Below, piece after piece: positions 1 to 64,000 of a stretch of 64,000 nucleotides of DNA (the stretch's first letter is position 1; every line of letters starts with the position of its first letter). The notes beneath the pieces were generated by a model. It was not told where the DNA came from, ran no database searches, and was given only the letters and a program-made list of their open reading frames with translations. Source of the stretch: Nocardioides albertanoniae (GTDB lineage: Bacteria > Actinomycetota > Actinomycetes > Propionibacteriales > Nocardioidaceae); assembly GCF_006716315.1 (NCBI RefSeq), contig NZ_VFOV01000001.1, forward strand, positions 4,480,501 to 4,544,500, given 5' to 3'. Position numbers and translations under genes: made by a program.

Positions 1-1
1 C

Positions 2-970
2 TGGTCGGATGTAGCGGTCGATGAGGATGTCGATGCGTCGGTGCCTGGCCTGGGCGGCGATCCGGTCGATGCCGACGCCGGCCATGGCGGCGGTGGTGGC
101 GTGTCCTGCGCGCAGCGAGTGAGCCGTGATGCGGCCGGTCAGCCCGGCGGCCTCGGCGTAGCGCTTGACGACACTCGTGACGACGTTGCCGGAGATCGGT
201 TGGAGCGGCGGAGCGCCGTTGCGGAAGCTGGTGAAGACCGGGCCCTGCCCGGGTCCTCGATGGGCGAGCCAGGCGTCGAGGGCCGTGATCGGGTCGGTGT
301 CGCGGTGGCGGCCCGGTGCGATCCCGACGACCTGCCCGCGAGCATCGGGGTCGGTCTTCGAGCGGCGCAGGCGGAGCAACAGTCCGCCGGGCTTGGGTTC
401 GAGGTCGGCGAGTGTGAGGTTCGCGAGCTCGGAGCGGCGCAGCGCGCCGGCGAAGCCGAGCAGGATGACCGCGGCGTCTCGCGCACCAACCGGGCTGTCA
501 CGGTCGATGGCGGCGAGGAGCTGGCCGATCTCTTCGGGGCCGACTGGATGGGCGGGTCGGCGTGGCGCGGTCCCAAGGATGCGGTGCAGGCCGCGGCGTA
601 CCTGGCGAACGGCTACGGTCGCGGTGGGATCGGTCAGGTCGCGACATCGGTGGTGGTAGCCGATCGCGGAGCAAGCCAGGTCGACAGTCGCGGCCGAGAG
701 CCCGTCAGCGGCTGTCTCGGCGAGGTAGGCGCACACCGCGACCGGGTCGGCGCCCCGACGGCCGGCGCCGGGACCCTCCTCGCCGAGCGGAGCGATGCCG
801 CGGTGCGTGCACCAGCGTTCCCATCGGCGCCAGGCGGAGGCGTAGACGGTGCGGGTGGTCGCAGCGTGGGTGGCGGTGATCGCGGCGGCGATCCGCTCGA
901 CGTCCTCCGCGGTGAGCGGCGTACCGCGGTGAGGATAGGAGTCGATGAGCACTGGAGACGTTGAGTTCAT
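2..970 (-). CDS. Tyrosine recombinase / phage-type integrase, C-terminus cut by window edge
   Basis: Site-specific DNA recombinase. Reading from an ATG at 970, the protein has a SAM-like N-terminal core-binding domain (about residues 20-120) and a catalytic domain. The catalytic domain shows the arm Arg in GALRRSEL near residue 175, the H-x-x-R box in HSLRAGH near 283, a second RH pair in ARHRR near 308 and the nucleophilic Tyr in DRYIRP near 318. All catalytic positions expected of the family are present, so the enzyme looks intact up to the edge, where only a short tail can be missing. The next feature upstream is a decayed TetR gene on the other strand. This recombinase is a different subfamily from the one at 55.5 kb, so it probably belongs to another mobile element extending left of the window. 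Confidence 0.85.
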   Translation of the reverse strand, partial: MNSTSPVLIDSYPHRGTPLTAEDVERIAAAITATHAATTRTVYASAWRRWERWCTHRGIAPLGEEGPGAGRRGADPVAVCAYLAETAADGLSAATVDLACSAIGYHHRCRDLTDPTATVAVRQVRRGLHRILGTAPRRPAHPVGPEEIGQLLAAIDRDSPVGARDAAVILLGFAGALRRSELANLTLADLEPKPGGLLLRLRRSKTDPDARGQVVGIAPGRHRDTDPITALDAWLAHRGPGQGPVFTSFRNGAPPLQPISGNVVTSVVKRYAEAAGLTGRITAHSLRAGHATTAAMAGVGIDRIAAQARHRRIDILIDRYIRP

Positions 971-1148
971 CGCGCGGTTCTACCCACGCGACCCGACGCA
1001 CCCGGCCTCAACTCGAGCGCACTGGCCCATCGAGCGGGTGCTGGCGCGAAAAGTGCGAGTACTTGCGGGGCGAAAGCGGCGGTGCGCCGACACCGGGCGG
1101 GGATGGTTCTGCGAATTCAGGTGCCCGCCGGCAACAGCGGTCCCGCGT

Positions 1149-1579
1149 CCAACGCGGCCCTGCGCGCCACGAGGTTTCGCCGAGACAAGCCCGGGCGATG
1201 TCGCCGATGAGGCACGGGGCACGCGCGTCGTGCTCTACAGGTATTTCGACTCCAAGGCAGAGCTGTGTCGGACCATCCTGGATCGGGCGCGTGAGCGGCT
1301 GGCCGAACACGTGGGCACCGATGACTTCGAGGACGATGCGATTCCCGCGCTGCTCGATGCAGCCGCCGAGGGTCTCGATGCTTTCGCCTGCTGTTTCGCT
1401 CCGCCAACCGCGAACGCGAGTTCCGAGGTCTGACCGACAGTCTCAGGCAGCGATGTGGCTACCGGGATGGTCGTGGCCCATCGCGGCAATGGTGGCCGTG
1501 CCTCGATGTGATTCGGGCGAAGCAGCAGTATGAGATGCCGCCTGCAGCGGAAACCATGGCCGACTGTGCCAACAGTTGA
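1149..1579 (+). pseudogene. TetR-family regulator relic, frameshifted
   Basis: Two reading frames join into one recognisable TetR protein. Frame 3 gives a damaged helix-turn-helix (GFAETS, then DVADEA, then VVLYRYFDSKAEL) and continues as RERLAEHVGTDDFEDDAIPALL until about 1380. From there the expected continuation (FRLLFRSANREREFRGLTDS) lies in another frame and runs to a TGA at 1577-1579. The DNA-binding recognition region also departs from consensus (EARGTRVVLY where EAGVTRVVLY is typical) and no convincing start or N-terminus remains. A single-base change near 1380 explains the frame break. It converges on the 3' end of the mce operon and may once have regulated a neighbouring lipid gene. 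Confidence 0.7.
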
Positions 1580-1618
1580 GCGATCAGTCCAACCCGGTCT
1601 CGCTGCGACAAGAACCGC

Positions 1619-1645
1619 TAGAAACGTCGGCGGCGAGCGTTTCTA
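1619..1645 (-). terminator. Hairpin at the 3' end of the mce operon
   Basis: Inverted repeat TAGAAACG (1619-1626) and CGTTTCTA (1638-1645) with an 11-base G-rich loop. It overlaps the stop codon of the last operon gene (mceG). There is no T-run, which is common in high-GC actinobacteria, so a terminator role is likely but not proven. Confidence 0.4.
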
Positions 1646-2662
1646 CGTGAACAACTCGCCAGACGTCCCTGCTACGGACGGTCGCGACGACTCCATCTGA
1701 AGTACACGAGCGCCAGATAAGGCCTGTGTCTCGTCGGGCTGGAACGACCCCGGCGGCGGGGTGACACCGTTCTCGCGGCACCAGGCGCCCGGCGGACGCT
1801 GGTACTTGCGTGGGATGCCGTTGGACGGCTCGAGCTGCATCGGGATCGGCGGGAGCGGCGGCAGGCCCATGTCCTTCTCGGCGGCCAGCTCGTCGGCGTC
1901 CTTCTCCTCCGACATGCCGATCGGGCCGATCGTCTGGGCGTTGAGGAACTGCCGCACGACGGGCTCCTCGGAGCTCAGCAGCATCTCGCGGGGTCCGTAC
2001 ATGGCCAGGTGCTTGTGGTAGAGCAGGCCGATGTTGTCCGGCACCGTACGCGTCGAGTTGATGTCGTGGGTGACGATCAGGAAGGTCGCGTCGATCTGCG
2101 CGTTCAGGTCGATGAAGAGCTGGTTGATGAACGCCGTACGCACCGGGTCCAGACCGGAGTCGGGCTCGTCGATCAGCAGGATCTCGGGGTCGAGGACCAG
2201 AGCGCGCGCCAGACCGGCACGCTTGCGCATACCACCGGAGATCTCGCCGGGAAGCTTGTTCTCGGCGCCGATGAGACCGACCAGGTCCATCTTCTCCATG
2301 ACGATGTTGCGAATCTCGGACTCGCTCTTCTTCGTGTGCTCACGAAGGGGGAACGCGACGTTGTCGAACAGGTCCATCGAACCGAACATGGCGCCGTCCT
2401 GGAACAGCACGCCGAACAGCTTGCGGACCTCGTAGAGGTCTCGCTCCGAACAGCTGGCGATGTCGACGCCCTCGATGACCACCGAGCCCGTGTCGGGCTT
2501 GATCAGACCGATCAGCGTCTTCAGGAGCACGGACTTACCCGTGCCGGACGGGCCGAGCATCACGCTGATCTCGCCCGCAGGCAGCGTCAGCGTGACATCC
2601 TTCCAGATGAGCTGCTTACCAAAGCTCTTGGTCAGCCCTTCGATCTTTACGTCTACACCCAT
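1643..2662 (-). CDS. mceG: Mce-system ABC transporter ATPase (MceG/MlaF type)
   Basis: ATP-binding subunit that powers lipid or sterol uptake through YrbE permeases and the Mce proteins. The 339-residue protein has Walker A GPSGTGKS at residues 37-44, the signature SGGMRKRAGLARAL near 140 and Walker B LLIDEPDSGLD near 168. These are followed by the switch His in VTHD and a C-terminal extension with the GLPPLPPIP and GAWCRENGV segments characteristic of actinobacterial MceG. The ATG is preceded by GGAGG at 7 bases. It is the last gene of the mce operon, 32 bases after the second Mce-associated gene. In mycobacteria mceG is usually encoded away from the mce clusters; here it is inside the operon, which suggests a dedicated ATPase. 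Confidence 0.9.
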   Translation of the reverse strand: MGVDVKIEGLTKSFGKQLIWKDVTLTLPAGEISVMLGPSGTGKSVLLKTLIGLIKPDTGSVVIEGVDIASCSERDLYEVRKLFGVLFQDGAMFGSMDLFDNVAFPLREHTKKSESEIRNIVMEKMDLVGLIGAENKLPGEISGGMRKRAGLARALVLDPEILLIDEPDSGLDPVRTAFINQLFIDLNAQIDATFLIVTHDINSTRTVPDNIGLLYHKHLAMYGPREMLLSSEEPVVRQFLNAQTIGPIGMSEEKDADELAAEKDMGLPPLPPIPMQLEPSNGIPRKYQRPPGAWCRENGVTPPPGSFQPDETQALSGARVLQMESSRPSVAGTSGELFT

Positions 2663-2694
2663 ACCAATGCCTCCACTCGCGGGTTGTCGTCCGG

Positions 2695-3279
2695 TCAGCG
2701 GGGCGTGAGCCCAGCCACCTTCCAGCCGTTGCCGACCCTTTGCATCTTCACCTCGACGCGCGATGCACTGACGCTGGGCTCGGCTCCAGGCGCGATCGTG
2801 GTCTGCGTGATGAAGACCAGGACCGTGACCCGCGGCCCGGCGACCTCGACGACGCCTGCCCCGGAGAGGGTCGCCTTCGTGGAGATCTGTTTCTGGGTCG
2901 CTGCCTTGGCGACAGGGCCTTCGAGCAGCTTGGTGTAGTCGGTGCGAAACCGGCCGGTGGTCTGGTTCTTGGACCGGTCGAGGTCTGCTTCGAGCGTGCG
3001 GTGGTCGTAGCTCAGCAGGACGGGCACCCGGCTCTTGGCCGTGGCGAGCGCATCGGTTCGGTCCCGAGCGCGGTCCGAGGCGTGACCGGCGAGCGCGGCG
3101 AAGGTTATCGCCGCGGCCAGTCCGACGATCACGAGCAGCACGACCGCCCAGCGCAGCAGTCTTCCCCCCAGGTCGAGCCGGAGCCGACCGGATTCGGGCG
3201 GTCGCGACTTGTCCACGTGCTCGTCCACCTCGGTCTCTTCTGAGAGGGCTGTTGGCATCTCGGTCTCATCGATGGTCAC
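2695..3279 (-). CDS. Mce-associated membrane protein (second copy)
   Basis: Single-pass membrane protein of 194 residues: an acidic cytoplasmic N-terminus, one transmembrane helix at about residues 41-65 (LLRWAVVLLVIVGLAAAITF) and an extracellular Mas-type domain ending in GNGWKVAGL. Mas proteins accompany mce operons and are thought to stabilise the transporter. The start is GTG, sharing GTGA with the stop of the preceding gene, so translation is coupled. The C-terminal fold and the ending W-x-V-x-G-L match the paralogue upstream, which points to tandem duplication. Confidence 0.8.
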   Translation of the reverse strand: MTIDETEMPTALSEETEVDEHVDKSRPPESGRLRLDLGGRLLRWAVVLLVIVGLAAAITFAALAGHASDRARDRTDALATAKSRVPVLLSYDHRTLEADLDRSKNQTTGRFRTDYTKLLEGPVAKAATQKQISTKATLSGAGVVEVAGPRVTVLVFITQTTIAPGAEPSVSASRVEVKMQRVGNGWKVAGLTPR

Positions 3280-3761
3280 GGGATGAACTCCAGTCCGGAT
3301 ACGAGCCAGCGGCCCTCGACGTTCCGCATCTCGACCTTGACCCGGTAGTCACGTTGCTGTGGTGCCTTCGTGCCCGAGTTCGACACCGTGCCGGTCGCCG
3401 CGATGTACACCGTCGCCTGCTCGTCGGTCGAGCGCGCCACACCGGCCGAGACGACCTCGCCCTCGGCGTCGACCTTGTTGGCCTTCAGCGCCTTCTGCAG
3501 CGCACTTGCCTGCTGCTTCAGGTCGCTGCGGAAGGAGGCGGTCGCGCCGTCGAGAAGGGACTCGAAGGCCGCCTCCGAGTCCTCTGCGCTGACCGAGATC
3601 AGTCGGGTGACCTCGGTGGAAGCCGCCGAGACGGCCGCCGCTCGCTGATGCTCCGCGCTTACGTCCTCGCGCCAGGACCAAGCGCGCTGCCCGGCGAACA
3701 CGAGCAGCCCGATGCCTAGCACCAGCAGGAGCACGAAGGTCCTTGTGGAGAGTCTGGACAT
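3276..3761 (-). CDS. Mce-associated membrane protein (first copy)
   Basis: A protein of 161 residues with an N-terminal transmembrane anchor (TFVLLLVLGIGLLVFAG) and an extracellular Mas domain ending GRWLVSGLEFIP. The helical stretch after the anchor (EDVSAEHQRAAAVSAASTEV) and the late beta-rich part are typical of Mce-associated proteins. I chose ATG 3761, which starts just past the mceF stop. In-frame GTG codons at 3770 and 3767 overlap that stop and are alternatives. It lies between mceF and its paralogue. Confidence 0.8.
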   Translation of the reverse strand: MSRLSTRTFVLLLVLGIGLLVFAGQRAWSWREDVSAEHQRAAAVSAASTEVTRLISVSAEDSEAAFESLLDGATASFRSDLKQQASALQKALKANKVDAEGEVVSAGVARSTDEQATVYIAATGTVSNSGTKAPQQRDYRVKVEMRNVEGRWLVSGLEFIP

Positions 3762-3763
3762 CG

Positions 3764-5068
3764 TCACCACAGCCCGACCGGCTCGAGGAACAACTGCTTC
3801 CAGGAGTTGTCCTCAGATGCGTCCGTCGTCCCCGTCGACGACGGCTCACCTGCCGGAGCCTTTGGCGCGTTCGGATCGTCGCCCTCGGGCCAGCGCCCCT
3901 TGCCGAACTCCAGCCCGCACGAGGAGGGTAGATGGCCCCGCGCGCTGGAATTCGGACACGGCTGGTTGCGAGCGCCCCGCACCGAAGACGGGTCGCTGGG
4001 CGCGGTCTCGCAGTGCGCGAGCGGGTCGACCTTGCGTACGTTCTCTTCGGACGGGCTGCGTCGATCGTCGGTGGACAGGTATCCCGTCGTGCATGACGGT
4101 GGATTGTTGACGCCTGCGCGTAGGTCCAGCTTCACGTCGCCCTCCTTCGCCCGCGGATTGACCGTCTGTTGAAGTCGTCCGATCGTGGCGGGGTACACGA
4201 CCAGGGTCTGCTGAAGCTGCGGAAGATAGGTGTTGAGCACCTCGCCGTTGACCATCAAGTTGTCCAAGAGCATCGGCAGCGTGGTCTGGAGGTCATCAAC
4301 TGTCGCGGCGGTGCTGTCCAGACCCGTACGCCCGTCGCGGAGCAGCGAGCGCAGGTCGGCGTCGTTCGCCGCGAGCTCCTTGGTGAGCGCGCGGAGCGAC
4401 GACATCGACGACACGGTCTGCGGCGCCATCTCCTGCTGGGTGGCGAGCACCGGCTCCAGGGCGCGGATCAGCTCGGTCGTCGAGGTGACCTCCTGCTGGG
4501 CTGTGTCCAAGAGCGTGCTGGATTCCTCGATCAGCCGGCCGACGTCCTCGCTGCTCGACCCGAGGCCGGTGTCGACCTGATCCAGTACGTTGCGTGTCTG
4601 TCGCTGCGGCACGGACTCAAGCAGGTGGTTGACGGCATCCAGGACGGGCGCGATCTGGGGCATGTCGACGGTGCGTGAAGTTGGTAGCACGTCCCCGGCG
4701 CTCAAGGCCGCCTTGGTGGTCGACGGCGAGACCAGGGAGACGTACTGCTCCCCCACCGCGGAGGTGCTGTGGAGCTCAGCGTCAACGTTGCCGGGGATCC
4801 TGGTGCCATCATCGAGACGAAGAGTGGCGACGGCTGCTCGCGGGGTCACCTCAAGGTCGGTCACCTGCCCGACCTTGACGCCCCGATAGGTGACCAGGGC
4901 GCTCTCGTAGAGCCCGCTGGCATCTTTGAACTCGGCGGTGACCTGGTAGACCCCGATGCCGAGCATCGCCGGGACTCTCGCATAGGTGAAGACCATCAGC
5001 CCGAGCGCGAGAGCCGTCAGGCAGGCGAAGACGCCCAACTGCCGCTTCACCAGTCTCGTCAGCAGCAT
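3764..5068 (-). CDS. mceF: Mce family protein, MceF position
   Basis: Substrate-binding or tunnel subunit of the Mce transporter. It has an N-terminal anchor (residues about 10-30), an MCE domain (about 38-115, with GLYESALVTYRGVKVGQV), a long alpha-helical region and a low-complexity Pro/Ser/Asp-rich C-terminus of about 100 residues. The start ATG overlaps the mceE stop by one base. The six different MCE proteins of a cluster are expected to assemble into one hexameric barrel; the position after the lipoprotein identifies this one as MceF. The tail is unlike the others and could be exposed at the surface. Confidence 0.88.
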   Translation of the reverse strand: MLLTRLVKRQLGVFACLTALALGLMVFTYARVPAMLGIGVYQVTAEFKDASGLYESALVTYRGVKVGQVTDLEVTPRAAVATLRLDDGTRIPGNVDAELHSTSAVGEQYVSLVSPSTTKAALSAGDVLPTSRTVDMPQIAPVLDAVNHLLESVPQRQTRNVLDQVDTGLGSSSEDVGRLIEESSTLLDTAQQEVTSTTELIRALEPVLATQQEMAPQTVSSMSSLRALTKELAANDADLRSLLRDGRTGLDSTAATVDDLQTTLPMLLDNLMVNGEVLNTYLPQLQQTLVVYPATIGRLQQTVNPRAKEGDVKLDLRAGVNNPPSCTTGYLSTDDRRSPSEENVRKVDPLAHCETAPSDPSSVRGARNQPCPNSSARGHLPSSCGLEFGKGRWPEGDDPNAPKAPAGEPSSTGTTDASEDNSWKQLFLEPVGLW

Positions 5069-6210
5069 CAGCAGCCCCCCAGGTTCGCCATCAGGCAGCC
5101 GCTGTCGTCGGACGTGCTCGGGATGGGTGTCGACGTGGGGGCGGCGCCAACGGGAGGCAGGCCGGTCGGCCCGAATCCGGTGAGCCAGGTTTCGGTGAGG
5201 CTCGAGCCGCGGAGGTCGAGCGTCGCGAAGAGGTTGGCGTAGTCGCCACGCAGCGCGTTGGTCGTGGTCATCGCGGGGAACGGGATGGTCAGAGCGAGCT
5301 TGAGCGCCTCGGGGATGGAGTCGCCGACCTTGCCGAGGCTGGTCAGGATGGGCCGCAGGGCGTCCAGGTTCGTGAGGAGAGCCGTACGGCTGGCCCGGAT
5401 GACCTTGGTCGCCCGATCTCCGGTCTCGCCGGTCCGGGTGACAGCGCGGACGAGGCTCTCCCGCTCCTCCTCGAGCGCACGCAGCCCCGGAGCGATATCG
5501 TCGATCGCGTTCGCCAGGACCGTCCGGTCCTTAGCGAGGCCGGCGGAGAGCCGGTCGAGCGCCTCGAGCGCCTGCACGATCTCACTCTTGTTATCGTCGA
5601 GCACCGCGAGCAACTCGTTGGTCCGTCGCACCAGGTTGCGGGTGTCGGGGACCCGGTCGTCCAGCGCGGTCGCCAGCTCGGAGGTGATGGTCTCGATCTG
5701 CGACAACCCGCCGTTGTTGAGCAGTAGCGCCACCGCGCCGAGGACCTGCTCGGTGGCCGGGTAGGTACCGGTCTGGGTGACCGGAACCCGGGCGCCGTGC
5801 TGCAGTATCTCGGTCCGCTCCGCCGCTGCCGCGATGCTGTCGGCGCTGCTCGGTGTCGGGGCTGGCCCGGGCGCGCTGACGTCGATGTACTGGGCGCCGA
5901 GCAGGGTCTTCTGTCCGATCGCGAAGGTGGCATCGGCCGGGACGCGGGCAGATTTCATCAGCCGGAGCCGGACCTTTGCCTGCCAGTCCGAGACGCTGAT
6001 GCCGGCGACGGTGCCGATGACGACGTTGTCCATCTGCACGGCGGAGTTCGGCACCAGGTTCGCGACCTCGTCGAAGGTGACGGTGACGGTGTAGCCGTCC
6101 CCGCCGACGCCGGGCTGGCCGGGAAGTGTGTGATCGTTCGGCTGGAGGCTCGTGCAGCCGGTCAGGCCGACCACGATTGCGGCCATGGTGGCCAGGATCT
6201 GTGTCTTCAT
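5068..6210 (-). CDS. mceE: Mce lipoprotein, MceE/LprK position
   Basis: Lipidated MCE protein of 380 residues. The signal peptide ends in lipobox LTGC with Cys19 as the probable lipidation site. The MCE domain follows at about residues 40-115 (DEVANLVPNSAVQMDNVVIG), then the usual long helical segment and a short Pro/Ser-rich tail with two Cys at the very end. In mce operons the fifth gene is normally the lipoprotein, which fits. The start shares ATGA with the mceD stop. Confidence 0.9.
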   Translation of the reverse strand: MKTQILATMAAIVVGLTGCTSLQPNDHTLPGQPGVGGDGYTVTVTFDEVANLVPNSAVQMDNVVIGTVAGISVSDWQAKVRLRLMKSARVPADATFAIGQKTLLGAQYIDVSAPGPAPTPSSADSIAAAAERTEILQHGARVPVTQTGTYPATEQVLGAVALLLNNGGLSQIETITSELATALDDRVPDTRNLVRRTNELLAVLDDNKSEIVQALEALDRLSAGLAKDRTVLANAIDDIAPGLRALEEERESLVRAVTRTGETGDRATKVIRASRTALLTNLDALRPILTSLGKVGDSIPEALKLALTIPFPAMTTTNALRGDYANLFATLDLRGSSLTETWLTGFGPTGLPPVGAAPTSTPIPSTSDDSGCLMANLGGC

Positions 6211-7439
6211 CGGTCGCCTCCGAGGTCGGTGCCGAGCAGGCCGGGCAAGAGGGGTTGTACCCCGTCGAGGCCCGAGCCCAGGTCAGGGAGCGGTGTCGGC
6301 GGTCGCCCCGGGTCGGCCGGTGGGTCCATCTCTGGCTGCCCCGTGCCTGGCCCCGTCGCGCCTGGCCCGGTCGTGCCTTGCTGGGCGGTCTTGATCAGGT
6401 CGACAAGCGGCGCGAGCGCATCACGGCACTGCTGTGCCGTGCCGCCGGCACCGAGCACGGCGCCGCAGACGAGCTGGGCGGCGTCGTTGAGCCCGGTCAG
6501 TGAGGCCCGGCCGGTGATTGCCTGCTTGTCGATGACGTTGAAGAGATCGATCAAGGCCGTCGGAGCCATGTGCAGGATCGCCGCCAGCTGGTTGGATCGG
6601 TCCGCGAGGGCAGCGCTGAGCAGGTTCAGGTCGCGTACGGAGTTCTTGATCCTGCCGCGGTTGTCGTGGGTGAGCTCACCCGTCGCCACCAGTGCCGCGG
6701 AGAGCTCCTCGATCGCCTTGGTGAGCTCGCGCCGGTTGGCGGCCAACACCGCGGAGACCTCGCTGAGCTGCTCGGTGAACCCGGCCACGGCGGCATCGTT
6801 GACAGCGAGGTTCTTGGTGAAGCTGTTCAGGTTGGAGACGGTCGTGAACATGTCGGCGCGCCCGTCCGAGAGGGTCGCGGTGGCGCTGCGGAGCCCCTCA
6901 ACTGCCTCGCTCAGTTGCTCGGCGTTGCCGTTGCGGAGGTTGGCGTCCAGGGTCTCGATGGCGGTCCGGAGCGGCTGCTTGCCGGAGCCATCGGGAGCGA
7001 GCGCGGTGGCGAGGTCGGTGAGCTGCTTCTTGACCTCGTCGAACGAGACCGGCACCGCGGTGCGGTCCAGCTGGATCTGGCCACCGTCGGGCATCGCCGG
7101 GCCGTCGGTGTAGGCCGGTGAGAGCTGGACGAACCGTCCGCTGACCAGGCTCGGGGAGACGATCGCGGCGTTGGCCTCGGCCGGAATCCGCTGCCCGCCC
7201 TCGACCTCGATCCTCACATGTACGCCGTCGTCTTGCGGATCGACCTCGGTGACCCGGCCGACGGCGACGCCGAGGACCTTGACGTCGTCGCCCTCGTAGA
7301 GCCCGTCGGCGTTGCTGAAGACCGCGGTCAGCACCGTCGAGCGGGTGTCCTTGACCGTGTAGTAGCCGCCCGTGGCGAGGAGCAGTAGCGCGAGCCCGAT
7401 CAGGACACGGCGCAGCAGGAGACTGGAGGAGTTGGTCAT
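6207..7439 (-). CDS. mceD: Mce family protein, MceD position
   Basis: MCE protein of 410 residues with an N-terminal anchor (LLLRRVLIGLALLLLATGG), an MCE domain at about 37-115 (GLYEGDDVKVLGVAVGRV), a helical tunnel domain and a Pro/Gly-rich C-terminus (TGPGATGPGTGQPEMDPP). Longer frames upstream exist, but the ATG at 7439 shares ATGA with the mceC stop, the same coupling seen at most joints in this operon. It should be one subunit of the hetero-hexameric Mce barrel across the cell envelope. Confidence 0.88.
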   Translation of the reverse strand: MTNSSSLLLRRVLIGLALLLLATGGYYTVKDTRSTVLTAVFSNADGLYEGDDVKVLGVAVGRVTEVDPQDDGVHVRIEVEGGQRIPAEANAAIVSPSLVSGRFVQLSPAYTDGPAMPDGGQIQLDRTAVPVSFDEVKKQLTDLATALAPDGSGKQPLRTAIETLDANLRNGNAEQLSEAVEGLRSATATLSDGRADMFTTVSNLNSFTKNLAVNDAAVAGFTEQLSEVSAVLAANRRELTKAIEELSAALVATGELTHDNRGRIKNSVRDLNLLSAALADRSNQLAAILHMAPTALIDLFNVIDKQAITGRASLTGLNDAAQLVCGAVLGAGGTAQQCRDALAPLVDLIKTAQQGTTGPGATGPGTGQPEMDPPADPGRPPTPLPDLGSGLDGVQPLLPGLLGTDLGGDR

Positions 7440-8425
7440 TTCACGACCCCCGAGACGATCGGCACCAGCGTGCCTGGCGAGGTGAGGTTCTGGATGTACG
7501 CGTCGAACCACGGTCCGGTCGAGATGGCCTCCCCGAACCCGGTGACGTACCCGCGTAGGCCGGTGATGGCGTCCTGGAGAGCCGCCTTGTTCCGGTTGAG
7601 CAGAGTGACCACCGCATCGAGCTGGTCCAGTGCCGGGCCGAGGGTGGCCCGGTTGTCGTCGACGAGTCCACGCAGCTGCGTGGAGAGGTCCTGCACGCTG
7701 CTAAGCAGGCTCACTACGACGGCCTGGCGAGCGTTGAGCTGCTGGAGCAGCGACTGTCCGGAGACAAGTAGGGTCTCGATCTGCTCGTTGCGACTGGCGA
7801 GGACGCCCGAGACCCGTGAGGCGCGGGCGAGCAGGGCGCGAAGTTGGTCGTCGTTCTGTTCGACGGCGGCGGTGAGCTCAGTGACACCTCGCAGAGCGGG
7901 CCCGACGTCGTCGTGGGTTCCGCTCAGAGCCGCGCTGGCCTGGTCGAGCGCGCCGGCCAGCTGTGCCTTGTCGATGTCCGCCGTGGTCGTCGTCAGTTCG
8001 TTCAGCGTGGCGGTGAGGTTGTAGGGCGAGGACGTCCGGGAGGTCGGGATCGTGTCACCGGCACTCAGCCGCCCGCTGCCGGAGGGGACGAGCTCGACGG
8101 CGGCCCGGCCGAGGAGCGTGACCGTGATGATGCGTGCCTCGGTCTTGCCGCCGAGGTCGACATCACCTTCGGTGACGACCAAGTCGGCGACGACCTCGTC
8201 GCCATCGAGACGGACGTCACGAACCTTGCCCACCTGGGCGCCGGAGACCATCACGGCATCTCCACCTTTGAGGCCACCGGCCTCGGTGAAGGCGGCGTGG
8301 ATGATGTCACCGTTGCCCACGAGCGGGAGCTTGTTGTAGTTGAGGCTGGCGGTGACCACCAGGGCGATCGCCATGGTGCCGATCAGGCCTCGGGCGGCGT
8401 TCTGGGAGGGCGTACGGACGCTCAT
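7436..8425 (-). CDS. mceC: Mce family protein, MceC position
   Basis: MCE protein of 329 residues: an N-terminal anchor (GLIGTMAIALVVTASLNY), an MCE domain (about 35-115, with GLKGGDAVMVSGAQVGKV) and a helical region ending GTLVPIVSGVVK. I chose ATG 8425 because it shares ATGA with the mceB stop; extending upstream only adds sequence overlapping mceB. It has no low-complexity tail, unlike MceD and MceF. Confidence 0.88.
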   Translation of the reverse strand: MSVRTPSQNAARGLIGTMAIALVVTASLNYNKLPLVGNGDIIHAAFTEAGGLKGGDAVMVSGAQVGKVRDVRLDGDEVVADLVVTEGDVDLGGKTEARIITVTLLGRAAVELVPSGSGRLSAGDTIPTSRTSSPYNLTATLNELTTTTADIDKAQLAGALDQASAALSGTHDDVGPALRGVTELTAAVEQNDDQLRALLARASRVSGVLASRNEQIETLLVSGQSLLQQLNARQAVVVSLLSSVQDLSTQLRGLVDDNRATLGPALDQLDAVVTLLNRNKAALQDAITGLRGYVTGFGEAISTGPWFDAYIQNLTSPGTLVPIVSGVVK

Positions 8426-9453
8426 CGTTTGCACCTCTGCGTGTCGGACATGATCCAGGGAGTCGTGATGGTGGCCTCGGTCTGGATCCGGACCCCACAC
8501 AGGAAGAAGTTGAAGTAGTTGCCGTACGAGGCGGTGTTCTGGATCGCCGCGTAGTGGTTCGGCAGCTTCTGCAGGACCTGCTGAAGAGTGGCCTGCTCCT
8601 GGTTGATGCCGTTCGCCGTCTTGGTGAGCTGAGTAAGGTCGGCCGCCAGGTCTTCCCTGCCCGCCTCGACCAGTGACGCCGCGTCACGGGCGAACCGGTC
8701 GGTCTGCGCCGCTGCATCGAGGATCTGGGTGTCCTGCTGCTCGAGACCGTCGAGAAGCTTGCTGAACTGGTCGATGAGCGCCTGGATGGTCTCGCGCTTG
8801 TCATCGAGGGTGCCGACGACAGTGTTGAGGTTGCGGATCACCTCCCCGATCAGCTCCTGGCGGTTCCCGAGCGTCGTGGTGAGCGAGGCCGCCCGCTGCA
8901 CCAGCGTGGAGATGGCGGAGCTCTGCCCTTGGAGGATCTTGATCAGGTCACCGGAGAAGGCGTTGATCTGCGCCGGGGCAAGGCCCGCGAAGAGCGGCTT
9001 GAACCCGTTGAGCAGCAGGTCGAGGTCGAGGGCCGGCCTGGTCTGGGATATTGGGATGGTGTCGCCGGCCTTGATCGGTCTGGCGTCCGGGTCGGGCCGG
9101 CTGAGTTGGACGATCCGGTCGCCGATGAGGTTCCGGTACTGCACCGTGGCCTCGGTCGAGGCGTTGAGCTTCTGGTCCCGCGGGACGTCAAAGGAGACGC
9201 GCACGGTCGCGTCGCGCTGGACTGCCAGGGCCGTGACCTTGCCGACGTCCACGCCGGCGATCCGGACCGAGTCGCCCTTTTGGAGACCCGACACGTTGGC
9301 GAAGACGGCATCGTACGTAACCCGGTCGCCGGGGCGATGCGCGGCCGTCACCACACCGACCCAGTAGGTGAACAGCGCCGCGACCACCAAGAAGATTCCG
9401 AACTTGATCAGGTCGGAACGCTCCCGGCGCCGAAGTTTACTGTTGCTGGTCAC
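8422..9453 (-). CDS. mceB: Mce family protein, MceB position
   Basis: MCE protein of 343 residues with an N-terminal membrane anchor (LIKFGIFLVVAALFTYWVGVV), an MCE domain at about 42-120 (GLQKGDSVRIAGVDVGKV) and a helical domain. The C-terminus contains CGVRIQTEATITTPWIMSD, a segment common in MceB proteins. The start shares ATGA with the mceA stop. Confidence 0.9.
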   Translation of the reverse strand: MTSNSKLRRRERSDLIKFGIFLVVAALFTYWVGVVTAAHRPGDRVTYDAVFANVSGLQKGDSVRIAGVDVGKVTALAVQRDATVRVSFDVPRDQKLNASTEATVQYRNLIGDRIVQLSRPDPDARPIKAGDTIPISQTRPALDLDLLLNGFKPLFAGLAPAQINAFSGDLIKILQGQSSAISTLVQRAASLTTTLGNRQELIGEVIRNLNTVVGTLDDKRETIQALIDQFSKLLDGLEQQDTQILDAAAQTDRFARDAASLVEAGREDLAADLTQLTKTANGINQEQATLQQVLQKLPNHYAAIQNTASYGNYFNFFLCGVRIQTEATITTPWIMSDTQRCKR

Positions 9454-10625
9454 TGTTTACCTCCTGCGGCGTTGGCGCCACCGGCCAGCAGGCCGAGCAG
9501 CGTGGTGAGCGTGTTCTCCTGGACCGTGGGCTGCTTGCCCGCGTAGGGGTTGGCGCCGGTTGCGAAGGTCGGCACCGCAGCCTGTGCCTCCTCCTCGGTG
9601 ACGTACGGAAGCCCGTAGCACTCGGGAGACCTGGTGTCGCCGATCTTCGGCAGGTTGCGCTCGTACGTGTATGGATCGCGACCCGGGACGATGCGGGTGA
9701 TCGTGGTGATTCCCGGATGTGTGCCGCCGACGGCGGCCTCGGCGAGCTTGTTGGCCGAGGCGAGGCCGAGGATCGTGCACGGGAGCTCCGGCGAGTAGCG
9801 CTCGACTACGTCAGCGACCGGGGCGGTCAGCTTCAACGTGGTGGTCAGCCGCCTACCCGAGCTGTCCAGCAGCTGGCTCGCGCTGTTGTCGAAGGAGTAC
9901 AGGCTGACCTCGAAGGCGTGCAGCGACTTCTGCTGGGTGGTCAGGGTCCTGCTGGTCACCGCAGCCTTGTCGGCCAGGGCCACCAGGTCGGGCCGCGCGG
10001 TGTCGTAGGTCTGAGCGACGCTCGCGCCCGACCTGATGTCGCTGGTGAGGGTGCTCAGATAGGGGTTGAACGAGGTGAGGTAGCCGTTGGTCTGGGTGAT
10101 CAGGAGCCCGATGTCCTCGCCGCGCTGGTCGACCGCCTGCGAGACGGCGGTGAGCGCGGCCGCGACCTCGGCAGGCTTGGCCGTGTCCAGTACCTGAGTG
10201 AGGTTCTCGAACGCCTCGTCGACCTCGACCGTGACCCGGTCGGCGTCGATCGTGGACCCGGCCTGGATCCGCTCGGCGCCCGGCTCACCGGGGTTGAGCT
10301 GGATGTACTTTGCTCCGAACGCTGTCGGCGGGACGATCTCGGCGGTGGTGTCGCTGGAGATCTGATTGAGCTCGTCCTGGTCGATTTCGAGCTGGATCGA
10401 GACCCCGTCGCCGGCGTCATGGTCGACCGAACCGACCCGGCCGATCACCACACCTCGGAGTTTGACCGCTGCCCCCGGGGCCAAAGTCAGACCGGCCCGG
10501 TCGGAGGAGACGGTGAGCGGGACGGTGGAGCGGAAGACGCCCTCATAGCTGGCGACGGTGCCGACGATCAGCGCGAGGATCAGCGCGATGAAGGTGAGGC
10601 CGTACGTGACGTGACGATCAACCAT
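9450..10625 (-). CDS. mceA: Mce family protein, MceA position
   Basis: First MCE protein of the cluster, 391 residues. It has an N-terminal transmembrane segment (LTFIALILALIVGTVASY), an MCE domain (about 35-115, GLTLAPGAAVKLRGVVIGRV), a long helical part and a C-terminal region with paired Cys (SPELPCTILGL, SPECYGLPY) typical of MceA. The ATG lies 6 bases after the yrbEB stop. The gene order yrbEA-yrbEB-mceABCDEF is the classical one. Confidence 0.92.
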   Translation of the reverse strand: MVDRHVTYGLTFIALILALIVGTVASYEGVFRSTVPLTVSSDRAGLTLAPGAAVKLRGVVIGRVGSVDHDAGDGVSIQLEIDQDELNQISSDTTAEIVPPTAFGAKYIQLNPGEPGAERIQAGSTIDADRVTVEVDEAFENLTQVLDTAKPAEVAAALTAVSQAVDQRGEDIGLLITQTNGYLTSFNPYLSTLTSDIRSGASVAQTYDTARPDLVALADKAAVTSRTLTTQQKSLHAFEVSLYSFDNSASQLLDSSGRRLTTTLKLTAPVADVVERYSPELPCTILGLASANKLAEAAVGGTHPGITTITRIVPGRDPYTYERNLPKIGDTRSPECYGLPYVTEEEAQAAVPTFATGANPYAGKQPTVQENTLTTLLGLLAGGANAAGGKQ

Positions 10626-10631
10626 GCCCGA

Positions 10632-11435
10632 TCACCCCGCGATGTGGACCGACGGACCGCCCCAGATGGCGATGCCGAAGATCAGGTCGACGAACATGAT
10701 GGCGATGAGGGCCGACCGCACGGCGCGGCCGACGGCACGGCCGACGCCGGCGGGTCCGCCCGCGGCCTTGAATCCGTGGTAGCAGCACACCGAGACCACG
10801 ACCAGCGCCATGATCGTGACCTTCAACATGGACAGGAACAGGTCGCCGGGGATCAGGAAGGTGTCGAAGTAGTGCTGGTAGGTACCCGGTGCCTCGTCGT
10901 AGCCGACGGTCACCACGAGCCGGGTCGCCAGCCAGCACATCATCACCGCGATGGCGTACAGCGGGATGACCGCGATGAGCCCGGCCATGATCCGGGTGGT
11001 GACCAGGTAGGGCACCGGCGGCACCGCCATCACCTCGAGCGCATCGATCTCTTCTGAGACCCGCATCGCGCCGATCTGGGCGGTGAAGCCCGCGCCGACG
11101 GTCGCGGTGAGCGCGATCCCGGCGATGATCGGAGCCACCTCGCGGGTGTTGAAGTACGCCGAGAAGAATCCCGACAGCGCGGAGACGCCGATGTTGTCGA
11201 AGGAGGTGTACGCCTGCAGGCCGACCTCGATGCCCGACGCCGCGGTGAGAAACCCGATCACGAGAACGGTCCCGCCGATCAGTGCCAAGGCCCCGGTTCC
11301 CATCGCGACCTCGGCCAGGAGCCGGACGACTTCCTTGCGGTAGCGGTGGAAGGCATGAGGGACGTGGGAGTAGGCGCGTGCATGGAAGGCGAGCTGCTCG
11401 CCGAGCTCGCGGAGTGCTGATGCGTTGACCGCCAT
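10632..11435 (-). CDS. yrbEB: YrbE/MlaE-type permease B of the Mce transporter
   Basis: Integral membrane permease of 267 residues with about five transmembrane helices. Family features include the EVAPIIAGIALTATVGAGFTAQIGAMRVSEEIDALEVM region; these conserved Glu/Asp residues form the coupling helix that contacts the ATPase. A second conserved loop is YHGFKAAGGPAGVGRAV. It pairs with the YrbEA protein to make the membrane channel driven by MceG. The gene starts two bases after the upstream permease stop codon begins, so the two are tightly coupled. Confidence 0.92.
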   Translation of the reverse strand: MAVNASALRELGEQLAFHARAYSHVPHAFHRYRKEVVRLLAEVAMGTGALALIGGTVLVIGFLTAASGIEVGLQAYTSFDNIGVSALSGFFSAYFNTREVAPIIAGIALTATVGAGFTAQIGAMRVSEEIDALEVMAVPPVPYLVTTRIMAGLIAVIPLYAIAVMMCWLATRLVVTVGYDEAPGTYQHYFDTFLIPGDLFLSMLKVTIMALVVVSVCCYHGFKAAGGPAGVGRAVGRAVRSALIAIMFVDLIFGIAIWGGPSVHIAG

Positions 11436-11436
11436 C

Positions 11437-12291
11437 TCAGGCTCCCAACTTGAACTGGAGGAACAGGGTGCTGATCACGCTGTTGGCGGCGAACAGAAGC
11501 ATGAACGCGAACACGACTGTCTGGTTCACCGCTTCCCCGACGCCCTTGGGGCCGCCCTTGGCGTTGAGGCCCAGGTAGCAGGCAGTCAACCCGGCCAGCA
11601 GTCCGAAGATCGCGGCTTTCGCCTCAGCTGCGATGAAGTCTGACAAGCCCACGAGAAGGGTGAGGTCGTTGAGGTAGAGCCCTGGGGTCGCGCCCTGCAG
11701 CACCACCGAGAAGAAGTAGCCGCCGACCAGGCCGACGACGGTCACCAGTCCGTTGAGGGCGATGCCCACCAGGGTCGAGGCGGCCACGCGCGGCACGACG
11801 AGCCGGTGGATCGGGTCGATCCCGAGCGTGGTCATCGCGTCGATCTCCTCGCGGATCTTGCGGGAGCCCAGGTCCGCGCAGATCGCGGTCGCCCCGGCAC
11901 CGGCGACGACCAGGACGCTGACGATCGGACCGATCTCACGGACGACGGCGACGGCGGCCCCGGCCCCGGCGAGGTCGACCGCGCCGATCTCGATCAGGAG
12001 CTGGTTGACCTGGAAGATGATGACGACGCAGAACGGGATCGCGACCAGGAGCGCGGGCCAGAACGAGACGGTCGTGATGAACCAGGCCTGGGAGACGAAC
12101 TCGCGGAACTGGAAGCTGTGCGTGAACCCCTTGCGGAAGACCGAGACGACGAAAGCGTAGAAGTCGCCGAAGGACGCCAGAGCCTTGAAGAGGGCGTTCG
12201 ACTGGAGCGCCTCGGCGGCGATCCGCTGACGCTCGGGCGTCATGCCGCGGGGACCGGACGGCTCCATCCGGTCTGTCTGGGTGGCCGTCAT
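11437..12291 (-). CDS. yrbEA: YrbE/MlaE-type permease A of the Mce transporter
   Basis: Membrane permease of 284 residues with multiple hydrophobic segments and the MlaE-family loop KIREEIDAMTTLGIDPIHRL. A second conserved loop is LNAKGGPKGVGEAVNQTVV. A much longer frame continues upstream, but that part is antisense-like Arg/Pro-rich shadow sequence. The ATG at 12291 shares ATGA with the stop of the GMC oxidase gene, so permease translation is directly coupled to the oxidase. Confidence 0.92.
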   Translation of the reverse strand: MTATQTDRMEPSGPRGMTPERQRIAAEALQSNALFKALASFGDFYAFVVSVFRKGFTHSFQFREFVSQAWFITTVSFWPALLVAIPFCVVIIFQVNQLLIEIGAVDLAGAGAAVAVVREIGPIVSVLVVAGAGATAICADLGSRKIREEIDAMTTLGIDPIHRLVVPRVAASTLVGIALNGLVTVVGLVGGYFFSVVLQGATPGLYLNDLTLLVGLSDFIAAEAKAAIFGLLAGLTACYLGLNAKGGPKGVGEAVNQTVVFAFMLLFAANSVISTLFLQFKLGA

Positions 12292-14078
12292 GAAGCGGCC
12301 CGACCGTTGATCTCGACCACCGGAAGCCGCAACGCGGCCGGCGCCTCGGCCGGCACCATCGGCTGCTTCGGGCCGACCGGCGCGATCCGCTCGTATGCGG
12401 CACCGAGCGGCGGGCGCAGGTCGGTCTCGCCCTTGTTCGGCCACAAGGACATGGCGCGCTCGGCCTGCGCGGTGATGGTCAGGCTCGGGTTCACGCCGAG
12501 GTTGGCGGAGATCGTCGAGCCGTCGGTGATGTGCAGCCCAGGGTGGCCGTGGACGCGGTGGTAGGGGTCGACGACGCCGCTCTCGGCGCTGTCCCCGATG
12601 ACGCAGCCACCAAGGAAGTGGGCCGTCATCGGGATGTTGAAGATCTCGCCGATGCTCGAGAACGGCCGGCCGTCGATCTTCTCGCTGATGCTGCGGATCG
12701 CCTGGTTGGCGACCGGGATCCAGGTCGGGTTCGGCTCGCCGTGGCCCTGCTTCGAGGACAGCCGCAGCGCCCCGCGACCGAAGCGCCGCTTCTTGCCGAA
12801 GACGGTGATCGAGTTGTCGCTGGTCTGCATGACCAAGGCGATGACCGTACGCTCCGCCCAGGTGCGGATCCCCAGGTAGTGACCGAGGAACTGGACGGGG
12901 TGGCGCAGGATCTGGCCGATCCACTTCAGCGCCCTGGGCACCCGGCCGCCGCCGTCGGTCATGACGGTGGTGAGCAACCCCATGAACCCGGAGCCGGCGC
13001 CGTAGCGCACCGGCTCGATGTGGGTGTGGTCGTTGGGGTGGATCGAGCTGGTGATGGCGACGCCGCGGTTGAGGTCGCCGTCGATCCGGGCTCCGGGCCG
13101 CATGCTCGCGGTGCACAGCGCTTCGGAGTTCGTGCGGGTCAGCTCACCGAGCCGGTCCGAGAGGCCGGGTAGGAGCCCGCGCTGCTTCATGGTGTGCAGC
13201 AGCTCCTGCGTACCCCAGGTGCCGGCAGCGATGATGACCTGGTCGGCCGTGATCGTGTGCGCGGTGCGGCGGCGCGAGCCGCCCGACTCGTGAACCGCGA
13301 TGCGGTAGCCGCAGTCGTACGGGGTGATGCTGTCGACGGTGGTGAGCTCCCGCACCTCGGCACCACCCCGCTCGGCGAGATGGAGGTAGTTCTTCAGCAG
13401 CGTGTTCTTCGCGTTGTGCCGACATCCGGTCATGCACTCGCCGCACTCCAGACAACCGGTGCGGTCGGGGCCGACCCCGCCGAAGTACGGGTCGGCGACC
13501 GTTACGCCCGGCTCCAACGTGTCACCGCGACCGAAGAAGACCCCGACCGGCGCGGGACCGTAGGTGTCGGCCACGCCGAGCTCGGCGGCGACCTCGCCCA
13601 TGATCTCGTCGGGCCGGGTGGTCGTCGGGTTGGGCCGGACCCCGAGCATGCGTTTTGCCTGGTCGTAGTAGGGAGCCAGCTCGTCGCGCCAGTCGGTGAT
13701 GTGGGACCACTGAGCGTCGCGGTAGAACGCGTCCGAGCGCGGCTCGTAGAGCGTGTTCGCGTACACCAGCGACCCACCGCCCACGCCGGCGCCGGCCAGC
13801 ACGACCACGTCGCGGAGGAGCCGGATGCGCTGGATCCCGAAGCAGCCGATCCGAGGCGCGAACAGGAACCTCCGGGCATCCCAGGAGGTCGCCGCGAAGT
13901 CCTCGTCGCGGAACCGGCGACCGGCCTCGAGCACCAGCACCCGGTAGCCCTTCTCGACCAGTCGCAGAGCGGCGACCGAGCCGCCGAAGCCGGAGCCGAC
14001 CACGACGACGTCGTAGACCTGTTCAGGGCTCGATGCGTTCACCGGAACATCACTTTCAGTCCTTTGGAAACGTGTCAC
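12288..14078 (-). CDS. GMC oxidoreductase, cholesterol-oxidase (ChoD)-like
   Basis: FAD-dependent oxidase/dehydrogenase of about 596 residues. The dinucleotide-binding motif VVVGSGFGGSVAALRL is near the N-terminus. A cysteine-rich segment CLECGECMTGCRHNAKNTL and the C-terminal GMC motif with GCVIGDSAESGVVDPYHRV and ITDGSTI follow. The Cys-rich insert and the C-terminus resemble mycobacterial ChoD rather than the secreted ChoE/ChoM type, and no signal peptide is visible, so the enzyme is probably cytoplasmic. GTG 14078 is used; GTG 14042 is an alternative start nearer the Rossmann motif. It is the first gene of the mce operon, suggesting that the imported lipid is a 3-hydroxysteroid or a related alcohol. 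Substrate is inference. Confidence 0.85.
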   Translation of the reverse strand: MTRFQRTESDVPVNASSPEQVYDVVVVGSGFGGSVAALRLVEKGYRVLVLEAGRRFRDEDFAATSWDARRFLFAPRIGCFGIQRIRLLRDVVVLAGAGVGGGSLVYANTLYEPRSDAFYRDAQWSHITDWRDELAPYYDQAKRMLGVRPNPTTTRPDEIMGEVAAELGVADTYGPAPVGVFFGRGDTLEPGVTVADPYFGGVGPDRTGCLECGECMTGCRHNAKNTLLKNYLHLAERGGAEVRELTTVDSITPYDCGYRIAVHESGGSRRRTAHTITADQVIIAAGTWGTQELLHTMKQRGLLPGLSDRLGELTRTNSEALCTASMRPGARIDGDLNRGVAITSSIHPNDHTHIEPVRYGAGSGFMGLLTTVMTDGGGRVPRALKWIGQILRHPVQFLGHYLGIRTWAERTVIALVMQTSDNSITVFGKKRRFGRGALRLSSKQGHGEPNPTWIPVANQAIRSISEKIDGRPFSSIGEIFNIPMTAHFLGGCVIGDSAESGVVDPYHRVHGHPGLHITDGSTISANLGVNPSLTITAQAERAMSLWPNKGETDLRPPLGAAYERIAPVGPKQPMVPAEAPAALRLPVVEINGRAAS

Positions 14079-14298
14079 CCGTCACATGACTGGGCTTGCG
14101 AAGTTCAACACCGGGCTCGCGGAGACCTCTTGTAGGCAGCACCAAATATGGGCGCCCGGACTGTGCAACACGACAACCGCTCCATGCCTTTCCGCAAACT
14201 AGGCCGTGCCGCAGCACTGACGCGATCACGACGTGGCCGGGGTCACAAATTGGGCTAGCCTGGCAAGCCAGCGCTACCCAATCCGGGAGGGATTTCAG

Positions 14299-15540
14299 TT
14301 GTCCATCGATGCTCTTCCCGCCGATTTCGCCACCTGGCTCCCCCGGTTCGTCGCCGACGAATTGCGCCCGGAGATGGTCGAACGGTGGGTCACCCGGACC
14401 AGCAGCGCGATCCGGCGCGAGTTGCCCGAACTCGCCTCGGCGCCGGATTTTTTCGCGCTCCTGGAGGACGCCGTCAGGGAGCACTGGCTTGCTTTCCTAG
14501 CGGCCTTCGGCCAACCCGATTTCCACGCCCACCTGCCTAAAGCGGGCAGTCAATTGGCTCGTGAGGTCGCCGGCCGTCAACTGCCGCTGGAGCTTCTGAT
14601 CAAGATGTACAGAGTGGCTCAGCAGGAGTCATGGCACTACGTCACCGGCGTCGTCAACGCACTGCCGACCGACCAGATCGACCATGCTGCGCTGCTCATT
14701 TTCTTCTGGGGCCGCGCGAGCTCATGGATCGACGGAGCGATCACAGACTCCACCGAGATCTTCCATGCCGAGAGTTCCCGCCGCACCAAGGGCGTGGCGG
14801 CGAGGCAGTACGAAGTCGTGAAGGCCCTCTTGGCTAACGAGCCCACCGACCCCCGGCGCGCCTCGGCCGCTCTGGGCGGCTATCCGATGTCGGTGAGGCA
14901 CACCGCCTTGATCCTGGAGACCGCCGACGCTTATGCCATCGACGGGCTCGAACGTATCGTCCACGAGGTAGCGAGCCTACTCGGCGGGAGTAGTCCTCTT
15001 GTAGTCCACCCCGGCGGCCGTCAACTGTGGGCCTGGATCGGCACGCGTGACCAGCCGGATCTAGGCGGTCTCGAGAACCTCGCCCCCGACCTGGTGAGCA
15101 TCAGCGCAGCACTGTACGCCGGCACACCCGCCCCCGGCCAGGCGGGGTTCGTCAGCAGCCACGATGATGCCCGACGCACCCTTGAGGCCGCCACGAGTGG
15201 CGGTGGATCAGCAGCTGTCATGCGCTACGAGCAGATCGAGCTCCTTGCGCTGCTCGGCTGCAGTCCCGAGGTCGACCGGTTCGTCGATCGTGTGCTGGGG
15301 CCGCTGGGTTCATCCGATGAGCCGACGGCACGGATACGCGAAACGGTTCTAGCCTTCCTGTCACACGGTGGAAGCGTGGAGGACACAGCCGAGGAACTCT
15401 GCGTGCACCGCAACACCATCCGGTATCGGCTTGGCCGGGCGGAGGATCTACTGGACCGGCCGGTAGCCAAGACCGGGGACGAGCTCCGGCTGGCGATCCA
15501 GCACCGGGAGCTGTTTCATTCACCTGACAACCTGGCCTGA
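14299..15540 (+). CDS. PucR/CdaR-family transcriptional regulator
   Basis: Regulator of 413 residues. It has an N-terminal all-helical sensor region (RsbT-like, about residues 20-160), a central GGDEF-like/CdaR domain and a C-terminal PucR helix-turn-helix with the family motif LCVHRNTIRYRLGRAEDLL followed by a short tail. I chose TTG 14299 because GGGAGGG sits 7 bases upstream; an in-frame GTG at 14233 has no such site. It is transcribed divergently from the GMC-mce operon, so it is the likely regulator of that operon. The inducer is unknown. Confidence 0.85.
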   Translation: MSIDALPADFATWLPRFVADELRPEMVERWVTRTSSAIRRELPELASAPDFFALLEDAVREHWLAFLAAFGQPDFHAHLPKAGSQLAREVAGRQLPLELLIKMYRVAQQESWHYVTGVVNALPTDQIDHAALLIFFWGRASSWIDGAITDSTEIFHAESSRRTKGVAARQYEVVKALLANEPTDPRRASAALGGYPMSVRHTALILETADAYAIDGLERIVHEVASLLGGSSPLVVHPGGRQLWAWIGTRDQPDLGGLENLAPDLVSISAALYAGTPAPGQAGFVSSHDDARRTLEAATSGGGSAAVMRYEQIELLALLGCSPEVDRFVDRVLGPLGSSDEPTARIRETVLAFLSHGGSVEDTAEELCVHRNTIRYRLGRAEDLLDRPVAKTGDELRLAIQHRELFHSPDNLA

Positions 15541-15689
15541 GCCGCCGCGATCCGAAGACCACCGCCGCCGACGCCAAGCACGACTCGCCCAATTGACCCT
15601 GATCGACTGCGAGACCATCATGACCCCAACCTTCACCCGGGCGTCCTAACCCAACTGTCACCATTACGTGCAGCAGTCCCGAAGGGCCT

Positions 15690-15790
15690 GATGTACCGGC
15701 CCGAGGTCCGGCTGCAGCTCAAACGCGTGTTCTTCCTCCCCGCGTTCGCCGCCCTGGAGGACCCAACCAGTCGGGCCTACTACGGACCGC
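15690..15790 (+). pseudogene. Possible IS110-family transposase fragment
   Basis: A reading frame without a start carries VRLQLKRVFFLPAFAALEDP followed by TSRAYY. This resembles the C-terminal part of IS110/IS116 transposases, which have an A-F-x-A-L-x-D-P-x-S-R-x-Y-Y box. The frame then stops within the opposite-strand end of the acyltransferase gene. No ends or other transposase domains were found. It is probably a scar of an insertion that formed the junction between the regulator and the P450 cluster. Confidence 0.45.
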
Positions 15791-16574
15791 TCTGTGACGC
15801 ATCTAGGCATCGCAGTTGCTGGCGGGCGAAGTCGTCGCGTGACCGCTTGTGATCGTCACCACCCACGTGCAAGTCGAGCGACGGAGACAGACCGGTGCCG
15901 CGCCCGTCCGACAATTGCTCCAACATTCGGGCAAGCGTGTCGGCCAGCCGACGTGTTCCTGCGCTGACCGCTTCAGGCTCAAGTCCTTGCTCTCTGAGAT
16001 CGGTAAGGTCCAGCGGACGACCGACGTTGATACTGACGGTCGTCCGCTTGAACAGCCTCGGGCGCCGGCTATAGGCGGGCAGGATCTCTTGAGCGCCTCG
16101 TTGCACCACCGGAATCAACGGTGCTCCTGACTCGAGTGCCAGCCGCACCGCTCCTGTCTTGAGATCCATCATGCGGCCGTCGGGGTCTCTCGTAATCGAT
16201 CCTTCGGGATAGATGACAAGAAGCGCACCGCCGCGGAGAGATGTCAAGGCGGCGCCGAATCCGTCCGCGCCACGAGAACGGTCAACCTCCACATGCCCGG
16301 CGGCACGGAACCACCACCCCACGATGCGCTCGCCGAACAGACTGCTCTTGGCAAGGAATGCCGGAGTCCTTCCGTTCGCGAGCACCATCTCGGCAATGAG
16401 CAGCGGGTCAACATGGGAAACGTGGTTCACGGCGAGCACCACGCCGCCGCTGGATGGGATCTGTTCAACGCCATGCCAGTCCCGACGGCGCACCAAGACC
16501 AACGCCGGCTTGCAGACCAAGAACGCGATCCACCACGCCACGCCCCACCCAGGTAGAAACGCAGGTAACCTCAC
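15780..16574 (-). CDS. 1-acyl-sn-glycerol-3-phosphate acyltransferase family protein (PlsC-like)
   Basis: Acyl-CoA-dependent acyltransferase of 264 residues. The H-x4-D catalytic box NHVSHVD lies near residues 48-54 and the substrate-binding YPEGSITRD near 123, both characteristic of PlsC. One hydrophobic segment near the N-terminus (WGVAWWIAFLVCKPALVLV) would tether it to the membrane. The GTG start shares GTGA with the thioesterase stop; longer forms upstream lie inside that gene. Being the last gene of the P450 cluster suggests that oxidised or activated fatty acyl chains end up esterified. The final residues are antisense to an IS110-like fragment, so the extreme C-terminus may not be original. 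Confidence 0.85.
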   Translation of the reverse strand: MRLPAFLPGWGVAWWIAFLVCKPALVLVRRRDWHGVEQIPSSGGVVLAVNHVSHVDPLLIAEMVLANGRTPAFLAKSSLFGERIVGWWFRAAGHVEVDRSRGADGFGAALTSLRGGALLVIYPEGSITRDPDGRMMDLKTGAVRLALESGAPLIPVVQRGAQEILPAYSRRPRLFKRTTVSINVGRPLDLTDLREQGLEPEAVSAGTRRLADTLARMLEQLSDGRGTGLSPSLDLHVGGDDHKRSRDDFARQQLRCLDASQSGP

Positions 16575-17242
16575 TGGACCTCCACCGATGGCTGGCTGTG
16601 CACGTAGGACACCGCTACTGAACTGGGCACGTTGCTCGGACCTCTCGGATCTCTCATCTGCAGGTCGCATTCGCCGGGGCTCATTCCTTGTCCAGCGTTC
16701 GCGGCGAAATGTTCAGCACCGACGACCACGAAGGTGGCCTCGGCGGATCCGACCCCCCGTCCATTGTCGTCCCGCGCCTCGGCGTGGAGCAGCAGCCGTC
16801 GTCCTTCCCGTTGGGCCACGTTGGCGCAGAAGGTGTACGGCTGGCGCAACCGGAACGGTGCTCGGTACTCGACGGTAAGGCTGCGAGTGACGGCGAGCGA
16901 TCCGACCGTGTAGAGCACGAACCCAAACAAGTCGTCGAACGCGAGTGCGACCGCTCCTCCATGCGCGATACCTGGGGCTCCTACATGCGCCTCGTCGAAG
17001 CAGTGGACTGCTTCGACTCCCGACGCGGTGCGGACCGCACGCAGATGCAGGCCGGCCGGATTATCCGGCCCGCATCCGGCGCAATCCGGCGAGTGCGGGG
17101 GCAGCGTCTGGCCGATCCCCACCGGGCGCTGACCGGCGAGGTGCGCCGCCCAGCGAGAGATCACTCCCCCCTCGCGGGATACGTCGCCTTCGCTACCGCC
17201 AACGGGCGTCATCTGGTTGCTGTGCTTCCCAATCGCCGTCAT
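16571..17242 (-). CDS. PaaI-type hotdog-fold thioesterase
   Basis: Predicted acyl-CoA thioesterase of 223 residues. The hotdog domain shows CAGCGPDNPAGLHLRAV, the active-site-bearing VGAPGIAHGGAVALAFDDLF and AVTRSLTVEYRAPFRLRQPY. The N-terminal 50 residues and the last 40 are extra to the fold. The ATG at 17242 is chosen because upstream sequence in the frame overlaps the acyl-CoA ligase. It is closely similar in motif order to the thioesterase at 32.3 kb. It probably releases free acid from acyl-CoA made by the neighbouring ligase, or proofreads it. Confidence 0.85.
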   Translation of the reverse strand: MTAIGKHSNQMTPVGGSEGDVSREGGVISRWAAHLAGQRPVGIGQTLPPHSPDCAGCGPDNPAGLHLRAVRTASGVEAVHCFDEAHVGAPGIAHGGAVALAFDDLFGFVLYTVGSLAVTRSLTVEYRAPFRLRQPYTFCANVAQREGRRLLLHAEARDDNGRGVGSAEATFVVVGAEHFAANAGQGMSPGECDLQMRDPRGPSNVPSSVAVSYVHSQPSVEVQ

Positions 17243-17297
17243 CCGTGTCACTTCTCTATTCGTCGGGCTTCGAGTTGTCCGAGTGAAGCGATACTTC

Positions 17298-18929
17298 TCA
17301 GACTTCGATGACGGCCAGTTCGCCGTCGGCATGCAGTGCGCGTAGGCGCTTCTTGTCGAATTTCCCGACCGACGTCTTCGGTACCTCGGCGACGAAGCTC
17401 CAGCGCTCCGGCAGCCACCACCTGGCAACCTTGTCCTCGAGGAAGTCACGAAGCTGGGCCGGTGTGAGTTCCCTGCCCTCGCGTACGGCGATGACGGCCA
17501 GTGGCCGCTCCTGCCACTTCGCGTCCGGAACCCCCACCACGGAGGCTTCCAGAACGTCGGGGTGACCGGCGAGGTGCAACTCAAGCTCAACCGAAGAGAT
17601 CCACTCCCCTCCGGACTTGATCACGTCCTTGGTGCGGTCGGTCAACGTGACGAAGCTGCGTGAGTTGATGCGCCCGACGTCGCCGGTGCGCAACCACCCG
17701 TCGTGGAACCTCTCTCCGTCGTCCTCCTCCCGGTAGTAGGCGCCGCTGATCCAGGGCCCGCGCACCTGCAACTCCCCCACCGCCGCGCCATCGTTGGGCA
17801 GCACTCGGCCCGCATCGTCGACGATCCTCAATTCCACTCCAGCGACCGGACGCCCCTGGGTGGCACGCAGTTGCCACTGCTCGGACGGGTCGAGCGATGC
17901 GGGCGGACGGGCGACGGCGGCCAGCGGAGAGGTCTCAGTCATCCCCCATGCTTGGACGATCTGCACGCCGTACTTCTCTTGGAATGTCTTCATGAGGTGC
18001 AGGGGCACCGCAGAGCCACCGCAGGCGACAAGACCGAGCGAGGACACATCGTGGCTTGGGTTGGACTCCAGAAAGTTCAAGACGTCGTTCCAGATCGTCG
18101 GGACTGCTCCGGCGATCGTGGGTCGCTCAGCACCGATCAGGCGCACGAGCGGTTCGGCCTGTAGGAAACGCTCGGGCATGAGTAGGTCGGCACCGGCCAT
18201 GAAGGCGGAATAGACCAGGCCCCAAGCGTTGGCGTGGAACATGGGCACGATCGCGAGGATGCGGTCACCGGCGCCGATACCGAGGCCGTCTGCGAGACAG
18301 GCGGCCATGGAGTGCAGGTAGGTCGACCGGTGACTGTAGGCGACTCCTTTGGGATTGCCGGTGGTCCCGGACGTGTAGCACATGGCCGCCGCCGTGCCTT
18401 CATCGAGCTCGGGCCAGTCGAAGGCCTCGGGCTGACCCGAGATGAAATCCTCGTATCTCACGACCGTGACGTCCTTGCTGCGTAGCGGAGTGAGATCGAC
18501 GTCGCCCGTCACCACGACGGTGTGCACGCTGGTGATCTGCGGTAACACCGGAGCCAGGAGGGGTACGAGACTGCCATCGGCGATGATCACTCGATCTTCG
18601 GCGTGGTTGCCGATGTAGGTGATCTGCTCCGCGGCGAGGCGCAAGTTCAGGGTGTGGAGCACCGCGCCCATCGAGGGCACCGCCAAGTACGCCTCCACGT
18701 GTTCTTGGTTGTTCCACATGAAGGTGGCGACCCGATCATCGCCAGTGATTCCGCAGCCTCGCAACGCGTGAGCCAACTGCGCAGCCCTACGGCCGACCTC
18801 GGCGAAGGTGCCGACCTTTACGGTTCCATCGGGTTGCAGCGTCCGCACCGTTGCAGACCCGTGCACGCCTGCGCCGTGACGCATGATTGCTGTGGTCGTC
18901 AACGGGACGTTCATCATCGTGCTCTGCAT
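17298..18929 (-). CDS. Fatty acyl-CoA synthetase (FadD-type AMP-binding enzyme)
   Basis: ATP-dependent ligase that activates carboxylic acids to acyl-CoA; 543 residues. The P-loop motif YTSGTTGNPKGVAYSH is near residue 186, the adenylation motif WGMTETSPLA lies in the middle, and DGWLRTGDVG and DRTKDVIKSGGEWIS mark the domain hinge. The catalytic Lys lies in KTSVGKFDKKRLR near the C-terminus. This combination matches medium/long-chain acyl-CoA ligases. In this cluster it would activate the fatty acid produced by the P450-alcohol-aldehyde oxidation steps. Confidence 0.9.
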   Translation of the reverse strand: MQSTMMNVPLTTTAIMRHGAGVHGSATVRTLQPDGTVKVGTFAEVGRRAAQLAHALRGCGITGDDRVATFMWNNQEHVEAYLAVPSMGAVLHTLNLRLAAEQITYIGNHAEDRVIIADGSLVPLLAPVLPQITSVHTVVVTGDVDLTPLRSKDVTVVRYEDFISGQPEAFDWPELDEGTAAAMCYTSGTTGNPKGVAYSHRSTYLHSMAACLADGLGIGAGDRILAIVPMFHANAWGLVYSAFMAGADLLMPERFLQAEPLVRLIGAERPTIAGAVPTIWNDVLNFLESNPSHDVSSLGLVACGGSAVPLHLMKTFQEKYGVQIVQAWGMTETSPLAAVARPPASLDPSEQWQLRATQGRPVAGVELRIVDDAGRVLPNDGAAVGELQVRGPWISGAYYREEDDGERFHDGWLRTGDVGRINSRSFVTLTDRTKDVIKSGGEWISSVELELHLAGHPDVLEASVVGVPDAKWQERPLAVIAVREGRELTPAQLRDFLEDKVARWWLPERWSFVAEVPKTSVGKFDKKRLRALHADGELAVIEV

Positions 18930-19007
18930 AAGGTTCCTTCACTCGTGTGTGGATCCGCACGGACAGTTGTTCCGAGATAGCCGACCTTCGAACGTCAATG
19001 GCGATGA

Positions 19008-20075
19008 TCAGCCATCTGCCGCCGCCAAGGAGGTTGCGGCAGACTCCAGGGACTCGACGAGACGCAACTCCAACTCCGGTAGCCGGCTGGCTATCAGGAC
19101 CACGTCGTCAATCCGCGAACGTGGGTGGGTGTCGCGCTTGACCGCAGCGCGGGCGGCTTCTGTCCAGCCCTGTGCGCAACGGGCAGCTTCGGTCGCAGCC
19201 TCAGCGGTCGCCTGGTCGCCGGTCAGACGTGCGACTTCTGCGCAGCCATCTGCGAGCAGTCGCCGAAAGAGCCCGCCGCCGGTGCCTGCCTTCTCGATGA
19301 AGGCACCCAGGCTGAACAACAAGAGTCCGAGTTCGTCGTCGGGAAGTTCCGCCCAGGTCGCGATGTCGTCAGCGAACAGAGCAACCGCCTTCAGGCCTTC
19401 GGCACCGACCGCGGCTGTGGCGGGGCCGGCAATGCTGTGTTGTGACGGATCGCGCATGTTGCCGGCACACTGGATGAACGCGCCCGCGGCGGCTTCCTCG
19501 ATGGCGGGCAGGGACGGCGGCCAGGTGATGCGGTACGTGCAGTGACGCGTGGGTTGTGGGAATGCCGTTGAGGACCGTGCCCGGGCCAAGGCGTCCAAAG
19601 GCACCTTCTGCACCTCGGCGCGGTCGTTGTCCACGACGTAGGCGAGTTGTTCGTCTTCGTCGTAGCCGATGACGACGATGTCGTGACGGCTCATCTGCAG
19701 CTGGACACGGAGGTACGGAAGTTCGGCGATGTCTCCCCAAATCAGGCTGGGTCGACCGGCGTCGAGTTCGTTACGGACCCACGACCATCCCTCGGCGGGA
19801 TCGTCGGTGGTAAGGACCTGCACGACACCGCCCAGTCGCGTCGGTAGATCGATTTCGAAGTCAGCACCTCGCCCCACCAGGTACAGCGGGGGGAAGAGTT
19901 CGCTCGACCGGAGGAACGAGAGCCCTAGAGCGCCGCCGAGCGTGAAGACCAGGCCCTCATTGGGCGGTCCATCCCATCCCAGACCGTGCCAGTGCAGCAG
20001 ATCGCGCATCGCACCGGAGCCGCAGTGTCCCCCCAGTCGATGGGGGTAGTCCTGGATGAAGGCATTGACGGGCAT
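19008..20075 (-). CDS. BtrH N-terminal domain protein with DUF4872-like C-terminus
   Basis: A protein of 355 residues. The N-terminus carries GGHCGSGAMRDLL with Cys18 as probable nucleophile. MSRHDIVVIGYDEDEQ (His131) and a downstream Asp (VVDNDR) complete a papain-like layout. This matches the BtrH N-terminal family, whose founder transfers an acyl group from a carrier protein onto an aminoglycoside amine. The helical second half corresponds to the DUF4872 region that usually accompanies it. Such a protein is not a standard part of alkane or fatty acid oxidation clusters. It could acylate or deacylate an amine-containing acceptor, or process a peptide. It has 52- and 78-base gaps to its neighbours, all on the same strand. 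Confidence 0.75.
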   Translation of the reverse strand: MPVNAFIQDYPHRLGGHCGSGAMRDLLHWHGLGWDGPPNEGLVFTLGGALGLSFLRSSELFPPLYLVGRGADFEIDLPTRLGGVVQVLTTDDPAEGWSWVRNELDAGRPSLIWGDIAELPYLRVQLQMSRHDIVVIGYDEDEQLAYVVDNDRAEVQKVPLDALARARSSTAFPQPTRHCTYRITWPPSLPAIEEAAAGAFIQCAGNMRDPSQHSIAGPATAAVGAEGLKAVALFADDIATWAELPDDELGLLLFSLGAFIEKAGTGGGLFRRLLADGCAEVARLTGDQATAEAATEAARCAQGWTEAARAAVKRDTHPRSRIDDVVLIASRLPELELRLVESLESAATSLAAADG

Positions 20076-20127
20076 GTGGCGTCCTTCTCTTTGTGCTCTT
20101 CGTGCCGAATGGTTCTGGAGTTGGGGG

Positions 20128-20961
20128 TCAGTTGTTCCGAATGCGGTCGAGGTACGTCTGGCGGGCGACCATGTCGACGTCGTCGAGGAAGACCGAGTCC
20201 GTGCCCAGGACAGAGCCGAGCGCGGACGCCACCCGTCCGGGCACGAACTTCATCGCTGCGACCATGCCGCCGGCGAGGCGAGTGACCCGTACGAAGGGAC
20301 GGGGATGCTCGATCAGCTCGGCTGTCGCGCGAGCAATCTCTTCGGGTTCGGCGTTGCGCAGCCCCTTGGCTCCGGCCGTGCCGGCGACGAGCTCGGTGTT
20401 GGTGAATGTCGGTCGCACGGTGGACAGTTGGATCCCGGACTTGCGGTACTCCTGCCGTGCTGCCTCGGTGAATCCGATGACTGCGAACTTGGTGGCGCAG
20501 TAGGTAGCCAGGCCAGGCACGGGCAGTTCCCCGGCCAGCGATGCGGTGTTGATGATGTGTCCGGCCCGCCGCGGCAGCATCCGCTGGAGGGCGAGCTTGG
20601 TCCCGAAGATCACTCCGAGGAGGTTGATCTCCACCTGTCGCCGGGTGACGGCGTCGTCCTCCTCGTGAGCGTGTCCGGTGGGCATGATGCCCGCGTTGTT
20701 GACCAGCACATCGAGGGGGCCAAGCTGTTCCTCGACCATGTCGAGGAACGCCCGGAACGAGTCGGGGTGGGTGACGTCGAGATGGCCCACAACAGAGATA
20801 CCGAGCTCGTCCGCCGCTTTCTTGATACGGGCCTCGTCGATGTCGCCGATGGCAACGCGGTGGCCGCGTTCGGTCAGTTCCTTCGCCGTCTGGTAGCCGA
20901 TGCCACGGGCTCCTCCAGTGATCGCGATCGTCTTGGCGGGGAAGGAAGTGGCGTGCGTCAT
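20128..20961 (-). CDS. Short-chain dehydrogenase/reductase
   Basis: NAD(P)-dependent oxidoreductase of 277 residues. The cofactor motif TGGARGIG is at about 15-22, NNAG at 88-91, catalytic Ser141 in NTASLAG and Tyr154/Lys158 in YCATK. Asp40 after the second strand (AIGDID) suggests NAD(H) preference. The start ATG shares ATGA with the aldehyde dehydrogenase stop and has AAGGAGC upstream. In context it probably oxidises the fatty alcohol formed by the P450 to the aldehyde, or handles a secondary alcohol. The longer upstream frame is inside the neighbouring gene. Confidence 0.87.
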   Translation of the reverse strand: MTHATSFPAKTIAITGGARGIGYQTAKELTERGHRVAIGDIDEARIKKAADELGISVVGHLDVTHPDSFRAFLDMVEEQLGPLDVLVNNAGIMPTGHAHEEDDAVTRRQVEINLLGVIFGTKLALQRMLPRRAGHIINTASLAGELPVPGLATYCATKFAVIGFTEAARQEYRKSGIQLSTVRPTFTNTELVAGTAGAKGLRNAEPEEIARATAELIEHPRPFVRVTRLAGGMVAAMKFVPGRVASALGSVLGTDSVFLDDVDMVARQTYLDRIRNN

Positions 20962-22490
20962 CTGCGGTGCTCCTTGTTCTGGCCGAGGCGTTGACTCAGG
21001 CCGCGTCCGGCTGCTGCGCGCAGCATCTTCGCGGCGATGGCCGTACGCCAGGCGGAGTACGGGTACCACGTGAGCTCTCTTGCCCGGACTGGAAGTCGTG
21101 GCTCGGTGACCGCGCGGACGCGGCAGTACTTGTGCAGCCCGTCGGCTCCTCCGAGCCGGGCGCCCATCCCGGAGGCCTTCCAGCCACTGTGAGGCAACGT
21201 CATCGCGAAGAGGTTGCTGAAGACATCGTTGATGTTGACCGCGCCGACCTCCAGGCGCCGTGCAACACGGCGGGCGCGAGCACGATCACGAGTCCACACG
21301 GTCGCCGACAATCCGTACGTCGAGTCGTTGGCCAGTCGGATGGCCTCTTCTTCGTCGGCGACGCACATCACCGGGATCGTGGGTCCGAAGGTCTCCTCGG
21401 TCATGCAGGACATCGTGTGATCCACGTCGACAAGGACCGTTGGCGTGTAGTAGTTCCCGGCCGCACCCCGCTTGCCGCCGGCCACTACCTTCGCTCCCGC
21501 GGCCACCGCCTCGCTGACGTGGCGATCCGCGATGTCAACTTGTCTCGCGGTGACCATCGCACCAACATCGTTGCCGGCATCCGCCCCCTGGGTCAGGGAC
21601 TGCACGCGCTGTGTCAGGCGGGCCACGAATTCCTCGTAGACCGCAGCAACGACATACACGCGTTCGACGGAGATGCAGACTTGCCCTGCGTTGAAAAGGC
21701 CACCCCAGGCGACGCCCTCGACCGCTCGAGCGAGATCGGCGTCCTCCAGCACGATCGCCGGATCCTTGCCGCCCAGCTCCAGACTCACCGGTTTCAACTG
21801 CTCAGCACAGCGGAGGGCGACCTGGCGCCCTGTCGCTGTCGAGCCCGTGAACTGGACGAAGTCGGCGGCATCCACCACTGCGGCACCAGTGTCGCCGGCT
21901 CCTGTGACATGTGCGAGAACGGGTGGCGCGCCGATCTCGCGCCAGCCGTCGATGACCCGCGCGCAGGTCAGCGGTGTCTCTTCTGAGGGCTTCGCCAGTA
22001 CCGCGCAACCGGCAGCCAGTGCGGGGGCTGCGTCCATGAGGAACAGGGTGATCGGGAAGTTCCACGGGGTGATCAGACCGACGAGTGGGTAGGGCTGGTA
22101 GGTCTTGGACAGTCGTTTCGGCAGGCTGAGTAGACCCGCGGTCTTGACCCGTTCGTCGGCGAGGAACTCCTCGGCATGGTCGGCGTAGTAGGTGATGAAC
22201 TCGCACGAGGCGGTCGTCTCTACGAGCGCGTCCGGACGAACCTTGCCTGTCTCGGCCTGCAGCAGGTCGGTGAGCTCATCGGAGTGCGTGAGGATCCAGT
22301 CGCGCCAGAGGCGCAGCCACTTGGAGCGCTGCCGCGGACCAGCCTCGGCCCATGCACGTTGGGCCAGCCGGAGCTGCGTGGCGCGGCGGTTCACAGCGTC
22401 ACGGTCGTCAACGGACACGGTTCCCACCAGCTGACCGTCGGACGGGTTGCGCACCTCGAGTGCGCTATTTGAGGTCGTTGTGGTGGTCAT
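20958..22490 (-). CDS. Aldehyde dehydrogenase (NAD-dependent)
   Basis: ALDH-superfamily enzyme of 510 residues. It has the motif PWNFPITLFLMDAAPALAAG, catalytic Glu near 238 in LELGGKDP, nucleophilic Cys near 272 in NAGQVCIS, and EETFGPTIPV. It converts an aldehyde to the carboxylic acid, which the adjacent ligase can activate. The C-terminal 40 residues are basic and longer than in typical ALDHs, with hydrophobic positions (WYPYSAWRTAIAAKMLRAA) that could associate with membrane, as in fatty aldehyde dehydrogenases. It is coupled to SDR and to the transglutaminase-like gene by ATGA overlaps. Confidence 0.9.
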   Translation of the reverse strand: MTTTTTSNSALEVRNPSDGQLVGTVSVDDRDAVNRRATQLRLAQRAWAEAGPRQRSKWLRLWRDWILTHSDELTDLLQAETGKVRPDALVETTASCEFITYYADHAEEFLADERVKTAGLLSLPKRLSKTYQPYPLVGLITPWNFPITLFLMDAAPALAAGCAVLAKPSEETPLTCARVIDGWREIGAPPVLAHVTGAGDTGAAVVDAADFVQFTGSTATGRQVALRCAEQLKPVSLELGGKDPAIVLEDADLARAVEGVAWGGLFNAGQVCISVERVYVVAAVYEEFVARLTQRVQSLTQGADAGNDVGAMVTARQVDIADRHVSEAVAAGAKVVAGGKRGAAGNYYTPTVLVDVDHTMSCMTEETFGPTIPVMCVADEEEAIRLANDSTYGLSATVWTRDRARARRVARRLEVGAVNINDVFSNLFAMTLPHSGWKASGMGARLGGADGLHKYCRVRAVTEPRLPVRARELTWYPYSAWRTAIAAKMLRAAAGRGLSQRLGQNKEHRR

Positions 22491-23212
22491 TGATCCTCCT
22501 GAGGCGAAGTGGACCGGCGTGAGGATCCACCGGGTTTGACCTGGCTGGCGGGCTTTGCGGTGAAGGCGTCGTCGATCGCCTGCGGCGAGGCCTCGACCAT
22601 CGATCCATAGGTGTTCCGAAGCTCGGTCAGGATCGCGGCCAGGGGAAGGTCGTCATAGACGCCGCGCTCGCGGACGTACTCCATGTGCTGGGTTCCGTCC
22701 CCAGTGAAAGCGTGCATGAGCGCGTCGTGCTCGCCGTCGAATTCCACAGGTGGAACGCCGAAACGAGCGCATAGTTCGACGTTGAATGCCGGGGTGGCCT
22801 TGAGCCATCTCCCGTCGATGTGGAGACTGCTGTATCCGTGATAGACGAACAGGTCGGTGCCGCCCATGAGCTTTCGCAGTGATTCGGTCTGCAGATGGTT
22901 GCGCACATCAGCGAACCCCAACCGCGCTGGAATTCCCGCTGCACGGCACACTGCGGTCAAGAGGACCGCTTTCGGGACGCAATAGGCACGGCCCGCTTGG
23001 AGGACGAAACTCGCGCGGTAGTTGGCGGGGTCGGCCGAAACGGTGTAGGGGTCGTACCAGACTTGGTCCCGGACGGCAGCGAAGAGGCGCCTCGCCTTTT
23101 CCCTGTCGCCGGACGCGTCACCAACGGTGGCCTCGGTGAAGGCGCGGATGTCTTCGTGCTCGATGTCGAGGAACTCAGTCGCCTCAAGGAACGACGCCGG
23201 ACTGCAGCTCAT
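22487..23212 (-). CDS. Transglutaminase-like cysteine protein
   Basis: A protein of 241 residues with a transglutaminase-like core. Cys78 lies in GRAYCVPKAVLLTAVCRAAG, followed by IPARLGFADVRNH and then His125 in YHGYSSLHIDGRWLKATPAFN. The spacing matches the family box H-x-W-N-E-V-x-x-D-G-x-W. The Asp usually found in the VDPT segment is Thr here (KATPAF), so the third catalytic residue differs. No signal peptide is seen. The start is ATG 23212 with GGAG 9 bases upstream; a longer frame exists but shows no conserved features. Its stop shares ATGA with the ALDH start. Possible roles are peptidase, amidase or acyl transfer; I cannot assign a substrate. Confidence 0.75.
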   Translation of the reverse strand: MSCSPASFLEATEFLDIEHEDIRAFTEATVGDASGDREKARRLFAAVRDQVWYDPYTVSADPANYRASFVLQAGRAYCVPKAVLLTAVCRAAGIPARLGFADVRNHLQTESLRKLMGGTDLFVYHGYSSLHIDGRWLKATPAFNVELCARFGVPPVEFDGEHDALMHAFTGDGTQHMEYVRERGVYDDLPLAAILTELRNTYGSMVEASPQAIDDAFTAKPASQVKPGGSSRRSTSPQEDQ

Positions 23213-23580
23213 CCTCGCTCCAAGGTCATCGGATACTCGTCCGCGAGAACCGGTAGCGAGGCGTTGTCCCATCGCTTGTTCTTGGCCCGGGTGAGACTGG
23301 TCCGAATCGGGAGCAGTCCATGACGTGGCCAAGAGACGGGAGCCTGACAGTTTCCTGAACCGACTTGAGACCGGAGCCTGCCCGAACTGGTGCGAGGTCG
23401 CGGACTGGCAACTGGTCTCGGACCGCGCGCAGGGCTCTGTCTGCCCGAACGCGATAGGCAGGTCGTCATTGAATGTCCTCTCGACGATAGGTCCACTCTT
23501 CGTTGCCATGGGATTCGCGGTTGGCCCGGAGCCCTCCGCTCCAGCACGCCCGGCTCGCGACGAGCCCGGATCGCACGGCA
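23213..23580. other. Gap of 368 bases without a convincing gene
   Basis: Between the transglutaminase-like gene and the ferredoxin reductase. Open frames here are Arg/Ser/Pro-rich and show no family motif or ribosome site. It is the only long gap in an otherwise tightly packed cluster. It may hold an internal promoter or remnants of a deleted gene. No terminator hairpin was obvious. Confidence 0.4.
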
Positions 23581-24795
23581 TTACGCACCCGCGTCACTCA
23601 CAGCCGAAGTCAGCTCGGCTCGCCCAACGCCCCGAGACGCCTGCGTCAGAAGCCGCTTGCTGACGACGAAGTCACGGGGACGGTTGACACAATCCGCAGC
23701 GATTAGCTCGCCTTGACGAAGGTAGAAGCAGGTGAAGTCACGGTCCAGTTTCGGGTCACCGCTGAGGACGACTTCGTCGAACCCGGTGTTGAGCCCAGCG
23801 ATCTGGAGCTTGACGTCGTACTGATCCGACCAGAACCATGGAAGAGCAGCGATCTCCTTGGACTTTCCAGAGATCGTCGCTGCGGCCACTTTGGCCTGCT
23901 CCCCCGCGCTTGGAACGCATTCCAGGCGGACCCGACCGCCGTAGGAGGCCATGTATCGACTCGTGCAGTCACCGGCCGCAACGATGTTCCGGTCACTTGT
24001 CCGAGCACGGTCGTCAATCACAATACCGTTGTCGACCTCCAAGCCGGCTGATGCGGCGAGCTCGGTGTTCGGCTCGACACCGATGCCAACGATCACGAGG
24101 TCTGCAGGGACGGCCTCGCCATTGGACAGGAGCACTTCGCGGACCTTGGTTTCACCGGTGAAGGCCTCGACGAGGGCTCCGGTTCGAATGCTCACACCCT
24201 CCTCTTGGTGGACCCGTTGGAAGAACGCTGAGACCTCGGGAGCGGTGACTCTTTCGAGAACACGCTCGGTCGCCTCGAGCACGGTGACGTCCAGCCCCAA
24301 GGCGCGCAGCGAGGCTGCCACCTCGAGCCCTATGTACCCCCCGCCAACGATCACGGCCACGCTTCCTGGTTGGGCGGCTGCTCGGATCAGGTCCACGTCC
24401 ATGGCGGTGCGCAGGTAGCAAACACCGGAAAGATGGGCACCTGGGACGAGCAACCGTCGCGGACGCGCGCCGGTGCACAACGCGAGATGGTCGTAGGCCA
24501 GCGACTGGCCGCTGCTCAGCGTCAGGTGGCCAGCAGAGCGGTCGATCGCCTCGACCCTCGCATCGAGAAGGCTAATCTTCCGCTTGTCGTAGAACTCCGC
24601 ACTGCGAATTTCCAGCTCTTCGAAGGCGCTCTTCCCAGCCAGATAGGCCTTCGACAGTGGTGGGCGTTGATAGGGCACTGGCGACTCATCGCCCACCAGG
24701 ACAATCTCGCCGTCCCAGCCTTCCTGGCGCAGGCTGGCCGCGAGTTGCGCGCCGGCATGGCTTGCTCCGACAATCACCGTTCTCAGTGCGGTCAT
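23581..24795 (-). CDS. FAD-dependent ferredoxin reductase of the P450 system
   Basis: NAD(P)H-ferredoxin/rubredoxin reductase of 404 residues. It has an N-terminal FAD motif VIVGASHAGAQLAASLR, the signature PYQRPPLSKAYL, an NAD-binding motif VIVGGGYIGLEVAASLRALG and a second FAD motif NIVAAGDCTSRY. The C-terminal reductase domain contains PWFWSDQYDVKLQIAG. These are the hallmarks of CamA/putidaredoxin-reductase-like enzymes. The start shares ATGA with the P450 stop, so it is the dedicated electron donor partner for the ferredoxin and P450 upstream. Confidence 0.92.
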   Translation of the reverse strand: MTALRTVIVGASHAGAQLAASLRQEGWDGEIVLVGDESPVPYQRPPLSKAYLAGKSAFEELEIRSAEFYDKRKISLLDARVEAIDRSAGHLTLSSGQSLAYDHLALCTGARPRRLLVPGAHLSGVCYLRTAMDVDLIRAAAQPGSVAVIVGGGYIGLEVAASLRALGLDVTVLEATERVLERVTAPEVSAFFQRVHQEEGVSIRTGALVEAFTGETKVREVLLSNGEAVPADLVIVGIGVEPNTELAASAGLEVDNGIVIDDRARTSDRNIVAAGDCTSRYMASYGGRVRLECVPSAGEQAKVAAATISGKSKEIAALPWFWSDQYDVKLQIAGLNTGFDEVVLSGDPKLDRDFTCFYLRQGELIAADCVNRPRDFVVSKRLLTQASRGVGRAELTSAVSDAGA

Positions 24796-26183
24796 GCGCT
24801 GCTTTTTGGGGTCAGTCGGACCATCAATTTGCTGATACCCCGCACGAAGTTGGACTGCACGTATTCCGGCTCACCCACGACTTCGATGTTCTCGAAGCGC
24901 GGGAGCAGCTCCTCCCAGAGAATGCGCAGTTGCAACTCGGCCAGCCGGTTGCCCATGCAACGGTGGACACCGAATCCGAAGGCGATATGGTTGCGTGCGT
25001 TTGGCCGGTCGATGATCAGCTCATCTGGCCGATCGAACACCGTCTCGTCGCGATTACCAGACGCGTACCACATGACGACTTTGTCGCCCTTGCGGATGAA
25101 CTGGCCGTTCAGGATGGTATCGGTCTTCGCGACCCTGCGCATGTAGGCGAGCGGCGTCTGCCAGCGGATGATCTCCGACACCATGTTGGGGATCAGGTCG
25201 GGGTTGGCCTTTAGCTTCTCGAACTGGTCCGGGAACTGGTTGAGCGCTAGAACCCCGCCACTCATCGAGTTCCGGGTGGTGTCGTTGCCGCCGACGATCA
25301 ACAGCACCAGGTTCCCGAGGAACTCCATGGGGCGGTCGATCAGATCCTTGGTGTTGTCGTCACTCTGCAGCATGGTGATCAGATCGAAGCCGGGTTCCTC
25401 CCCGGCAGCAGTCCTGGCCGCCTTGTCATGCCAGAGCGCGCTGAGACCTCGCGCCATGTCGCGCATTCCATGGAAGACTTCGTCGTTGTCCGAGGGGCCA
25501 CCGTTGGCCTGCTCCATCGACGACGCAAGGTCTGACCAGTAGGTGAGCTTTTGACGCTGCTCGTACGGGAAGTCCAGCAAGGTGGCGAGCATGCGGCCCG
25601 TCAGCTCGATTGATACTCGCTGCACCCAGTTGAAGGGCTCACCCACAGGAAGATCGTCCAGCACCTCGCGGACACGTGTCCTGATGAGGCCCTCCATCTC
25701 GCGCAGGTTCTTCGGCGCGACAACGCCTTGGACCGCCTGTCGCTGCAGGTCGTGACGCGGAGGATCCATCGCGATGAACATCTCGATGTCGAGGAATCGA
25801 GGTGGAACACCGATGACGATCAAAGGTTCGGCCGAGAAGACTTCATGGTTCTTGTCAACGGCGATGATGTCGGCGTGACGAGTGACCGACCAGAACGGGC
25901 CGAACGGGCTGTTGGGCTGATAATGGATCGGGGCCTCGTTGCGCAGGCGCTCGAAGTAGGATTGCCATCGACCCTGCCGATACAGGAAGGGATTGCTGAC
26001 GTCGATGTCCGCGAGCTCCACCTCGTCGACCGGCGGGATAGGACGTTCTACGAACATCCTGTCGCCGTTCGCACCTCTCACCCATCTCATGGTCTTGTCG
26101 TAGAGATGCGCGCCCTGAATCTGGCGCTCCATCGGGATGGAGGATTGAACTTTGGCCGTGATTGCCTCAGGAATCTTCATCAT
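24792..26183 (-). CDS. Cytochrome P450, CYP153-like alkane/fatty acid terminal hydroxylase
   Basis: Heme monooxygenase of 463 residues. The heme-ligand loop FGFGVHRCMGNRLAELQLR lies near residue 407, the oxygen-activation helix has GGNDTTRNS, and the ExxR motif is EIIRW. The segments EMFIAMDPPRHDLQRQAV and IELTGRMLATLLDFPYEQR closely resemble CYP153 enzymes. CYP153s hydroxylate the terminal carbon of medium-chain alkanes, alkenes or fatty acids. The gene lies directly between its ferredoxin and ferredoxin reductase, the usual CYP153 arrangement. No clear ribosome site precedes ATG 26183 (a second ATG follows immediately), but the ferredoxin stop is only 18 bases upstream. Confidence 0.9.
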   Translation of the reverse strand: MMKIPEAITAKVQSSIPMERQIQGAHLYDKTMRWVRGANGDRMFVERPIPPVDEVELADIDVSNPFLYRQGRWQSYFERLRNEAPIHYQPNSPFGPFWSVTRHADIIAVDKNHEVFSAEPLIVIGVPPRFLDIEMFIAMDPPRHDLQRQAVQGVVAPKNLREMEGLIRTRVREVLDDLPVGEPFNWVQRVSIELTGRMLATLLDFPYEQRQKLTYWSDLASSMEQANGGPSDNDEVFHGMRDMARGLSALWHDKAARTAAGEEPGFDLITMLQSDDNTKDLIDRPMEFLGNLVLLIVGGNDTTRNSMSGGVLALNQFPDQFEKLKANPDLIPNMVSEIIRWQTPLAYMRRVAKTDTILNGQFIRKGDKVVMWYASGNRDETVFDRPDELIIDRPNARNHIAFGFGVHRCMGNRLAELQLRILWEELLPRFENIEVVGEPEYVQSNFVRGISKLMVRLTPKSSA

Positions 26184-26201
26184 TTCAACCCGTTCTCGTC
26201 G

Positions 26202-26522
26202 TCACATCTGAAATTCGGGAAGCCGGACGCTCAGCCCGTCCCACACGTCGGAGACCACCATCTGGCAAGACAGCCGGGAGGTCGGTTCACGCTCAGGGTT
26301 CATCGCGAGCATCTCCTCCTCATCGGCGCCGGGCGGCCCGACACATTCGGACCACTGCGGATCAACGATGACGTGACAGGTCCCGCACGCAGCTTCTCCA
26401 CCGCAGTCACCGTCGATGCCAGGCACCGCGTTGTTCGTCGCGACCTGCATCAACGACTGCCCTTCCTCAACGGGCACCGCGTGCGTCTTCCCGTCGTGTG
26501 ACACAAACCTAACCACTGTCAT
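26202..26522 (-). CDS. [2Fe-2S] ferredoxin
   Basis: Electron carrier of 106 residues. Cluster ligands are Cys40, Cys46, Cys49 and Cys86, with spacing C-x5-C-x2-C-x36-C, typical of adrenodoxin/putidaredoxin-type ferredoxins that serve class I P450s. ATG 26522 has AGGAGAG upstream; the longer frame upstream overlaps the divergent regulator and is not supported. It is the first gene of the P450 cluster, so the main promoter should lie between 26523 and 26642. Confidence 0.93.
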   Translation of the reverse strand: MTVVRFVSHDGKTHAVPVEEGQSLMQVATNNAVPGIDGDCGGEAACGTCHVIVDPQWSECVGPPGADEEEMLAMNPEREPTSRLSCQMVVSDVWDGLSVRLPEFQM

Positions 26523-26562
26523 GATCAACTCTCCTGGTGCTGTTGTGGGCCGCAAAGCCTTG

Positions 26563-26576
26563 GACAAACTCTTGTC
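26563..26576. promoter_or_regulatory. Short inverted repeat in the ferredoxin/AraC divergent promoter
   Basis: GACAA (26563-26567) and TTGTC (26572-26576) with a 4-base spacer, midway between the divergently read ferredoxin and AraC-type genes. A possible regulator site. AraC proteins usually bind direct repeats, so the assignment is weak. Confidence 0.25.
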
Positions 26577-26642
26577 GCGGATGCGCCCTGTGGCTATGGT
26601 CACACGAGTCAGAAAGTTGTGATTTCGGCTCAAGGAGTGTCT

Positions 26643-27656
26643 TTGAACGGCAGCGACGCGGGCGTGCCCTACACGGCTTTCGCACAGCTGCTCGAGAGCC
26701 AAACTCTCGACGCAGAGGCAGCCGCACGGTTCCGCGCCATCATGGTTCGCGAGGGAGCCGACGAGACGACCCTGCTGCAACTCGGCGGCCAGGCACCGGC
26801 TCGATGGTTCCGGGAGGTGTACCCCAACCTGGACGCCGATCAAGCGACCCACCTCGGCCATGCGTTCGCAGATCAGGCCCAGCTGACCTCATTCGGCCCA
26901 TTGAGTCTTCCCTTGATCAGTGCGGGCTCGGTCGCTGAGGTCATGGAACTGCTCACGTATCTTCCCTTGATTACGACGGCCGTCAGTACGCGGTTCCATC
27001 CGAATGACGACGGCCTTGCGGTCGGGCTCACAGGTCAGACGGGCGATCCGGACCTGGACTGCCTGGTCGTCACCTACTGTGGTTCCGCGCTCCTGCGGTT
27101 GATCCGAATGCTCGCTGGCGACGTGTCAACCGTCAGGCTGCACACCAGTTGGCCGGCGCCCGCCTCCACGACCCAGCATGAGGACGCGCTGGGAAGACAC
27201 CTGGTTTTCAACGCGCCCATGACGTTCCTGTATGTGCCCACGGAGGTCCTGAACGAGGTCTGCCGGTTCTCCGACCCCGTTGCATACCGACACGCGATCG
27301 CCGATCTGTCGAAATCCCTTGAGCACCGGATCGGACCGGCGTCATACGCGACCAAGGTAAGACTGTCGATAGAAGAGGGCCCCGGACTAAAAACCTGTCA
27401 GTCGGTCGCAAACGAACTGTCAATCTCGACCAGCACTCTCAAGCGACGTCTCCTCAACGAGGGCACCACGTTCCGAGAGATACTCGAATCGTCGTTGCTG
27501 GAGCGGGCCTCGCTAAAGCTGCTCGACCGATCCTTGTCGGTCAGCGAGATAGCTGTTGAACTCGGTTTCAGCGACCTGACCAACTTCTCACATGCCTTCA
27601 AGCGATGGACTGGCCAGTCTCCAAGCCACTTCCGACAAGAATGCCTGAGGTGGTGA
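26643..27656 (+). CDS. AraC-family transcriptional regulator
   Basis: Regulator of 337 residues. It has an N-terminal arabinose-binding-like sensor region (AraC_binding_2/OruR type, about residues 15-200). The C-terminal double helix-turn-helix carries LSISTSTLKRRLLNEG and the signature VSEIAVELGFSDLTNFSHAF followed by RWTGQSPSHFRQ. TTG 26643 is chosen because AAGGAG lies 5 bases upstream; GTG 26619 in frame is an alternative. It is divergent from the ferredoxin-P450 cluster and probably activates it in response to an alkane or fatty acid, as AraC-type AlkR/AlkS-like regulators do elsewhere. The inducer is inference. Confidence 0.88.
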   Translation: MNGSDAGVPYTAFAQLLESQTLDAEAAARFRAIMVREGADETTLLQLGGQAPARWFREVYPNLDADQATHLGHAFADQAQLTSFGPLSLPLISAGSVAEVMELLTYLPLITTAVSTRFHPNDDGLAVGLTGQTGDPDLDCLVVTYCGSALLRLIRMLAGDVSTVRLHTSWPAPASTTQHEDALGRHLVFNAPMTFLYVPTEVLNEVCRFSDPVAYRHAIADLSKSLEHRIGPASYATKVRLSIEEGPGLKTCQSVANELSISTSTLKRRLLNEGTTFREILESSLLERASLKLLDRSLSVSEIAVELGFSDLTNFSHAFKRWTGQSPSHFRQECLRW

Positions 27657-27913
27657 CGGTTCCGCACTGAATCACCAGACCTGATGCAGCCGCAGTCCGC
27701 CGGTTCCGCAGAGCCAGGTGGTCTAGGTGGGCTCCTGCATGGCAGCACAGGCATTGAGACCTCGGCGAGCGACCCAATCTTGGGGTGTCCTCTCAGCGGG
27801 CACATCAACTAGTCCCAGGTCGGGTCAGACTGAGCGGTGGGGGCGGCAGGGAGCCGAGGAACGAGGTCGTGATCGCGCTACCCCCGGGCATGCACTCAGA
27901 GGCCATCTCACCA

Positions 27914-28546
27914 TCAGGCCTGAGCGTCAGTCGCGCTAGCAGGGCAATCAGTGGTGCGTGGTTCCTTTTGGCCGCCAAGCCCTTGCATCAGAACGCCGAG
28001 AACTCGTTTCGCAACCTGTTCTGCAGAGGGGCGGCTGTCTTCAACTGCGTGATACAGACCGGCGACTGTGATGGCCCCAAAGATCGCCAGGGATGCCTCT
28101 TCTGGGTGGGGCTGCACGTGTAGCGATCCGTCGGCGGCGCCTTCGGCAAGGAGTTGTTCGATGGGACGGCGGAATGCTTCTTGGAGGGCGTGAGCGAGCG
28201 CAGGAAGTCTGGTGGCTCGGCCGAGGTCACCAACGAGCGCCCGACATGCGGCGGGCTGGTCGAGCATCACGGCGATCTGGGCTTGGACCGCAGCTTCGAG
28301 GCGGACGCGGGCGCTTCCGGTGGCCCCAACAGCTGCCGCTACCTCGCCAGCAATTGCCTCGAGCATGTCGGTGAGGAGGAAGGCGAGGATCTCATCCTTA
28401 CCGGTGAAGTAGTAATAGAGGGTTGCGCGAGGGATGCCGGAGGCAGCCGCGATTTCGTCCATCTTGGCCTCGGCGACTCCGCGCTCGGCGATCAGTTCCG
28501 CGGCTCCGTAGAGCTTGCTTGCGATGGAGGCAGGCAGTTGCCGCAT
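27914..28546 (-). CDS. TetR/AcrR-family repressor
   Basis: Regulator of 210 residues with an N-terminal helix-turn-helix (MDEIAAASGIPRATLYYYFTGKDEILAFLL) and a helical ligand-binding C-terminus. ATG 28546 is preferred over GTG 28552 because GAAAGG lies 9 bases before the ATG. It is divergent from the MmpL exporter gene. A perfect palindrome in the shared intergenic region is its probable operator, so it likely represses the exporter and itself until a hydrophobic ligand binds. Confidence 0.88.
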   Translation of the reverse strand: MRQLPASIASKLYGAAELIAERGVAEAKMDEIAAASGIPRATLYYYFTGKDEILAFLLTDMLEAIAGEVAAAVGATGSARVRLEAAVQAQIAVMLDQPAACRALVGDLGRATRLPALAHALQEAFRRPIEQLLAEGAADGSLHVQPHPEEASLAIFGAITVAGLYHAVEDSRPSAEQVAKRVLGVLMQGLGGQKEPRTTDCPASATDAQA

Positions 28547-28614
28547 CTCCACACACCTTTCCGGACGAGTGACACTGCGTATTCGGAGGGTATCGACAGC
28601 AGCCTCAGCCTATG

Positions 28615-28631
28615 TTGTACTGCGAGTACAA
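28615..28631. promoter_or_regulatory. Palindromic TetR-type operator
   Basis: TTGTACT-GCG-AGTACAA, 7-base arms with perfect symmetry and a 3-base spacer. It lies between the divergent TetR gene and the MmpL gene, about 30 bases before the exporter start. Size and position fit a TetR operator. It also argues that translation of the exporter starts after it, at GTG 28660, not at the upstream TTG 28612. Confidence 0.6.
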
Positions 28632-28659
28632 ACTCAAGATACAAGTCATGGAGGCATCC

Positions 28660-31600
28660 GTGGATGCTGGGGCGCCGGGTCGTCTGGCCCGTTTGTGCAC
28701 GGCGGGAATCCGTTTCCCGCGTCTGGTCGTCGTCGGCTGGTTGGTCGCGGCTGCAGCGGTCACTCTCGGCCTGCCGTCGCTGCCGTCGGTGGTCGAGCGC
28801 AGCAGTGCGGCCTTTCTGCCCGAGGACGCGCCGACGTTGACCGCGTTGCACGACATGGACGAGGCGTTCGGCTCGGGGCGCACCGAGTCATTTGCCTACA
28901 TCGTGTTCCGCAACGAGAACGGCCTGAGCGCGGCTGACACGCTTGCGTATCGCGACCTGGTTCGCACCCTGGGTGCGAACCAGGAGCGGGTCTCCGAAGT
29001 GCAGCACTTCGTCGGCAACAAGGACGCGCGGCGACACTTGGTCAGCAAGGACGGCCAGGCGGCCTACCTGGTGGCCGGGCTGACCAGTGGCATCGGATCG
29101 CCGGACTCCGAACAGGACATCCACTGGCTGCGAGAACGGGTCGCCGACCTGTCTTTGCCCCGTGGCAGCAGCGCGTATGTGACCGGGGACCCAGCGATGA
29201 TCACCGACCTGACCACCGAGGTGAACGAGGCCTCGGTACGGATCACGGTGGTCTCCGGGCTGCTGCTGGTCATCATCTTGTTGATCATCTACCGCCGCGT
29301 CACCACTGTACTGGTTTCCCTGGTATCGATCGGGGTGGCACTGGCGTGCGCGCGGGGAGTGCTGGCATGGGCCGGGATGCAAGGAATGTCGCTGTCGACC
29401 TACACCGACGCGTTCGTAACCGCCATCGTGCTCGGCGCTGGCACTGACTACTGCGTGTTCTTGATCAGCAGATTCCGCGAGGCATACGGGCGCGGAGTCG
29501 ACGCGCTGCCGGCCGTCGAGGAGGCAGCCACCAGAGTAGGACCGGCGTTGGTGGCGTCCGCCGGAACGGTCATCCTCGCCGCGATATGTCTGGGATTCAC
29601 CAAGCTGGCCATCTTCTCCACCACCGGACCGCCGATGGCGATCTGCGTCGCGGTCACCGTTGCGGTGAGTCTGACCTTCACGCCCGCGCTGATGGTCTGG
29701 TTCGGCCCCAGGATCGGGCCGGCGCGCACGCCAGCACCGACGTCGGCGTGGTCACGCGTCGGCCGCCTCGTGGCGCGCCGACCGGTCCGGGTGCTTGTTG
29801 CCGGTACCGCCGTGTTGGTTGTGCTTGCCGCGTTCCTTCCGACGATGGTGATCTCCTACGACCAGCGGAACTCCCAGCCGCCCGACACGCCGAGCAACAA
29901 GGGGTTGGCGGTGCTGGAGGACCACTTCCCTCGCAACGAGACCCTCCCGGACTACCTGCTGCTGGAGTCCACACATGACATGCGCAATTCGAAGGATCTG
30001 GCAGTCCTCAACGAGGTCAGCCGAGCCGTGGCCAAGGTCGATGGTGTTTCCAGCGTCCGGAGCATCACCCAGCCGGCAGGTGAGCCACTAGAACCAGCGT
30101 CGATCGCGCGACAGCTCAAGCGCCTCGCCACCGGGCTGGGTCGGGCCAGCGATGGCTTGGAGGAGGGTCAGCCCGATCTCGAACGCCTCTCCTCGGGCAG
30201 CGCCCAGCTAGCCGACGCGATCAGCCGGGTGGCCGACGGCGCCGGCCGCGCCCAAGGCGGCGCCGACCGACTTGCGAACGGAACCAGCGATCTCGCCAAC
30301 GGTCTCGGCCGCGCTACCGAGGGCACGCGTGACGCAGCGCACGGCGCCCGCCAGTTGCAGACCGGCGCTGCCGCCTTGGCCACAGGCATCCAAACCGCTC
30401 ACGACCAAGTCACCGTGGTCGTGAGTAGCATCGGCCTGATCGTCCAGGCACTCGACCGCGACCTGCTGTGCACCACAGACCCGATCTGCCGCAGGTCCAG
30501 GGAAGGACTTGCCGACATCCACCGCGGCATGAAGGATGAACTCCTCCCAGGACTGCAGGAGGCAGCCAACGGAGCGAACTTGATCGCCCGCAAACAAGGA
30601 AGCCTCGCCGATGGCCTCAACGATCTCGCCTCCGGGTTGAGCCAGGCCGAGCGGGGTGCCGACCGGATCACCGAAGGACAGCGCCTTCTGCGCGCGCGTC
30701 TAGGGCAGATGGCGGACGGCACCTCCCAGATCGCTGAGAACGCCGAGGCCTTTGCGCCGGGGATCAAGGACCTCATCCGCCAGACCAAGGAACTCGCCCA
30801 GAACCTGGAGACCTCTGAGTCCTACCTGCGCACGGTCAACCGTCAGGCCGACACACCAGAGGCTGGTGGCTTCTACCTGCCCGCGAGCGCCCTAGACGAC
30901 CAGCGCTTCGCCTACGCCCGCAGCGTATTCCTGAGCCCCGATGGCCGCGTTGCCCGCATCCAGGTAACCGGTGACTCAGATCCTCTTAGCCCGGATGGGC
31001 TGCGCCGCTTCGAAGAATCCCAGGCAGCCGCTGAAAACGCGTTGAATCGGACACGTCTCGAAGGCGCAACCGTCAGCGGCACCGGGGCCGCTGGACTCGG
31101 CGCCGACCTGAACCGCTATCTGTACGAAGACGCGAAACTCGTGCTCGCGGCGGTGCTTCTGATCGTCCTGCTCCTCCTCATCATCGCCCTGCGCTCCCTG
31201 GCCGCGCCGCTATACCTGCTCGCCTCTGTAGCGCTATCCTGCGCCGCGGCCCTTGGCCTGACAACACTGGTCTTCCAAGGCATCCTTGGCCACGACATCC
31301 AGTTTGCCGTCCCAGTGATCACGTTCGTGCTGCTCGTCGCCGTTGGCGCCGACTACAACATCCTGCTCATGAGCCGAATGCGCGAGAACGGCACCACCCT
31401 GACTCGAGGCGCCGTTGCCGAAGCAGTGACCCTGACCGGCCCGGTGATCACATCCGCAGGAATCATCTTTGCGAGCACCTTCATCGCGCTGCTCACCTCT
31501 CCCGTGGTCACGCTTGTCGAGACTGGTTTCGCCGTCGCAGCCGGACTGCTGCTCGATACCTTCGTAGTCCGCAGCCTCATCGTTCCCGCCTGTGCCGCCC

Positions 31601-31689
31601 TGCTTGAGGACCACAACTGGTGGCCTGCCCGCCAGATCCGGAACCCTGGGCTTAAGGGAACACAGATCAGAAAAGCCAGCTCGGCCTAG
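28660..31689 (+). CDS. MmpL-family RND transporter
   Basis: Large membrane transporter of 1009 residues with two repeats of an RND/SSD core. Each has a first transmembrane helix, an extracellular loop and a helix bundle (VVSGLLLVIILLIIYRR and LVLAAVLLIVLLLLIIALR). The second helices carry the proton-relay-type pattern GAGTDYCVFLISRFRE and GADYNILLMSRMRE. The second loop contains an extended heptad-like region (about residues 480-760, with repeated ADG/LADG/LANG segments). These features fit MmpL lipid exporters. GTG 28660 has GGAGG 5 bases upstream. It lies next to a lipid-oxidation cluster and between two TetR genes; it probably exports a lipid or lipophilic compound. Confidence 0.9.
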   Translation: MDAGAPGRLARLCTAGIRFPRLVVVGWLVAAAAVTLGLPSLPSVVERSSAAFLPEDAPTLTALHDMDEAFGSGRTESFAYIVFRNENGLSAADTLAYRDLVRTLGANQERVSEVQHFVGNKDARRHLVSKDGQAAYLVAGLTSGIGSPDSEQDIHWLRERVADLSLPRGSSAYVTGDPAMITDLTTEVNEASVRITVVSGLLLVIILLIIYRRVTTVLVSLVSIGVALACARGVLAWAGMQGMSLSTYTDAFVTAIVLGAGTDYCVFLISRFREAYGRGVDALPAVEEAATRVGPALVASAGTVILAAICLGFTKLAIFSTTGPPMAICVAVTVAVSLTFTPALMVWFGPRIGPARTPAPTSAWSRVGRLVARRPVRVLVAGTAVLVVLAAFLPTMVISYDQRNSQPPDTPSNKGLAVLEDHFPRNETLPDYLLLESTHDMRNSKDLAVLNEVSRAVAKVDGVSSVRSITQPAGEPLEPASIARQLKRLATGLGRASDGLEEGQPDLERLSSGSAQLADAISRVADGAGRAQGGADRLANGTSDLANGLGRATEGTRDAAHGARQLQTGAAALATGIQTAHDQVTVVVSSIGLIVQALDRDLLCTTDPICRRSREGLADIHRGMKDELLPGLQEAANGANLIARKQGSLADGLNDLASGLSQAERGADRITEGQRLLRARLGQMADGTSQIAENAEAFAPGIKDLIRQTKELAQNLETSESYLRTVNRQADTPEAGGFYLPASALDDQRFAYARSVFLSPDGRVARIQVTGDSDPLSPDGLRRFEESQAAAENALNRTRLEGATVSGTGAAGLGADLNRYLYEDAKLVLAAVLLIVLLLLIIALRSLAAPLYLLASVALSCAAALGLTTLVFQGILGHDIQFAVPVITFVLLVAVGADYNILLMSRMRENGTTLTRGAVAEAVTLTGPVITSAGIIFASTFIALLTSPVVTLVETGFAVAAGLLLDTFVVRSLIVPACAALLEDHNWWPARQIRNPGLKGTQIRKASSA

Positions 31690-31714
31690 TACATACGTTC
31701 ATGCATGCATGTAC
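31689..31714. promoter_or_regulatory. Inverted repeat upstream of the second TetR gene
   Basis: GTACAT (31689-31694) and ATGTAC (31709-31714) flank a 14-base core containing CATGCATG, immediately after the exporter stop and 9 bases before the TetR start. It is a candidate autoregulatory operator, possibly overlapping the start of the transcript. Confidence 0.4.
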
Positions 31715-31723
31715 GCTTCGGGC

Positions 31724-32344
31724 ATGAAGGTAGCTACGCGACGACCGCGAAAACAAGCCGAACGCTCGGCCACCACCCGACGCGCGCTGTTGGACGCGAC
31801 CATCGCCTGCCTTGCCGACCTGGGATATGCCGGCACCACCAGTGTCGCCGTGGCGGAGCGAGCCGGGCTGTCCCGCGGGGCCCAACTGCACCACTTCGGA
31901 ACCCGTGACCAACTCGTGGTAGCCGCCGTCGAGCACTTAGCGCAAGAACGCATGCGCAGGGTGCGGACGGAGATGTCTCGGATCGCACCACAAGGGGCCC
32001 AACTCCAGAAGTTGACGACGGTCACCCAGGAACGCGAAGCGGCGTTGGGTTTGCTAGCTGAGGCCCTGTCCGGACCGTTGTACGCGGCCAGTCTCGAGCT
32101 CTGGGTGGCCGCGCGCTCAGACCCCGGCTTGCGTAAGGAGCTGGTCCCAGCCGAGGAGCGTGTCAACGCGGAGCTCGCTGAGATCTGTCGCACCTATATC
32201 AGCGACGACCCGATCGAAGTGCGCTTGACCTTGGACCTTGTCCTCGGACGGGGTGTCGCACGGCTGTTGACGCCACATCCCGATCGGCAAGCAGAACTGC
32301 TCACCGCCTGGGCACGCCTTCTGAACGGCAGCACCCGTGGCTGA
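31724..32344 (+). CDS. TetR/AcrR-family regulator
   Basis: Regulator of 206 residues. The N-terminal DNA-binding domain includes TTSVAVAERAGLSRGAQLHH and FGTRDQLVVAAVEHL, followed by a helical C-terminal domain ending LLTAWARLLNGS. The ATG at 31724 starts a basic N-terminus (MKVATRRPRKQAERS) usual for TetR proteins. It lies downstream of the exporter on the same strand and its stop overlaps the following thioesterase by 8 bases, so the two are co-translated. An inverted repeat just upstream may be its operator. Confidence 0.87.
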   Translation: MKVATRRPRKQAERSATTRRALLDATIACLADLGYAGTTSVAVAERAGLSRGAQLHHFGTRDQLVVAAVEHLAQERMRRVRTEMSRIAPQGAQLQKLTTVTQEREAALGLLAEALSGPLYAASLELWVAARSDPGLRKELVPAEERVNAELAEICRTYISDDPIEVRLTLDLVLGRGVARLLTPHPDRQAELLTAWARLLNGSTRG

Positions 32345-32834
32345 CCTTCAAGCACTCATGACTGCGTTGCAGCAAAGAATCGGCCCCCATCCAGATGGCG
32401 CGCACCTGCCGGCCCACCACGAGCAATGCCTGGGCTGCGGCGTTGACAACCCTCATGGCCATCACTTAAGCGTGCATCGCGAAGGCGATCTCGTGGTGGC
32501 CACCCACATCTTCGACGATCGCCACGTGGGCGCACCCGGCATCGCGCACGGCGGCGCGGTCGCCACCGTCCTTGACGACCTCTACGGCTTCCTGCTCTAC
32601 CTGGTCGGAGAACCAGCTGTCACTCGCCAACTGGTGGTCGAATACCTCGCGCCGGTCCTGATCGGGACGACATACCGACTCGAGGCCCGGGTAGATCGGC
32701 GCGAGGGCCGTAAGCTGTTCGTGAACGCCAAGGTGACCGCACTCGACGGGCGAACCGCCGCCACATCGACGGCTGTGTTCGTTACAGTCGACGCCGAGCA
32801 CTTCGCTCAGGCACGCCCGAGCTCCGCTATCTGA
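32337..32834 (+). CDS. PaaI-type hotdog-fold thioesterase
   Basis: Thioesterase of 165 residues with CLGCGVDNPHGHHLSVH, the active-site motif VGAPGIAHGGAVATVLDDLY and AVTRQLVVEYLAPVLIGTTY. These three blocks match the thioesterase at 16.6-17.2 kb almost position for position, so the two are paralogues; this one lacks the extra N- and C-terminal extensions. The GTG start lies inside the TetR end; ATG 32358 is an alternative. The TetR-thioesterase pair suggests that acyl-CoA level is the signal or target. Function beyond acyl-CoA hydrolysis is not determinable. Confidence 0.85.
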   Translation: MADLQALMTALQQRIGPHPDGAHLPAHHEQCLGCGVDNPHGHHLSVHREGDLVVATHIFDDRHVGAPGIAHGGAVATVLDDLYGFLLYLVGEPAVTRQLVVEYLAPVLIGTTYRLEARVDRREGRKLFVNAKVTALDGRTAATSTAVFVTVDAEHFAQARPSSAI

Positions 32835-33055
32835 GGCGATCCACAACGCTAGCCAATGCCCCTGTGGCATGGCCAGGCTGGATGAGAAGACCCTCGCCCG
32901 CACTCGGCGCGTTGCACCACGCGGGCTATGAGCGGGGAGCGCACGAGGGCACCGCGGCGGTGACCAGCGGGCGGAAGGTACCGGGAGACGCCCGCCTGAC
33001 TGTCGGTATATGACAATCGGATCCTTCGATCGGGTTCCTGCCCACGGATCCGCGG

Positions 33056-35257
33056 TCAGTCATGGGCGAAGGTGATGTTAGGCAGGATCTTCCGCAGCGA
33101 GGCGGGGGTGTACCAGGCGGCCTTGCCGGTAAGGCGAAGCATGACCGGTAGGAGGACGAGCCGGACGAGGAAGGCGTCGAGGAGGACGGCGAGGCCGAGG
33201 ACGACGCCCATTTCTTTGGGCGGGATGGGGCCGGAGAGGGCGAAGGTGAAGAAGACCGCGACCATGACCGCGCCGGCGGCGAAGATGACCCGGCCGGAGT
33301 GGGCAAGTGAGCCGATCATGGCGTGCTTGGGGTCCCCGGAGCGCTCGTAGTGCTCCTTGGCCGAGGCGAGCAGGAACACGGTGTAGTCCATCGCGATGGC
33401 GAAGATCATGGCGAAGAAGAACACCGGCGCCCAGGCGTCGAGGAAGCCCTGTGGTTCGAAGCCGAGCAGGTCGGCGCCGTGTCCCTCCTGGAAGATCAGC
33501 CGGGCGACACCGAACGCCGCCGCGGTGGAGAGCAGGCTGGCGAGGGTGCCGAGTAGGGAGATGAGCGGGGCCTGCAGTGCGATGAGGAGCAGCATGAAGC
33601 CGAGGACGAGCACGACGCCGATGACCAGCGGGGTGGACTCGTCGAGCTGCGCCTTGAGATCGAGGTTCTCCACGGGGGCGCCCCCGAGGACGGCGGAGTC
33701 GGGGAGGTCTGCGCGGAGCCGGTCGACGGTGTCGCTGAGTGCGGGGTCGGAGGGGTCCACGGAGGGAACGGCCTGGATCAGCACCAGTCCACTGTCGTCG
33801 GCAGCCGGCATCGGAGGCATGGCAGCGGCGATGCCGGGGTCGTCCTTGAGTGCTGCGCTGGCGGCCGAGGCGTCGGTGTCGTCGGTGATGATCTGCAAAG
33901 TACCGGGGGCGCCGGTGCCGAAGGCGTCTTGGACCTGGCTGTAGCCGACTCGGGCAGAAGCGTCCTCGGGCAGCACCTTGATGGAGGGCATGGCGGTCTT
34001 CAGGCCGAGGATCGGGGCGGCGAGGGCGAGCAGGATGACCGTGGCGAGGAGGCCCCAGGCAACGGGGCGCTTCCAGAGTCGCTCGCCCCAGGCGGCGAAT
34101 GCCGAGGAACGGTGCTCACCAGCGCGGGACCAGGGCAGTGCGAGCTTGTTGATTCGGTCGTCGAGGCCGAACAGCACCAGCGGCAGCAGGGTGAGGGTGG
34201 CGGCTAGGACGAAGACCACCGAGAGCATGATGCCGCCGGCCATGGAGCGGAAGGAGGGCGAGGGCACCAGCATGACCGCGGACAGCGAGACGAGGACGGT
34301 GAGGCCGGAGAGCAGCACGGCCTTGCCTGCGGTGTCCATGGTCTGGGCGATAGCCCACTGTCGGTCTTCGCGGGTGTCGGGGCGGCCGGCGGCGCGGTTA
34401 GCCTCGCGGCGTACGGCGCGGGCGGCGCGGTAGCGCACGACCAAGAAGAGGGCGTAGTCGATGCCCAGGGCGAGCGCGAACATCATTGCGAAGTTCATGG
34501 CCCAGATGGAGACGGGCACGAGCTCGTTGATCAGCACCAGGGAACCGGCCGAGGCGACAAGGCCGGCCAGGGTGAGGATCAGTGGGAGTCCGGCGGCCAC
34601 GAGGGCGCCGAAGGCGAGTACCAAGATGGCCAGGGTGACCGGCCAGGACATGAACTCCGACTTCAGCATGGCGTCGAGGTTGGCCTCGTTGAAGTCGCTC
34701 CATAGCAGCGAGGACCCAGTTGGGTTGACCTCGACGGTGTCGGTGGAGAGGTTTTGAAGTTCGGCCTTGAGGTCGGTGGCGACGCGGACCATCTCGTTGG
34801 TGTCGGCGCCTGCGCCGGCCAGAACGATCGCGGTGGAGCCGTCCTGGGAGAGGGTGGCTCCCGGCGTGGGTGCGAGGACGTCGGCGATGCGCGGTTCGGC
34901 CTCGAGGATGTCGGTGACCTCGGCGAGGACCTGCTGGCCCTCACCTTCGGTGACCGGTCCGTCGGTGGAGCGGACTACGACCTGGATGGCGGATGAGGCG
35001 TTGCCGCCGAAGTGTTCTCGTGCGAGTTCGCGAGCCTGCACAGACTCTGAGCCGTTGGCCTGCCAGCCGGCACCGGAGAGGTTGTGCTCGACCTGAGGGG
35101 CGAAGGCGCCGAGGCCGACGATGGTCAACAGCCAGACCACGGTGACGAGTTTGGCGTGTTCGGTGACCCAGATCCCCAGACGTCCCAAGGGGCCGGCGGT
35201 GGTAGGTGGCGGGGTTGAGGGCCCGGCCGTGGGGCTGGAGGCCGTGGTGGTGCTCAT
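33056..35257 (-). CDS. MMPL/RND-family transporter
   Basis: Membrane transporter of 733 residues. It has an N-terminal helix, two extracellular loops and two helix bundles (SWPVTLAILVLAFGALVAAG and LVIGVVLVLGFMLLLIALQA), with GIDYALFLVVRYR and AMDYTVFLLASAKEHYE in the positions of the proton-relay helices. This is the shorter two-bundle MMPL form (YdfJ-like), different from the 1009-residue protein at 28.7 kb. Its ATG is 81 bases before the TauE-like stop, so it is read in the same direction and could be co-transcribed with the sulfur genes. Substrate unknown. Confidence 0.88.
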   Translation of the reverse strand: MSTTTASSPTAGPSTPPPTTAGPLGRLGIWVTEHAKLVTVVWLLTIVGLGAFAPQVEHNLSGAGWQANGSESVQARELAREHFGGNASSAIQVVVRSTDGPVTEGEGQQVLAEVTDILEAEPRIADVLAPTPGATLSQDGSTAIVLAGAGADTNEMVRVATDLKAELQNLSTDTVEVNPTGSSLLWSDFNEANLDAMLKSEFMSWPVTLAILVLAFGALVAAGLPLILTLAGLVASAGSLVLINELVPVSIWAMNFAMMFALALGIDYALFLVVRYRAARAVRREANRAAGRPDTREDRQWAIAQTMDTAGKAVLLSGLTVLVSLSAVMLVPSPSFRSMAGGIMLSVVFVLAATLTLLPLVLFGLDDRINKLALPWSRAGEHRSSAFAAWGERLWKRPVAWGLLATVILLALAAPILGLKTAMPSIKVLPEDASARVGYSQVQDAFGTGAPGTLQIITDDTDASAASAALKDDPGIAAAMPPMPAADDSGLVLIQAVPSVDPSDPALSDTVDRLRADLPDSAVLGGAPVENLDLKAQLDESTPLVIGVVLVLGFMLLLIALQAPLISLLGTLASLLSTAAAFGVARLIFQEGHGADLLGFEPQGFLDAWAPVFFFAMIFAIAMDYTVFLLASAKEHYERSGDPKHAMIGSLAHSGRVIFAAGAVMVAVFFTFALSGPIPPKEMGVVLGLAVLLDAFLVRLVLLPVMLRLTGKAAWYTPASLRKILPNITFAHD

Positions 35258-35338
35258 GCAGGTTCCGTTCCGTGTGTGATGGACAAGCTTGGATACGTGA
35301 GACTTGGGATACGCGGACTTGAATGCGTGGGGCCGGGT

Positions 35339-36190
35339 TCAGGCGAGCGCGGGCAGCGCCTGGGTCGCGGTGTAGATGGCGACGCCGAGGACCAGGACGG
35401 TGAATGCCGCCTGGAGCCGGCCGGTGTCGACCCGGTCGGCCAGTCGTGCTCCGGCCACGGCTGCCGCCGCGGAGACCGCGGTCAAGACGATGACGGCCGT
35501 CCAGTCCGGCTGGACACCGGAACCGGATCGGACGGCGAGGGCGGCGGCGCTGGTGATGGTGATGACGACCAGCGAGGTGCCTGCGGCGTACTCGATGGGA
35601 AGCGCGAGCGCCAACAGGAGTGCTGGGACGACCAAGAAGCCGCCGCCGACGCCGAGGAACCCGGTCAGGGCGCCGACGATCGTGGCGGTGCCCAGTACCT
35701 TCAGCGCCCGGGGGCACTGGCAGGCGAAGGTCGGGCTGAACGTGATGATCGGGTCATCTAGGGCGGGGCGGGCGGCATGCCCCGCGGCACTGTCCTGACT
35801 GTCCTGGCTGCTCTGACTGTCCTGACCGTGACGTATCTGACGCCACGCCAGGATCACACCGACCAGCAGCATCAGGGCAGCGAAGGCGGCCAGCAAGAGA
35901 TCCTCAGGGACGCGGGAAGATGCCGCCGCTCCCAGCACCGCTCCGCCGGTGGCGACCAGCCCGAAGACGAACCCGCGGCCGAGCAGCACGTTGCCTTCCC
36001 GGTGGGCAGCGGCGGCCCCGATCAGGGAGGTGAGGCCGACCACGACCAGCGATCCAGTGGTCGCCTGGGCGGGTGACTGGTCGAGCAGGTAGATCAGCAC
36101 CGGTACGGCCAGGATCGATCCGCCACCTCCGAGCGCCCCCAAGGAGAGCCCGATGAGCGCACCGGCGGCTGCGGCGAGGAGCAGGGTCAT
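35339..36190 (-). CDS. TauE/SafE-family (DUF81) sulfur-anion exporter
   Basis: Membrane protein of 283 residues made of two halves, each with a glycine-rich motif (LSLGALGGGGSILAVPVLIY and ALTGFLGVGGGFLVVPALLL) diagnostic of the TauE/SafE family. A hydrophilic loop of about 45 residues (SQSSQDSQDS and CQCP) separates the halves. Family members export sulfite, sulfoacetate or related anions. The ATG at 36190 is one base from the stop of the MBL-rhodanese gene, so they are co-expressed. In CstR-type regulons a TauE protein removes sulfite or thiosulfate generated by the persulfide dioxygenase; the same role is likely here. Confidence 0.88.
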   Translation of the reverse strand: MTLLLAAAAGALIGLSLGALGGGGSILAVPVLIYLLDQSPAQATTGSLVVVGLTSLIGAAAAHREGNVLLGRGFVFGLVATGGAVLGAAASSRVPEDLLLAAFAALMLLVGVILAWRQIRHGQDSQSSQDSQDSAAGHAARPALDDPIITFSPTFACQCPRALKVLGTATIVGALTGFLGVGGGFLVVPALLLALALPIEYAAGTSLVVITITSAAALAVRSGSGVQPDWTAVIVLTAVSAAAAVAGARLADRVDTGRLQAAFTVLVLGVAIYTATQALPALA

Positions 36191-36191
36191 C

Positions 36192-37685
36192 TCAGGCGTG
36201 GGACCCGTCGGGGTCTTCCCCGGGGGTGACCATGTGCAGGCCGACCTTTTCTGCGTTCTCGAATGAGTCGTGAATCGCGACCGGGGTGCGGTCTGCGGCA
36301 GCGATGAAGGAGGCAGCGATCGAGGAGCGGTAGCCGCTGGCACAGTGCACCCACACCTCACCGGCCGGTATCTCCTCGAGGCGGTAGGGCACCTCGTGGA
36401 TCGGGATGTTGAGGGCCCCGGCGATCGCGGTTCCCTCGTGCTCATCGGTGCGGCGCACGTCGAGCACGACCACCTCGCGGTGATGGCGCACCTGCGCCAG
36501 GTCGGCGAAGGTGGCAGTGGGGAAGCTGCCGAGCTCTGCATCGGCCCAGTTCTGCGGACCGCCGGTGGCGTGGGCGGCCGGTCGGTCGATGCCGATACGA
36601 ACCAGCTCGCGCTGAGCGGTGGCGACGTCCTCGGCGGTCTCCCCGAGCAGGGTCACCGGGGTGCCCCACTCGATGAGCCAGCCCAGATAGGTCGAGAAGG
36701 CGCCGTCGAGACCGAAGTTGAACGTGCCTGGGGCGTGCCCGGCAGCGAAGGCCTTGCGGTTGCGAAGGTCGAGGACCCACTCGCCCGCCTCGATACGGCG
36801 GCGCAGCTCTGTCGCATCGGCTTCTCGAATAGGGGAAAGGTCCGGTGCGTCTGGGCCGGCGGCGTTGGCGGGGCCCATGTGCACGTAGTAGGCCGGCCAT
36901 GCACCCAGCCCGTCCAGCAGCTCGCGGACGTAGGTCTCCTCATCCTGAGTCAGCACGGGGTTGGACCGCTTCTCCTGTCCGATGGTGGAGGCGGTGGCGT
37001 CGGACTGGGTCGCGGAGCAGAACGAGCCGAACCCATGGGTCGGGTAGACCTCGGCGTCGTCGGGCAGCTCAGCGGCGAGCTTGTGGGCGGAGGCGTGCTG
37101 GTGGCGCACGAGCTCGCCTGTGTGCTCCTCACCGAGCAGGTCCGGTCTGCCGGTGGCGCCGTAAAGCAGGGAGCCACCGGTGAACACGGCGTACGGCTCC
37201 TCCCCGTCAGGCCCATCGAGAGAGAGGGCGTAGGAGAGGTGGGTGAAGGTGTGGCCGGGAGTGGCGATCGCCCGGACCCGCATCCGCGAGCCCACCTCGA
37301 CGGCTTGACCATCGGTGATCGAGGTGCGGTCGAAGGAGACCTCGTCCTCGCCATTGACCAGATACGCCGCGCCGGTGGCCCGTGCGAGCGCCAGGCCGCC
37401 GGTGACGTAGTCGTTGTGGATGTGGGTCTCGAAGACGTGGGTCAGCCGGACCTCGTCGGCCTCCAGCACTTCCAGCACCCGGTCGATGTCGCGCTGCGGG
37501 TCGATGACGAGGGCGATCTCGCCGTCGTGCACGACGTAGGTGCGGTCGCCCAGGGAGGGGGTCTCCAGAGTGCGTACGGTCACGCCTGTGACCGGGCGCT
37601 GCTGCGCTTCCCCCGTCGCCGAAGCAGGGGCGACGGACTCGTTGTTCCCGGATGCAGTGTTCGTGATGTTCGAGGGCTCGTTCAT
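36192..37685 (-). CDS. Metallo-beta-lactamase-rhodanese fusion, persulfide dioxygenase (ETHE1/CstB)-like
   Basis: A protein of 497 residues. An N-terminal MBL-fold domain has the metal motif THIHNDYVTGG (His88, His90, Asp92; the usual His after Asp is Tyr93), with further ligands in TPGHTFTHLSY and PTHGFGSFC. Two rhodanese domains follow. The first (about 310-390) has no Cys at the active position (VTLLGETAED). The second (about 410-490) has Cys in WVHCASGYRSS. The domain order matches CstB/BlhA-type enzymes that oxidise low-molecular-weight persulfides to sulfite and thiosulfate. ATG 37685 is preceded by GTGAGG. It lies 8 bases after the single-domain rhodanese and is coupled to TauE. Confidence 0.87.
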   Translation of the reverse strand: MNEPSNITNTASGNNESVAPASATGEAQQRPVTGVTVRTLETPSLGDRTYVVHDGEIALVIDPQRDIDRVLEVLEADEVRLTHVFETHIHNDYVTGGLALARATGAAYLVNGEDEVSFDRTSITDGQAVEVGSRMRVRAIATPGHTFTHLSYALSLDGPDGEEPYAVFTGGSLLYGATGRPDLLGEEHTGELVRHQHASAHKLAAELPDDAEVYPTHGFGSFCSATQSDATASTIGQEKRSNPVLTQDEETYVRELLDGLGAWPAYYVHMGPANAAGPDAPDLSPIREADATELRRRIEAGEWVLDLRNRKAFAAGHAPGTFNFGLDGAFSTYLGWLIEWGTPVTLLGETAEDVATAQRELVRIGIDRPAAHATGGPQNWADAELGSFPTATFADLAQVRHHREVVVLDVRRTDEHEGTAIAGALNIPIHEVPYRLEEIPAGEVWVHCASGYRSSIAASFIAAADRTPVAIHDSFENAEKVGLHMVTPGEDPDGSHA

Positions 37686-37693
37686 GGTTCGCC

Positions 37694-37996
37694 TCACTTC
37701 TGGGTCGATCGCCCGGAGCGGATCCAGGCGCTGGTTCCGCCGGCGACGTTCGTCGCGTCGTAGCCGGCTGCGGTCAGAACCTCGGTCATCGCGCGGCTGC
37801 GGTTGCCCGAGGCGCACACCAAGTGCACTGGACGTTTGCGGTCGATCTCACCGAGCCGGGTCGTCAGCTGACTCATTGGGATGTTGACCGCGCCGGGGAC
37901 GTGGCCACGGCGGTACTCGGCGGGCTCTCGCACGTCGATCAGGGTCGCGCCCTGCTCGAGGGCCGAGGCAAGGTGCTCGACGGTGGTCTCACGCAT
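37694..37996 (-). CDS. Single-domain rhodanese (sulfurtransferase)
   Basis: Cytoplasmic sulfurtransferase of 100 residues with the substrate-domain motif IDVREPAEYRRGHVPGAVNI and the active-site loop HLVCASGNRSRAMTE. The ATG has AGGAG 9 bases upstream. It is the first gene of the leftward operon rhodanese, MBL-rhodanese, TauE, MMPL. It faces the CstR-like gene pair across a promoter region with two C/G-run palindromes, so it should be induced by reactive sulfur. Confidence 0.9.
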   Translation of the reverse strand: MRETTVEHLASALEQGATLIDVREPAEYRRGHVPGAVNIPMSQLTTRLGEIDRKRPVHLVCASGNRSRAMTEVLTAAGYDATNVAGGTSAWIRSGRSTQK

Positions 37997-38043
37997 GAAA
38001 GGGAACTCCTTGGGCGAATCGGCTCGTGGCTGCCACTTCAATC

Positions 38044-38061
38044 TAACCCCCCGGGGGGTTA
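38044..38061. promoter_or_regulatory. CsoR/CstR-type operator, site 1
   Basis: Perfect 18-base palindrome TAACCCCCCGGGGGGTTA. C-run/G-run palindromes flanked by A/T are the known operator type of the CsoR/CstR family. It lies 48 bases upstream of the rhodanese start in the divergent region whose other side encodes a CstR-like regulator. Confidence 0.75.
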
Positions 38062-38080
38062 CGATTCGAGCGTAACAGAA

Positions 38081-38092
38081 CCCCCATGGGGG
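38081..38092. promoter_or_regulatory. CsoR/CstR-type operator, site 2
   Basis: CCCCCATGGGGG, a perfect 12-base palindrome centred 34 bases from site 1 and 65 bases before the DUF302 start. Each of the two divergent promoters would have its own site. Confidence 0.6.
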
Positions 38093-38156
38093 ATGTACAG
38101 TTGATGGTGCAGACCACTCACCCATGCAGTGATCGGTACCCGGGAGGGAACGGCCC

Positions 38157-38561
38157 ATGACGAAGTACACGCTCCAGATCACGGTGAACCACCCCTACGA
38201 GGAGGCGGTCGAGGCGGTGCGCGGCGAGCTTGCCGCCGCCGGGTTCGGCATCCTCACCGAGATTGACCTCAAGGCAACGCTGAAGGCCAAGCTCGACGTC
38301 GATGTCGCCCCGCAGGTCATCCTGGGCGCGTGTCGCCCCCAGCTGGCCCACCAGGCACTTCAAGCCGAACCGTCCATCGCCGCCCTGCTGCCCTGCAACG
38401 TGGTCGTGCGTGCCCTCGACGACACAACCACGGTCGTCGAGGCCTTCGACCCCGACGCGATGATGTCTATCGCCGGCCAGGCCGGCGACACACTCCGCAC
38501 TGTCGCGACCGACGCACGGCAGCGCCTGACTGCGGCCCTGGCCGCCCTGGAGAACAACTGA
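38157..38561 (+). CDS. DUF302 domain protein
   Basis: Small cytoplasmic protein of 134 residues of the DUF302 family. It has an N-terminal beta-alpha repeat (YEEAVEAVRGELAAAGFGIL), the central LGACRPQLAHQAL containing the conserved Cys, and PCNVVVRALDDTTTVVEAFDP. DUF302 proteins often sit beside sulfur-oxidation or CsoR-like genes, but their biochemical role is not established. GGGAGGG lies upstream of the ATG. Its stop overlaps the start of the CstR-like gene (TGATG), so both are expressed from the same operator-controlled promoter. Confidence 0.88.
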   Translation: MTKYTLQITVNHPYEEAVEAVRGELAAAGFGILTEIDLKATLKAKLDVDVAPQVILGACRPQLAHQALQAEPSIAALLPCNVVVRALDDTTTVVEAFDPDAMMSIAGQAGDTLRTVATDARQRLTAALAALENN

Positions 38562-38827
38562 TGGACCTCGAACCCACCGAGATCAAAGCGATCATCACCC
38601 GAATGAAGCGCGCGAACGGACACCTCGCCAGCGTCATCCGGATGATGGAGGAAGGCTCCGACTGCGAGTCGGTGCTGACCCAGTTGGCCGCTGTCAACAA
38701 GGCCCTCTCCCGCGCCGGCTACGCCATCGTTGCCACCGGACTGCAGCAGTGCCTCGAACAGAGCGAGGAAGGGCTGGAGGACGTGGACGTCAAGAAGATG
38801 GAGAAGCTGTTCCTCGCCCTCGCCTGA
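38561..38827 (+). CDS. CsoR/CstR-family regulator, persulfide-sensor type
   Basis: All-helical repressor of 88 residues (DUF156). Cys35 and Cys64 are present with the family spacing of 29 residues. The third copper ligand of CsoR, a His four residues before the second Cys, is Gly60 here (VATGLQQC). Loss of that His with both Cys retained is what distinguishes the persulfide sensor CstR from the copper sensor CsoR. The neighbours (rhodanese, MBL-rhodanese, TauE, DUF302) agree. It should bind the two C/G-run palindromes at 38.04-38.09 kb and release when its Cys pair is cross-linked by sulfur species. Sensing mode is inferred. Confidence 0.88.
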   Translation: MDLEPTEIKAIITRMKRANGHLASVIRMMEEGSDCESVLTQLAAVNKALSRAGYAIVATGLQQCLEQSEEGLEDVDVKKMEKLFLALA

Positions 38828-39008
38828 GCAAGGCCGACGACCAACGTCGAGACCAGATGCCGGCCTCCGGCTCGAGCCACCAACAGCCGGTTCGATGACC
38901 TCCTCAACGACGGACGATGACTCAGCCGTTTGCACCGTCTCGACCATTTGAGGTCATCGGACTCGTTCGAGACCGACAGTCCGGCCGCGCTGGCCACTCG
39001 GGCCACGC

Positions 39009-39053
39009 GGTTTGTATCGATAAGCAGCCGTGCTGCGTCTACCGATACAAACC
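39009..39053. repeat. Nested palindrome before the DUF2892/ECF sigma genes
   Basis: Outer arms 39009-39022 (GGTTTGTATCGATA) and 39040-39053 (TACCGATACAAACC) pair with one mismatch. Inside them GCAGC (39024-39028) and GCTGC (39032-39036) form a second stem. It ends 10 bases before the ribosome site (GGAGG) of the next gene. It could be a two-site operator, or an RNA structure controlling the DUF2892-sigma unit. Confidence 0.6.
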
Positions 39054-39072
39054 CACCACCATTGGAGGACTG

Positions 39073-39324
39073 ATGAAACTCAACATGGGACGCGCAGACC
39101 GCTCCATCCGCCTGTTCGTCATCGCGCCGGTACTCGTTGTCGCGGGGATCATCCTTGGCCCGCTCGGTGCACTGTCACTCATCTTCTACGCGCTCGCGGC
39201 GGTCATGGCCGCAACCTCCGCGGTCGGCACCTGTCCGCTGTATCTGCCGTTCGGGATCCGCACCCTCGGCCGCGCAGGACGCTCGCCCTCGGCCCCCACC
39301 GCGGCGGGTGAATCTCGCCGTTGA
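39073..39324 (+). CDS. DUF2892 inner-membrane protein (YgaP membrane-domain-like)
   Basis: Membrane protein of 83 residues with the DUF2892 pattern: MGRADRSIRLFVIAP, then a two-helix hairpin (LVVAGIILG and GALSLIFYALAAVMAA), then AVGTCPLYLPFGI with a conserved Cys. In other bacteria this domain is fused to a rhodanese (YgaP), which fits the sulfur-related neighbourhood. The start is preceded by GGAGG. Its stop overlaps the sigma factor start. Confidence 0.85.
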   Translation: MKLNMGRADRSIRLFVIAPVLVVAGIILGPLGALSLIFYALAAVMAATSAVGTCPLYLPFGIRTLGRAGRSPSAPTAAGESRR

Positions 39325-40097
39325 GTTCAGACCTCCTCGACCAGCTGGTTGCGGAACTCCCGCGGCTTGGGGCCTACGCCTGGTCGGTCACCGGTGACCG
39401 TCACAGAGCCGAGGACCTGGCGCAGGAGACACTCGCCCGTGCTCTTGAACGTCGCGAGACCTACCGGCACGAAGCGCCTCTGGGAGCGTGGCTGCGCGGC
39501 ATCCTCCACAACCTCGCCATCGATCAGGGGCGCCGCCAGCGGGAAACGCCCCGCGAGGACGTCGCAGCCTTGGCCGATGCGGCCTGGCGCGACGACAGCT
39601 GGACCGTGGACGCCGCGGTTGTGATCGAGCGCGCAGAGTCAGCCGACGAGCTGCGCGACGCATTGTTGGCCCTCCCCTTCATCTACCGGTCCGCGGTCGT
39701 GCTCCACGACATGGAAGGCCTCACCGTGCCCGTGATCGCCTCGATCCAGTCCATCTCCCTGGCTGCCGCCAAGCAACGTCTGCGTCGCGGACGGATGATG
39801 CTGGTCACCGCCTTGGCAGAGCTGAAGTCTCGCCCCCTGGATCAACTGCCGTTGCGCTGTTGGGACGCTCGCTCCCAAGTCAGCGCCTACATCGACAACG
39901 AACTCTCGGCCGCGAAACGCCCACGGCTAGAAGCGCACCTCGCCAGCTGCCCGACCTGCCCTCCGATCTACGCCAGCTTGGTCGGTGTCACCGCTGCCCT
40001 AGGCGCGCTCGCCGACGAGGCCGCACTAGGTTCGAACCAGGTCCAACGGGTCCGTGAAGCGCTGCAGCGGCAACGCAAGGATCGGGCCGACGCATGA
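39321..40097 (+). CDS. ECF sigma factor fused to a zinc-binding anti-sigma-like domain
   Basis: Sigma-70-family protein of 258 residues. Region 2 is visible in DRHRAEDLAQETLARAL and GAWLRGILHNLAID. Region 4 is visible in LRDALLALPFIYRSAVVL and ISLAAAKQRLRRGRMML. From about residue 190 a zinc-finger anti-sigma (zf-HC2/ZAS) motif follows: CWDARSQVSAYIDNELS and HLASCPTCPP, which supplies the H-x3-C-x2-C signature. Such anti-sigma domains are normally a separate protein and often redox-sensitive. The TTG start shares bases with the DUF2892 stop (TTGA). No separate anti-sigma gene follows, so control may be built in. Confidence 0.83.
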   Translation: MSSDLLDQLVAELPRLGAYAWSVTGDRHRAEDLAQETLARALERRETYRHEAPLGAWLRGILHNLAIDQGRRQRETPREDVAALADAAWRDDSWTVDAAVVIERAESADELRDALLALPFIYRSAVVLHDMEGLTVPVIASIQSISLAAAKQRLRRGRMMLVTALAELKSRPLDQLPLRCWDARSQVSAYIDNELSAAKRPRLEAHLASCPTCPPIYASLVGVTAALGALADEAALGSNQVQRVREALQRQRKDRADA

Positions 40098-40144
40098 TCT
40101 GCCCCTGGGGTCTGGTTCGCGGACCCCTTGCAGAGGGAATACGG

Positions 40145-40156
40145 ATGTACGTACAT
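40145..40156. promoter_or_regulatory. Palindrome upstream of the GntR gene
   Basis: ATGTACGTACAT, a perfect 12-base palindrome 74 bases before the GntR start and 48 bases after the sigma factor stop. GntR-family regulators often bind such short palindromes near their own promoter, so it is a candidate autoregulatory site. Confidence 0.4.
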
Positions 40157-40229
40157 TTGCATCGACGGTACGTGGACCTTCCACCTAAGGCAGGGCCCAC
40201 CATCACGAAGCTCCTGTGCAGGAGGCGAC

Positions 40230-41036
40230 ATGCGGGGAAATGGCGGCCAGCGGTCCACCGGCCCTGCCCGGGCTGTTGACCGCCAAAGCCCGATGCCGCT
40301 ATGGGCTCAGGTCAAGGACGATGTCGAGCGACGCCTACGTCGAGGTGAGTTCAACGAGTCGTTCCCGGGTGAGATGGTGCTGGTCCAGGAGTACGCGGTC
40401 AGCCGACACACGGTGCGCGAGGCGCTTCGTCGGCTGCGTGAGAGCGGCCTTGTCGATGCCGCCCGTGGCCGAACACCGAAGGTCGCAAACACTGAGATCA
40501 CTCAGCCCCAAGGCACCTTGTACAGCCTGTTCGCCTCCGTCGAAGCGTCAGGACGTCGCCAGCACAGCATCGTGCGCACACTCGACGCGCGCGCTGACGC
40601 GACCGTGGCCACCAGGCTCGGAGTCGAGGAATCAACGCCTCTGATCTACCTGGAACGGATTCGCCTTATCGATGAGGAACCGCTCGCGATGGACCGCGTG
40701 TGGCTGCCCGCTCGGCTGGCTGCGCCGCTGCTCGAAGCAGACCTCACCCAAACCTCCCTTTACGAGGCGCTCGACCGTCGGTGCAATCTTCGGCTGACCG
40801 GTGGCCGAGAAGAGGTCCGCGCTGTGGTGCCGACCTCGGCAGAGCGAGTCCTGCTCGGGATCCCCGATAACACCGCGGCACTCTCGATCGACCGGACCGG
40901 CGAACTGCGAGGGCAGCCCATCGAGTGGCGTCGGACCATCGTGCGAGGCGACCGCTTCAGCCTGGTCACCGACTTCACCCGCCCTGACCAAGTCTCGGTC
41001 ACGGTTTCTGACCGCCGCCATTCCATGACCTCCTAA
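40230..41036 (+). CDS. GntR-family regulator with UTRA (HutC-type) domain
   Basis: Regulator of 268 residues. The winged helix at about 20-85 contains LVQEYAVSRHTVREALRRLR followed by ESGLVDAARGRTPKV. The UTRA ligand domain follows, with PLIYLERIRLIDEEPLAMDRV and IDRTGELRGQPIEWRRTIVR. ATG 40230 is preceded by GGAGG at 4 bases; the longer frame upstream contains the palindrome region and is unlikely to be translated. It lies just upstream of ctaD and may control it, though the two are 99 bases apart. The effector is unknown. Confidence 0.87.
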   Translation: MRGNGGQRSTGPARAVDRQSPMPLWAQVKDDVERRLRRGEFNESFPGEMVLVQEYAVSRHTVREALRRLRESGLVDAARGRTPKVANTEITQPQGTLYSLFASVEASGRRQHSIVRTLDARADATVATRLGVEESTPLIYLERIRLIDEEPLAMDRVWLPARLAAPLLEADLTQTSLYEALDRRCNLRLTGGREEVRAVVPTSAERVLLGIPDNTAALSIDRTGELRGQPIEWRRTIVRGDRFSLVTDFTRPDQVSVTVSDRRHSMTS

Positions 41037-41062
41037 TGCACGCCGACCTAATGCACGCCGAC
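41033..41062. repeat. Perfect 15-base tandem duplication
   Basis: CTAATGCACGCCGAC occurs twice in direct succession (41033-41047 and 41048-41062). The first copy contains the GntR stop codon. Probably a recent slippage event; the second copy repeats the TAA. Confidence 0.8.
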
Positions 41063-41135
41063 GAGATCAACACCAGCAAGCAGACGATCGACGGCATATA
41101 CCTGCCATGCGCCTTCGACCGGTGAGGAGCTGAAC

Positions 41136-42830
41136 ATGACCACTACCACCCCTCGCACCAGCCAGGCGTTGAAACCCAAAACTCCGCGCACGCCGTTGGG
41201 CCGCCAACTGGTCCGCATACTCACGACCACGGATCACAAGCTGATCGGCAAGATGTACCTGGTCACGTCGTTCGTCTGGTTCCTCGGCGGCGGCGTGATG
41301 GCGCTGCTGATGCGTTCGGAGCTGGCGTTCCCGGGTCAGCAGGTCGTCAACGACGAGCTGTTCAACCAGCTGTTCACGATGCACGGCACGATCATGCTGC
41401 TGCTCTTCGCTACACCGCTGTTTATCGGCTTCGCCAACGTGATCATGCCGCTGCAGATCGGCGCGCCCGACGTCGCCTTCCCGCGGCTCAACATGTTCAG
41501 CTACTGGCTCTACCTCTTCGGTGGCCTGATCGCGGCCAGCGGCTTCCTCACCCCGACCGGCGCGGCCGACTTCGGCTGGTTCGCCTACACACCGCTCTCC
41601 AGCGCGCAATACTCGCCGGGCGTCGGTGGCGACCTGTGGATCATGGGCCTCTACATGAGCGGTCTGGGCACCATCCTCGGCTCGGTCAACTTCATCACCA
41701 CGATCATCGCCATGCGCGCGCCGGGCATGACCATGTTCCGGATGCCGATCTTCACCTGGAACGTGTTGGTCACCGCACTGCTCGTGCTGATCGCGTTCCC
41801 GATCCTTGCCGCGGCGCTGCTGATGCTCGAGTCCGACCGACAGTTCGGCACCCACGTCTTCGACACCGCCCATGGCGGACCGATCCTGTGGCAACACCTG
41901 TTCTGGTTCTTCGGTCACCCCGAGGTCTACATCATCGCGCTGCCGTTCTTCGGGATCATCTCCGAGATCCTCCCGGTCTTCAGCCGCAAGCCGATCTTCG
42001 GCTACGTCGGTCTGGTGGCCGCGACCCTCGGCATCGGAGTCCTCTCGGTGGCGGTGTGGGCGCACCACATGTTCGTGACCGGTGCGGTCAACCTTCCGTT
42101 CTTCTCCGGGATGAGCTTCCTGATCGCGGTGCCGACAGGCGTGAAGTTCTTCAACTGGATCGGCACGATGTGGGGCGGGTCGGTCAGCTTCGACACCCCG
42201 ATGCTGTGGTCGATCGGCTTCCTGACGACCTTCCTCTTCGGTGGTCTGACCGGCATCATCCTGGCGAGCCCGCCGCTCGACTTCCAGGTCTCCGACTCCT
42301 ACTTCGTGGTCGCCCACTTCCATTACACGGTCTTCGGGACCGTCGTGTTCGCAATGTTCGCCGGGTTCTACTTCTGGTGGCCGAAGATGACCGGCCGGAT
42401 GCTCGACGAGCGCCTCGGCAAGGTCCACTTCTGGCTGCTGTTCGTCGGCTTCCACACCACCTTCCTGGTCCAGCACTGGCTCGGCGTCGACGGCATGCAG
42501 CGACGCATCGCCGACTACCTGCCCAGCGACGGATTCACCTTCCTGAACCAGGTCTCAACCATGGGCGCGTTCCTGCTGAGCCTGTCGATGCTGCCCTTCT
42601 TCTACAACCTCTACATCTCCCGCAAGGCACCGCTGGTGACCGTGGACGACCCCTGGGGCTGGGGCCGCTCGCTGGAGTGGGCAACAGCCTGCCCCGCGCC
42701 GCGCCACAACTTCACCTCCATCCCGAAGATCCGCTCGGAGTCCCCGGCCTTCGACCTCCACCACCCCGAGATCGCCGCGCTGGAGACGAAGCAGCCCGCC
42801 CAGGCCGCACACGACGGCGAGCGCCGGTGA
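41136..42830 (+). CDS. ctaD: Cytochrome c oxidase subunit I (aa3-type)
   Basis: Catalytic subunit of terminal oxidase, 564 residues, about 12 transmembrane helices. Heme and copper ligands are visible: His in [18 protein letters not shown] (copper B His and the cross-linked Tyr), VWAHHMF and [10 protein letters not shown]. The length and the C-terminal cytoplasmic tail match actinobacterial CtaD. The ribosome site is GAGGAG. No genes for subunits II, III or the bc1 complex lie nearby, so it is an orphan, probably an additional copy besides the core ctaD. Its location with ccdA, dsbA and ctaG suggests an accessory respiratory set. Confidence 0.95.
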
Positions 42831-42843
42831 GGAAGAGCAGCAA

Positions 42844-42873
42844 GAAGGTGGGCTGACCGATCCGCCCACCTTC
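42844..42873. terminator. Terminator hairpin after ctaD
   Basis: GAAGGTGGGC (42844-42853) and GCCCACCTTC (42864-42873) form a perfect 10-base-pair stem with a 10-base loop, 13 bases after the ctaD stop. There is no strong T-run. The symmetrical stem could also serve the opposite strand. Confidence 0.7.
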
Positions 42874-43054
42874 GTATCCTCCCGGAATTCCCACAAGTCG
42901 CGCTGCTGATCGTCCCGCTGTCGTTGCTGCGAATATGCCCCGACTGAGGCTGAAGGCCAACGTTCGGCCGATCGCCCATCTTCAGGACTGGCACCCGTTG
43001 ACAGCGACCAAGCTGCCTACGCAGAACGGAACACGCCGAAGCGAGGCCTGACCT

Positions 43055-43909
43055 TCAGCAATCGCCATCGTGCCCGTGCGGCCGCCGCGTTCTCCTGAAG
43101 GCGATCCAGCCTGCTGCGGCGGCCACAATGGTCAAGACCAGCCAGGCTGGGATGTGCTCGGTCCACTCAGAGATCTTCTGCTGGGCGATGAACTCCAGGT
43201 CGGTTAGGTCGCCGAAGCCGAGTGCCCCAGTCAGCCCGGCTGTCCCGTCGTAGCGGAGGAACAGCGCACCTATCGCCACGAACAGCAACCCCGACGCCAG
43301 GTTAGTGGTGTGGACGGTGAAGATCCCCCAGTGCCACGACCGGCCGCGCAGCCACTTCTTGTGACCGAGGTCAAACCGATCCCACAGCAAGGCGAGCACG
43401 AATACCGGCATCGCCATGCCTAAGGCGTAGACGGCCAGCAGGACCCCGCCGTGCCAGGGCGAACCCTGCGTAGCGGCGACGGTGAGAATGGCGCCCAGGA
43501 CAGGGCCGGAGCAGAATCCGGCCAGTCCATAGACAGCCCCGAGCAGGGCCGTCGAGACCCATCCGGTGCCGCCGCGTCGAGCCACGGCGTTGTTGAGCCG
43601 TTGCGCGAACGGGAGTGTGAACCCGCGGCCGAGGAGCTGCATGACTCCGAACCCGATGATCAGCCAGCCCGCGACGCTGATCAGCGTCGCGCGGTGTCCA
43701 TAAAAGAAGGTACTGGCAGCGCCGGCGCCGGTGCCAAGCGGGACCAAGGTGGCACACAGGCCGAGGTAGAAGACGGAGGTGCGTCCCAGCAACGCCCGCG
43801 TCGTGCCGAACGCATAGGCGAAAAAGGACGGCACCAGAAGTGCGCTGCACGGCGAGAGCAGTGCGAGGACGCCGGCTGCCAGTGCCGCGATCAGGCTCAC
43901 TTCTGTCAT
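43055..43909 (-). CDS. ccdA: CcdA/DsbD-family thiol-disulfide transporter
   Basis: Membrane protein of 284 residues with six or more helices. The two redox Cys lie in LLSPCSALLVPSFFAYA and GLAGFCSGPVLGAIL. CcdA moves reducing electrons from cytoplasmic thioredoxin across the membrane to extracytoplasmic thiol proteins, needed for cytochrome maturation or DsbA-like partners. The protein is longer than minimal CcdA, with an extra C-terminal helix (WLVLTIVAAAAGWIAF) and a His/Asp/Cys tail. The start shares ATGA with the DsbA-like gene, so the two form a functional redox pair. Confidence 0.87.
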   Translation of the reverse strand: MTEVSLIAALAAGVLALLSPCSALLVPSFFAYAFGTTRALLGRTSVFYLGLCATLVPLGTGAGAASTFFYGHRATLISVAGWLIIGFGVMQLLGRGFTLPFAQRLNNAVARRGGTGWVSTALLGAVYGLAGFCSGPVLGAILTVAATQGSPWHGGVLLAVYALGMAMPVFVLALLWDRFDLGHKKWLRGRSWHWGIFTVHTTNLASGLLFVAIGALFLRYDGTAGLTGALGFGDLTDLEFIAQQKISEWTEHIPAWLVLTIVAAAAGWIAFRRTRRPHGHDGDC

Positions 43910-44655
43910 GAGCCGTCTGCGTCCGTCTCCTCCGCGGCCTTCTCGATAGCCTGCTCGAAGACTTCGGTGGGCTGGGCGCCGATGACCGGCACGCCGTTGA
44001 TGATGAAGGCAGGCGTCCCGGTCACCCCGATCGCCTGGCCTTCGGCGAGGTCCTGCTTGATCGCATCCTTTGTGCCGCGAGCGACCATGTCCTTGCGGAA
44101 TTCGTTGGTGTCCAGGTCGAGGTCGTCGGCAATCGAGACCAGGTAGTCCTCTGTCAGCTTTCCGCTGTTAGGCGGCAGCTGGTTGTCGTACATGAGCTTG
44201 CTGAACTCCCAAAACTTGCCCTGGGCAGCCGCCGCGCGGCCAGCCTGGGCAGCCGTAGTCGACTCAGGCCCGAGGTAGGGGAAATCTCGCCACTCGATGC
44301 GCAGCACCCCGGAGTCGACGTACTTCTCGACGAGGATCGGCTCCGTGTCTCGGGCGTACTTGCCGCAGAACGGGCACTGGAACTCGGAGTAGGAGATCAT
44401 CACGACCGGTGCATCCACATCGCCGAGCGCCATCGGGTCGCCCTCCTCGCCCCTGACCAGCTGCGCCCAAGCGTCGTCGAGAGCATGGCCCTCGGCCTGG
44501 GCGCCCGCCGCACCTGTCCCGCTCTCCGCCGCTGTTGGCCCGTCGCTCCCCTCGCCTCGGGAGGTGACGAGAGTAAGGACCACCGCAACAAGGGCTACCG
44601 CGGCGACTACTAGCGGGACGATGGGGCTCTTGCGGGTCGCGGACGCATCAGGCAT
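43906..44655 (-). CDS. DsbA-family membrane-anchored thiol oxidoreductase
   Basis: Extracytoplasmic thioredoxin-fold protein of 249 residues. An N-terminal anchor (IVPLVVAAVALVAVVLTLV) is followed by an Ala/Gly/Glu linker and a thioredoxin domain with active site FQCPFCGKYARDTE. The cis-Pro loop is GVTGTPAFIINGVPV. The helical insertion between them is typical of DsbA/Com1-like proteins. ATG 44655 has GGAGG 8 bases upstream and overlaps the preceding stop by 8 bases. It probably makes or isomerises disulfides outside the membrane, with CcdA supplying reducing equivalents. Confidence 0.9.
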   Translation of the reverse strand: MPDASATRKSPIVPLVVAAVALVAVVLTLVTSRGEGSDGPTAAESGTGAAGAQAEGHALDDAWAQLVRGEEGDPMALGDVDAPVVMISYSEFQCPFCGKYARDTEPILVEKYVDSGVLRIEWRDFPYLGPESTTAAQAGRAAAAQGKFWEFSKLMYDNQLPPNSGKLTEDYLVSIADDLDLDTNEFRKDMVARGTKDAIKQDLAEGQAIGVTGTPAFIINGVPVIGAQPTEVFEQAIEKAAEETDADGS

Positions 44656-45238
44656 GAGAACTACCTCCAGAGACAGGGGTCTCGGTGTCAATAGACGGGG
44701 CGTGGTCGTTGGACGGGGCGTGGTCGGTGTTGAGGGTGTTGGTGGTGACCGGGCAGGACAGCTCTCCTTTGAGCCGCACATGCAAGGCCCACAGCAGGAG
44801 CACCACGGCGAGCAACTGCAGGAACGGTTGGACGGGCTCGAACCAGGTGAGGGCTCCCGCGCTCCCGAGCAGCAACAGCACCAGCTTGTTGCAGACCGGG
44901 CAGCCGACGGCGAAGTACGTCAGCAGTCCGCCGACCCAGCCCCGGCGACGTCCCTGATCCTCGATGGCGCTAGGAGCGTCAACATAGGTTGCAACGAGCA
45001 GTCCCCCGAGAAGCGAGGAAGTCGCGAGCGCCGGCCAGGACCACCAGGTCGGCGCGATCTCCCTGCCGAACAGCGGGTTGGGGACCAAGTCAGTTGGAAT
45101 CGCCACGAGAACCGTGAAGACCAGCGCGGCGCCGGCAGCAACTAGCCACCTGCGTCGCGACCAGTTCAGAGGCCCACGCCACGCGCGACGCCATCCGCCG
45201 ACCTGACCGAGCTCCGTCCCGCCTCGAGCGCGGTTCAC
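44648..45238 (-). CDS. Polytopic membrane protein with a CPVCNK motif, function unknown
   Basis: A protein of 196 residues with four or five hydrophobic segments. Its most notable motif is YFAVGCPVCNKLVLLLLGSA, a C-x2-C pair at the start of a helix, suggesting a redox or metal-binding role in the membrane. The C-terminus is hydrophilic and contains a short repeat (DHAPS twice), encoded by a 15-base direct repeat at 44694-44708 and 44712-44726. It is coupled to the ArsR-rhodanese gene upstream and DsbA downstream, so it is likely a partner in the same thiol relay. I do not recognise a named family. Confidence 0.75.
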   Translation of the reverse strand: MNRARGGTELGQVGGWRRAWRGPLNWSRRRWLVAAGAALVFTVLVAIPTDLVPNPLFGREIAPTWWSWPALATSSLLGGLLVATYVDAPSAIEDQGRRRGWVGGLLTYFAVGCPVCNKLVLLLLGSAGALTWFEPVQPFLQLLAVVLLLWALHVRLKGELSCPVTTNTLNTDHAPSNDHAPSIDTETPVSGGSSHA

Positions 45239-45981
45239 ACTGACACCTCGCCGTTCTCAACCTCACGGTTCTCGACCAAGCCGGTCTCGACCGGGTGCCC
45301 GTGAGTGCGCCACTCCAGCATGCCGTCCTCGAGCCGACGTGCGGCAACTCCGCTGGCGGCGAGAAGGCGCACCGCGTCATGGGCCATCACGCAGAAGCTG
45401 CCTCGGCAGTACGTCACGACCTGCTGTGCCTTCCGAAGTAGCTTGGCATCGTCGGGCAGGGCAGACAGCGGCACACTGACGGCGCCAGGGATGTGCCCGG
45501 CCCGGTACTCCTCGCAGGGCCGGACATCGAGAAGCGTGACCTGCTCGTTGCGCATCAACTCCACCAGTTCTTCTCGTGAGAGCGTCCCGACCTCACTGTC
45601 GCCGGGAAGGCCCAGATAGGCGGCACGTGCTCGGTCGACGTCGGCTGAGCGGTGAAGAGCCACCGTACGAAGCCGGTCATACACATCCGCCACGTCATCT
45701 CCAGCCAGCCGGTAGTACACCTTGGTTCCCTCGCGCCGGGTCGCGACCAGATTGGCCAGCTTGAGCACTTGCAGGTGTGCCGAGACACTGGTCAGCCCCA
45801 TGTCCGCAGTCCGGGCCAAGGACTCCACCGTTCGCTCGCCCTGCGCGAGCAGATCCATCAGCTCCAGTCGCCGCGGGCTCCCCAGAGCTTTGCCCACCAC
45901 GGCCAGCCCATCGAAAAGCGCCCGGCGCCGCTCAATCGCTGCCACGCTCGCGGGTGAAGGTGGCCGCTCGGCGGCGGTCAC
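45235..45981 (-). CDS. ArsR-type HTH-rhodanese fusion regulator
   Basis: A protein of 248 residues. The N-terminal winged helix (about 25-105) contains ALGSPRRLELMDLLAQGERT, GLTSVSAHLQVLKLANLV and RREGTKVYYRLAGDDV. A rhodanese domain (about 130-235) contains LLDVRPCEEYRAGHIPGAVS and the active loop TYCRGSFCVMAHDAVRLLA with Cys. The fusion suggests a regulator whose sulfurtransferase domain senses or carries sulfane sulfur. It is first in the unit with the CPVCNK membrane protein, DsbA and CcdA, and is probably their repressor. Its stop overlaps the next start by four bases. Confidence 0.9.
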   Translation of the reverse strand: MTAAERPPSPASVAAIERRRALFDGLAVVGKALGSPRRLELMDLLAQGERTVESLARTADMGLTSVSAHLQVLKLANLVATRREGTKVYYRLAGDDVADVYDRLRTVALHRSADVDRARAAYLGLPGDSEVGTLSREELVELMRNEQVTLLDVRPCEEYRAGHIPGAVSVPLSALPDDAKLLRKAQQVVTYCRGSFCVMAHDAVRLLAASGVAARRLEDGMLEWRTHGHPVETGLVENREVENGEVSV

Positions 45982-46128
45982 CGGGACGCCTCATGGGCTG
46001 TAGACGTGCGGGGAAGCCTGCGCCCACACCAGAAAGCCGTCTCGTCTCGGGCCACATCCCCGCAGACCAGATCTCCGCCGAAGTCTTCGACCACGCCGTT
46101 CGACACAGCCGCGAAGCCCGGCCGCAGC

Positions 46129-46488
46129 TCAGGGGCGGACATAGGCCCAGCCCTCGCGCTGGCGCACCACCAGATGCGCAATCCCCGACTCCACCACACT
46201 GACGCCCGACAGCAGCCGATCGCGAGCAACTCCGTGACGCTGCATGGTGTTGCCGCATGCGTCCACGCGCACCCCTCGAGAGATCAAACCTAGAACTTCT
46301 TCCGAGACCGGAGAGCCGGTAGTCACCGCGGACAACCCGGCAGCGTGGGCGACCAGCTCGATCGAACACCTGGGTTCGAGTGCTGCCAGAAGGTTCTCGA
46401 TGTTTCGCACCACCATCGTCATCTTGTCCCTTTCGCCCTCGGCGAGCTGGACGACAACCCCATCCGCAACCTCATGCCCTGCGCGCAC
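46129..46488 (-). CDS. DsrE-family protein
   Basis: Small cytoplasmic protein of 119 residues of the DsrE/DsrF fold. It contains GVVVQLAEGERDKMTMVVRN, IENLLAALEP, IELVAHAAGLSAVT and VRVDACGNTMQR. The Cys in DACGNTM is the conserved sulfur-carrying position of the family. The start is GTG 46488, with GGAGGAGGG immediately upstream. That restores the first beta strand; later ATGs at 46422 or 46416 would lose it. It is a single gene on the minus strand between the ArsR-rhodanese unit and DUF2243. Likely a persulfide carrier. Confidence 0.8.
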   Translation of the reverse strand: MRAGHEVADGVVVQLAEGERDKMTMVVRNIENLLAALEPRCSIELVAHAAGLSAVTTGSPVSEEVLGLISRGVRVDACGNTMQRHGVARDRLLSGVSVVESGIAHLVVRQREGWAYVRP

Positions 46489-46747
46489 AGTCCCTCCTCC
46501 AACGACCTTTATCCATGGATTTTTGGAGAATGTACAGGTGTCGAGAGACGAACCCAAGTCACCCGAGCGCACCGAGCGTGATCCTGGGTCTCTTGTCGGA
46601 TCGATGTGGTGCCACAGGCCGGCCCGGCGCGAAGGTCGCCGCTCGGCCCGCTGACGGAGATCACGGACATCACGCGTAGGTGCGTATCTCGAGGCCTTTG
46701 AGGGGGTACTGGGGCGGCTCGAAAGGAACCCTAGGAGGGGATGTCCC

Positions 46748-47308
46748 GTGTCCACCGATGCCCAGTCTGCCAACGCGATGACCGAGCCGCGAAGCCTGAT
46801 GACACCGGGAATCGTCCTCGGCGTTGGGGCTGGCGGGTTCGTTGACGGGATCCTGTTGCACCAGTTGCTGCAGTGGCATCACATGTTGACCTCCACGAAC
46901 ACCGACAACGTCGGTATCCGCTACTACCCAGAAACCACCGTGCACGGCCTGCAGATGAACACCGTGTGGGACGGTCTCTTCCACACCTTCACCTGGGTCA
47001 TGGTCCTGCTCGGGATCGCCCTGCTCTACTCCCGTGTCCAGCACTCCCGAGGCAGGGTGTGGGTCGCCCGAGCCCTGTGGGGCTGGATCCTTGTCGGATG
47101 GGGCGTATTCAACCTGGTCGAAGGAATCATCGACCATCACATACTTGGAATCCACCACGTGCGCAGCGGAGACAACCAGATGGCGTGGGACCTGGCCTTC
47201 CTCGCTCTCGGGGTGCTCCTGGTGATCGCAGGATGGCTGCTGCAACGCGGCGCCAGCTACACCGACGCCACGAAGTCGCCGAACCGCCCCACCACCACCC
47301 GCTCCTGA
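46748..47308 (+). CDS. DUF2243 membrane protein
   Basis: A protein of 186 residues with four transmembrane segments. The conserved features are GFVDGILLHQLLQWHHML, WDGLFHTFTWVMVLLG and FNLVEGIIDHHILGIHHVR. The dense His pattern at membrane borders suggests metal or heme binding. Its role is not established, but DUF2243 genes commonly neighbour cytochrome oxidase assembly genes, as here. The GTG start has AGGAGGGG about 8 bases upstream. It is followed 7 bases later by the CtaG-like gene. Confidence 0.88.
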   Translation: MSTDAQSANAMTEPRSLMTPGIVLGVGAGGFVDGILLHQLLQWHHMLTSTNTDNVGIRYYPETTVHGLQMNTVWDGLFHTFTWVMVLLGIALLYSRVQHSRGRVWVARALWGWILVGWGVFNLVEGIIDHHILGIHHVRSGDNQMAWDLAFLALGVLLVIAGWLLQRGASYTDATKSPNRPTTTRS

Positions 47309-47315
47309 GGTCGCC

Positions 47316-48221
47316 GTGAGTTCCATCATCACCGCGATGCCCCGCGCCCAGGCAGACGTACTCGCCCACGGGCCAGAGGGGCACAACACCGGGATATGGA
47401 CCGACACCGTAGGCGTTCTGAGCGTCTGGTTTCCGCTGTTGCTGGTCGCTTCCTTGGCCATCGGCTACCTATGGTTGAGTCTGCGTGAACGAGGTCGCCG
47501 TGGCTGGCCCATGCACCGGATAGCGCTCTACCTATTCGGCTCGGCCCTCATCATATTTGCTTTGAGCCCTGGAATCGACGGCTACGCCGACCGTGACTTC
47601 GGCGGCCACATGGCCCAGCACCTGCTGCTGGCCATGATCGCTCCCTTGGCCCTTGTGCTGGCAGCACCCATCACGCTGTTACTGCGCCAACTCCCCCACC
47701 GCCAAGCACGACGACTAGGCCGGCTGCTGCACACGCGCTTCATCCGCGCGCTCTCCCACCCCTTCTTGGCACTGGTGCTGACCAGTGGCGGCCTGATCGC
47801 CCTCTACTTCACCCCGCTGTACGCACTGAGCACTGAGCACGACGCCGTCCACATCGCCGTCCACGCCCACCTCCTCGCCTCAGGACTGCTGTTCGCCTGG
47901 GCGATCGCAGGCCCCGACCCCTCCCCGGGCCGTGCCTCGGTACGCCTGAGACTGGTGGTCCTCGCCGTTTCTATCGCGATCCACTCAACAGTGGCCCAAC
48001 TGATCTTCGCCGGCCTCCTTGTCCAGGTCAGGGAGCCCATCGCCGAGATGCAGGCTGCGGGGAACCTGATGTACTTCGGAGGCGACATCGCGGAGCTGCT
48101 GCTCGCCGTGGCCCTTCTCCTCACCTGGAAGACAGCACCATCCTCAACGCGCTCAGGTCATCGGTCGTCGCGAGCGCGCCACGAGCGCCTGGCTCGAACT
48201 GCCACTCCTGAAGGGGCATGA
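47316..48221 (+). CDS. Cytochrome c oxidase assembly protein (caa3-type CtaG family)
   Basis: Membrane protein of 301 residues with about seven helices. The family signatures are FGGHMAQHLLLAMIAPLALVL, HDAVHIAVHAHLLASGLLFA and AEMQAAGNLMYFGGDIAELL. The CtaG (caa3_CtaG) family is needed for copper-containing oxidase assembly. It probably assists the CtaD encoded 5 kb away. The C-terminal 30 residues are basic and low-complexity. The cydA-like gene starts within its last four bases. Confidence 0.87.
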   Translation: MSSIITAMPRAQADVLAHGPEGHNTGIWTDTVGVLSVWFPLLLVASLAIGYLWLSLRERGRRGWPMHRIALYLFGSALIIFALSPGIDGYADRDFGGHMAQHLLLAMIAPLALVLAAPITLLLRQLPHRQARRLGRLLHTRFIRALSHPFLALVLTSGGLIALYFTPLYALSTEHDAVHIAVHAHLLASGLLFAWAIAGPDPSPGRASVRLRLVVLAVSIAIHSTVAQLIFAGLLVQVREPIAEMQAAGNLMYFGGDIAELLLAVALLLTWKTAPSSTRSGHRSSRARHERLARTATPEGA

Positions 48222-48812
48222 GCACAGCTGTGTTGACGGACCTGCTGCCATTGGCCACGACCCTGGAACCTGAGGGTCTCCTTCCCGCGCGCCAGCAGAT
48301 GGCGCTCTCGCTGGGATGGCACATCGTCCTAGCTTGTTTCGGGGTCGCGTTCCCAGCGATGATCTTCGTCGCGCACTGGCGCGGGATCGCGCGCGGGGAC
48401 GCGGTAGCTCTCGGCCTCGCCCAGCGCTGGGCGAAAGTGTCGGCGGTGCTCTTCGCGATCGGCGCGGTCTCCGGCACGGTGCTGAGCTTCGAGATGGGTT
48501 TGTTGTGGCCGGGGCTGATGGGTGAATTCGGCGATGTGCTCGGGTTGCCGTTCGCGCTCGAGGGCCTTTCGTTCTTCGTCGAGGCGATCTTCCTCGGGAT
48601 CTACCTCTATGGTTGGGGCAGGATGCCGCCACGTCAACACCTGCTGATGGTGATACCGATGGCGATCGCCGGTGTGGTCGGCACATTCTGCGTGATCTCG
48701 GTCAATGCCTGGATGAACGCACCTAGTGGTTTTCGCATCATCGATGGAGAGGTCACAGACATCGACCCGTGGGCAGCGATGTTCAACGGCATCGTCGTCC
48801 TCCAGTTCGCCC
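48218..48812 (+). pseudogene. cydA: Cytochrome bd oxidase subunit I, truncated (N-terminal ~198 residues)
   Basis: The N-terminal part matches CydA: MALSLGWHIVLACFGVAFPA, with the heme-ligand His in the first helix, SFEMGLLWPGLM, LPFALEGLSFFVEAIFLGIY, NAWMNAPSGF and FNGIVVLQFA. A full CydA has about 450 residues. Homology stops at about 48812, where the frame runs on for 18 codons of unrelated sequence to a stop at 48863-48865. No CydB or C-terminal CydA follows. The next gene is a conjugative relaxase, so the truncation coincides with the border of the mobile element. Confidence 0.82.
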
Positions 48813-49124
48813 AAGGACTACCCCAAGCTTCGCCAATCGCGTCGCCGCAGCGGCTCCAAAGGTGATGCCACCGCAACCTCACCACTCGATGGTCACTCCC
48901 GTTGTTCCCCGAGGCGCCGGACTGTCCGTTACGTTGCCCACGAACACACGCTCGACAGCGGACGCTGTCGCGCGGCTCCTTACCCGGTTGCAAAGGCCGA
49001 ACCCGGTGGGAGTGCCGCAAGTCTTGGCCTATCCCGGTAGATCCCCGTCTGCCGGGGCAGACCTCTTTCATTCCCGCTCCTCTGGGCCACTCGCGGGCCT
49101 CCGTCGTCCCTGGGGTGTGTGACC
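48813..49124. other. Gap of about 310 bases at the mobile element border
   Basis: Between the cydA break and the relaxase. No gene is supported except the 18-codon readthrough of the cydA frame. It contains the hairpin at 49047-49062. A mobilisation origin is expected in this position for a MobF relaxase gene. Confidence 0.5.
49047..49062. other. Hairpin, candidate part of an oriT
   Basis: GTCTGCC-GG-GGCAGAC, a perfect 7-base-pair inverted repeat 63 bases upstream of the relaxase start. An overlapping alternative stem pairs CCCCG (49043-49047) with CGGGG (49053-49057). MobF relaxases nick next to such repeats just upstream of their own gene. The nick site cannot be identified by eye. Confidence 0.35.
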
Positions 49125-52100
49125 ATGACGATCCACAAGCTGGCCGCGGGCTCGGGGTATGAGTACCTGACCCGGCAGGTGGCGGCTGGCGACTCCACCG
49201 AGCTCGGCAGCACCGCGTTGGCTGACTACTACGAAGCCGAGGGCGAGGCACCTGGCCAGTGGGTCGGGGCAGGGCTCGCCGCGTTCGCCGGAGACGGGAT
49301 CGGCTCGGGCGATGTGGTGACGGCCGGGCAGATGGGGCACCTGTTCGGTGCCGGGGAGCATCCGGTCGCTGGGCGGCCGTTGGGTCGGCGGACACGGTCG
49401 GATGGAGTGGCTGGGTTCGACCTGACCTTCAGTCCGGTGAAGTCGGTTTCGGCGCTGTGGGCGGTCGCGCCACCCGAGATTGCGCGGGCGATCGAGCAGG
49501 CCCACGATGCCGCTGTCCACGACGCGTTGGCCTATGTCGAGCACGACGTGCTGTTCACCCGGGAAGGGACCGATGGGGTCCGGCAGGTCGAGACCCGGGG
49601 TCTGATCGCGGCGGCGTTCCGTCACCGGGACTCGCGTGCCGGCGACCCGGACCTCCACACTCATGTGGCTGTCGCGAACAAGGTGCAGGCGAAACACTCG
49701 GGTCGATGGCTGACGGTCTACGGGCGTGTGTTGTTTCAGCACACGGTGGCGATCTCGGAGACGTACAACACCGCGCTCGAGTATCGGCTCGGTGAAGCGC
49801 TCGGTGTCACGTTCACTGAGCGTGCGAATCCTCGAGAGCGGCGCCCGGTCCGCGAGGCCGTGGGTGTCTCCGCCCGTCTGTGTCGCTTGTGGTCGCGGCG
49901 AGCCAGGGACATCGACCGCCGCGAGAACGACCTGGTGACCGCGTTCGTCGTCGAGCACGGTCGGCCGCCGACCGAGCCGGAACGGCTCCGGCTGGTGCAG
50001 CAGGCCAATCTCGAGACGCGTGCCCCCAAGCACGAACCGCGCGCCGAGGCCGATCAGCGACGACTTTGGCGCCGCCAGGCATCGGAGTTCCTGGGGAGCG
50101 AGTCGACCCTCGATGCGATGATCCGTACGGCGCTGGACGTGTCTCGGTCGGATCGCGGTCCGCGCTCTGGCGGACCCATGGAAGCGCATCTGATCCGGGC
50201 AATGGCGGTCGCCGTGATCACCGAGCTCGAAACCCGTCGAGCGACCTGGCAGAGCTGGCACCTACGGGCCGAGGCCGAACGCCAAGTACGAATGGCGGGA
50301 TCTGGCAGGGTCGCCGCCGACGACTTACCCGCCCTGGTTGATGATGTTGTGGTCGCGGCCGTGGGGATGTCGGTGCCTCTCACACCCGATGATGATCCCG
50401 TCCTTCTGAGGGCCGATCTTCGCGAGCCGGGTGGCCTGCGGCGCTCAGACGGAACCAGTGTCTACCGGCACACCGGTGCTGATCACTACACCAGTCAGCG
50501 GATCCTTCAAGCCGAACAGCTGCTGGTCGACGCGGCCGGGTTGGGTAGCGACTTCGCGTTCTCTCCGGAGGAGATCGACATCGTCCTGGCGGCCAGCACG
50601 GTCGCCGGGGTGCGGCTCAATGACGGGCAACGTGCGCTGGTGCATGCGCTGGCCGGCGGCCACCGGGTCCGGCTCGCCCTAGCGCCTGCGGGGTCGGGGA
50701 AGACCACCGCGGTCGAGGTCTTGGCTGCGGTGTGGACGGCCAACGGCTATGACGCGATCGGGCTGGCCCCGTCCGCGGCCGCCGCGAAGGTACTCCAGGA
50801 CGCCACTGGCCTGCCGTGCGAGACCCTCGCCAAGATCGACGACGAGATCCTCACCCACAACCACGCCGGTCGAGACCATCGCAACGGACTGAGCACCCGC
50901 ATCGGGCCCGAGACCCTGGTCGTGATCGACGAGGCAGGGATGGCCGACACCCTGACCCTCGACCGCGTGGTCACCTTCTGCCTCTCACGCGGTGCCATGA
51001 TCCGGCTCTTGGGCGATGACCAGCAACTCTCAGCGGTCGGTGCCGGTGGTGTGCTGCGGGATATCGCCCACCGGCACGGTGCCGACCGGCTCGAGGAGGT
51101 CGTACGCTTCATCGATCCCGGCGAGGCCGCAGCCTCCCTCGACCTTCGCGACGGCGACCGGGCCGCGATCGGGTTCTACCTCGACCACGACCGCGTCCAC
51201 ACCGGCGACGAGGACACGACGATGGCCGAGGTCCTCGCCGCCTGGCAACACGACCGAGAGCATGGCCTGGACGCACTCATGCTGGCGCCCACACGAGACA
51301 TGGTCGCCACCCTCAACCAACTGGCACGCACCCAGCGTCTCGGCGGCGTCGACCCGCGGACCCAGGTCGAGCTGGCCGATGGCAACCAGGCATCCGTCGG
51401 CGACACGATCATCACCCGCCACAACCAGCGGCGTCTCGCGGTTTCTGGCACCGACTGGGTCAAGAACGGTGACCGCTGGACCATCACCCGCGTCCGCCGT
51501 GGCACATTGACCGTCCGCCACGCCACCACCGGCCTGACCGCGGTGCTGCCCGCTGACTATGTGGCCGACCATGTCGAGCTCGGCTACGCCTCGACCGTCC
51601 ACACCGCCCAAGGCCTCACCACCGACGTCGTCCACGGGATCGTCGATGGCCGCGAGGACCGGCAGATGCTGTACACGATGCTGACCCGCGGCCGGCTTGA
51701 GAACCATGTCCATGTGGTGCTCGAACCGGTCGATCCGGTCGATGCCGATCGGGAGCAGTGCACGCTGCCAGGGATAGAGGAGCAGCTGACCGCGATCCAG
51801 GTCCTCGACGAGGTGGTGGCTCGTGACGGGGCTGCGGTCTCGGCCACCACCACGCTCCGCCGCGGTCGCAGCTGGTCCACCCAGCTCCACGACGCCTCCG
51901 TACGTTATGGCGACGCGGTCACCACCGGAGCACAACGGGTGCTCGGAAGCGGTTGGGAGGAAGCCATCGAGGCGGCGGGCGTGGGCCCGCTCCCCTGGCT
52001 CCCGTCAGTTCCCGCTGGCCTCGCGCGCGACGAGTCGTGGGGTCCCTACCTCGCCGCGCGCGCCCGGCACGTCGAGGTGACCGCAGACGGCTTCCTCAAC

Positions 52101-52619
52101 CACGCACATGGCGCCGACGCACCGACTGCGATGAAGAACGGGAAGCGTCCCGCCTGGATCGCCCGGTATGCCGATGTCCTCGGCGACCTCCACGACACCG
52201 TGGCGCTGTGGCGGGCTGCCCACGACGTGCCGGAGGACGATCCGCGCCCGACCGGGCCAGCCGTCAACGACCCGATCGCCGCTCGTTTCCAACGCCACCT
52301 GTTACGGCAGCTCACCGTTCGCCACAGCGACTCGGTCCGCCGCTGGCACGAACTGATCATCCACCGGACAGGAACCCCAGCCCAGGACGACCACACCAGA
52401 GGCGAGGCCATCGAACTCGCCCGCATGCTCGACACACTCCATCGCCGCGGCCACGACGCCAGCGGACTGCTCGACCGTGCCCTCGCCAGCCGTGCTCTGC
52501 CCGAGAGCCATGCCATCGCCGCCCTGACCTACCGCATCCGCAAACTCACCCCACACGACCCGCTTCAGTCACGACGCGAGTCAGCCGGGCACGCTAGCCC
52601 CTCGGCATTCGGCCTGTGA
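49125..52619 (+). CDS. MobF-family conjugative relaxase-helicase (TrwC/TraI-like)
   Basis: A protein of 1164 residues for nicking and unwinding DNA during conjugation. The N-terminal relaxase domain has catalytic Tyr candidates Tyr12/Tyr14 (MTIHKLAAGSGYEYLTRQ), FDLTFSPVKSVSALWA and the metal-binding HUH-type motif DLHTHVAVANK near 177. The C-terminal RecD-like helicase has Walker A APAGSGKTTAVE near 520-530, Walker B VVIDEAGMAD near 600 and ASTVHTAQGLTTDVV near 825. ATG 49125 fits the usual MTIHKL start; a GTG two codons upstream is an alternative. No type IV coupling protein or secretion genes are visible, so the element may be mobilisable, or transfer like actinomycete integrative elements. 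Confidence 0.93.
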   Translation: MTIHKLAAGSGYEYLTRQVAAGDSTELGSTALADYYEAEGEAPGQWVGAGLAAFAGDGIGSGDVVTAGQMGHLFGAGEHPVAGRPLGRRTRSDGVAGFDLTFSPVKSVSALWAVAPPEIARAIEQAHDAAVHDALAYVEHDVLFTREGTDGVRQVETRGLIAAAFRHRDSRAGDPDLHTHVAVANKVQAKHSGRWLTVYGRVLFQHTVAISETYNTALEYRLGEALGVTFTERANPRERRPVREAVGVSARLCRLWSRRARDIDRRENDLVTAFVVEHGRPPTEPERLRLVQQANLETRAPKHEPRAEADQRRLWRRQASEFLGSESTLDAMIRTALDVSRSDRGPRSGGPMEAHLIRAMAVAVITELETRRATWQSWHLRAEAERQVRMAGSGRVAADDLPALVDDVVVAAVGMSVPLTPDDDPVLLRADLREPGGLRRSDGTSVYRHTGADHYTSQRILQAEQLLVDAAGLGSDFAFSPEEIDIVLAASTVAGVRLNDGQRALVHALAGGHRVRLALAPAGSGKTTAVEVLAAVWTANGYDAIGLAPSAAAAKVLQDATGLPCETLAKIDDEILTHNHAGRDHRNGLSTRIGPETLVVIDEAGMADTLTLDRVVTFCLSRGAMIRLLGDDQQLSAVGAGGVLRDIAHRHGADRLEEVVRFIDPGEAAASLDLRDGDRAAIGFYLDHDRVHTGDEDTTMAEVLAAWQHDREHGLDALMLAPTRDMVATLNQLARTQRLGGVDPRTQVELADGNQASVGDTIITRHNQRRLAVSGTDWVKNGDRWTITRVRRGTLTVRHATTGLTAVLPADYVADHVELGYASTVHTAQGLTTDVVHGIVDGREDRQMLYTMLTRGRLENHVHVVLEPVDPVDADREQCTLPGIEEQLTAIQVLDEVVARDGAAVSATTTLRRGRSWSTQLHDASVRYGDAVTTGAQRVLGSGWEEAIEAAGVGPLPWLPSVPAGLARDESWGPYLAARARHVEVTADGFLNHAHGADAPTAMKNGKRPAWIARYADVLGDLHDTVALWRAAHDVPEDDPRPTGPAVNDPIAARFQRHLLRQLTVRHSDSVRRWHELIIHRTGTPAQDDHTRGEAIELARMLDTLHRRGHDASGLLDRALASRALPESHAIAALTYRIRKLTPHDPLQSRRESAGHASPSAFGL

Positions 52620-52863
52620 CCCACCCCGTCACGTTCGGACCCTATCTCGCTCCAAGAGAGCCTCGTCTTCTGGGAAGTCTGCCGATTCCCCACAGGTCCC
52701 TCGCCACGGTGAAGGTCTTGACGACGCTGTCTCGGCAGCAGCATCCGCTGCGTGCGGTGCAGAAGTCCTGCGTTCGCGGCCTCGCAGTCGGATCGCGCCC
52801 GGAGCCGGTCTACCCGCGGTTCTGCTCGATGGTCCCCGAATCATCGCCCTAGGCTCAGGGCAC

Positions 52864-53466
52864 GTGACAGCACGACTCAATGACACCCAGTTGGCGGTGC
52901 TCAACTGGCTTGCGAGGGATCCCGGTGCCGGCGAAGCGACGAACCCGCAGCGGCTGACCGCACGCGCTCTGGAGAGGCGAAGGCTCGTCAAGATCAGGGG
53001 CCGTGGACCCCGATGGCATGCAACGCTCACAACCGCCGGCCTCCATTACCTCGAGCATGGGGCATACCCGCCCGGCCACTTCTGGTCGCAACCCGATCCG
53101 GTGTCCAAGGCGCCTGCAACAACACCGGCACGCGAGCGGCCTGGGAAGAAGAAGGAGGCCAAACCCGAGGTCGACCTCACCATCGACTCGCCAGCCGGTA
53201 AGCGACGCCGAGGAGGCCGGCCAGCAGGAGACGCGCTGTTTTCTGGCGACGTGAGCGATCCGTACGATGAGAAGATCCTCATCACTGTCAAGGAGGCCGC
53301 GTGGATGCTCAGTCTCCCTGAGCATGCGATCCGTCAGGCAGTCTCGCTCGGTGATCTTGACCGCGTCTTCATCGGCGAGGGCGCGAGGAACTATCGGATC
53401 GTGTACGGATCGCTGCTCGCCTGGGTGAACTCGATGCCGCGAGAGTCCAGGAAAGGCTGGTGGTGA
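52864..53466 (+). CDS. Predicted two-domain DNA-binding protein of the mobile element
   Basis: A protein of 200 residues with no named family. Residues 5-65 look like a winged helix (LNDTQLAVLNWLARDPGAGE and LTARALERRRLVKIRGRG). A basic Lys/Arg-rich linker follows. Residues about 140-195 resemble an excisionase/MerR-like helix-turn-helix (LITVKEAAWMLSLPEHAIRQ). The GTG start lies 245 bases after the relaxase. Its stop shares GTGA with the next gene. It could regulate transfer or act with the relaxase. Confidence 0.55.
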   Translation: MTARLNDTQLAVLNWLARDPGAGEATNPQRLTARALERRRLVKIRGRGPRWHATLTTAGLHYLEHGAYPPGHFWSQPDPVSKAPATTPARERPGKKKEAKPEVDLTIDSPAGKRRRGGRPAGDALFSGDVSDPYDEKILITVKEAAWMLSLPEHAIRQAVSLGDLDRVFIGEGARNYRIVYGSLLAWVNSMPRESRKGWW

Positions 53467-53810
53467 AGATGCGGCCCGAGCACTGGGAGCCGCCCGACCC
53501 GCCCAAACTGCTCGTATCGGCCCGACGGGTTGCAGAGGAGTTGGACGTCCCCATCTGGAAGGCCAACGAGATCTGCTGGTGCCTCGACCGGCGCTTCTAC
53601 GCCCCAGGCCAGACCCACTACCGGGTCACCCGAGCATCACTCGACGCCTTCAAGGCACTCCTGGCTGACGGCATGACGACCCTCGGCGCACGGTCGGTCA
53701 TGTGGCACTTCAAGCAACGGGGAAGCTTGCCGCCACCAGATCTCGGCAAAGAAGAGCGAGACTGGATCTACTGGCACTCCCGACAACGCCGGCCGAACCG
53801 CCGCTGGTGA
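53463..53810 (+). CDS. Small hypothetical protein, helix-turn-helix-like
   Basis: A protein of 115 residues, Trp-rich (EHWEPPDPPKLL and ERDWIYWHSRQRR). The part VSARRVAEELDVPIWKANEI, followed by YRVTRASLDAFKALLADGM, resembles a short helix-turn-helix with wing. GTG 53463 shares GTGA with the preceding stop and has GAAAGG 6 bases upstream; ATG 53469 is also possible. It is translationally coupled to the upstream DNA-binding protein, so both probably act on element DNA. No known family. Confidence 0.5.
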   Translation: MKMRPEHWEPPDPPKLLVSARRVAEELDVPIWKANEICWCLDRRFYAPGQTHYRVTRASLDAFKALLADGMTTLGARSVMWHFKQRGSLPPPDLGKEERDWIYWHSRQRRPNRRW

Positions 53811-53880
53811 GAATCGAACCGCTGCCAGGCGCCAAACCTCATGCAGACTCCACAGGATCGTGTCATCACGACCTGCCGGG

Positions 53881-54735
53881 TCAGGCTGCACCGATCTCCC
53901 GGCCCTTCTGCTCTGAACACCCACGCTCCCAGCTGGTGTCGTCGGTCCACACCGCGGCATAGATCTTCAGCCGGTCCAACGAACGCGCAGCGCGTCGCCG
54001 CAGCGTACGGGCCGCCTGTGGGTGGTCGCGGGCTACCAGCTCGACGGCCGCAGGTGTGGTCAAGCCGAGTCGTCCGCGACGTGGCGGTGCGCTAACGGTC
54101 TCGGCGGCGGCGGCGAGCTCGTGGAGTAGGCGCACATCCTCCTCCTCGACAGCGTGGTCGCGGATTGCCTGGTCGAGGAACTCACACAACTCCACCTCCG
54201 GCGCGACCTCCCCCTCCAGGTCTGCGCGATCGTTGGCGAAGCTCGCGAGCATGGCAAGCTCGTCAGTGAGCAGCACATGCTTCCAGTGGCGGTCGGCACG
54301 GCTGCCGACACCGAGGGAGGCTGTGACCTCGCGTCGGGTCGCGTTCAGGAGTGCCCGGGCCAGCCACGGCGTTCGTAACCGATGCGCCTGACAGGCCTGC
54401 ACCCACAGCTCGGAGGCGACCAGTGCATCGATGTCGAGCGACAGGTCGCTCAGCCCTTCTGCGACCCTGCACGCTCCAGGGATCAGGAGCCACACCAGGG
54501 CTGCGACTGCTGACCGGTCGCTGGCGGTGAGAGTCGCCAGAGTCCGTAACACCGCCGTCTTGTCCGCGACATCGGCCTTGCGGGTCCATTCTCTGAGGTC
54601 CGCGAGGTCATCGACCACGGCCAGGCGCGGGTCGACGGCGCACCATCGTTCCCATCCTTCTCGCGCTTCGGCGAGCAGCGGTGACGCTGGATCGTCGAGT
54701 CCAAACTGGTCTGCAACGCTCATCGAGTCCCCCAT
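53881..54735 (-). CDS. Hypothetical helical protein of the mobile element
   Basis: A protein of 284 residues, mainly alpha-helical and acidic in the first half. It contains AALVWLLIPGACRVAEGLSD, LRTPWLARALLNATRREV and LVARDHPQAARTLRRRAARS. The arrangement recalls sigma-like proteins carried by actinobacterial mobile elements, but I cannot assign a family. Alternative starts are 54735 (used) and 54723. It is divergent from the XRE gene, with 77 bases between starts, a common layout for regulator pairs. Confidence 0.5.
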   Translation of the reverse strand: MGDSMSVADQFGLDDPASPLLAEAREGWERWCAVDPRLAVVDDLADLREWTRKADVADKTAVLRTLATLTASDRSAVAALVWLLIPGACRVAEGLSDLSLDIDALVASELWVQACQAHRLRTPWLARALLNATRREVTASLGVGSRADRHWKHVLLTDELAMLASFANDRADLEGEVAPEVELCEFLDQAIRDHAVEEEDVRLLHELAAAAETVSAPPRRGRLGLTTPAAVELVARDHPQAARTLRRRAARSLDRLKIYAAVWTDDTSWERGCSEQKGREIGAA

Positions 54736-54801
54736 TCCTGGTTGTCACCAGGTAGGTGCACCGCACAAAGACGCCTCTTGAGCGTGCCAGATCCGAAGAG
54801 T

Positions 54802-54807
54802 TATGTT
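54802..54807 (+). promoter_or_regulatory. Possible -10 box for a leaderless XRE transcript
   Basis: TATGTT lies 5 bases before the ATG at 54813. Since transcripts start about 6-8 bases after the -10 box, the mRNA would begin at or next to the start codon. No ribosome binding site is present before that ATG. Leaderless genes of this kind are frequent in actinobacteria. Confidence 0.35.
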
Positions 54808-54812
54808 TTGGT

Positions 54813-55487
54813 ATGGCCATCGGCCACGAGGGCTCGCTGTTGAAGGCCGCTCGCGTTGCTCGCGGGCTGACCCAAGAGACGCTCGCGCGCCGAAGCGGAA
54901 CGTCACAGCCATCGCTGTCGGCCTACGAACGTGGCACGAAGTCGCCCACCCTGGCGGTCCTGGAGCGGATCTTGCGCTGCCTCGACTTCGAGCTCGCTCT
55001 AAACGAGCGGATCATCTTCCACCAGATCGAGGTCGCTGGGCCCGGGCGATCCACGGCCCTGGTGCCGAACCGGCTGTGGCGGTTGTCGCCCGAGCGGTGC
55101 TTCGCGCCGCTATGGGTATGGCACGGTCGCGATCACAAGGTGTTCTCCCTGGGTGACCGCGACAAGCGGGCTGCTGGTTATGCCTGGCTGTTGCGCTACG
55201 GCGACGAAACGCAGCTCTTCGAGCACCTCGACGCTGCACTTCTGGTCGACGTATGGCCCGATCTGGTTGACGGCCTGCCTCCGGAGATTTGCGAGGCGTG
55301 GTGGCCGTTGATCGGCTGGACCAAGGATCAAGCCATCGAGGAGCTGATCCTCGCCGACGCTCAGGCATGGGGGCAGGACTACCGACGCCGAACCGCGACC
55401 CGCGCGAAGAGGCTGCGGGTGTTCCGGCGGCTGGCCGAATACGGGTTGGACCCCGATCAGATCCGAGCGCTGATGCGGCACTGGTGA
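54813..55487 (+). CDS. XRE-family helix-turn-helix protein
   Basis: A protein of 224 residues. The N-terminal Cro/CI-type helix-turn-helix is LLKAARVARGLTQETLARRS followed by GTSQPSLSAYERGTKSPTLA. The remaining 150 residues form an unassigned domain, Trp-rich with EICEAWWPLIGWTKDQAIEE and ending DPDQIRALMRHW. ATG 54813 is chosen because the conserved helix-turn-helix starts soon after it and a -10-like box precedes it. It may control the divergent gene and the integrase module. A regulatory or antitoxin role is possible; nothing in the sequence decides. Confidence 0.75.
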   Translation: MAIGHEGSLLKAARVARGLTQETLARRSGTSQPSLSAYERGTKSPTLAVLERILRCLDFELALNERIIFHQIEVAGPGRSTALVPNRLWRLSPERCFAPLWVWHGRDHKVFSLGDRDKRAAGYAWLLRYGDETQLFEHLDAALLVDVWPDLVDGLPPEICEAWWPLIGWTKDQAIEELILADAQAWGQDYRRRTATRAKRLRVFRRLAEYGLDPDQIRALMRHW

Positions 55488-55530
55488 CGGGCCCGGCCAT
55501 CACCACCGGCGTCGACACGCCCGAACAGCA

Positions 55531-56796
55531 TCACGCGGCGGCGTCACCGTCATCAACCTCCTGCTCGACCCGCGCGATGACGTCGTCCTCCCCGGGGGCG
55601 GGCGGGAGGGTGAGCAGGGTGCCGTCGGGGCTCTCCCAGCGGAAGGTGCGCTCCATGTGGGAGGCTGGGGTCCGGTCGATGGTGGTGTCGACCTCGATGT
55701 AGAAGCCTTCGGTGATCGCCGATGAGGTGTGGCCCAGGAACGTGGCTGCCGCATCACTGTCCATGCCACGGGCGATGACAGTTGCTCCGGTGCGGCGGTA
55801 CCAGCGCAGGCTGATCCCGGAGTCACCCAAGCCCGCGTCGACCAGAAACTCGCGGAAGGTGCGGCGTACGTTGGGCGGGACCAGCGGGCCACCGGTGCGG
55901 CCGGCGAAGATGGTGCGCTCAGTTGGGACGCCGCGCAGCCGGCGGCGGATCACCGCAGCAGCGAACTCCGGGACCGGGACGAGCCGGTTCGAGGAGTCGG
56001 TCTTGGGGCGTTCCTGGCGGAAGGTGCCTTTCTTCTTACGCTGCACCACGGTGCCTGTGACCGCGGCGATCATCCCGGCCGGGCCGTCGGTGATGTCGCA
56101 GGGGCGCAGGGCCAGCACCTCGCCCGGGCGCATCGCGGTGCCGAGCAGGATCTCGATGATGTCTCGGACCTGGCCGTCGGGTTTCGGGCCCGGCAGCCCG
56201 GGCTGGGTGCGCCAGTTGGCGGCGGCCTCGCGGATCTTGCTGACCTGTTCGAGGGTGAGCGCCTTCGGCTTGTTCTTCACCGCTCGCAGCCGTGAGGTGC
56301 CCTGGACGGGGTTGCGGTTGATCGCGTCGTGGCGCAGTGCGTAGCCGAAGAGCAGGTTGAGCACAGTGCGGGTCTTGCGGGCGCGGGAGGGCGAGTCGGC
56401 CTCCTGGGCATTGAGTAGCGCCTCCACTCGGCCTGTGGTGAGTTCGGCGAGGGTGAAGTGCTCGAACGCGGGCATGATGTACAGGCGGACTTGGTCGCGG
56501 TAGTGGTCCTTGGTGCCGTCGGCCAGCTCCTTGGTCTCCAGGTCAGCGTCCCAGCGTTCGACGAGGGTGGTGAACGGCGCGTCGGGGCGCAGGTCGCCGG
56601 CGTGACCGAATCCGGGGCGGCGTAGCAGTCGCTTCTTGAGTTCACGCCGTGCCTGCGGTGCTGTCTCTCGGCTGACCCGAACCTGCCGGACCCTGCCGTC
56701 GGCATCGCGCACCCGGGTCTCAGCGATCGTCTTCTCACCCTTACGGCGAGTGGTGATCGTGCCGTAGGTGCCGATGTCGATGCGCGGTCGAGTCAT
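55531..56796 (-). CDS. Tyrosine integrase of the tRNA-Ala element
   Basis: Site-specific recombinase of 421 residues. An N-terminal arm-binding part (DIGTYGTITTRRKGEKTIAE) is followed by a core-binding SAM-like domain (about 85-165) and a catalytic domain. Catalytic residues are Arg near 221 in GTAMRPGEVLAL, Arg in the second box (SLRWYRRTGAT), His in FLGHTSSAITEGF and Tyr near 365 in GFYIEVD. The first His of the H-x-x-R box is Arg here, a variation seen in many actinobacterial integrases. ATG 56796 directly follows an in-frame GTG. It lies next to the Xis-like gene and the 3' end of tRNA-Ala, the expected attachment site. Confidence 0.93.
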   Translation of the reverse strand: MTRPRIDIGTYGTITTRRKGEKTIAETRVRDADGRVRQVRVSRETAPQARRELKKRLLRRPGFGHAGDLRPDAPFTTLVERWDADLETKELADGTKDHYRDQVRLYIMPAFEHFTLAELTTGRVEALLNAQEADSPSRARKTRTVLNLLFGYALRHDAINRNPVQGTSRLRAVKNKPKALTLEQVSKIREAAANWRTQPGLPGPKPDGQVRDIIEILLGTAMRPGEVLALRPCDITDGPAGMIAAVTGTVVQRKKKGTFRQERPKTDSSNRLVPVPEFAAAVIRRRLRGVPTERTIFAGRTGGPLVPPNVRRTFREFLVDAGLGDSGISLRWYRRTGATVIARGMDSDAAATFLGHTSSAITEGFYIEVDTTIDRTPASHMERTFRWESPDGTLLTLPPAPGEDDVIARVEQEVDDGDAAA

Positions 56797-56811
56797 CACC
56801 GCTCACCCCCG

Positions 56812-57087
56812 TCAGCCGGCCTCCGCGTCGGGACGATGACGTTGGGCGTCCTCCTCCTCCAGGCTGGCCAGCCAAGCCTCGATCTCGCCCGCCCGGAACC
56901 GAAGTTCGCGGCCGACTCGGAATCCCCGCGGCCCGCGGCCCTGGGAGCGCAGGTCGTAGAGGGTCTGGATGGGGACGTGGAGGTGGGCGCAGAGTTCGGA
57001 GAGGGTGAGCACGTCTCCGAACGGCGCAGTCGCGGCGTGGGCGTCGTAGGCGTCGGGGTTGTCGTGGGCGTTGTGGTTGGTGTCCAT
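56812..57087 (-). CDS. Excisionase-like helix-turn-helix protein
   Basis: A protein of 91 residues with a MerR/Xis-type helix-turn-helix: LTLSELCAHLHVPIQTLYDL followed by GPRGFRVGRELRFRAGEIEA and WLASLEEED. This pattern belongs to small excisionases encoded just upstream of actinobacterial integrases. ATG 57087 is chosen; a longer form to 57147 has no additional conserved sequence. It is 15 bases upstream of the integrase start, so both are transcribed together from a promoter near the tRNA. Confidence 0.85.
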   Translation of the reverse strand: MDTNHNAHDNPDAYDAHAATAPFGDVLTLSELCAHLHVPIQTLYDLRSQGRGPRGFRVGRELRFRAGEIEAWLASLEEEDAQRHRPDAEAG

Positions 57088-57258
57088 GCACCCCAAGGCA
57101 CCGAGCCTGCCGCGAGTGGCCGAGACGGCCCGAGGCACCTCGACCATGTCGTCTCGAGCTGAGCGGTGGTTTGGCTGAATTCGCGGAGTAAACGCGGAGC
57201 GGGCATCTGTTCATCCTTGGTTCTGGATGCCGGATGCCCGCTCTGACCTGGTATTTCT

Positions 57259-57334
57259 TGGTGGAGCTGAGGGGATTCGAACCCCTGGCCTTCTCATTGC
57301 GAACGAGACGCGCTACCAACTGCGCCACAGCCCC
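57259..57334 (-). tRNA. tRNA-Ala (anticodon CGC)
   Basis: Seventy-six bases including encoded CCA. Acceptor stem GGGGCTG/CAGCTCC, D-arm with GCGCAGTTGGTAGCGC, anticodon stem TCTCG/TGAGA with loop TTCGCAA (anticodon CGC, Ala) and T-arm CAGGGGTTCGAATCCCCT. The 3' end faces the integrase-Xis module, so it is the probable attB/attR site of the element to its left. Confidence 0.97.
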
Positions 57335-57387
57335 AAGCGATGTGAAACGTTAGCACCTCGCCGCTGGTGATTCCCAATCAGTAGGCA

Positions 57388-58209
57388 TCAGGAGCCGGTG
57401 GCGCGGTTGCGGGCCGCGTCGGCGGCCTCGGCAGCGGCACGCTCGGCCTCTTCGGCCTCGCGGACGAGCTTGGAGTCGGCGGCGTTGCGGCCCGAGCTCC
57501 ACACGCCGGTGGCGTCGAGGTCGATCGTGCGTACGCTGCGGCGCGGCGCCGCCTCCTTGGAGACGTACGTCGGCAGCGGGGTCTCGACCGGCTTCCAGGA
57601 ACCCTCGGGGATCTGCTCGCCGGTGTCGTCGTGCTCGACGACGGCGACCAGGTCGCCGGTGTCATGGTCGATGTCGAAGGTGACCCGGGGCGGGGTGACC
57701 GGCTCGGGCTCGGCGACGTCGGCGGGGAACGGGGTGCGTGCCCAGATCTCCTGCTGGTGGCGGACGCTGAACCGGCAGGTGACCAGCCAGGCGACGACGA
57801 TCCCGCCTGGGATCGCGATCCAGACGGGCTTGACGACACCGAAACCGGCGAGTGCGCCGACCACGACGAGGCCGAGGAGAAGCACACCGAGCACGATGCT
57901 GCGGCGCTTGGCCGCGTCTCGGCCCGCCCTGCGGCGTACGGCCATCGGCACCGGCCGCAGGGCCGGCTCCTCGGACGGAGCAGCCTTCTGCCCCGACTTC
58001 TTCGACGACGACTTCTCGGTCACCAGGTCGGTCGAGCTCTTGCCGGTGGCCTCTCGCCGCGCCAGAATTCGGCGCGATGCGGAGATGGCGGCGCTGGCCC
58101 GACTCCTGGCACCGTCCTCTGCACTAGCAGTCTGCTCGAGCGCTTTTGGCACCAAGTACACCGCCCACGCCACGGCGAGGGCGACGAAGATGAGTGCGCT
58201 CGGGTCCAC
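57388..58209 (-). CDS. sepX: SepX/GlpR-like divisome membrane protein
   Basis: A protein of 273 residues. A short N-terminal helix (LIFVALAVAWAVYLVPKAL) is followed by a basic cytoplasmic loop and two close transmembrane helices (about 104-145: SIVLGVLLLGLVVVGALAGF and PVWIAIPGGIVVAWLVTCRF). The C-terminal Pro/Asp-rich soluble domain is highly charged at the end. In Mycobacterium and Corynebacterium the order galU-glp(moeA)-rimJ-glpR places this gene as the membrane receptor for the FtsZ-binding Glp. In Streptomyces the homologue is SepX. Here it lies in the same series, with moaC and mog inserted. Assignment rests on topology and gene order. Confidence 0.7.
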   Translation of the reverse strand: MDPSALIFVALAVAWAVYLVPKALEQTASAEDGARSRASAAISASRRILARREATGKSSTDLVTEKSSSKKSGQKAAPSEEPALRPVPMAVRRRAGRDAAKRRSIVLGVLLLGLVVVGALAGFGVVKPVWIAIPGGIVVAWLVTCRFSVRHQQEIWARTPFPADVAEPEPVTPPRVTFDIDHDTGDLVAVVEHDDTGEQIPEGSWKPVETPLPTYVSKEAAPRRSVRTIDLDATGVWSSGRNAADSKLVREAEEAERAAAEAADAARNRATGS

Positions 58210-58310
58210 GTCAAGAAGCGTAGGAGCCTTGACCAGCCCGTAAGCGGATGTGCTGTGGTGTGTCGCGTGTGACTTGTGTGATTTCAGACAGACACGCCGA
58301 GGTCAGGGCA

Positions 58311-58910
58311 TCATTCAGGTGACAATCCGAGCCGGGAGAGCATCCCCTGGTGACATTCTTCAACGGTGATCGCGAAGATCCGGTGGTCTCGCCAGGCGCC
58401 GTCGATGTGCAGGAATCTGGGCGCATAGCCGATCTCGTCGATGCCCAGCTTCTCCACGACACGCAGCGAGTTGATGTTCTCCGGCCGGATGCAGACCTCG
58501 ATGCGATGCAGCCGCGCGGTGGTGAAGCAGTGGTCGATGACCAGGGCCACCGCCAACGGCATCACGCCCCGCCCGGCGAACTGCACGTCGATCCAGTAAC
58601 CGATCGACGCGAACTGCGCCGAGCCCCGCACGATGTTGTTGACCGTGATCTGACCGGCGAACCGGCCGTCGACCTCGATCGCGAACGGATAGGTGGCGCC
58701 GCGCTTGGCCTGCCGGCGAAGACGACGTACGAGGCCGGCGAACGTCGTCGGGCGCGCGGCCGAACCGGGCGGCACGGTGGCGTCCCACTGGTGGAGCCAG
58801 TCCGCCGAGCGGCGGCGTGCCTCGGTCCACGCCTTGGCGTCGATGCGGTCGAGGGGGCGGATGGTCACCGCACCGTGCGTGAGCACGGCGGGCCAGCCCG
58901 GATCGGTCAC
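58311..58910 (-). CDS. rimJ: GNAT N-acetyltransferase (RimJ-like)
   Basis: Acetyltransferase of 199 residues. It contains VTIRPLDRIDAKAWTEARRR, FAIEVDGRFAGQITVNNIVR, IGYWIDVQFAGRGVMPLAVA (acetyl-CoA binding loop) and VCIRPENINSLRVVEKLGI. These match the RimJ/RimL group that acetylates N-termini of ribosomal or other proteins. GTG 58910 shares GTGA with the mog stop; longer forms lie inside mog. The gene is conserved next to glp in actinobacteria, and a division-related target has not been shown. Confidence 0.85.
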   Translation of the reverse strand: MTDPGWPAVLTHGAVTIRPLDRIDAKAWTEARRRSADWLHQWDATVPPGSAARPTTFAGLVRRLRRQAKRGATYPFAIEVDGRFAGQITVNNIVRGSAQFASIGYWIDVQFAGRGVMPLAVALVIDHCFTTARLHRIEVCIRPENINSLRVVEKLGIDEIGYAPRFLHIDGAWRDHRIFAITVEECHQGMLSRLGLSPE

Positions 58911-59401
58911 TGGCCGTTGCCCCGGGAGTGATCGCTGCCGACCGACTGCTCCGCCGCGTGGGGCAGCACCGGGCGCAGGACGTCGATCGCATCCTTCACG
59001 CCGCCCCGTGAACCGGGAAGGTTGACCACCACGCACGCTCCGATCTGACCTGCCAGACCGCGGGACAATAACGCCGTCGGGATCCCCTTGGCCACTCCGG
59101 CCGCCCGGATGCCCTCCGCGAGCCCGGGGATCTCCCGGTCGAGCAGCGGGCGGGTCACCTCGGGGGTCAGATCGGTCGGGGTGAGCCCGGTGCCGCCGGT
59201 GGTGAGCACCACCCTCGCCCCCTCGCGCGCGGCCCGGGCGATCGCCTCACCGACCGGGTCGCCGTCGCGTACGACCTCGGGGGGTGCGACCTCGAAGCCG
59301 AGCTCCTCCAAGAAGGCGACGAGGAGCGGACCGGTGGTGTCCTCGTAGACGCCGGCCGAGGCACGGTTGGAGGCGACCACGACGCTGGCGCGCAGGCTCA
59401 T
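58907..59401 (-). CDS. mog: Molybdopterin adenylyltransferase-like protein (MogA/MoaB)
   Basis: Molybdenum cofactor biosynthesis enzyme of 164 residues. It contains [20 protein letters not shown], the conserved glycine motif [20 protein letters not shown] and [20 protein letters not shown]. It adenylates molybdopterin before molybdate insertion. The ATG at 59401 shares ATGA with the moaC stop. Longer upstream extension is in moaC. Confidence 0.9.
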
Positions 59402-59901
59402 CGCCCGCCCCGCTGCTGGTCTCGCTGCTGGTCTCGCTGCCAGTCGCCCGACTTCCCGCCGGACTTCGTCTCGACCTGGATGTCGGTGATGACCGCGCCC
59501 TTGTCGACGGCCTTGACCATGTCGACCACGGTGAGGCCGGCGACCGCGACGGCGGTGAGCGCCTCCATCTCGACCCCGGTGCGGTCGGTGGTCTTGACTC
59601 TCGCGGTGATCTCGACGGCGTCGTCGGCGAGGCTCAGCTCGACCTTGACGCCCGAGATCGCCAGCGGGTGGCACAGCGGAATCAGGTCAGGTGTCTTCTT
59701 CGCCCCCATGATCCCGGCGATGCGGGCGACGGCGAGCGCGTCGCCCTTCGGCACACCCTCACCACGGAGCAGCGCGACGACCTCCGCAGAGACCAGCACC
59801 CGCCCGGAAGCGGTCGCGACCCGGGCCGTGACGGCCTTCTCGGAGACGTCGACCATCCGGGCGGCGCCGGCCTCGTCGACATGGGTCAGCCTGTCGGCCA
59901 T
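59398..59901 (-). CDS. moaC: Cyclic pyranopterin monophosphate synthase (MoaC)
   Basis: Molybdenum cofactor biosynthesis protein of 167 residues. It contains [40 protein letters not shown] and [20 protein letters not shown], the last with the active-site segment, and ends in VIKDI-like [16 protein letters not shown]. The final 16 residues repeat [11 protein letters not shown] and are unrelated to the fold. It overlaps moeA by one base and mog by four. Confidence 0.95.
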
Positions 59902-61109
59902 CAGAACTCCGCATCCAGCTCGATCACGTCCACCTCGGCATTCTCACCCAGAGAGACCGTCTCCGGTGGGATCACGATCAGGCAGTTCGCGGCGGCGAGG
60001 TCACCGATCAGATGCGACCCCGGCCCGCCGACGGGAGACACGCTCGCCTGCGAGCCGTCGTACCAACCGCGCAGATACTGCTCCTTGCCCTGCGCCGAGC
60101 GCACGGGATGGGTCAGCGTGGCGCGGCGTACGGGGCGGGCCTCCGGGGTCAGCCCCATCAGCCGGCGCACGGCCGGGAGCACGAAGAGCTCGAAGGAGAC
60201 GAACGAGGAGACCGGGTTGCCGGGAAGGCACACCACCGGCACGCGCTCCTCGCCGACGCGGCCGAACCCCTGCGGCTTGCCCGGCTGCATGGCCACCGGG
60301 CCGAACCACACGCCGTGCGGGGTCAGCGCCTCCTTGACGACGTCGTAGTCGCCCATCGAGACACCGCCGGAGGTGACCACCAGATCAGCGCGTACGAGCT
60401 GGTCGGAGAGGGCGGCCATGAACGCCCGCGGCTCGTCGGGCACGATCCCGACGCGGTAGGCGATCGCGCCGGCGCGGCGGGCGGCCGCGGCCAGCAGGAA
60501 GGAGTTGCCGTCGTAGATCGAGTCGTGCCCGAGGCTGTCGCCCGGCTCGCGCAGCTCGGTGCCGGTGGAGAGCACCACGACCCTGGGGCGCGGCCGCACC
60601 GCCACCTGCGCGCGGCCCACGGATGCGATCAGGCCCAGGTGGCGCGGCCCCAGCACCGTGCCCGCAGGCACGAGCAGGTCACCCTTGGCGACATCCTCAC
60701 CCGCGTAGCGCACGTGCTGGGCCTCGTCCGGAGTGCGGCGGATCTCGACGGCGGCGACGCCACGGTCGGTCCACTCGTACGGCACGACCGTGTCGGCGCC
60801 CGCCGGCATCGGTGCGCCCGTCATGATCTTCGCCGCCGCACCGGGCGGCAACGCGAGCACCGAGGCCTGTCCCGCACCGATCTCGCCGACCACCGGCAAC
60901 CGCACCGGAGCATCGGCCGACGCCGTCGCGACGTCGGCGTAGTGCACGGCGTAGCCGTCCATCGAGGAGTTGTCGAAGCCCGGCAGCGAGACGCCCGCAT
61001 GCACGTCTTCGGCCACCGCCAGCCCGAGGCAGTCCATCAGGGGCTGCGGGTAGGCCGGCATCGGCTCGAGGTCGTCCAGAATGCGCTGGCGATGTTCCTG
61101 GGGTGTCAC
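59901..61109 (-). CDS. moeA: MoeA-family protein, molybdopterin molybdotransferase / Glp
   Basis: A protein of 402 residues. It contains [20 protein letters not shown] and [65 protein letters not shown] and [20 protein letters not shown]. All MoeA motifs are present, so it may be catalytically active. Its location between UGPase and rimJ/sepX-like genes is that of the paralogue Glp, which in Corynebacterium binds FtsZ and acts in division. The GTG start 61109 is chosen because it lies 10 bases after the UGPase stop; longer forms overlap that gene. Both functions are possible. Confidence 0.88.
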
Positions 61110-61119
61110 CCCGGAGACT

Positions 61120-62505
61120 CTAGTGCGCGGGGTCGGAGAGGACGGTCGCGGGCGCGACGCGTTCGGCGTTGGCTCCGTCGAGGGTGACCGCACCCATGAC
61201 CTGGACGCCCTTGCCGAAGGTCCAGTCGCCGTTGACGGTCAACGAGGTCGCATGGCGCAGGGACGGGGCGCCTTCGGGGAAACGCTCGTCGAACTTGGCG
61301 ACATACTTGTAGTGGTCACCGTCGAGATCGATGAACGGCACCTCGTCGGCGACCTGGTCGAGCACGAAGCCGTCGCCGATGTCGTAGACGTCGGAGCGGA
61401 GCACGAGCAGGTCGTTGGTGGTCTTGACCGGCACGAACCGGTCGCGGCCCACCTCGATCAGCTGCGAGCCCTCGAAGACCTCGATCGCGGCACCCATGGC
61501 GGTCTCGATCTGCACGACCTTCTCGCTCTTCGGGTCGGCCGGGTCGACGGTCTTCTCGTTGCGGATCATCGGCAGACCGAGGATGCCGTCACGCTCGGCC
61601 AGGACCTTCTTGAGCGCCTTGAGGTCGAACCAGATGTTGTTGGTCGAGCAGTACTTGTGGCGGTTGAGATCCTGCAGAGTCACCTTGTCGGCATCGAGCG
61701 TCTGCGCGGTCTCGCGCAGGATGAGCCGACCGTCGGCCTTGCGCCGCGCGAAGTGACCACCCTTGCGGTCGCTGGGGGTGCGGCGTACGGCCTCGATCGC
61801 GAAGGGCGCACCGCTCTTGGCGAACCAGCCGGCGACCTTCTCGTCGGGCACCGCACCGAGGTTGTCGGAGTTGGAGACGAAGACCCGCTCGTATCCCTGC
61901 TCGATGAGCAGGTCGAGGAGGCCGGTGTCGAGCAGCGCGGTGTAGATGTCGCCGTGGCCCGGCGGACACCACTCCAGCTCGGGGTCCTTGGGCCACTCGA
62001 CCGGGGTGAGGTCTTTGACGAGCAGCCGCGGCTCGCGGTTCTGCAGGAACTCCAGGGGCAGCCCCTCGACGGGCAGGTCCTCGTAGCGCTCGAGCGCGGC
62101 CAGACTGTCCTCGGAGGTGCGGAAGGAGTTCATCAGCAGCAGCGGGAGGCGTACGTCGTACTTCTCGCGCATGTGCAGGATCTGGCGCGCGATCACGTCG
62201 AGGAAGCTCAGCCCCTTGCGCACGCACAGCAGCGACTTGGCGCGGTCCATGCCCATCGAGGTGCCCAGACCGCCGTTGAGCTTGATGACCGCGGTGGTCG
62301 AGATGGCGGTGTGGGCCTCGTCGTCGGAGACCTCGGCATCGTGGATCGACGGGATGTCGACCGGCTCGATGGTGTCCTCCGGAATCATCCCGGTCTCACC
62401 GTGCTCGAGCTGGCGGTAGTAATGTGCGAACGTCTGCACCGCGACGTCATCCACGCCGGCGTCGCGCATCTTAGCCATTGCCTTGGCCAAACCTGGGCTA
62501 CCCAT
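61120..62505 (-). CDS. UTP-glucose-1-phosphate uridylyltransferase, eukaryotic UDPGP type
   Basis: Enzyme making UDP-glucose from UTP and glucose-1-phosphate; 461 residues. The nucleotide-binding motif is KLNGGLGTSMGMDRAKSLL. Other motifs are LLLMNSFRTSEDSLAAL, EWCPPGHGDIYTALLDTGLL, FVSNSDNLGA and YCSTNNIWFDLKAL, all of the UDPGP (eukaryotic/Bifidobacterium-type) family. Bacterial GalU is only about 300 residues and unrelated in these motifs, so a different enzyme occupies the galU position. ATG 62505 is chosen over GTG 62541, which would overlap the divergent cyclo-ligase start. Confidence 0.9.
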   Translation of the reverse strand: MGSPGLAKAMAKMRDAGVDDVAVQTFAHYYRQLEHGETGMIPEDTIEPVDIPSIHDAEVSDDEAHTAISTTAVIKLNGGLGTSMGMDRAKSLLCVRKGLSFLDVIARQILHMREKYDVRLPLLLMNSFRTSEDSLAALERYEDLPVEGLPLEFLQNREPRLLVKDLTPVEWPKDPELEWCPPGHGDIYTALLDTGLLDLLIEQGYERVFVSNSDNLGAVPDEKVAGWFAKSGAPFAIEAVRRTPSDRKGGHFARRKADGRLILRETAQTLDADKVTLQDLNRHKYCSTNNIWFDLKALKKVLAERDGILGLPMIRNEKTVDPADPKSEKVVQIETAMGAAIEVFEGSQLIEVGRDRFVPVKTTNDLLVLRSDVYDIGDGFVLDQVADEVPFIDLDGDHYKYVAKFDERFPEGAPSLRHATSLTVNGDWTFGKGVQVMGAVTLDGANAERVAPATVLSDPAH

Positions 62506-62528
62506 GGGGGAAAGCCTAGGCTGTCGTC

Positions 62529-63146
62529 GTGTCGGATTCACACACGCCTCCGGGTTCTGATGGTCCAGCCCCCGCCGACTTCATCGGGCGAAAGACTGCC
62601 CTACGCGACCAGCTGATCACCAGCCGGGGACGCATCGGGGTGCCACAGCTCGGTGAGCTGGCCCGGGCACTGGCGCACGTGGTGACAGACATCCCAGACG
62701 TACGCCGCGCCGCGACCGTGGCGCTCTACGTCTCGATCGGCAGCGAACCGGGCACCGGACCGCTCCTCGACGAGCTCGACGCGGCGGGCAAGCGCGTGCT
62801 GCTTCCGTGCCTGCTGCCCGACAACGACCTCGACTGGGCGGTCTACGACGGGTCGCTGGTCAGCGCCGCGCGGGGGCTGCTCGAGCCCGGCGGTGAACGA
62901 CTGGGGGTCTCGGCGATCGCTCAGGCAGACGTCGTGCTGGTGCCGGGCCTGGCCGTCGACGCGCGCGGCAACCGGATGGGACGTGGCGGCGGCTCCTACG
63001 ACCGCGTGCTCGGGCGGGTGCCCGTCGGCACGCTCACCTGCGCTCTGCTGTATCCATGGGAGATCGGCGTCACGGTGCCCATGGAGGCGCACGACCGGGC
63101 CGTGGCCGCGGCCGCGAGCGCGGAGGGAATGCGGCGCTTCGACTAG
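62529..63146 (+). CDS. 5-formyltetrahydrofolate cyclo-ligase
   Basis: ATP-dependent folate enzyme of 205 residues that converts 5-formyl-THF to 5,10-methenyl-THF. It has RKTALRDQLITSRGRI, ATVALYVSIGSEPGTGPLLD and the signature LVPGLAVDARGNRMGRGGGS followed by YDRVLGRV. The GTG start at 62529 is 24 bases from the divergent UGPase start, so both promoters overlap. Confidence 0.93.
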   Translation: MSDSHTPPGSDGPAPADFIGRKTALRDQLITSRGRIGVPQLGELARALAHVVTDIPDVRRAATVALYVSIGSEPGTGPLLDELDAAGKRVLLPCLLPDNDLDWAVYDGSLVSAARGLLEPGGERLGVSAIAQADVVLVPGLAVDARGNRMGRGGGSYDRVLGRVPVGTLTCALLYPWEIGVTVPMEAHDRAVAAAASAEGMRRFD

Positions 63147-63206
63147 GCGTTCGCTAACATTGGCAGTCGCGCCTGTCGAGTGCCAGATTTCTGTTCTAGG
63201 AGACCC

Positions 63207-63488
63207 GTGCCCACCTATCAGTACGCCTGCACCGAGTGCGGCCACGCCTTCGACCAGTTCCAGAGCTTCAGCGAAGCCTCGCTGACCGAGTGCCCCGAGT
63301 GCGGCGGCAAGCTGCGCAAGGTCTTCAGCGCCGCTGGCGTCGTCTTCAAGGGATCGGGCTTCTACCGCACCGACTCCCGCTCCAGCGGCTCGTCCTCCAC
63401 CTCGTCGACGTCTTCGTCGTCGTCCTCGTCGTCCTCGGACTCGAGCTCCTCCTCGCCGGCCCCCGCCACCTCCAGCTCCTCCGACTGA
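63207..63488 (+). CDS. FmdB-family zinc ribbon protein
   Basis: A protein of 93 residues. A zinc ribbon with two C-x2-C pairs (YACTECGHAFDQFQSFSEAS and ECPECGGKLRKVF) is followed by GVVFKGSGFYRTDSR and then a tail of about 40 Ser/Thr/Pro residues encoded by a run of TCG/TCC repeats. It is the typical FmdB regulatory-protein domain; its precise role is unknown. GTG 63207 has AGGAG upstream. Confidence 0.9.
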   Translation: MPTYQYACTECGHAFDQFQSFSEASLTECPECGGKLRKVFSAAGVVFKGSGFYRTDSRSSGSSSTSSTSSSSSSSSSDSSSSSPAPATSSSSD

Positions 63489-63529
63489 CTCACTCTTTCC
63501 CCCGCCCGCCGAGAAGTCACTCGTGCAGG

Positions 63530-63599
63530 CCGAGGGGTCACTTCTGCAGGTCGAGACGTCACCTTGGTGACGCCTCGGCCTGCAGAAGTGACCCCTCGG
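63530..63599. repeat. Long near-perfect inverted repeat (34-base arms, 2-base loop)
   Basis: Arms 63530-63563 and 63566-63599 match with two mismatches and are separated by TT. The arms themselves consist of a roughly 21-base motif (GTCACTTCTGCAGG with CGAG), of which another diverged copy precedes the left arm at 63516-63538. It lies between the FmdB-type and SAF-domain genes. It may terminate transcription, or be a copy of a dispersed palindromic element. Confidence 0.8.
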
Positions 63600-63688
63600 C
63601 AGTGGGTTATCCACAGGGTTGTTCACAGGGGTCTTGGGGGTGTGGATAGCGAGGTGCGGGGATGCCAGGGGCGGCTTAGCGTGCCGGG

Positions 63689-64000
63689 ATGTTCACACGC
63701 CTCACCACATCCGCCCGCCGCGTACGCCGCGGGGTTCTCGCCCATCGACGCCTGCTGGCGTTCCTGCTGACCGCGGCAGCGGTCGCGATCGGACTCTCGG
63801 CCGCGAGGCCGCACCCGCCCGACACCACGACGATGGCGGTGGCCTCACGAGATCTGCCGGTCGGCGCCGTCATCGGCGCCGCCGACCTGACCGAGGTCGA
63901 GACCGACCCGTCCCAGCTGCCCGCCGACCTGGCCGAGACTCCGATCGGCGAGCGCCTGGCGGCACCCCTGCGACGCGGCGAGCCGGTCACCGACGTACGC
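63689..64000 (+). CDS. SAF-domain membrane protein (CpaB/RcpC-like), cut by window edge
   Basis: The first 104 residues of a protein. A basic N-terminus and one transmembrane helix (LLAFLLTAAAVAIGLSA) are followed by the SAF domain start (MAVASRDLPVGAVIGAADLT and ERLAAPLRRGEPVTDV). Proteins with this layout occur in Flp pilus assembly (CpaB) and as stand-alone SAF proteins after fmdB in actinobacteria. The stand-alone form is more likely because no pilus genes are seen. Confidence 0.8.
   Translation, partial: MFTRLTTSARRVRRGVLAHRRLLAFLLTAAAVAIGLSAARPHPPDTTTMAVASRDLPVGAVIGAADLTEVETDPSQLPADLAETPIGERLAAPLRRGEPVTDVR

What the first reader, a model, noticed from the sequence alone, without database searches (positions are those of the whole stretch)
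15780..26522. CYP153 alkane/fatty-acid oxidation cluster with two unexpected cysteine enzymes
The leftward unit contains ferredoxin, CYP153-like P450, ferredoxin reductase, transglutaminase-like protein, ALDH, SDR, BtrH-like protein, FadD ligase, PaaI thioesterase and PlsC acyltransferase. Terminal oxidation to an acyl-CoA needs only the P450 trio, dehydrogenases and ligase. The BtrH-like and transglutaminase-like proteins both act on thioester or amide bonds in known relatives, and PlsC esterifies acyl groups. Together they suggest a product in which an oxidised acyl chain is joined to, or removed from, an amine, peptide or glycerol acceptor, rather than simple alkane degradation. I know of no described pathway with this set.
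Basis: partly seen in the sequence, partly recalled or inferred. Interest (0 to 1): 0.72.

Follow-up and report, generated by a model that had tools for sequence, protein, structure and literature searches.

The report
Conserved acyl-transfer enzymes in alkane operon
A mobile set of genes for oxidising alkanes in soil bacteria carries two cysteine enzymes, one of them built like antibiotic-making acyl-transferases, that have stayed with it in several bacterial families although what they make or break is not known.

The parts
26619..27656 (+). AraC-type regulator, divergent from the operon (Arabinose_bd + HTH_18)
   Evidence: found at 45% identity or more in 50 of 80 related loci; in Dietzia the AraC regulator CypR activates a CYP153 promoter (PMC12472514, passages)
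26202..26522 (-). [2Fe-2S] ferredoxin, 106 aa
   Evidence: Fer2 43 bits; 56 of 80 loci
24792..26183 (-). CYP153-family P450, 463 aa
   Evidence: 709 bits to 5fyf (recalled as CYP153A of Marinobacter), 477 bits to 3rwl, named CYP153A7
23581..24795 (-). ferredoxin reductase, 404 aa
   Evidence: Pyr_redox_2 and Reductase_C
23216..23450 (-). remnant of a second P450 (P450b, CYP120/CYP51-like), internally deleted; P450b is whole in 22 of the 80 related loci
   Evidence: tblastn 51-65% over 49-66 codons to P450b of L013-L016, L018, L019; a further piece of about 58 bases matches the 3' end of P450b; count
22487..23212 (-). transglutaminase-like protein (TG), 241 aa; Cys78 and His125 invariant, Thr140 at the usual Asp position
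   Evidence: model pLDDT 84.9, fold matches
20958..22490 (-). aldehyde dehydrogenase, 510 aa
   Evidence: Aldedh 450 bits
20128..20961 (-). SDR dehydrogenase, 277 aa
   Evidence: adh_short 174 bits; NF005878 subfamily over its cut-off
19008..20075 (-). BtrH-like protein (BtrH_N + DUF4872), 355 aa; Cys18, His131 and Asp149 invariant
   Evidence: model pLDDT 90.1; full-length match to AziU3, CtaG, CcbD
17298..18929 (-). FadD-type acyl-CoA ligase, 543 aa
   Evidence: AMP-binding 274 bits; NF004837 665 bits, cut-off 476
16571..17245 (-). PaaI/hotdog thioesterase (start uncertain)
   Evidence: 4HBT 32 bits, cut-off 20.6; a PaaI match somewhere in 61 of 80 loci
15780..16670 (-). PlsC-type acyltransferase (start uncertain)
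   Evidence: Acyltransferase 91 bits; below the 1-acylglycerol-3-phosphate acyltransferase cut-off (65 of 103 bits)

Best explanation
This is a mobile CYP153 operon with an AraC-type regulator, for oxidising alkanes or long acyl chains, with a built-in pair of cysteine acyl-transfer enzymes. Inferred route: the P450 with its ferredoxin and reductase hydroxylates the chain end; the SDR (or the GMC oxidoreductase next door) and the ALDH take it to the acid; FadD makes acyl-CoA. The BtrH-like enzyme takes the acyl group from the phosphopantetheine thioester onto Cys18 (with His131 and Asp149) and hands it to a nucleophile in two steps, as CcbD does; no carrier protein was found nearby, so CoA is the likely donor. 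The TG-like enzyme (Cys78, His125) carries out a second acyl transfer or hydrolysis on a CoA-derived product. PaaI releases, and PlsC may deposit, acyl groups. Shown: gene content, association and order, purifying selection, conserved candidate catalytic residues, predicted folds. Inferred: substrates, CoA as donor, order of steps, acceptor, control by AraC.
For: Genus, 59 genomes: BtrH in 15, CYP153 at 82% or more in 13, both in 13; TG in 12, all 12 with both. Class, 296 genomes: BtrH subfamily (52% or more) in 9, CYP153 in 10, both in 8; TG in 11, 9 of them with BtrH, in G166 as a 91-residue piece. All 9 CYP153 places at 83% or more there have BtrH within 16 kb. Control: 22 further genomes with only distant BtrH relatives (25-33%) have no CYP153 match. 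Of 80 BtrH loci, 57 hold CYP153 within about 10 kb and 12 more within about 25 kb on the same contig. Order kept in several genera. Pairwise divergences track each other: P450-BtrH r 0.86, TG-BtrH 0.91, P450-FdR 0.89. pN/pS 0.19-0.34 for TG, 0.21-0.29 for BtrH, six comparisons each. A BtrH-like gene at 25% identity lies 3.8 kb after the CYP153 in the Acinetobacter plasmid locus read (lists). Structure. CcbD works by a Cys acyl-enzyme and accepts fatty acyl groups (PMC12945683, passages). One carrier-protein match in the genome, far away.
Against: No substrate, product or expression data for these two genes. CtaG and CcbD use carrier proteins, not CoA. The catalytic assignment rests on conservation, fold and similar spacing (CtaG C11/H128/D144 from entry titles, CcbD C19/H131), not on a residue-level structural alignment; sequence profiles found no close solved relative. 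Thr140 in TG may mean altered activity. TG is missing from 18 of 80 BtrH loci, some of them cut short, and from the Acinetobacter locus read. In G205 TG lies on another contig than BtrH and CYP153. BtrH and TG occur without CYP153 in G214 and in the genome of L042; BtrH alone without CYP153 in the genomes of L041 and L073 and in G323 and G347 (partial). The surveys ignore kinship.
Confidence: 0.55

Rival explanations
1. Both cysteine enzymes are catabolic hydrolases: thioesterases, or ester or amide hydrolases, that clear awkward oxidised acyl-CoAs and free CoA during alkane breakdown. No conjugate is made.
For: TG homologues (46-51% identity) on three Alphaproteobacteria plasmids sit among CaiB CoA-transferases, MaoC dehydratases and thiolase, with acyl-CoA dehydrogenases beside them in two. 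Mycobacterial TG loci (L007, L092, L093, L110) hold BVMO-type oxidoreductases, FadD and acyl-CoA dehydrogenase. Mce-type lipid import genes lie near several clusters, the window's included.
Against: A PaaI-type thioesterase match is already in 61 of 80 loci. CtaG and CcbD, the solved full-length relatives with a described activity, are transferases.
Confidence: 0.27
2. The BtrH-like enzyme joins the CYP153 product (1-alkanol) to acyl-CoA, giving alkyl esters (a second route to wax esters) for storage or detoxification.
For: FadD and an alkanol-forming type of P450 are in the same unit; a BtrH-like gene is also listed in a dialkylresorcinol pigment cluster (PMC3949708, one table passage).
Against: The genome already has two WS/DGAT matches elsewhere; CtaG and CcbD make amides; TG is left unexplained.
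Confidence: 0.08
3. The two genes are passengers: they lie in a mobile alkane cluster by descent and have no role in the same pathway.
For: The cluster lies in a probable integrative element here and on plasmids elsewhere, so linkage can persist by descent.
Against: Purifying selection; linkage kept where the operon is rearranged (L029, L033, L048, L087); linkage in Acinetobacter at 25% identity.
Confidence: 0.04
4. The TG-like protein primarily serves the second P450 (P450b) rather than CYP153, for example on a ketone/BVMO route; in the window it is left over after loss of P450b.
For: TG directly follows P450b in 23 of 27 P450b loci by ORF call, and TG is also in L075 by tblastn; this includes G214, which has no CYP153 match. 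The window has only a P450b remnant. Most of these loci were chosen by BtrH, so the count is biased.
Against: Many TG genes lie in CYP153/BtrH loci where no P450b was found (for example L005, L049, L050, L052, L055, L078-L081), and the window's TG is under selection.
Confidence: 0.06

Closest known systems
CYP153 alkane hydroxylase operons (AraC, ferredoxin, P450, ferredoxin reductase; e.g. Dietzia, Amycolicicoccus, Marinobacter)
   Same: Same kind of regulator, electron-transfer trio and order
   Different: Adds TG, ALDH, SDR, BtrH-like, FadD, PaaI and PlsC genes; the Marinobacter pHP-187 locus shows neither cysteine gene in the annotation within 9 kb
BtrH / CtaG / CcbD / AziU3 family
   Different: 7-17% identity to the solved ones, no carrier protein found nearby, in an alkane operon and not an antibiotic cluster
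Closthioamide biosynthesis (CtaG plus transglutaminase CtaJ)
   Same: A BtrH-fold and a transglutaminase-type enzyme in one pathway, on thioester-bound chains (proposed)
   Different: Nonribosomal peptide pathway with carrier proteins; homology of CtaJ to this TG was not tested
Transglutaminase-core enzymes, arylamine N-acetyltransferases and GdmF amide synthase
   Different: Thr140 where, as recalled, these have Asp
DarH (NCBIfam NF053550, BtrH-related acyltransferase)
   Same: 50.7 bits over residues 10-332
   Different: Far below the family cut-off of 300

Membership tests
CYP153 alkane hydroxylase operon | CYP153-family P450 | tested here: met
   477 bits to 3rwl, named CYP153A7, and 709 bits over 448 residues to 5fyf; the family rule of over 40% identity is recalled
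CYP153 alkane hydroxylase operon | Adjacent ferredoxin and ferredoxin reductase | tested here: met
   26202-26522 and 23581-24795
CYP153 alkane hydroxylase operon | Alkane oxidation activity | not testable with these tools
   -
BtrH/CtaG/CcbD transferase superfamily | BtrH_N domain and full-length fold | tested here: met
BtrH/CtaG/CcbD transferase superfamily | Catalytic Cys-His-Asp/Glu | tested here: met
   C18, H131 and D149 invariant in 53 sequences; matched to CtaG and CcbD by spacing only
BtrH/CtaG/CcbD transferase superfamily | Carrier protein as acyl donor | tested here: inconclusive
   One PF00550 match in the genome, at contig position 1759067; a divergent carrier could be missed
BtrH/CtaG/CcbD transferase superfamily | Amide-forming activity | not testable with these tools
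   -
DarH equivalog | Score over the curated cut-off | tested here: not met
   50.7 of 300 bits
Transglutaminase-like superfamily | Transglut_core over cut-off, and fold | tested here: met
   57.5 bits, cut-off 23; fold
Transglutaminase-like superfamily | Cys-His-Asp triad (place of the Asp recalled, judged by spacing) | tested here: not met
   Cys78 and His125 invariant, Thr140 in place of Asp; so not filed as an active transglutaminase, only as a member of the fold superfamily

The most novel reading that the evidence does not exclude
Alkane-oxidising actinobacteria, and with the BtrH-like gene alone Acinetobacter, carry a CoA-fed version of antibiotic-type amide synthesis: the BtrH-like and TG-like enzymes couple a CYP153-oxidised acyl chain straight from CoA to an amine (or diamine) acceptor, giving an acyl-amide surfactant, signal or detoxified product that is part of growth on hydrocarbons.
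Probability: 0.22. Interest if true: 0.78.

Novelty: new variant of a known kind. Interest (0 to 1): 0.57.

Why it matters
CYP153 operons are a known route of alkane oxidation and a tool in biocatalysis, yet a recurring part of one clade of them was not described in what I could search: CYP153 with transglutaminase (0 papers); transglutaminase-like with acyl-CoA, alkane and Rhodococcus (0 papers); BtrH with alkane (9 papers hold both words; none was opened, and the one abstract that shows the word uses it as a compound abbreviation). Subscription journals are mostly not held. If the pair makes a conjugate, it is a new product of hydrocarbon metabolism; if it hydrolyses, it is a missing catabolic step. 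Either way a gene-deletion test in a laboratory Rhodococcus is possible.

Tried and rejected
Rejected: the 364-aa transglutaminase ORF as the gene (homologues start at 23212). DarH membership (50.7 of 300 bits). Passenger genes as the whole story (selection, Acinetobacter). The wax-ester role is kept as a weak rival only. The idea that Nocardioides loci L078-L083, L085 and L089-L091 lack CYP153 was wrong: it lies about 12-25 kb away on the same contig, beyond the fetched flank.

Led nowhere: sequence profiles against solved structures for both proteins (no convincing match); direct repeats of 40 bases or more in the window (none); PMC4711121 on the Dietzia CYP153 regulator is not held. The Dietzia CN-3 transcriptome (PMC12472514, 12 passages) reports CYP153 and its ferredoxin and reductase genes induced; its main text does not use the words BtrH or transglutaminase; supplements not read. 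The main texts of PMC3743902 and PMC9861168 do not use the word transglutaminase (passages seen). A fold family missing from the VIA lists is not thereby excluded.

Limits: the 80 loci are the best 80 of 321 relatives and lean to close ones; 36 of 80 are shorter than 20.9 kb. Of 23 loci without CYP153 in the stretch, 22 were tested at genome level (L040 left out). Presence thresholds were set by hand. Fisher values and the 200 permutations ignore kinship. Locus maps rest on a simple ORF caller and miss genes. Plasmid gene tables are incomplete, and the lists showed 60 of 96 and 60 of 94 records.
Full report
Observation. The leftward unit is present as described. ORF listing, Pfam and NCBIfam support ferredoxin, P450, reductase, transglutaminase-like (TG), ALDH, SDR, BtrH-like, FadD, PaaI-type and PlsC-type genes between 26522 and 15780, with 4-base overlaps at P450/FdR, TG/ALDH and ALDH/SDR. 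The P450 is of the CYP153 family: 709 bits to 5fyf and 477 to 3rwl, named CYP153A7. A divergent AraC-type regulator (26619-27656) completes the unit.

Is the pair accidental? No. Two surveys of whole genomes were made. In 296 genomes of the class, a BtrH-like gene of this subfamily (52% identity or more) is in 9, CYP153 in 10 and TG in 11; 8 hold both BtrH and CYP153, and 9 hold both BtrH and TG (in G166 TG is a 91-residue piece; in G205 it is on another contig). All 9 CYP153 places at 83% or more have a BtrH gene within 16 kb; the 2 at 67-71% (G045, G118) have none. G214 has BtrH and TG without CYP153; G216 and G222 have TG without this BtrH. As a control, 22 further genomes with only distant BtrH relatives (25-33%) have no CYP153 match. 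In 59 genomes of the same genus, BtrH is in 15 (in G347 only in part), CYP153 in 15 and TG in 12. The 13 genomes with a CYP153 at 82% or more all have BtrH on the same contig within about 25 kb; the 2 whose only CYP153 is at 70-71% (G045, G365) have none; G323 and G347 have BtrH without CYP153. All 12 TG genomes have both others. Fisher p is 3e-13 (class) and 2.6e-11 (genus), ignoring kinship; G000 and G354 are near-identical in all three genes.

Order and neighbours. From GTDB species genomes 321 relatives of the BtrH-like protein were found and the best 80 fetched. Within the fetched stretches, at thresholds set by hand, CYP153 is present in 57 of 80, TG in 62, FdR in 60, a PaaI-type match in 61, SDR in 46, ALDH in 33, PlsC in 27 and FadD in 24. 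Of the 23 without CYP153, 22 were searched as whole genomes: 19 hold it, 12 of them on the contig of the BtrH gene within about 25 kb (in L076 at only 65% identity), and 3 do not. The order AraC / Fdx-CYP153-FdR-(P450b)-TG-ALDH-SDR-BtrH-FadD recurs in Nocardioides, Nocardia, Rhodococcus (pRZP3 too), Hoyosella, Gordonia malaquae and Tsukamurella sputi; in Aeromicrobium the P450 trio lies inverted at the other end; shorter forms (TG-BtrH, or BtrH alone) occur in other Gordonia and Tsukamurella and in Williamsia and Dietzia. On plasmids, BtrH relatives are in 96 records and CYP153 in 94, each with 45 Acinetobacter records; among the rows shown, 21 Acinetobacter accessions stand in both lists. In the one Acinetobacter locus read the BtrH-like protein is 25% identical and lies 3.8 kb after the P450; no TG was found there. 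The Marinobacter pHP-187 CYP153 locus shows neither gene in its annotation within 9 kb.

Co-inheritance and selection. Pairwise protein divergences of the unit's genes track each other: P450-BtrH r 0.858 (62 loci), TG-BtrH 0.906 (67), BtrH-AraC 0.933 (54), P450-FdR 0.889 (63); none of 200 permutations reached these values. pN/pS is 0.19-0.34 for TG and 0.21-0.29 for BtrH against six relatives; FdR 0.24-0.25 and CYP153 0.07-0.15 against five. Synonymous sites are near saturation in the farther pairs.

What they do. The unit should yield an acyl-CoA (FadD) from an oxidised chain. No carrier protein was found near it; the single PF00550 match in the genome is at 1759067. So a CoA thioester is the likely donor. 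The acceptor is unknown. Against a purely biosynthetic reading, TG homologues at 46-51% sit in CoA-ester breakdown operons on three Alphaproteobacteria plasmids, mycobacterial TG loci hold BVMO-type oxidoreductases, FadD and acyl-CoA dehydrogenase, and Mce-type genes lie near several clusters. I hold the acyl-transfer reading at 0.55 and hydrolysis at 0.27.

A lost P450. In 22 of the 80 loci, and in pRZP3, a second P450 (about 486 aa; best solved relative 2ve3, CYP120, 176 bits) is whole; in 27 loci with it over the whole set, TG directly follows it in 23 by ORF call. In the window only a piece of its 5' part and a short 3' piece remain (23216-23450), which explains the odd upstream extension of the TG ORF.

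Mobility. The window lies in a contig of 4,970,507 bases. An integrase (55531-56799), a TrwC-type relaxase (49119-52619) and tRNA-Ala (57259-57334) lie to the right. Exact copies of the tRNA 3' end stand 1.9 kb (35 bases) and 9.6 kb (46 bases) left of the window. The cluster thus lies inside a probable integrative element of about 59 or 67 kb, in line with its plasmid life elsewhere.

Verdict. A real and recurring variant of a known operon type, with a function that can be tested.

Noticed in passing
window 23216-23450 (-): Remnant of a second P450 (CYP120/CYP51-like) that is whole in 22 of the 80 related loci, in most of them directly before TG.
   Followed up: yes
window 49119-57334 and contig positions 4470863-4478650: Integrase, TrwC relaxase and tRNA-Ala with exact 35- and 46-base copies of the tRNA 3' end to the left: a probable 59-67 kb integrative element that carries the CYP153 cluster. 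The second copy may mark a nested element.
   Followed up: partly
window 3764-11435 (-): Mce-type lipid import genes (an MlaE permease and six MlaD/Mce proteins) next to the cluster.
   Followed up: partly
window 12288-14078 (-) and 14233-15540 (+): GMC oxidoreductase with a divergent PucR-type regulator, also beside the cluster in L017, L049 and L050; a candidate fatty-alcohol oxidase.
   Followed up: partly
window 28612-31689 (+), 33056-35257 (-), 27914-28552 (-): Two MMPL transporters and a TetR regulator beside the cluster; in L082 and L083 MMPL and TetR genes lie close to BtrH-TG.
   Followed up: no
L107, L108, L109: TG homologues (46-51%) on Alphaproteobacteria plasmids inside a conserved gene set with MaoC, CaiB transferases, thiolase and OB-fold protein: an unidentified degradation pathway.
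   Followed up: partly
L007, L092, L093, L110: Mycobacterial clusters of BVMO-type oxidoreductases, P450b, TG, FadD and acyl-CoA dehydrogenase, with BtrH in L007 and L092 and no CYP153 in the stretch read; on the plasmid of L110 a CYP153 lies about 19 kb from TG.
   Followed up: partly
L011 (haloarchaeal plasmid): A distant BtrH-like gene about 2 kb from a P450, with beta-oxidation-type genes nearby.
   Followed up: no
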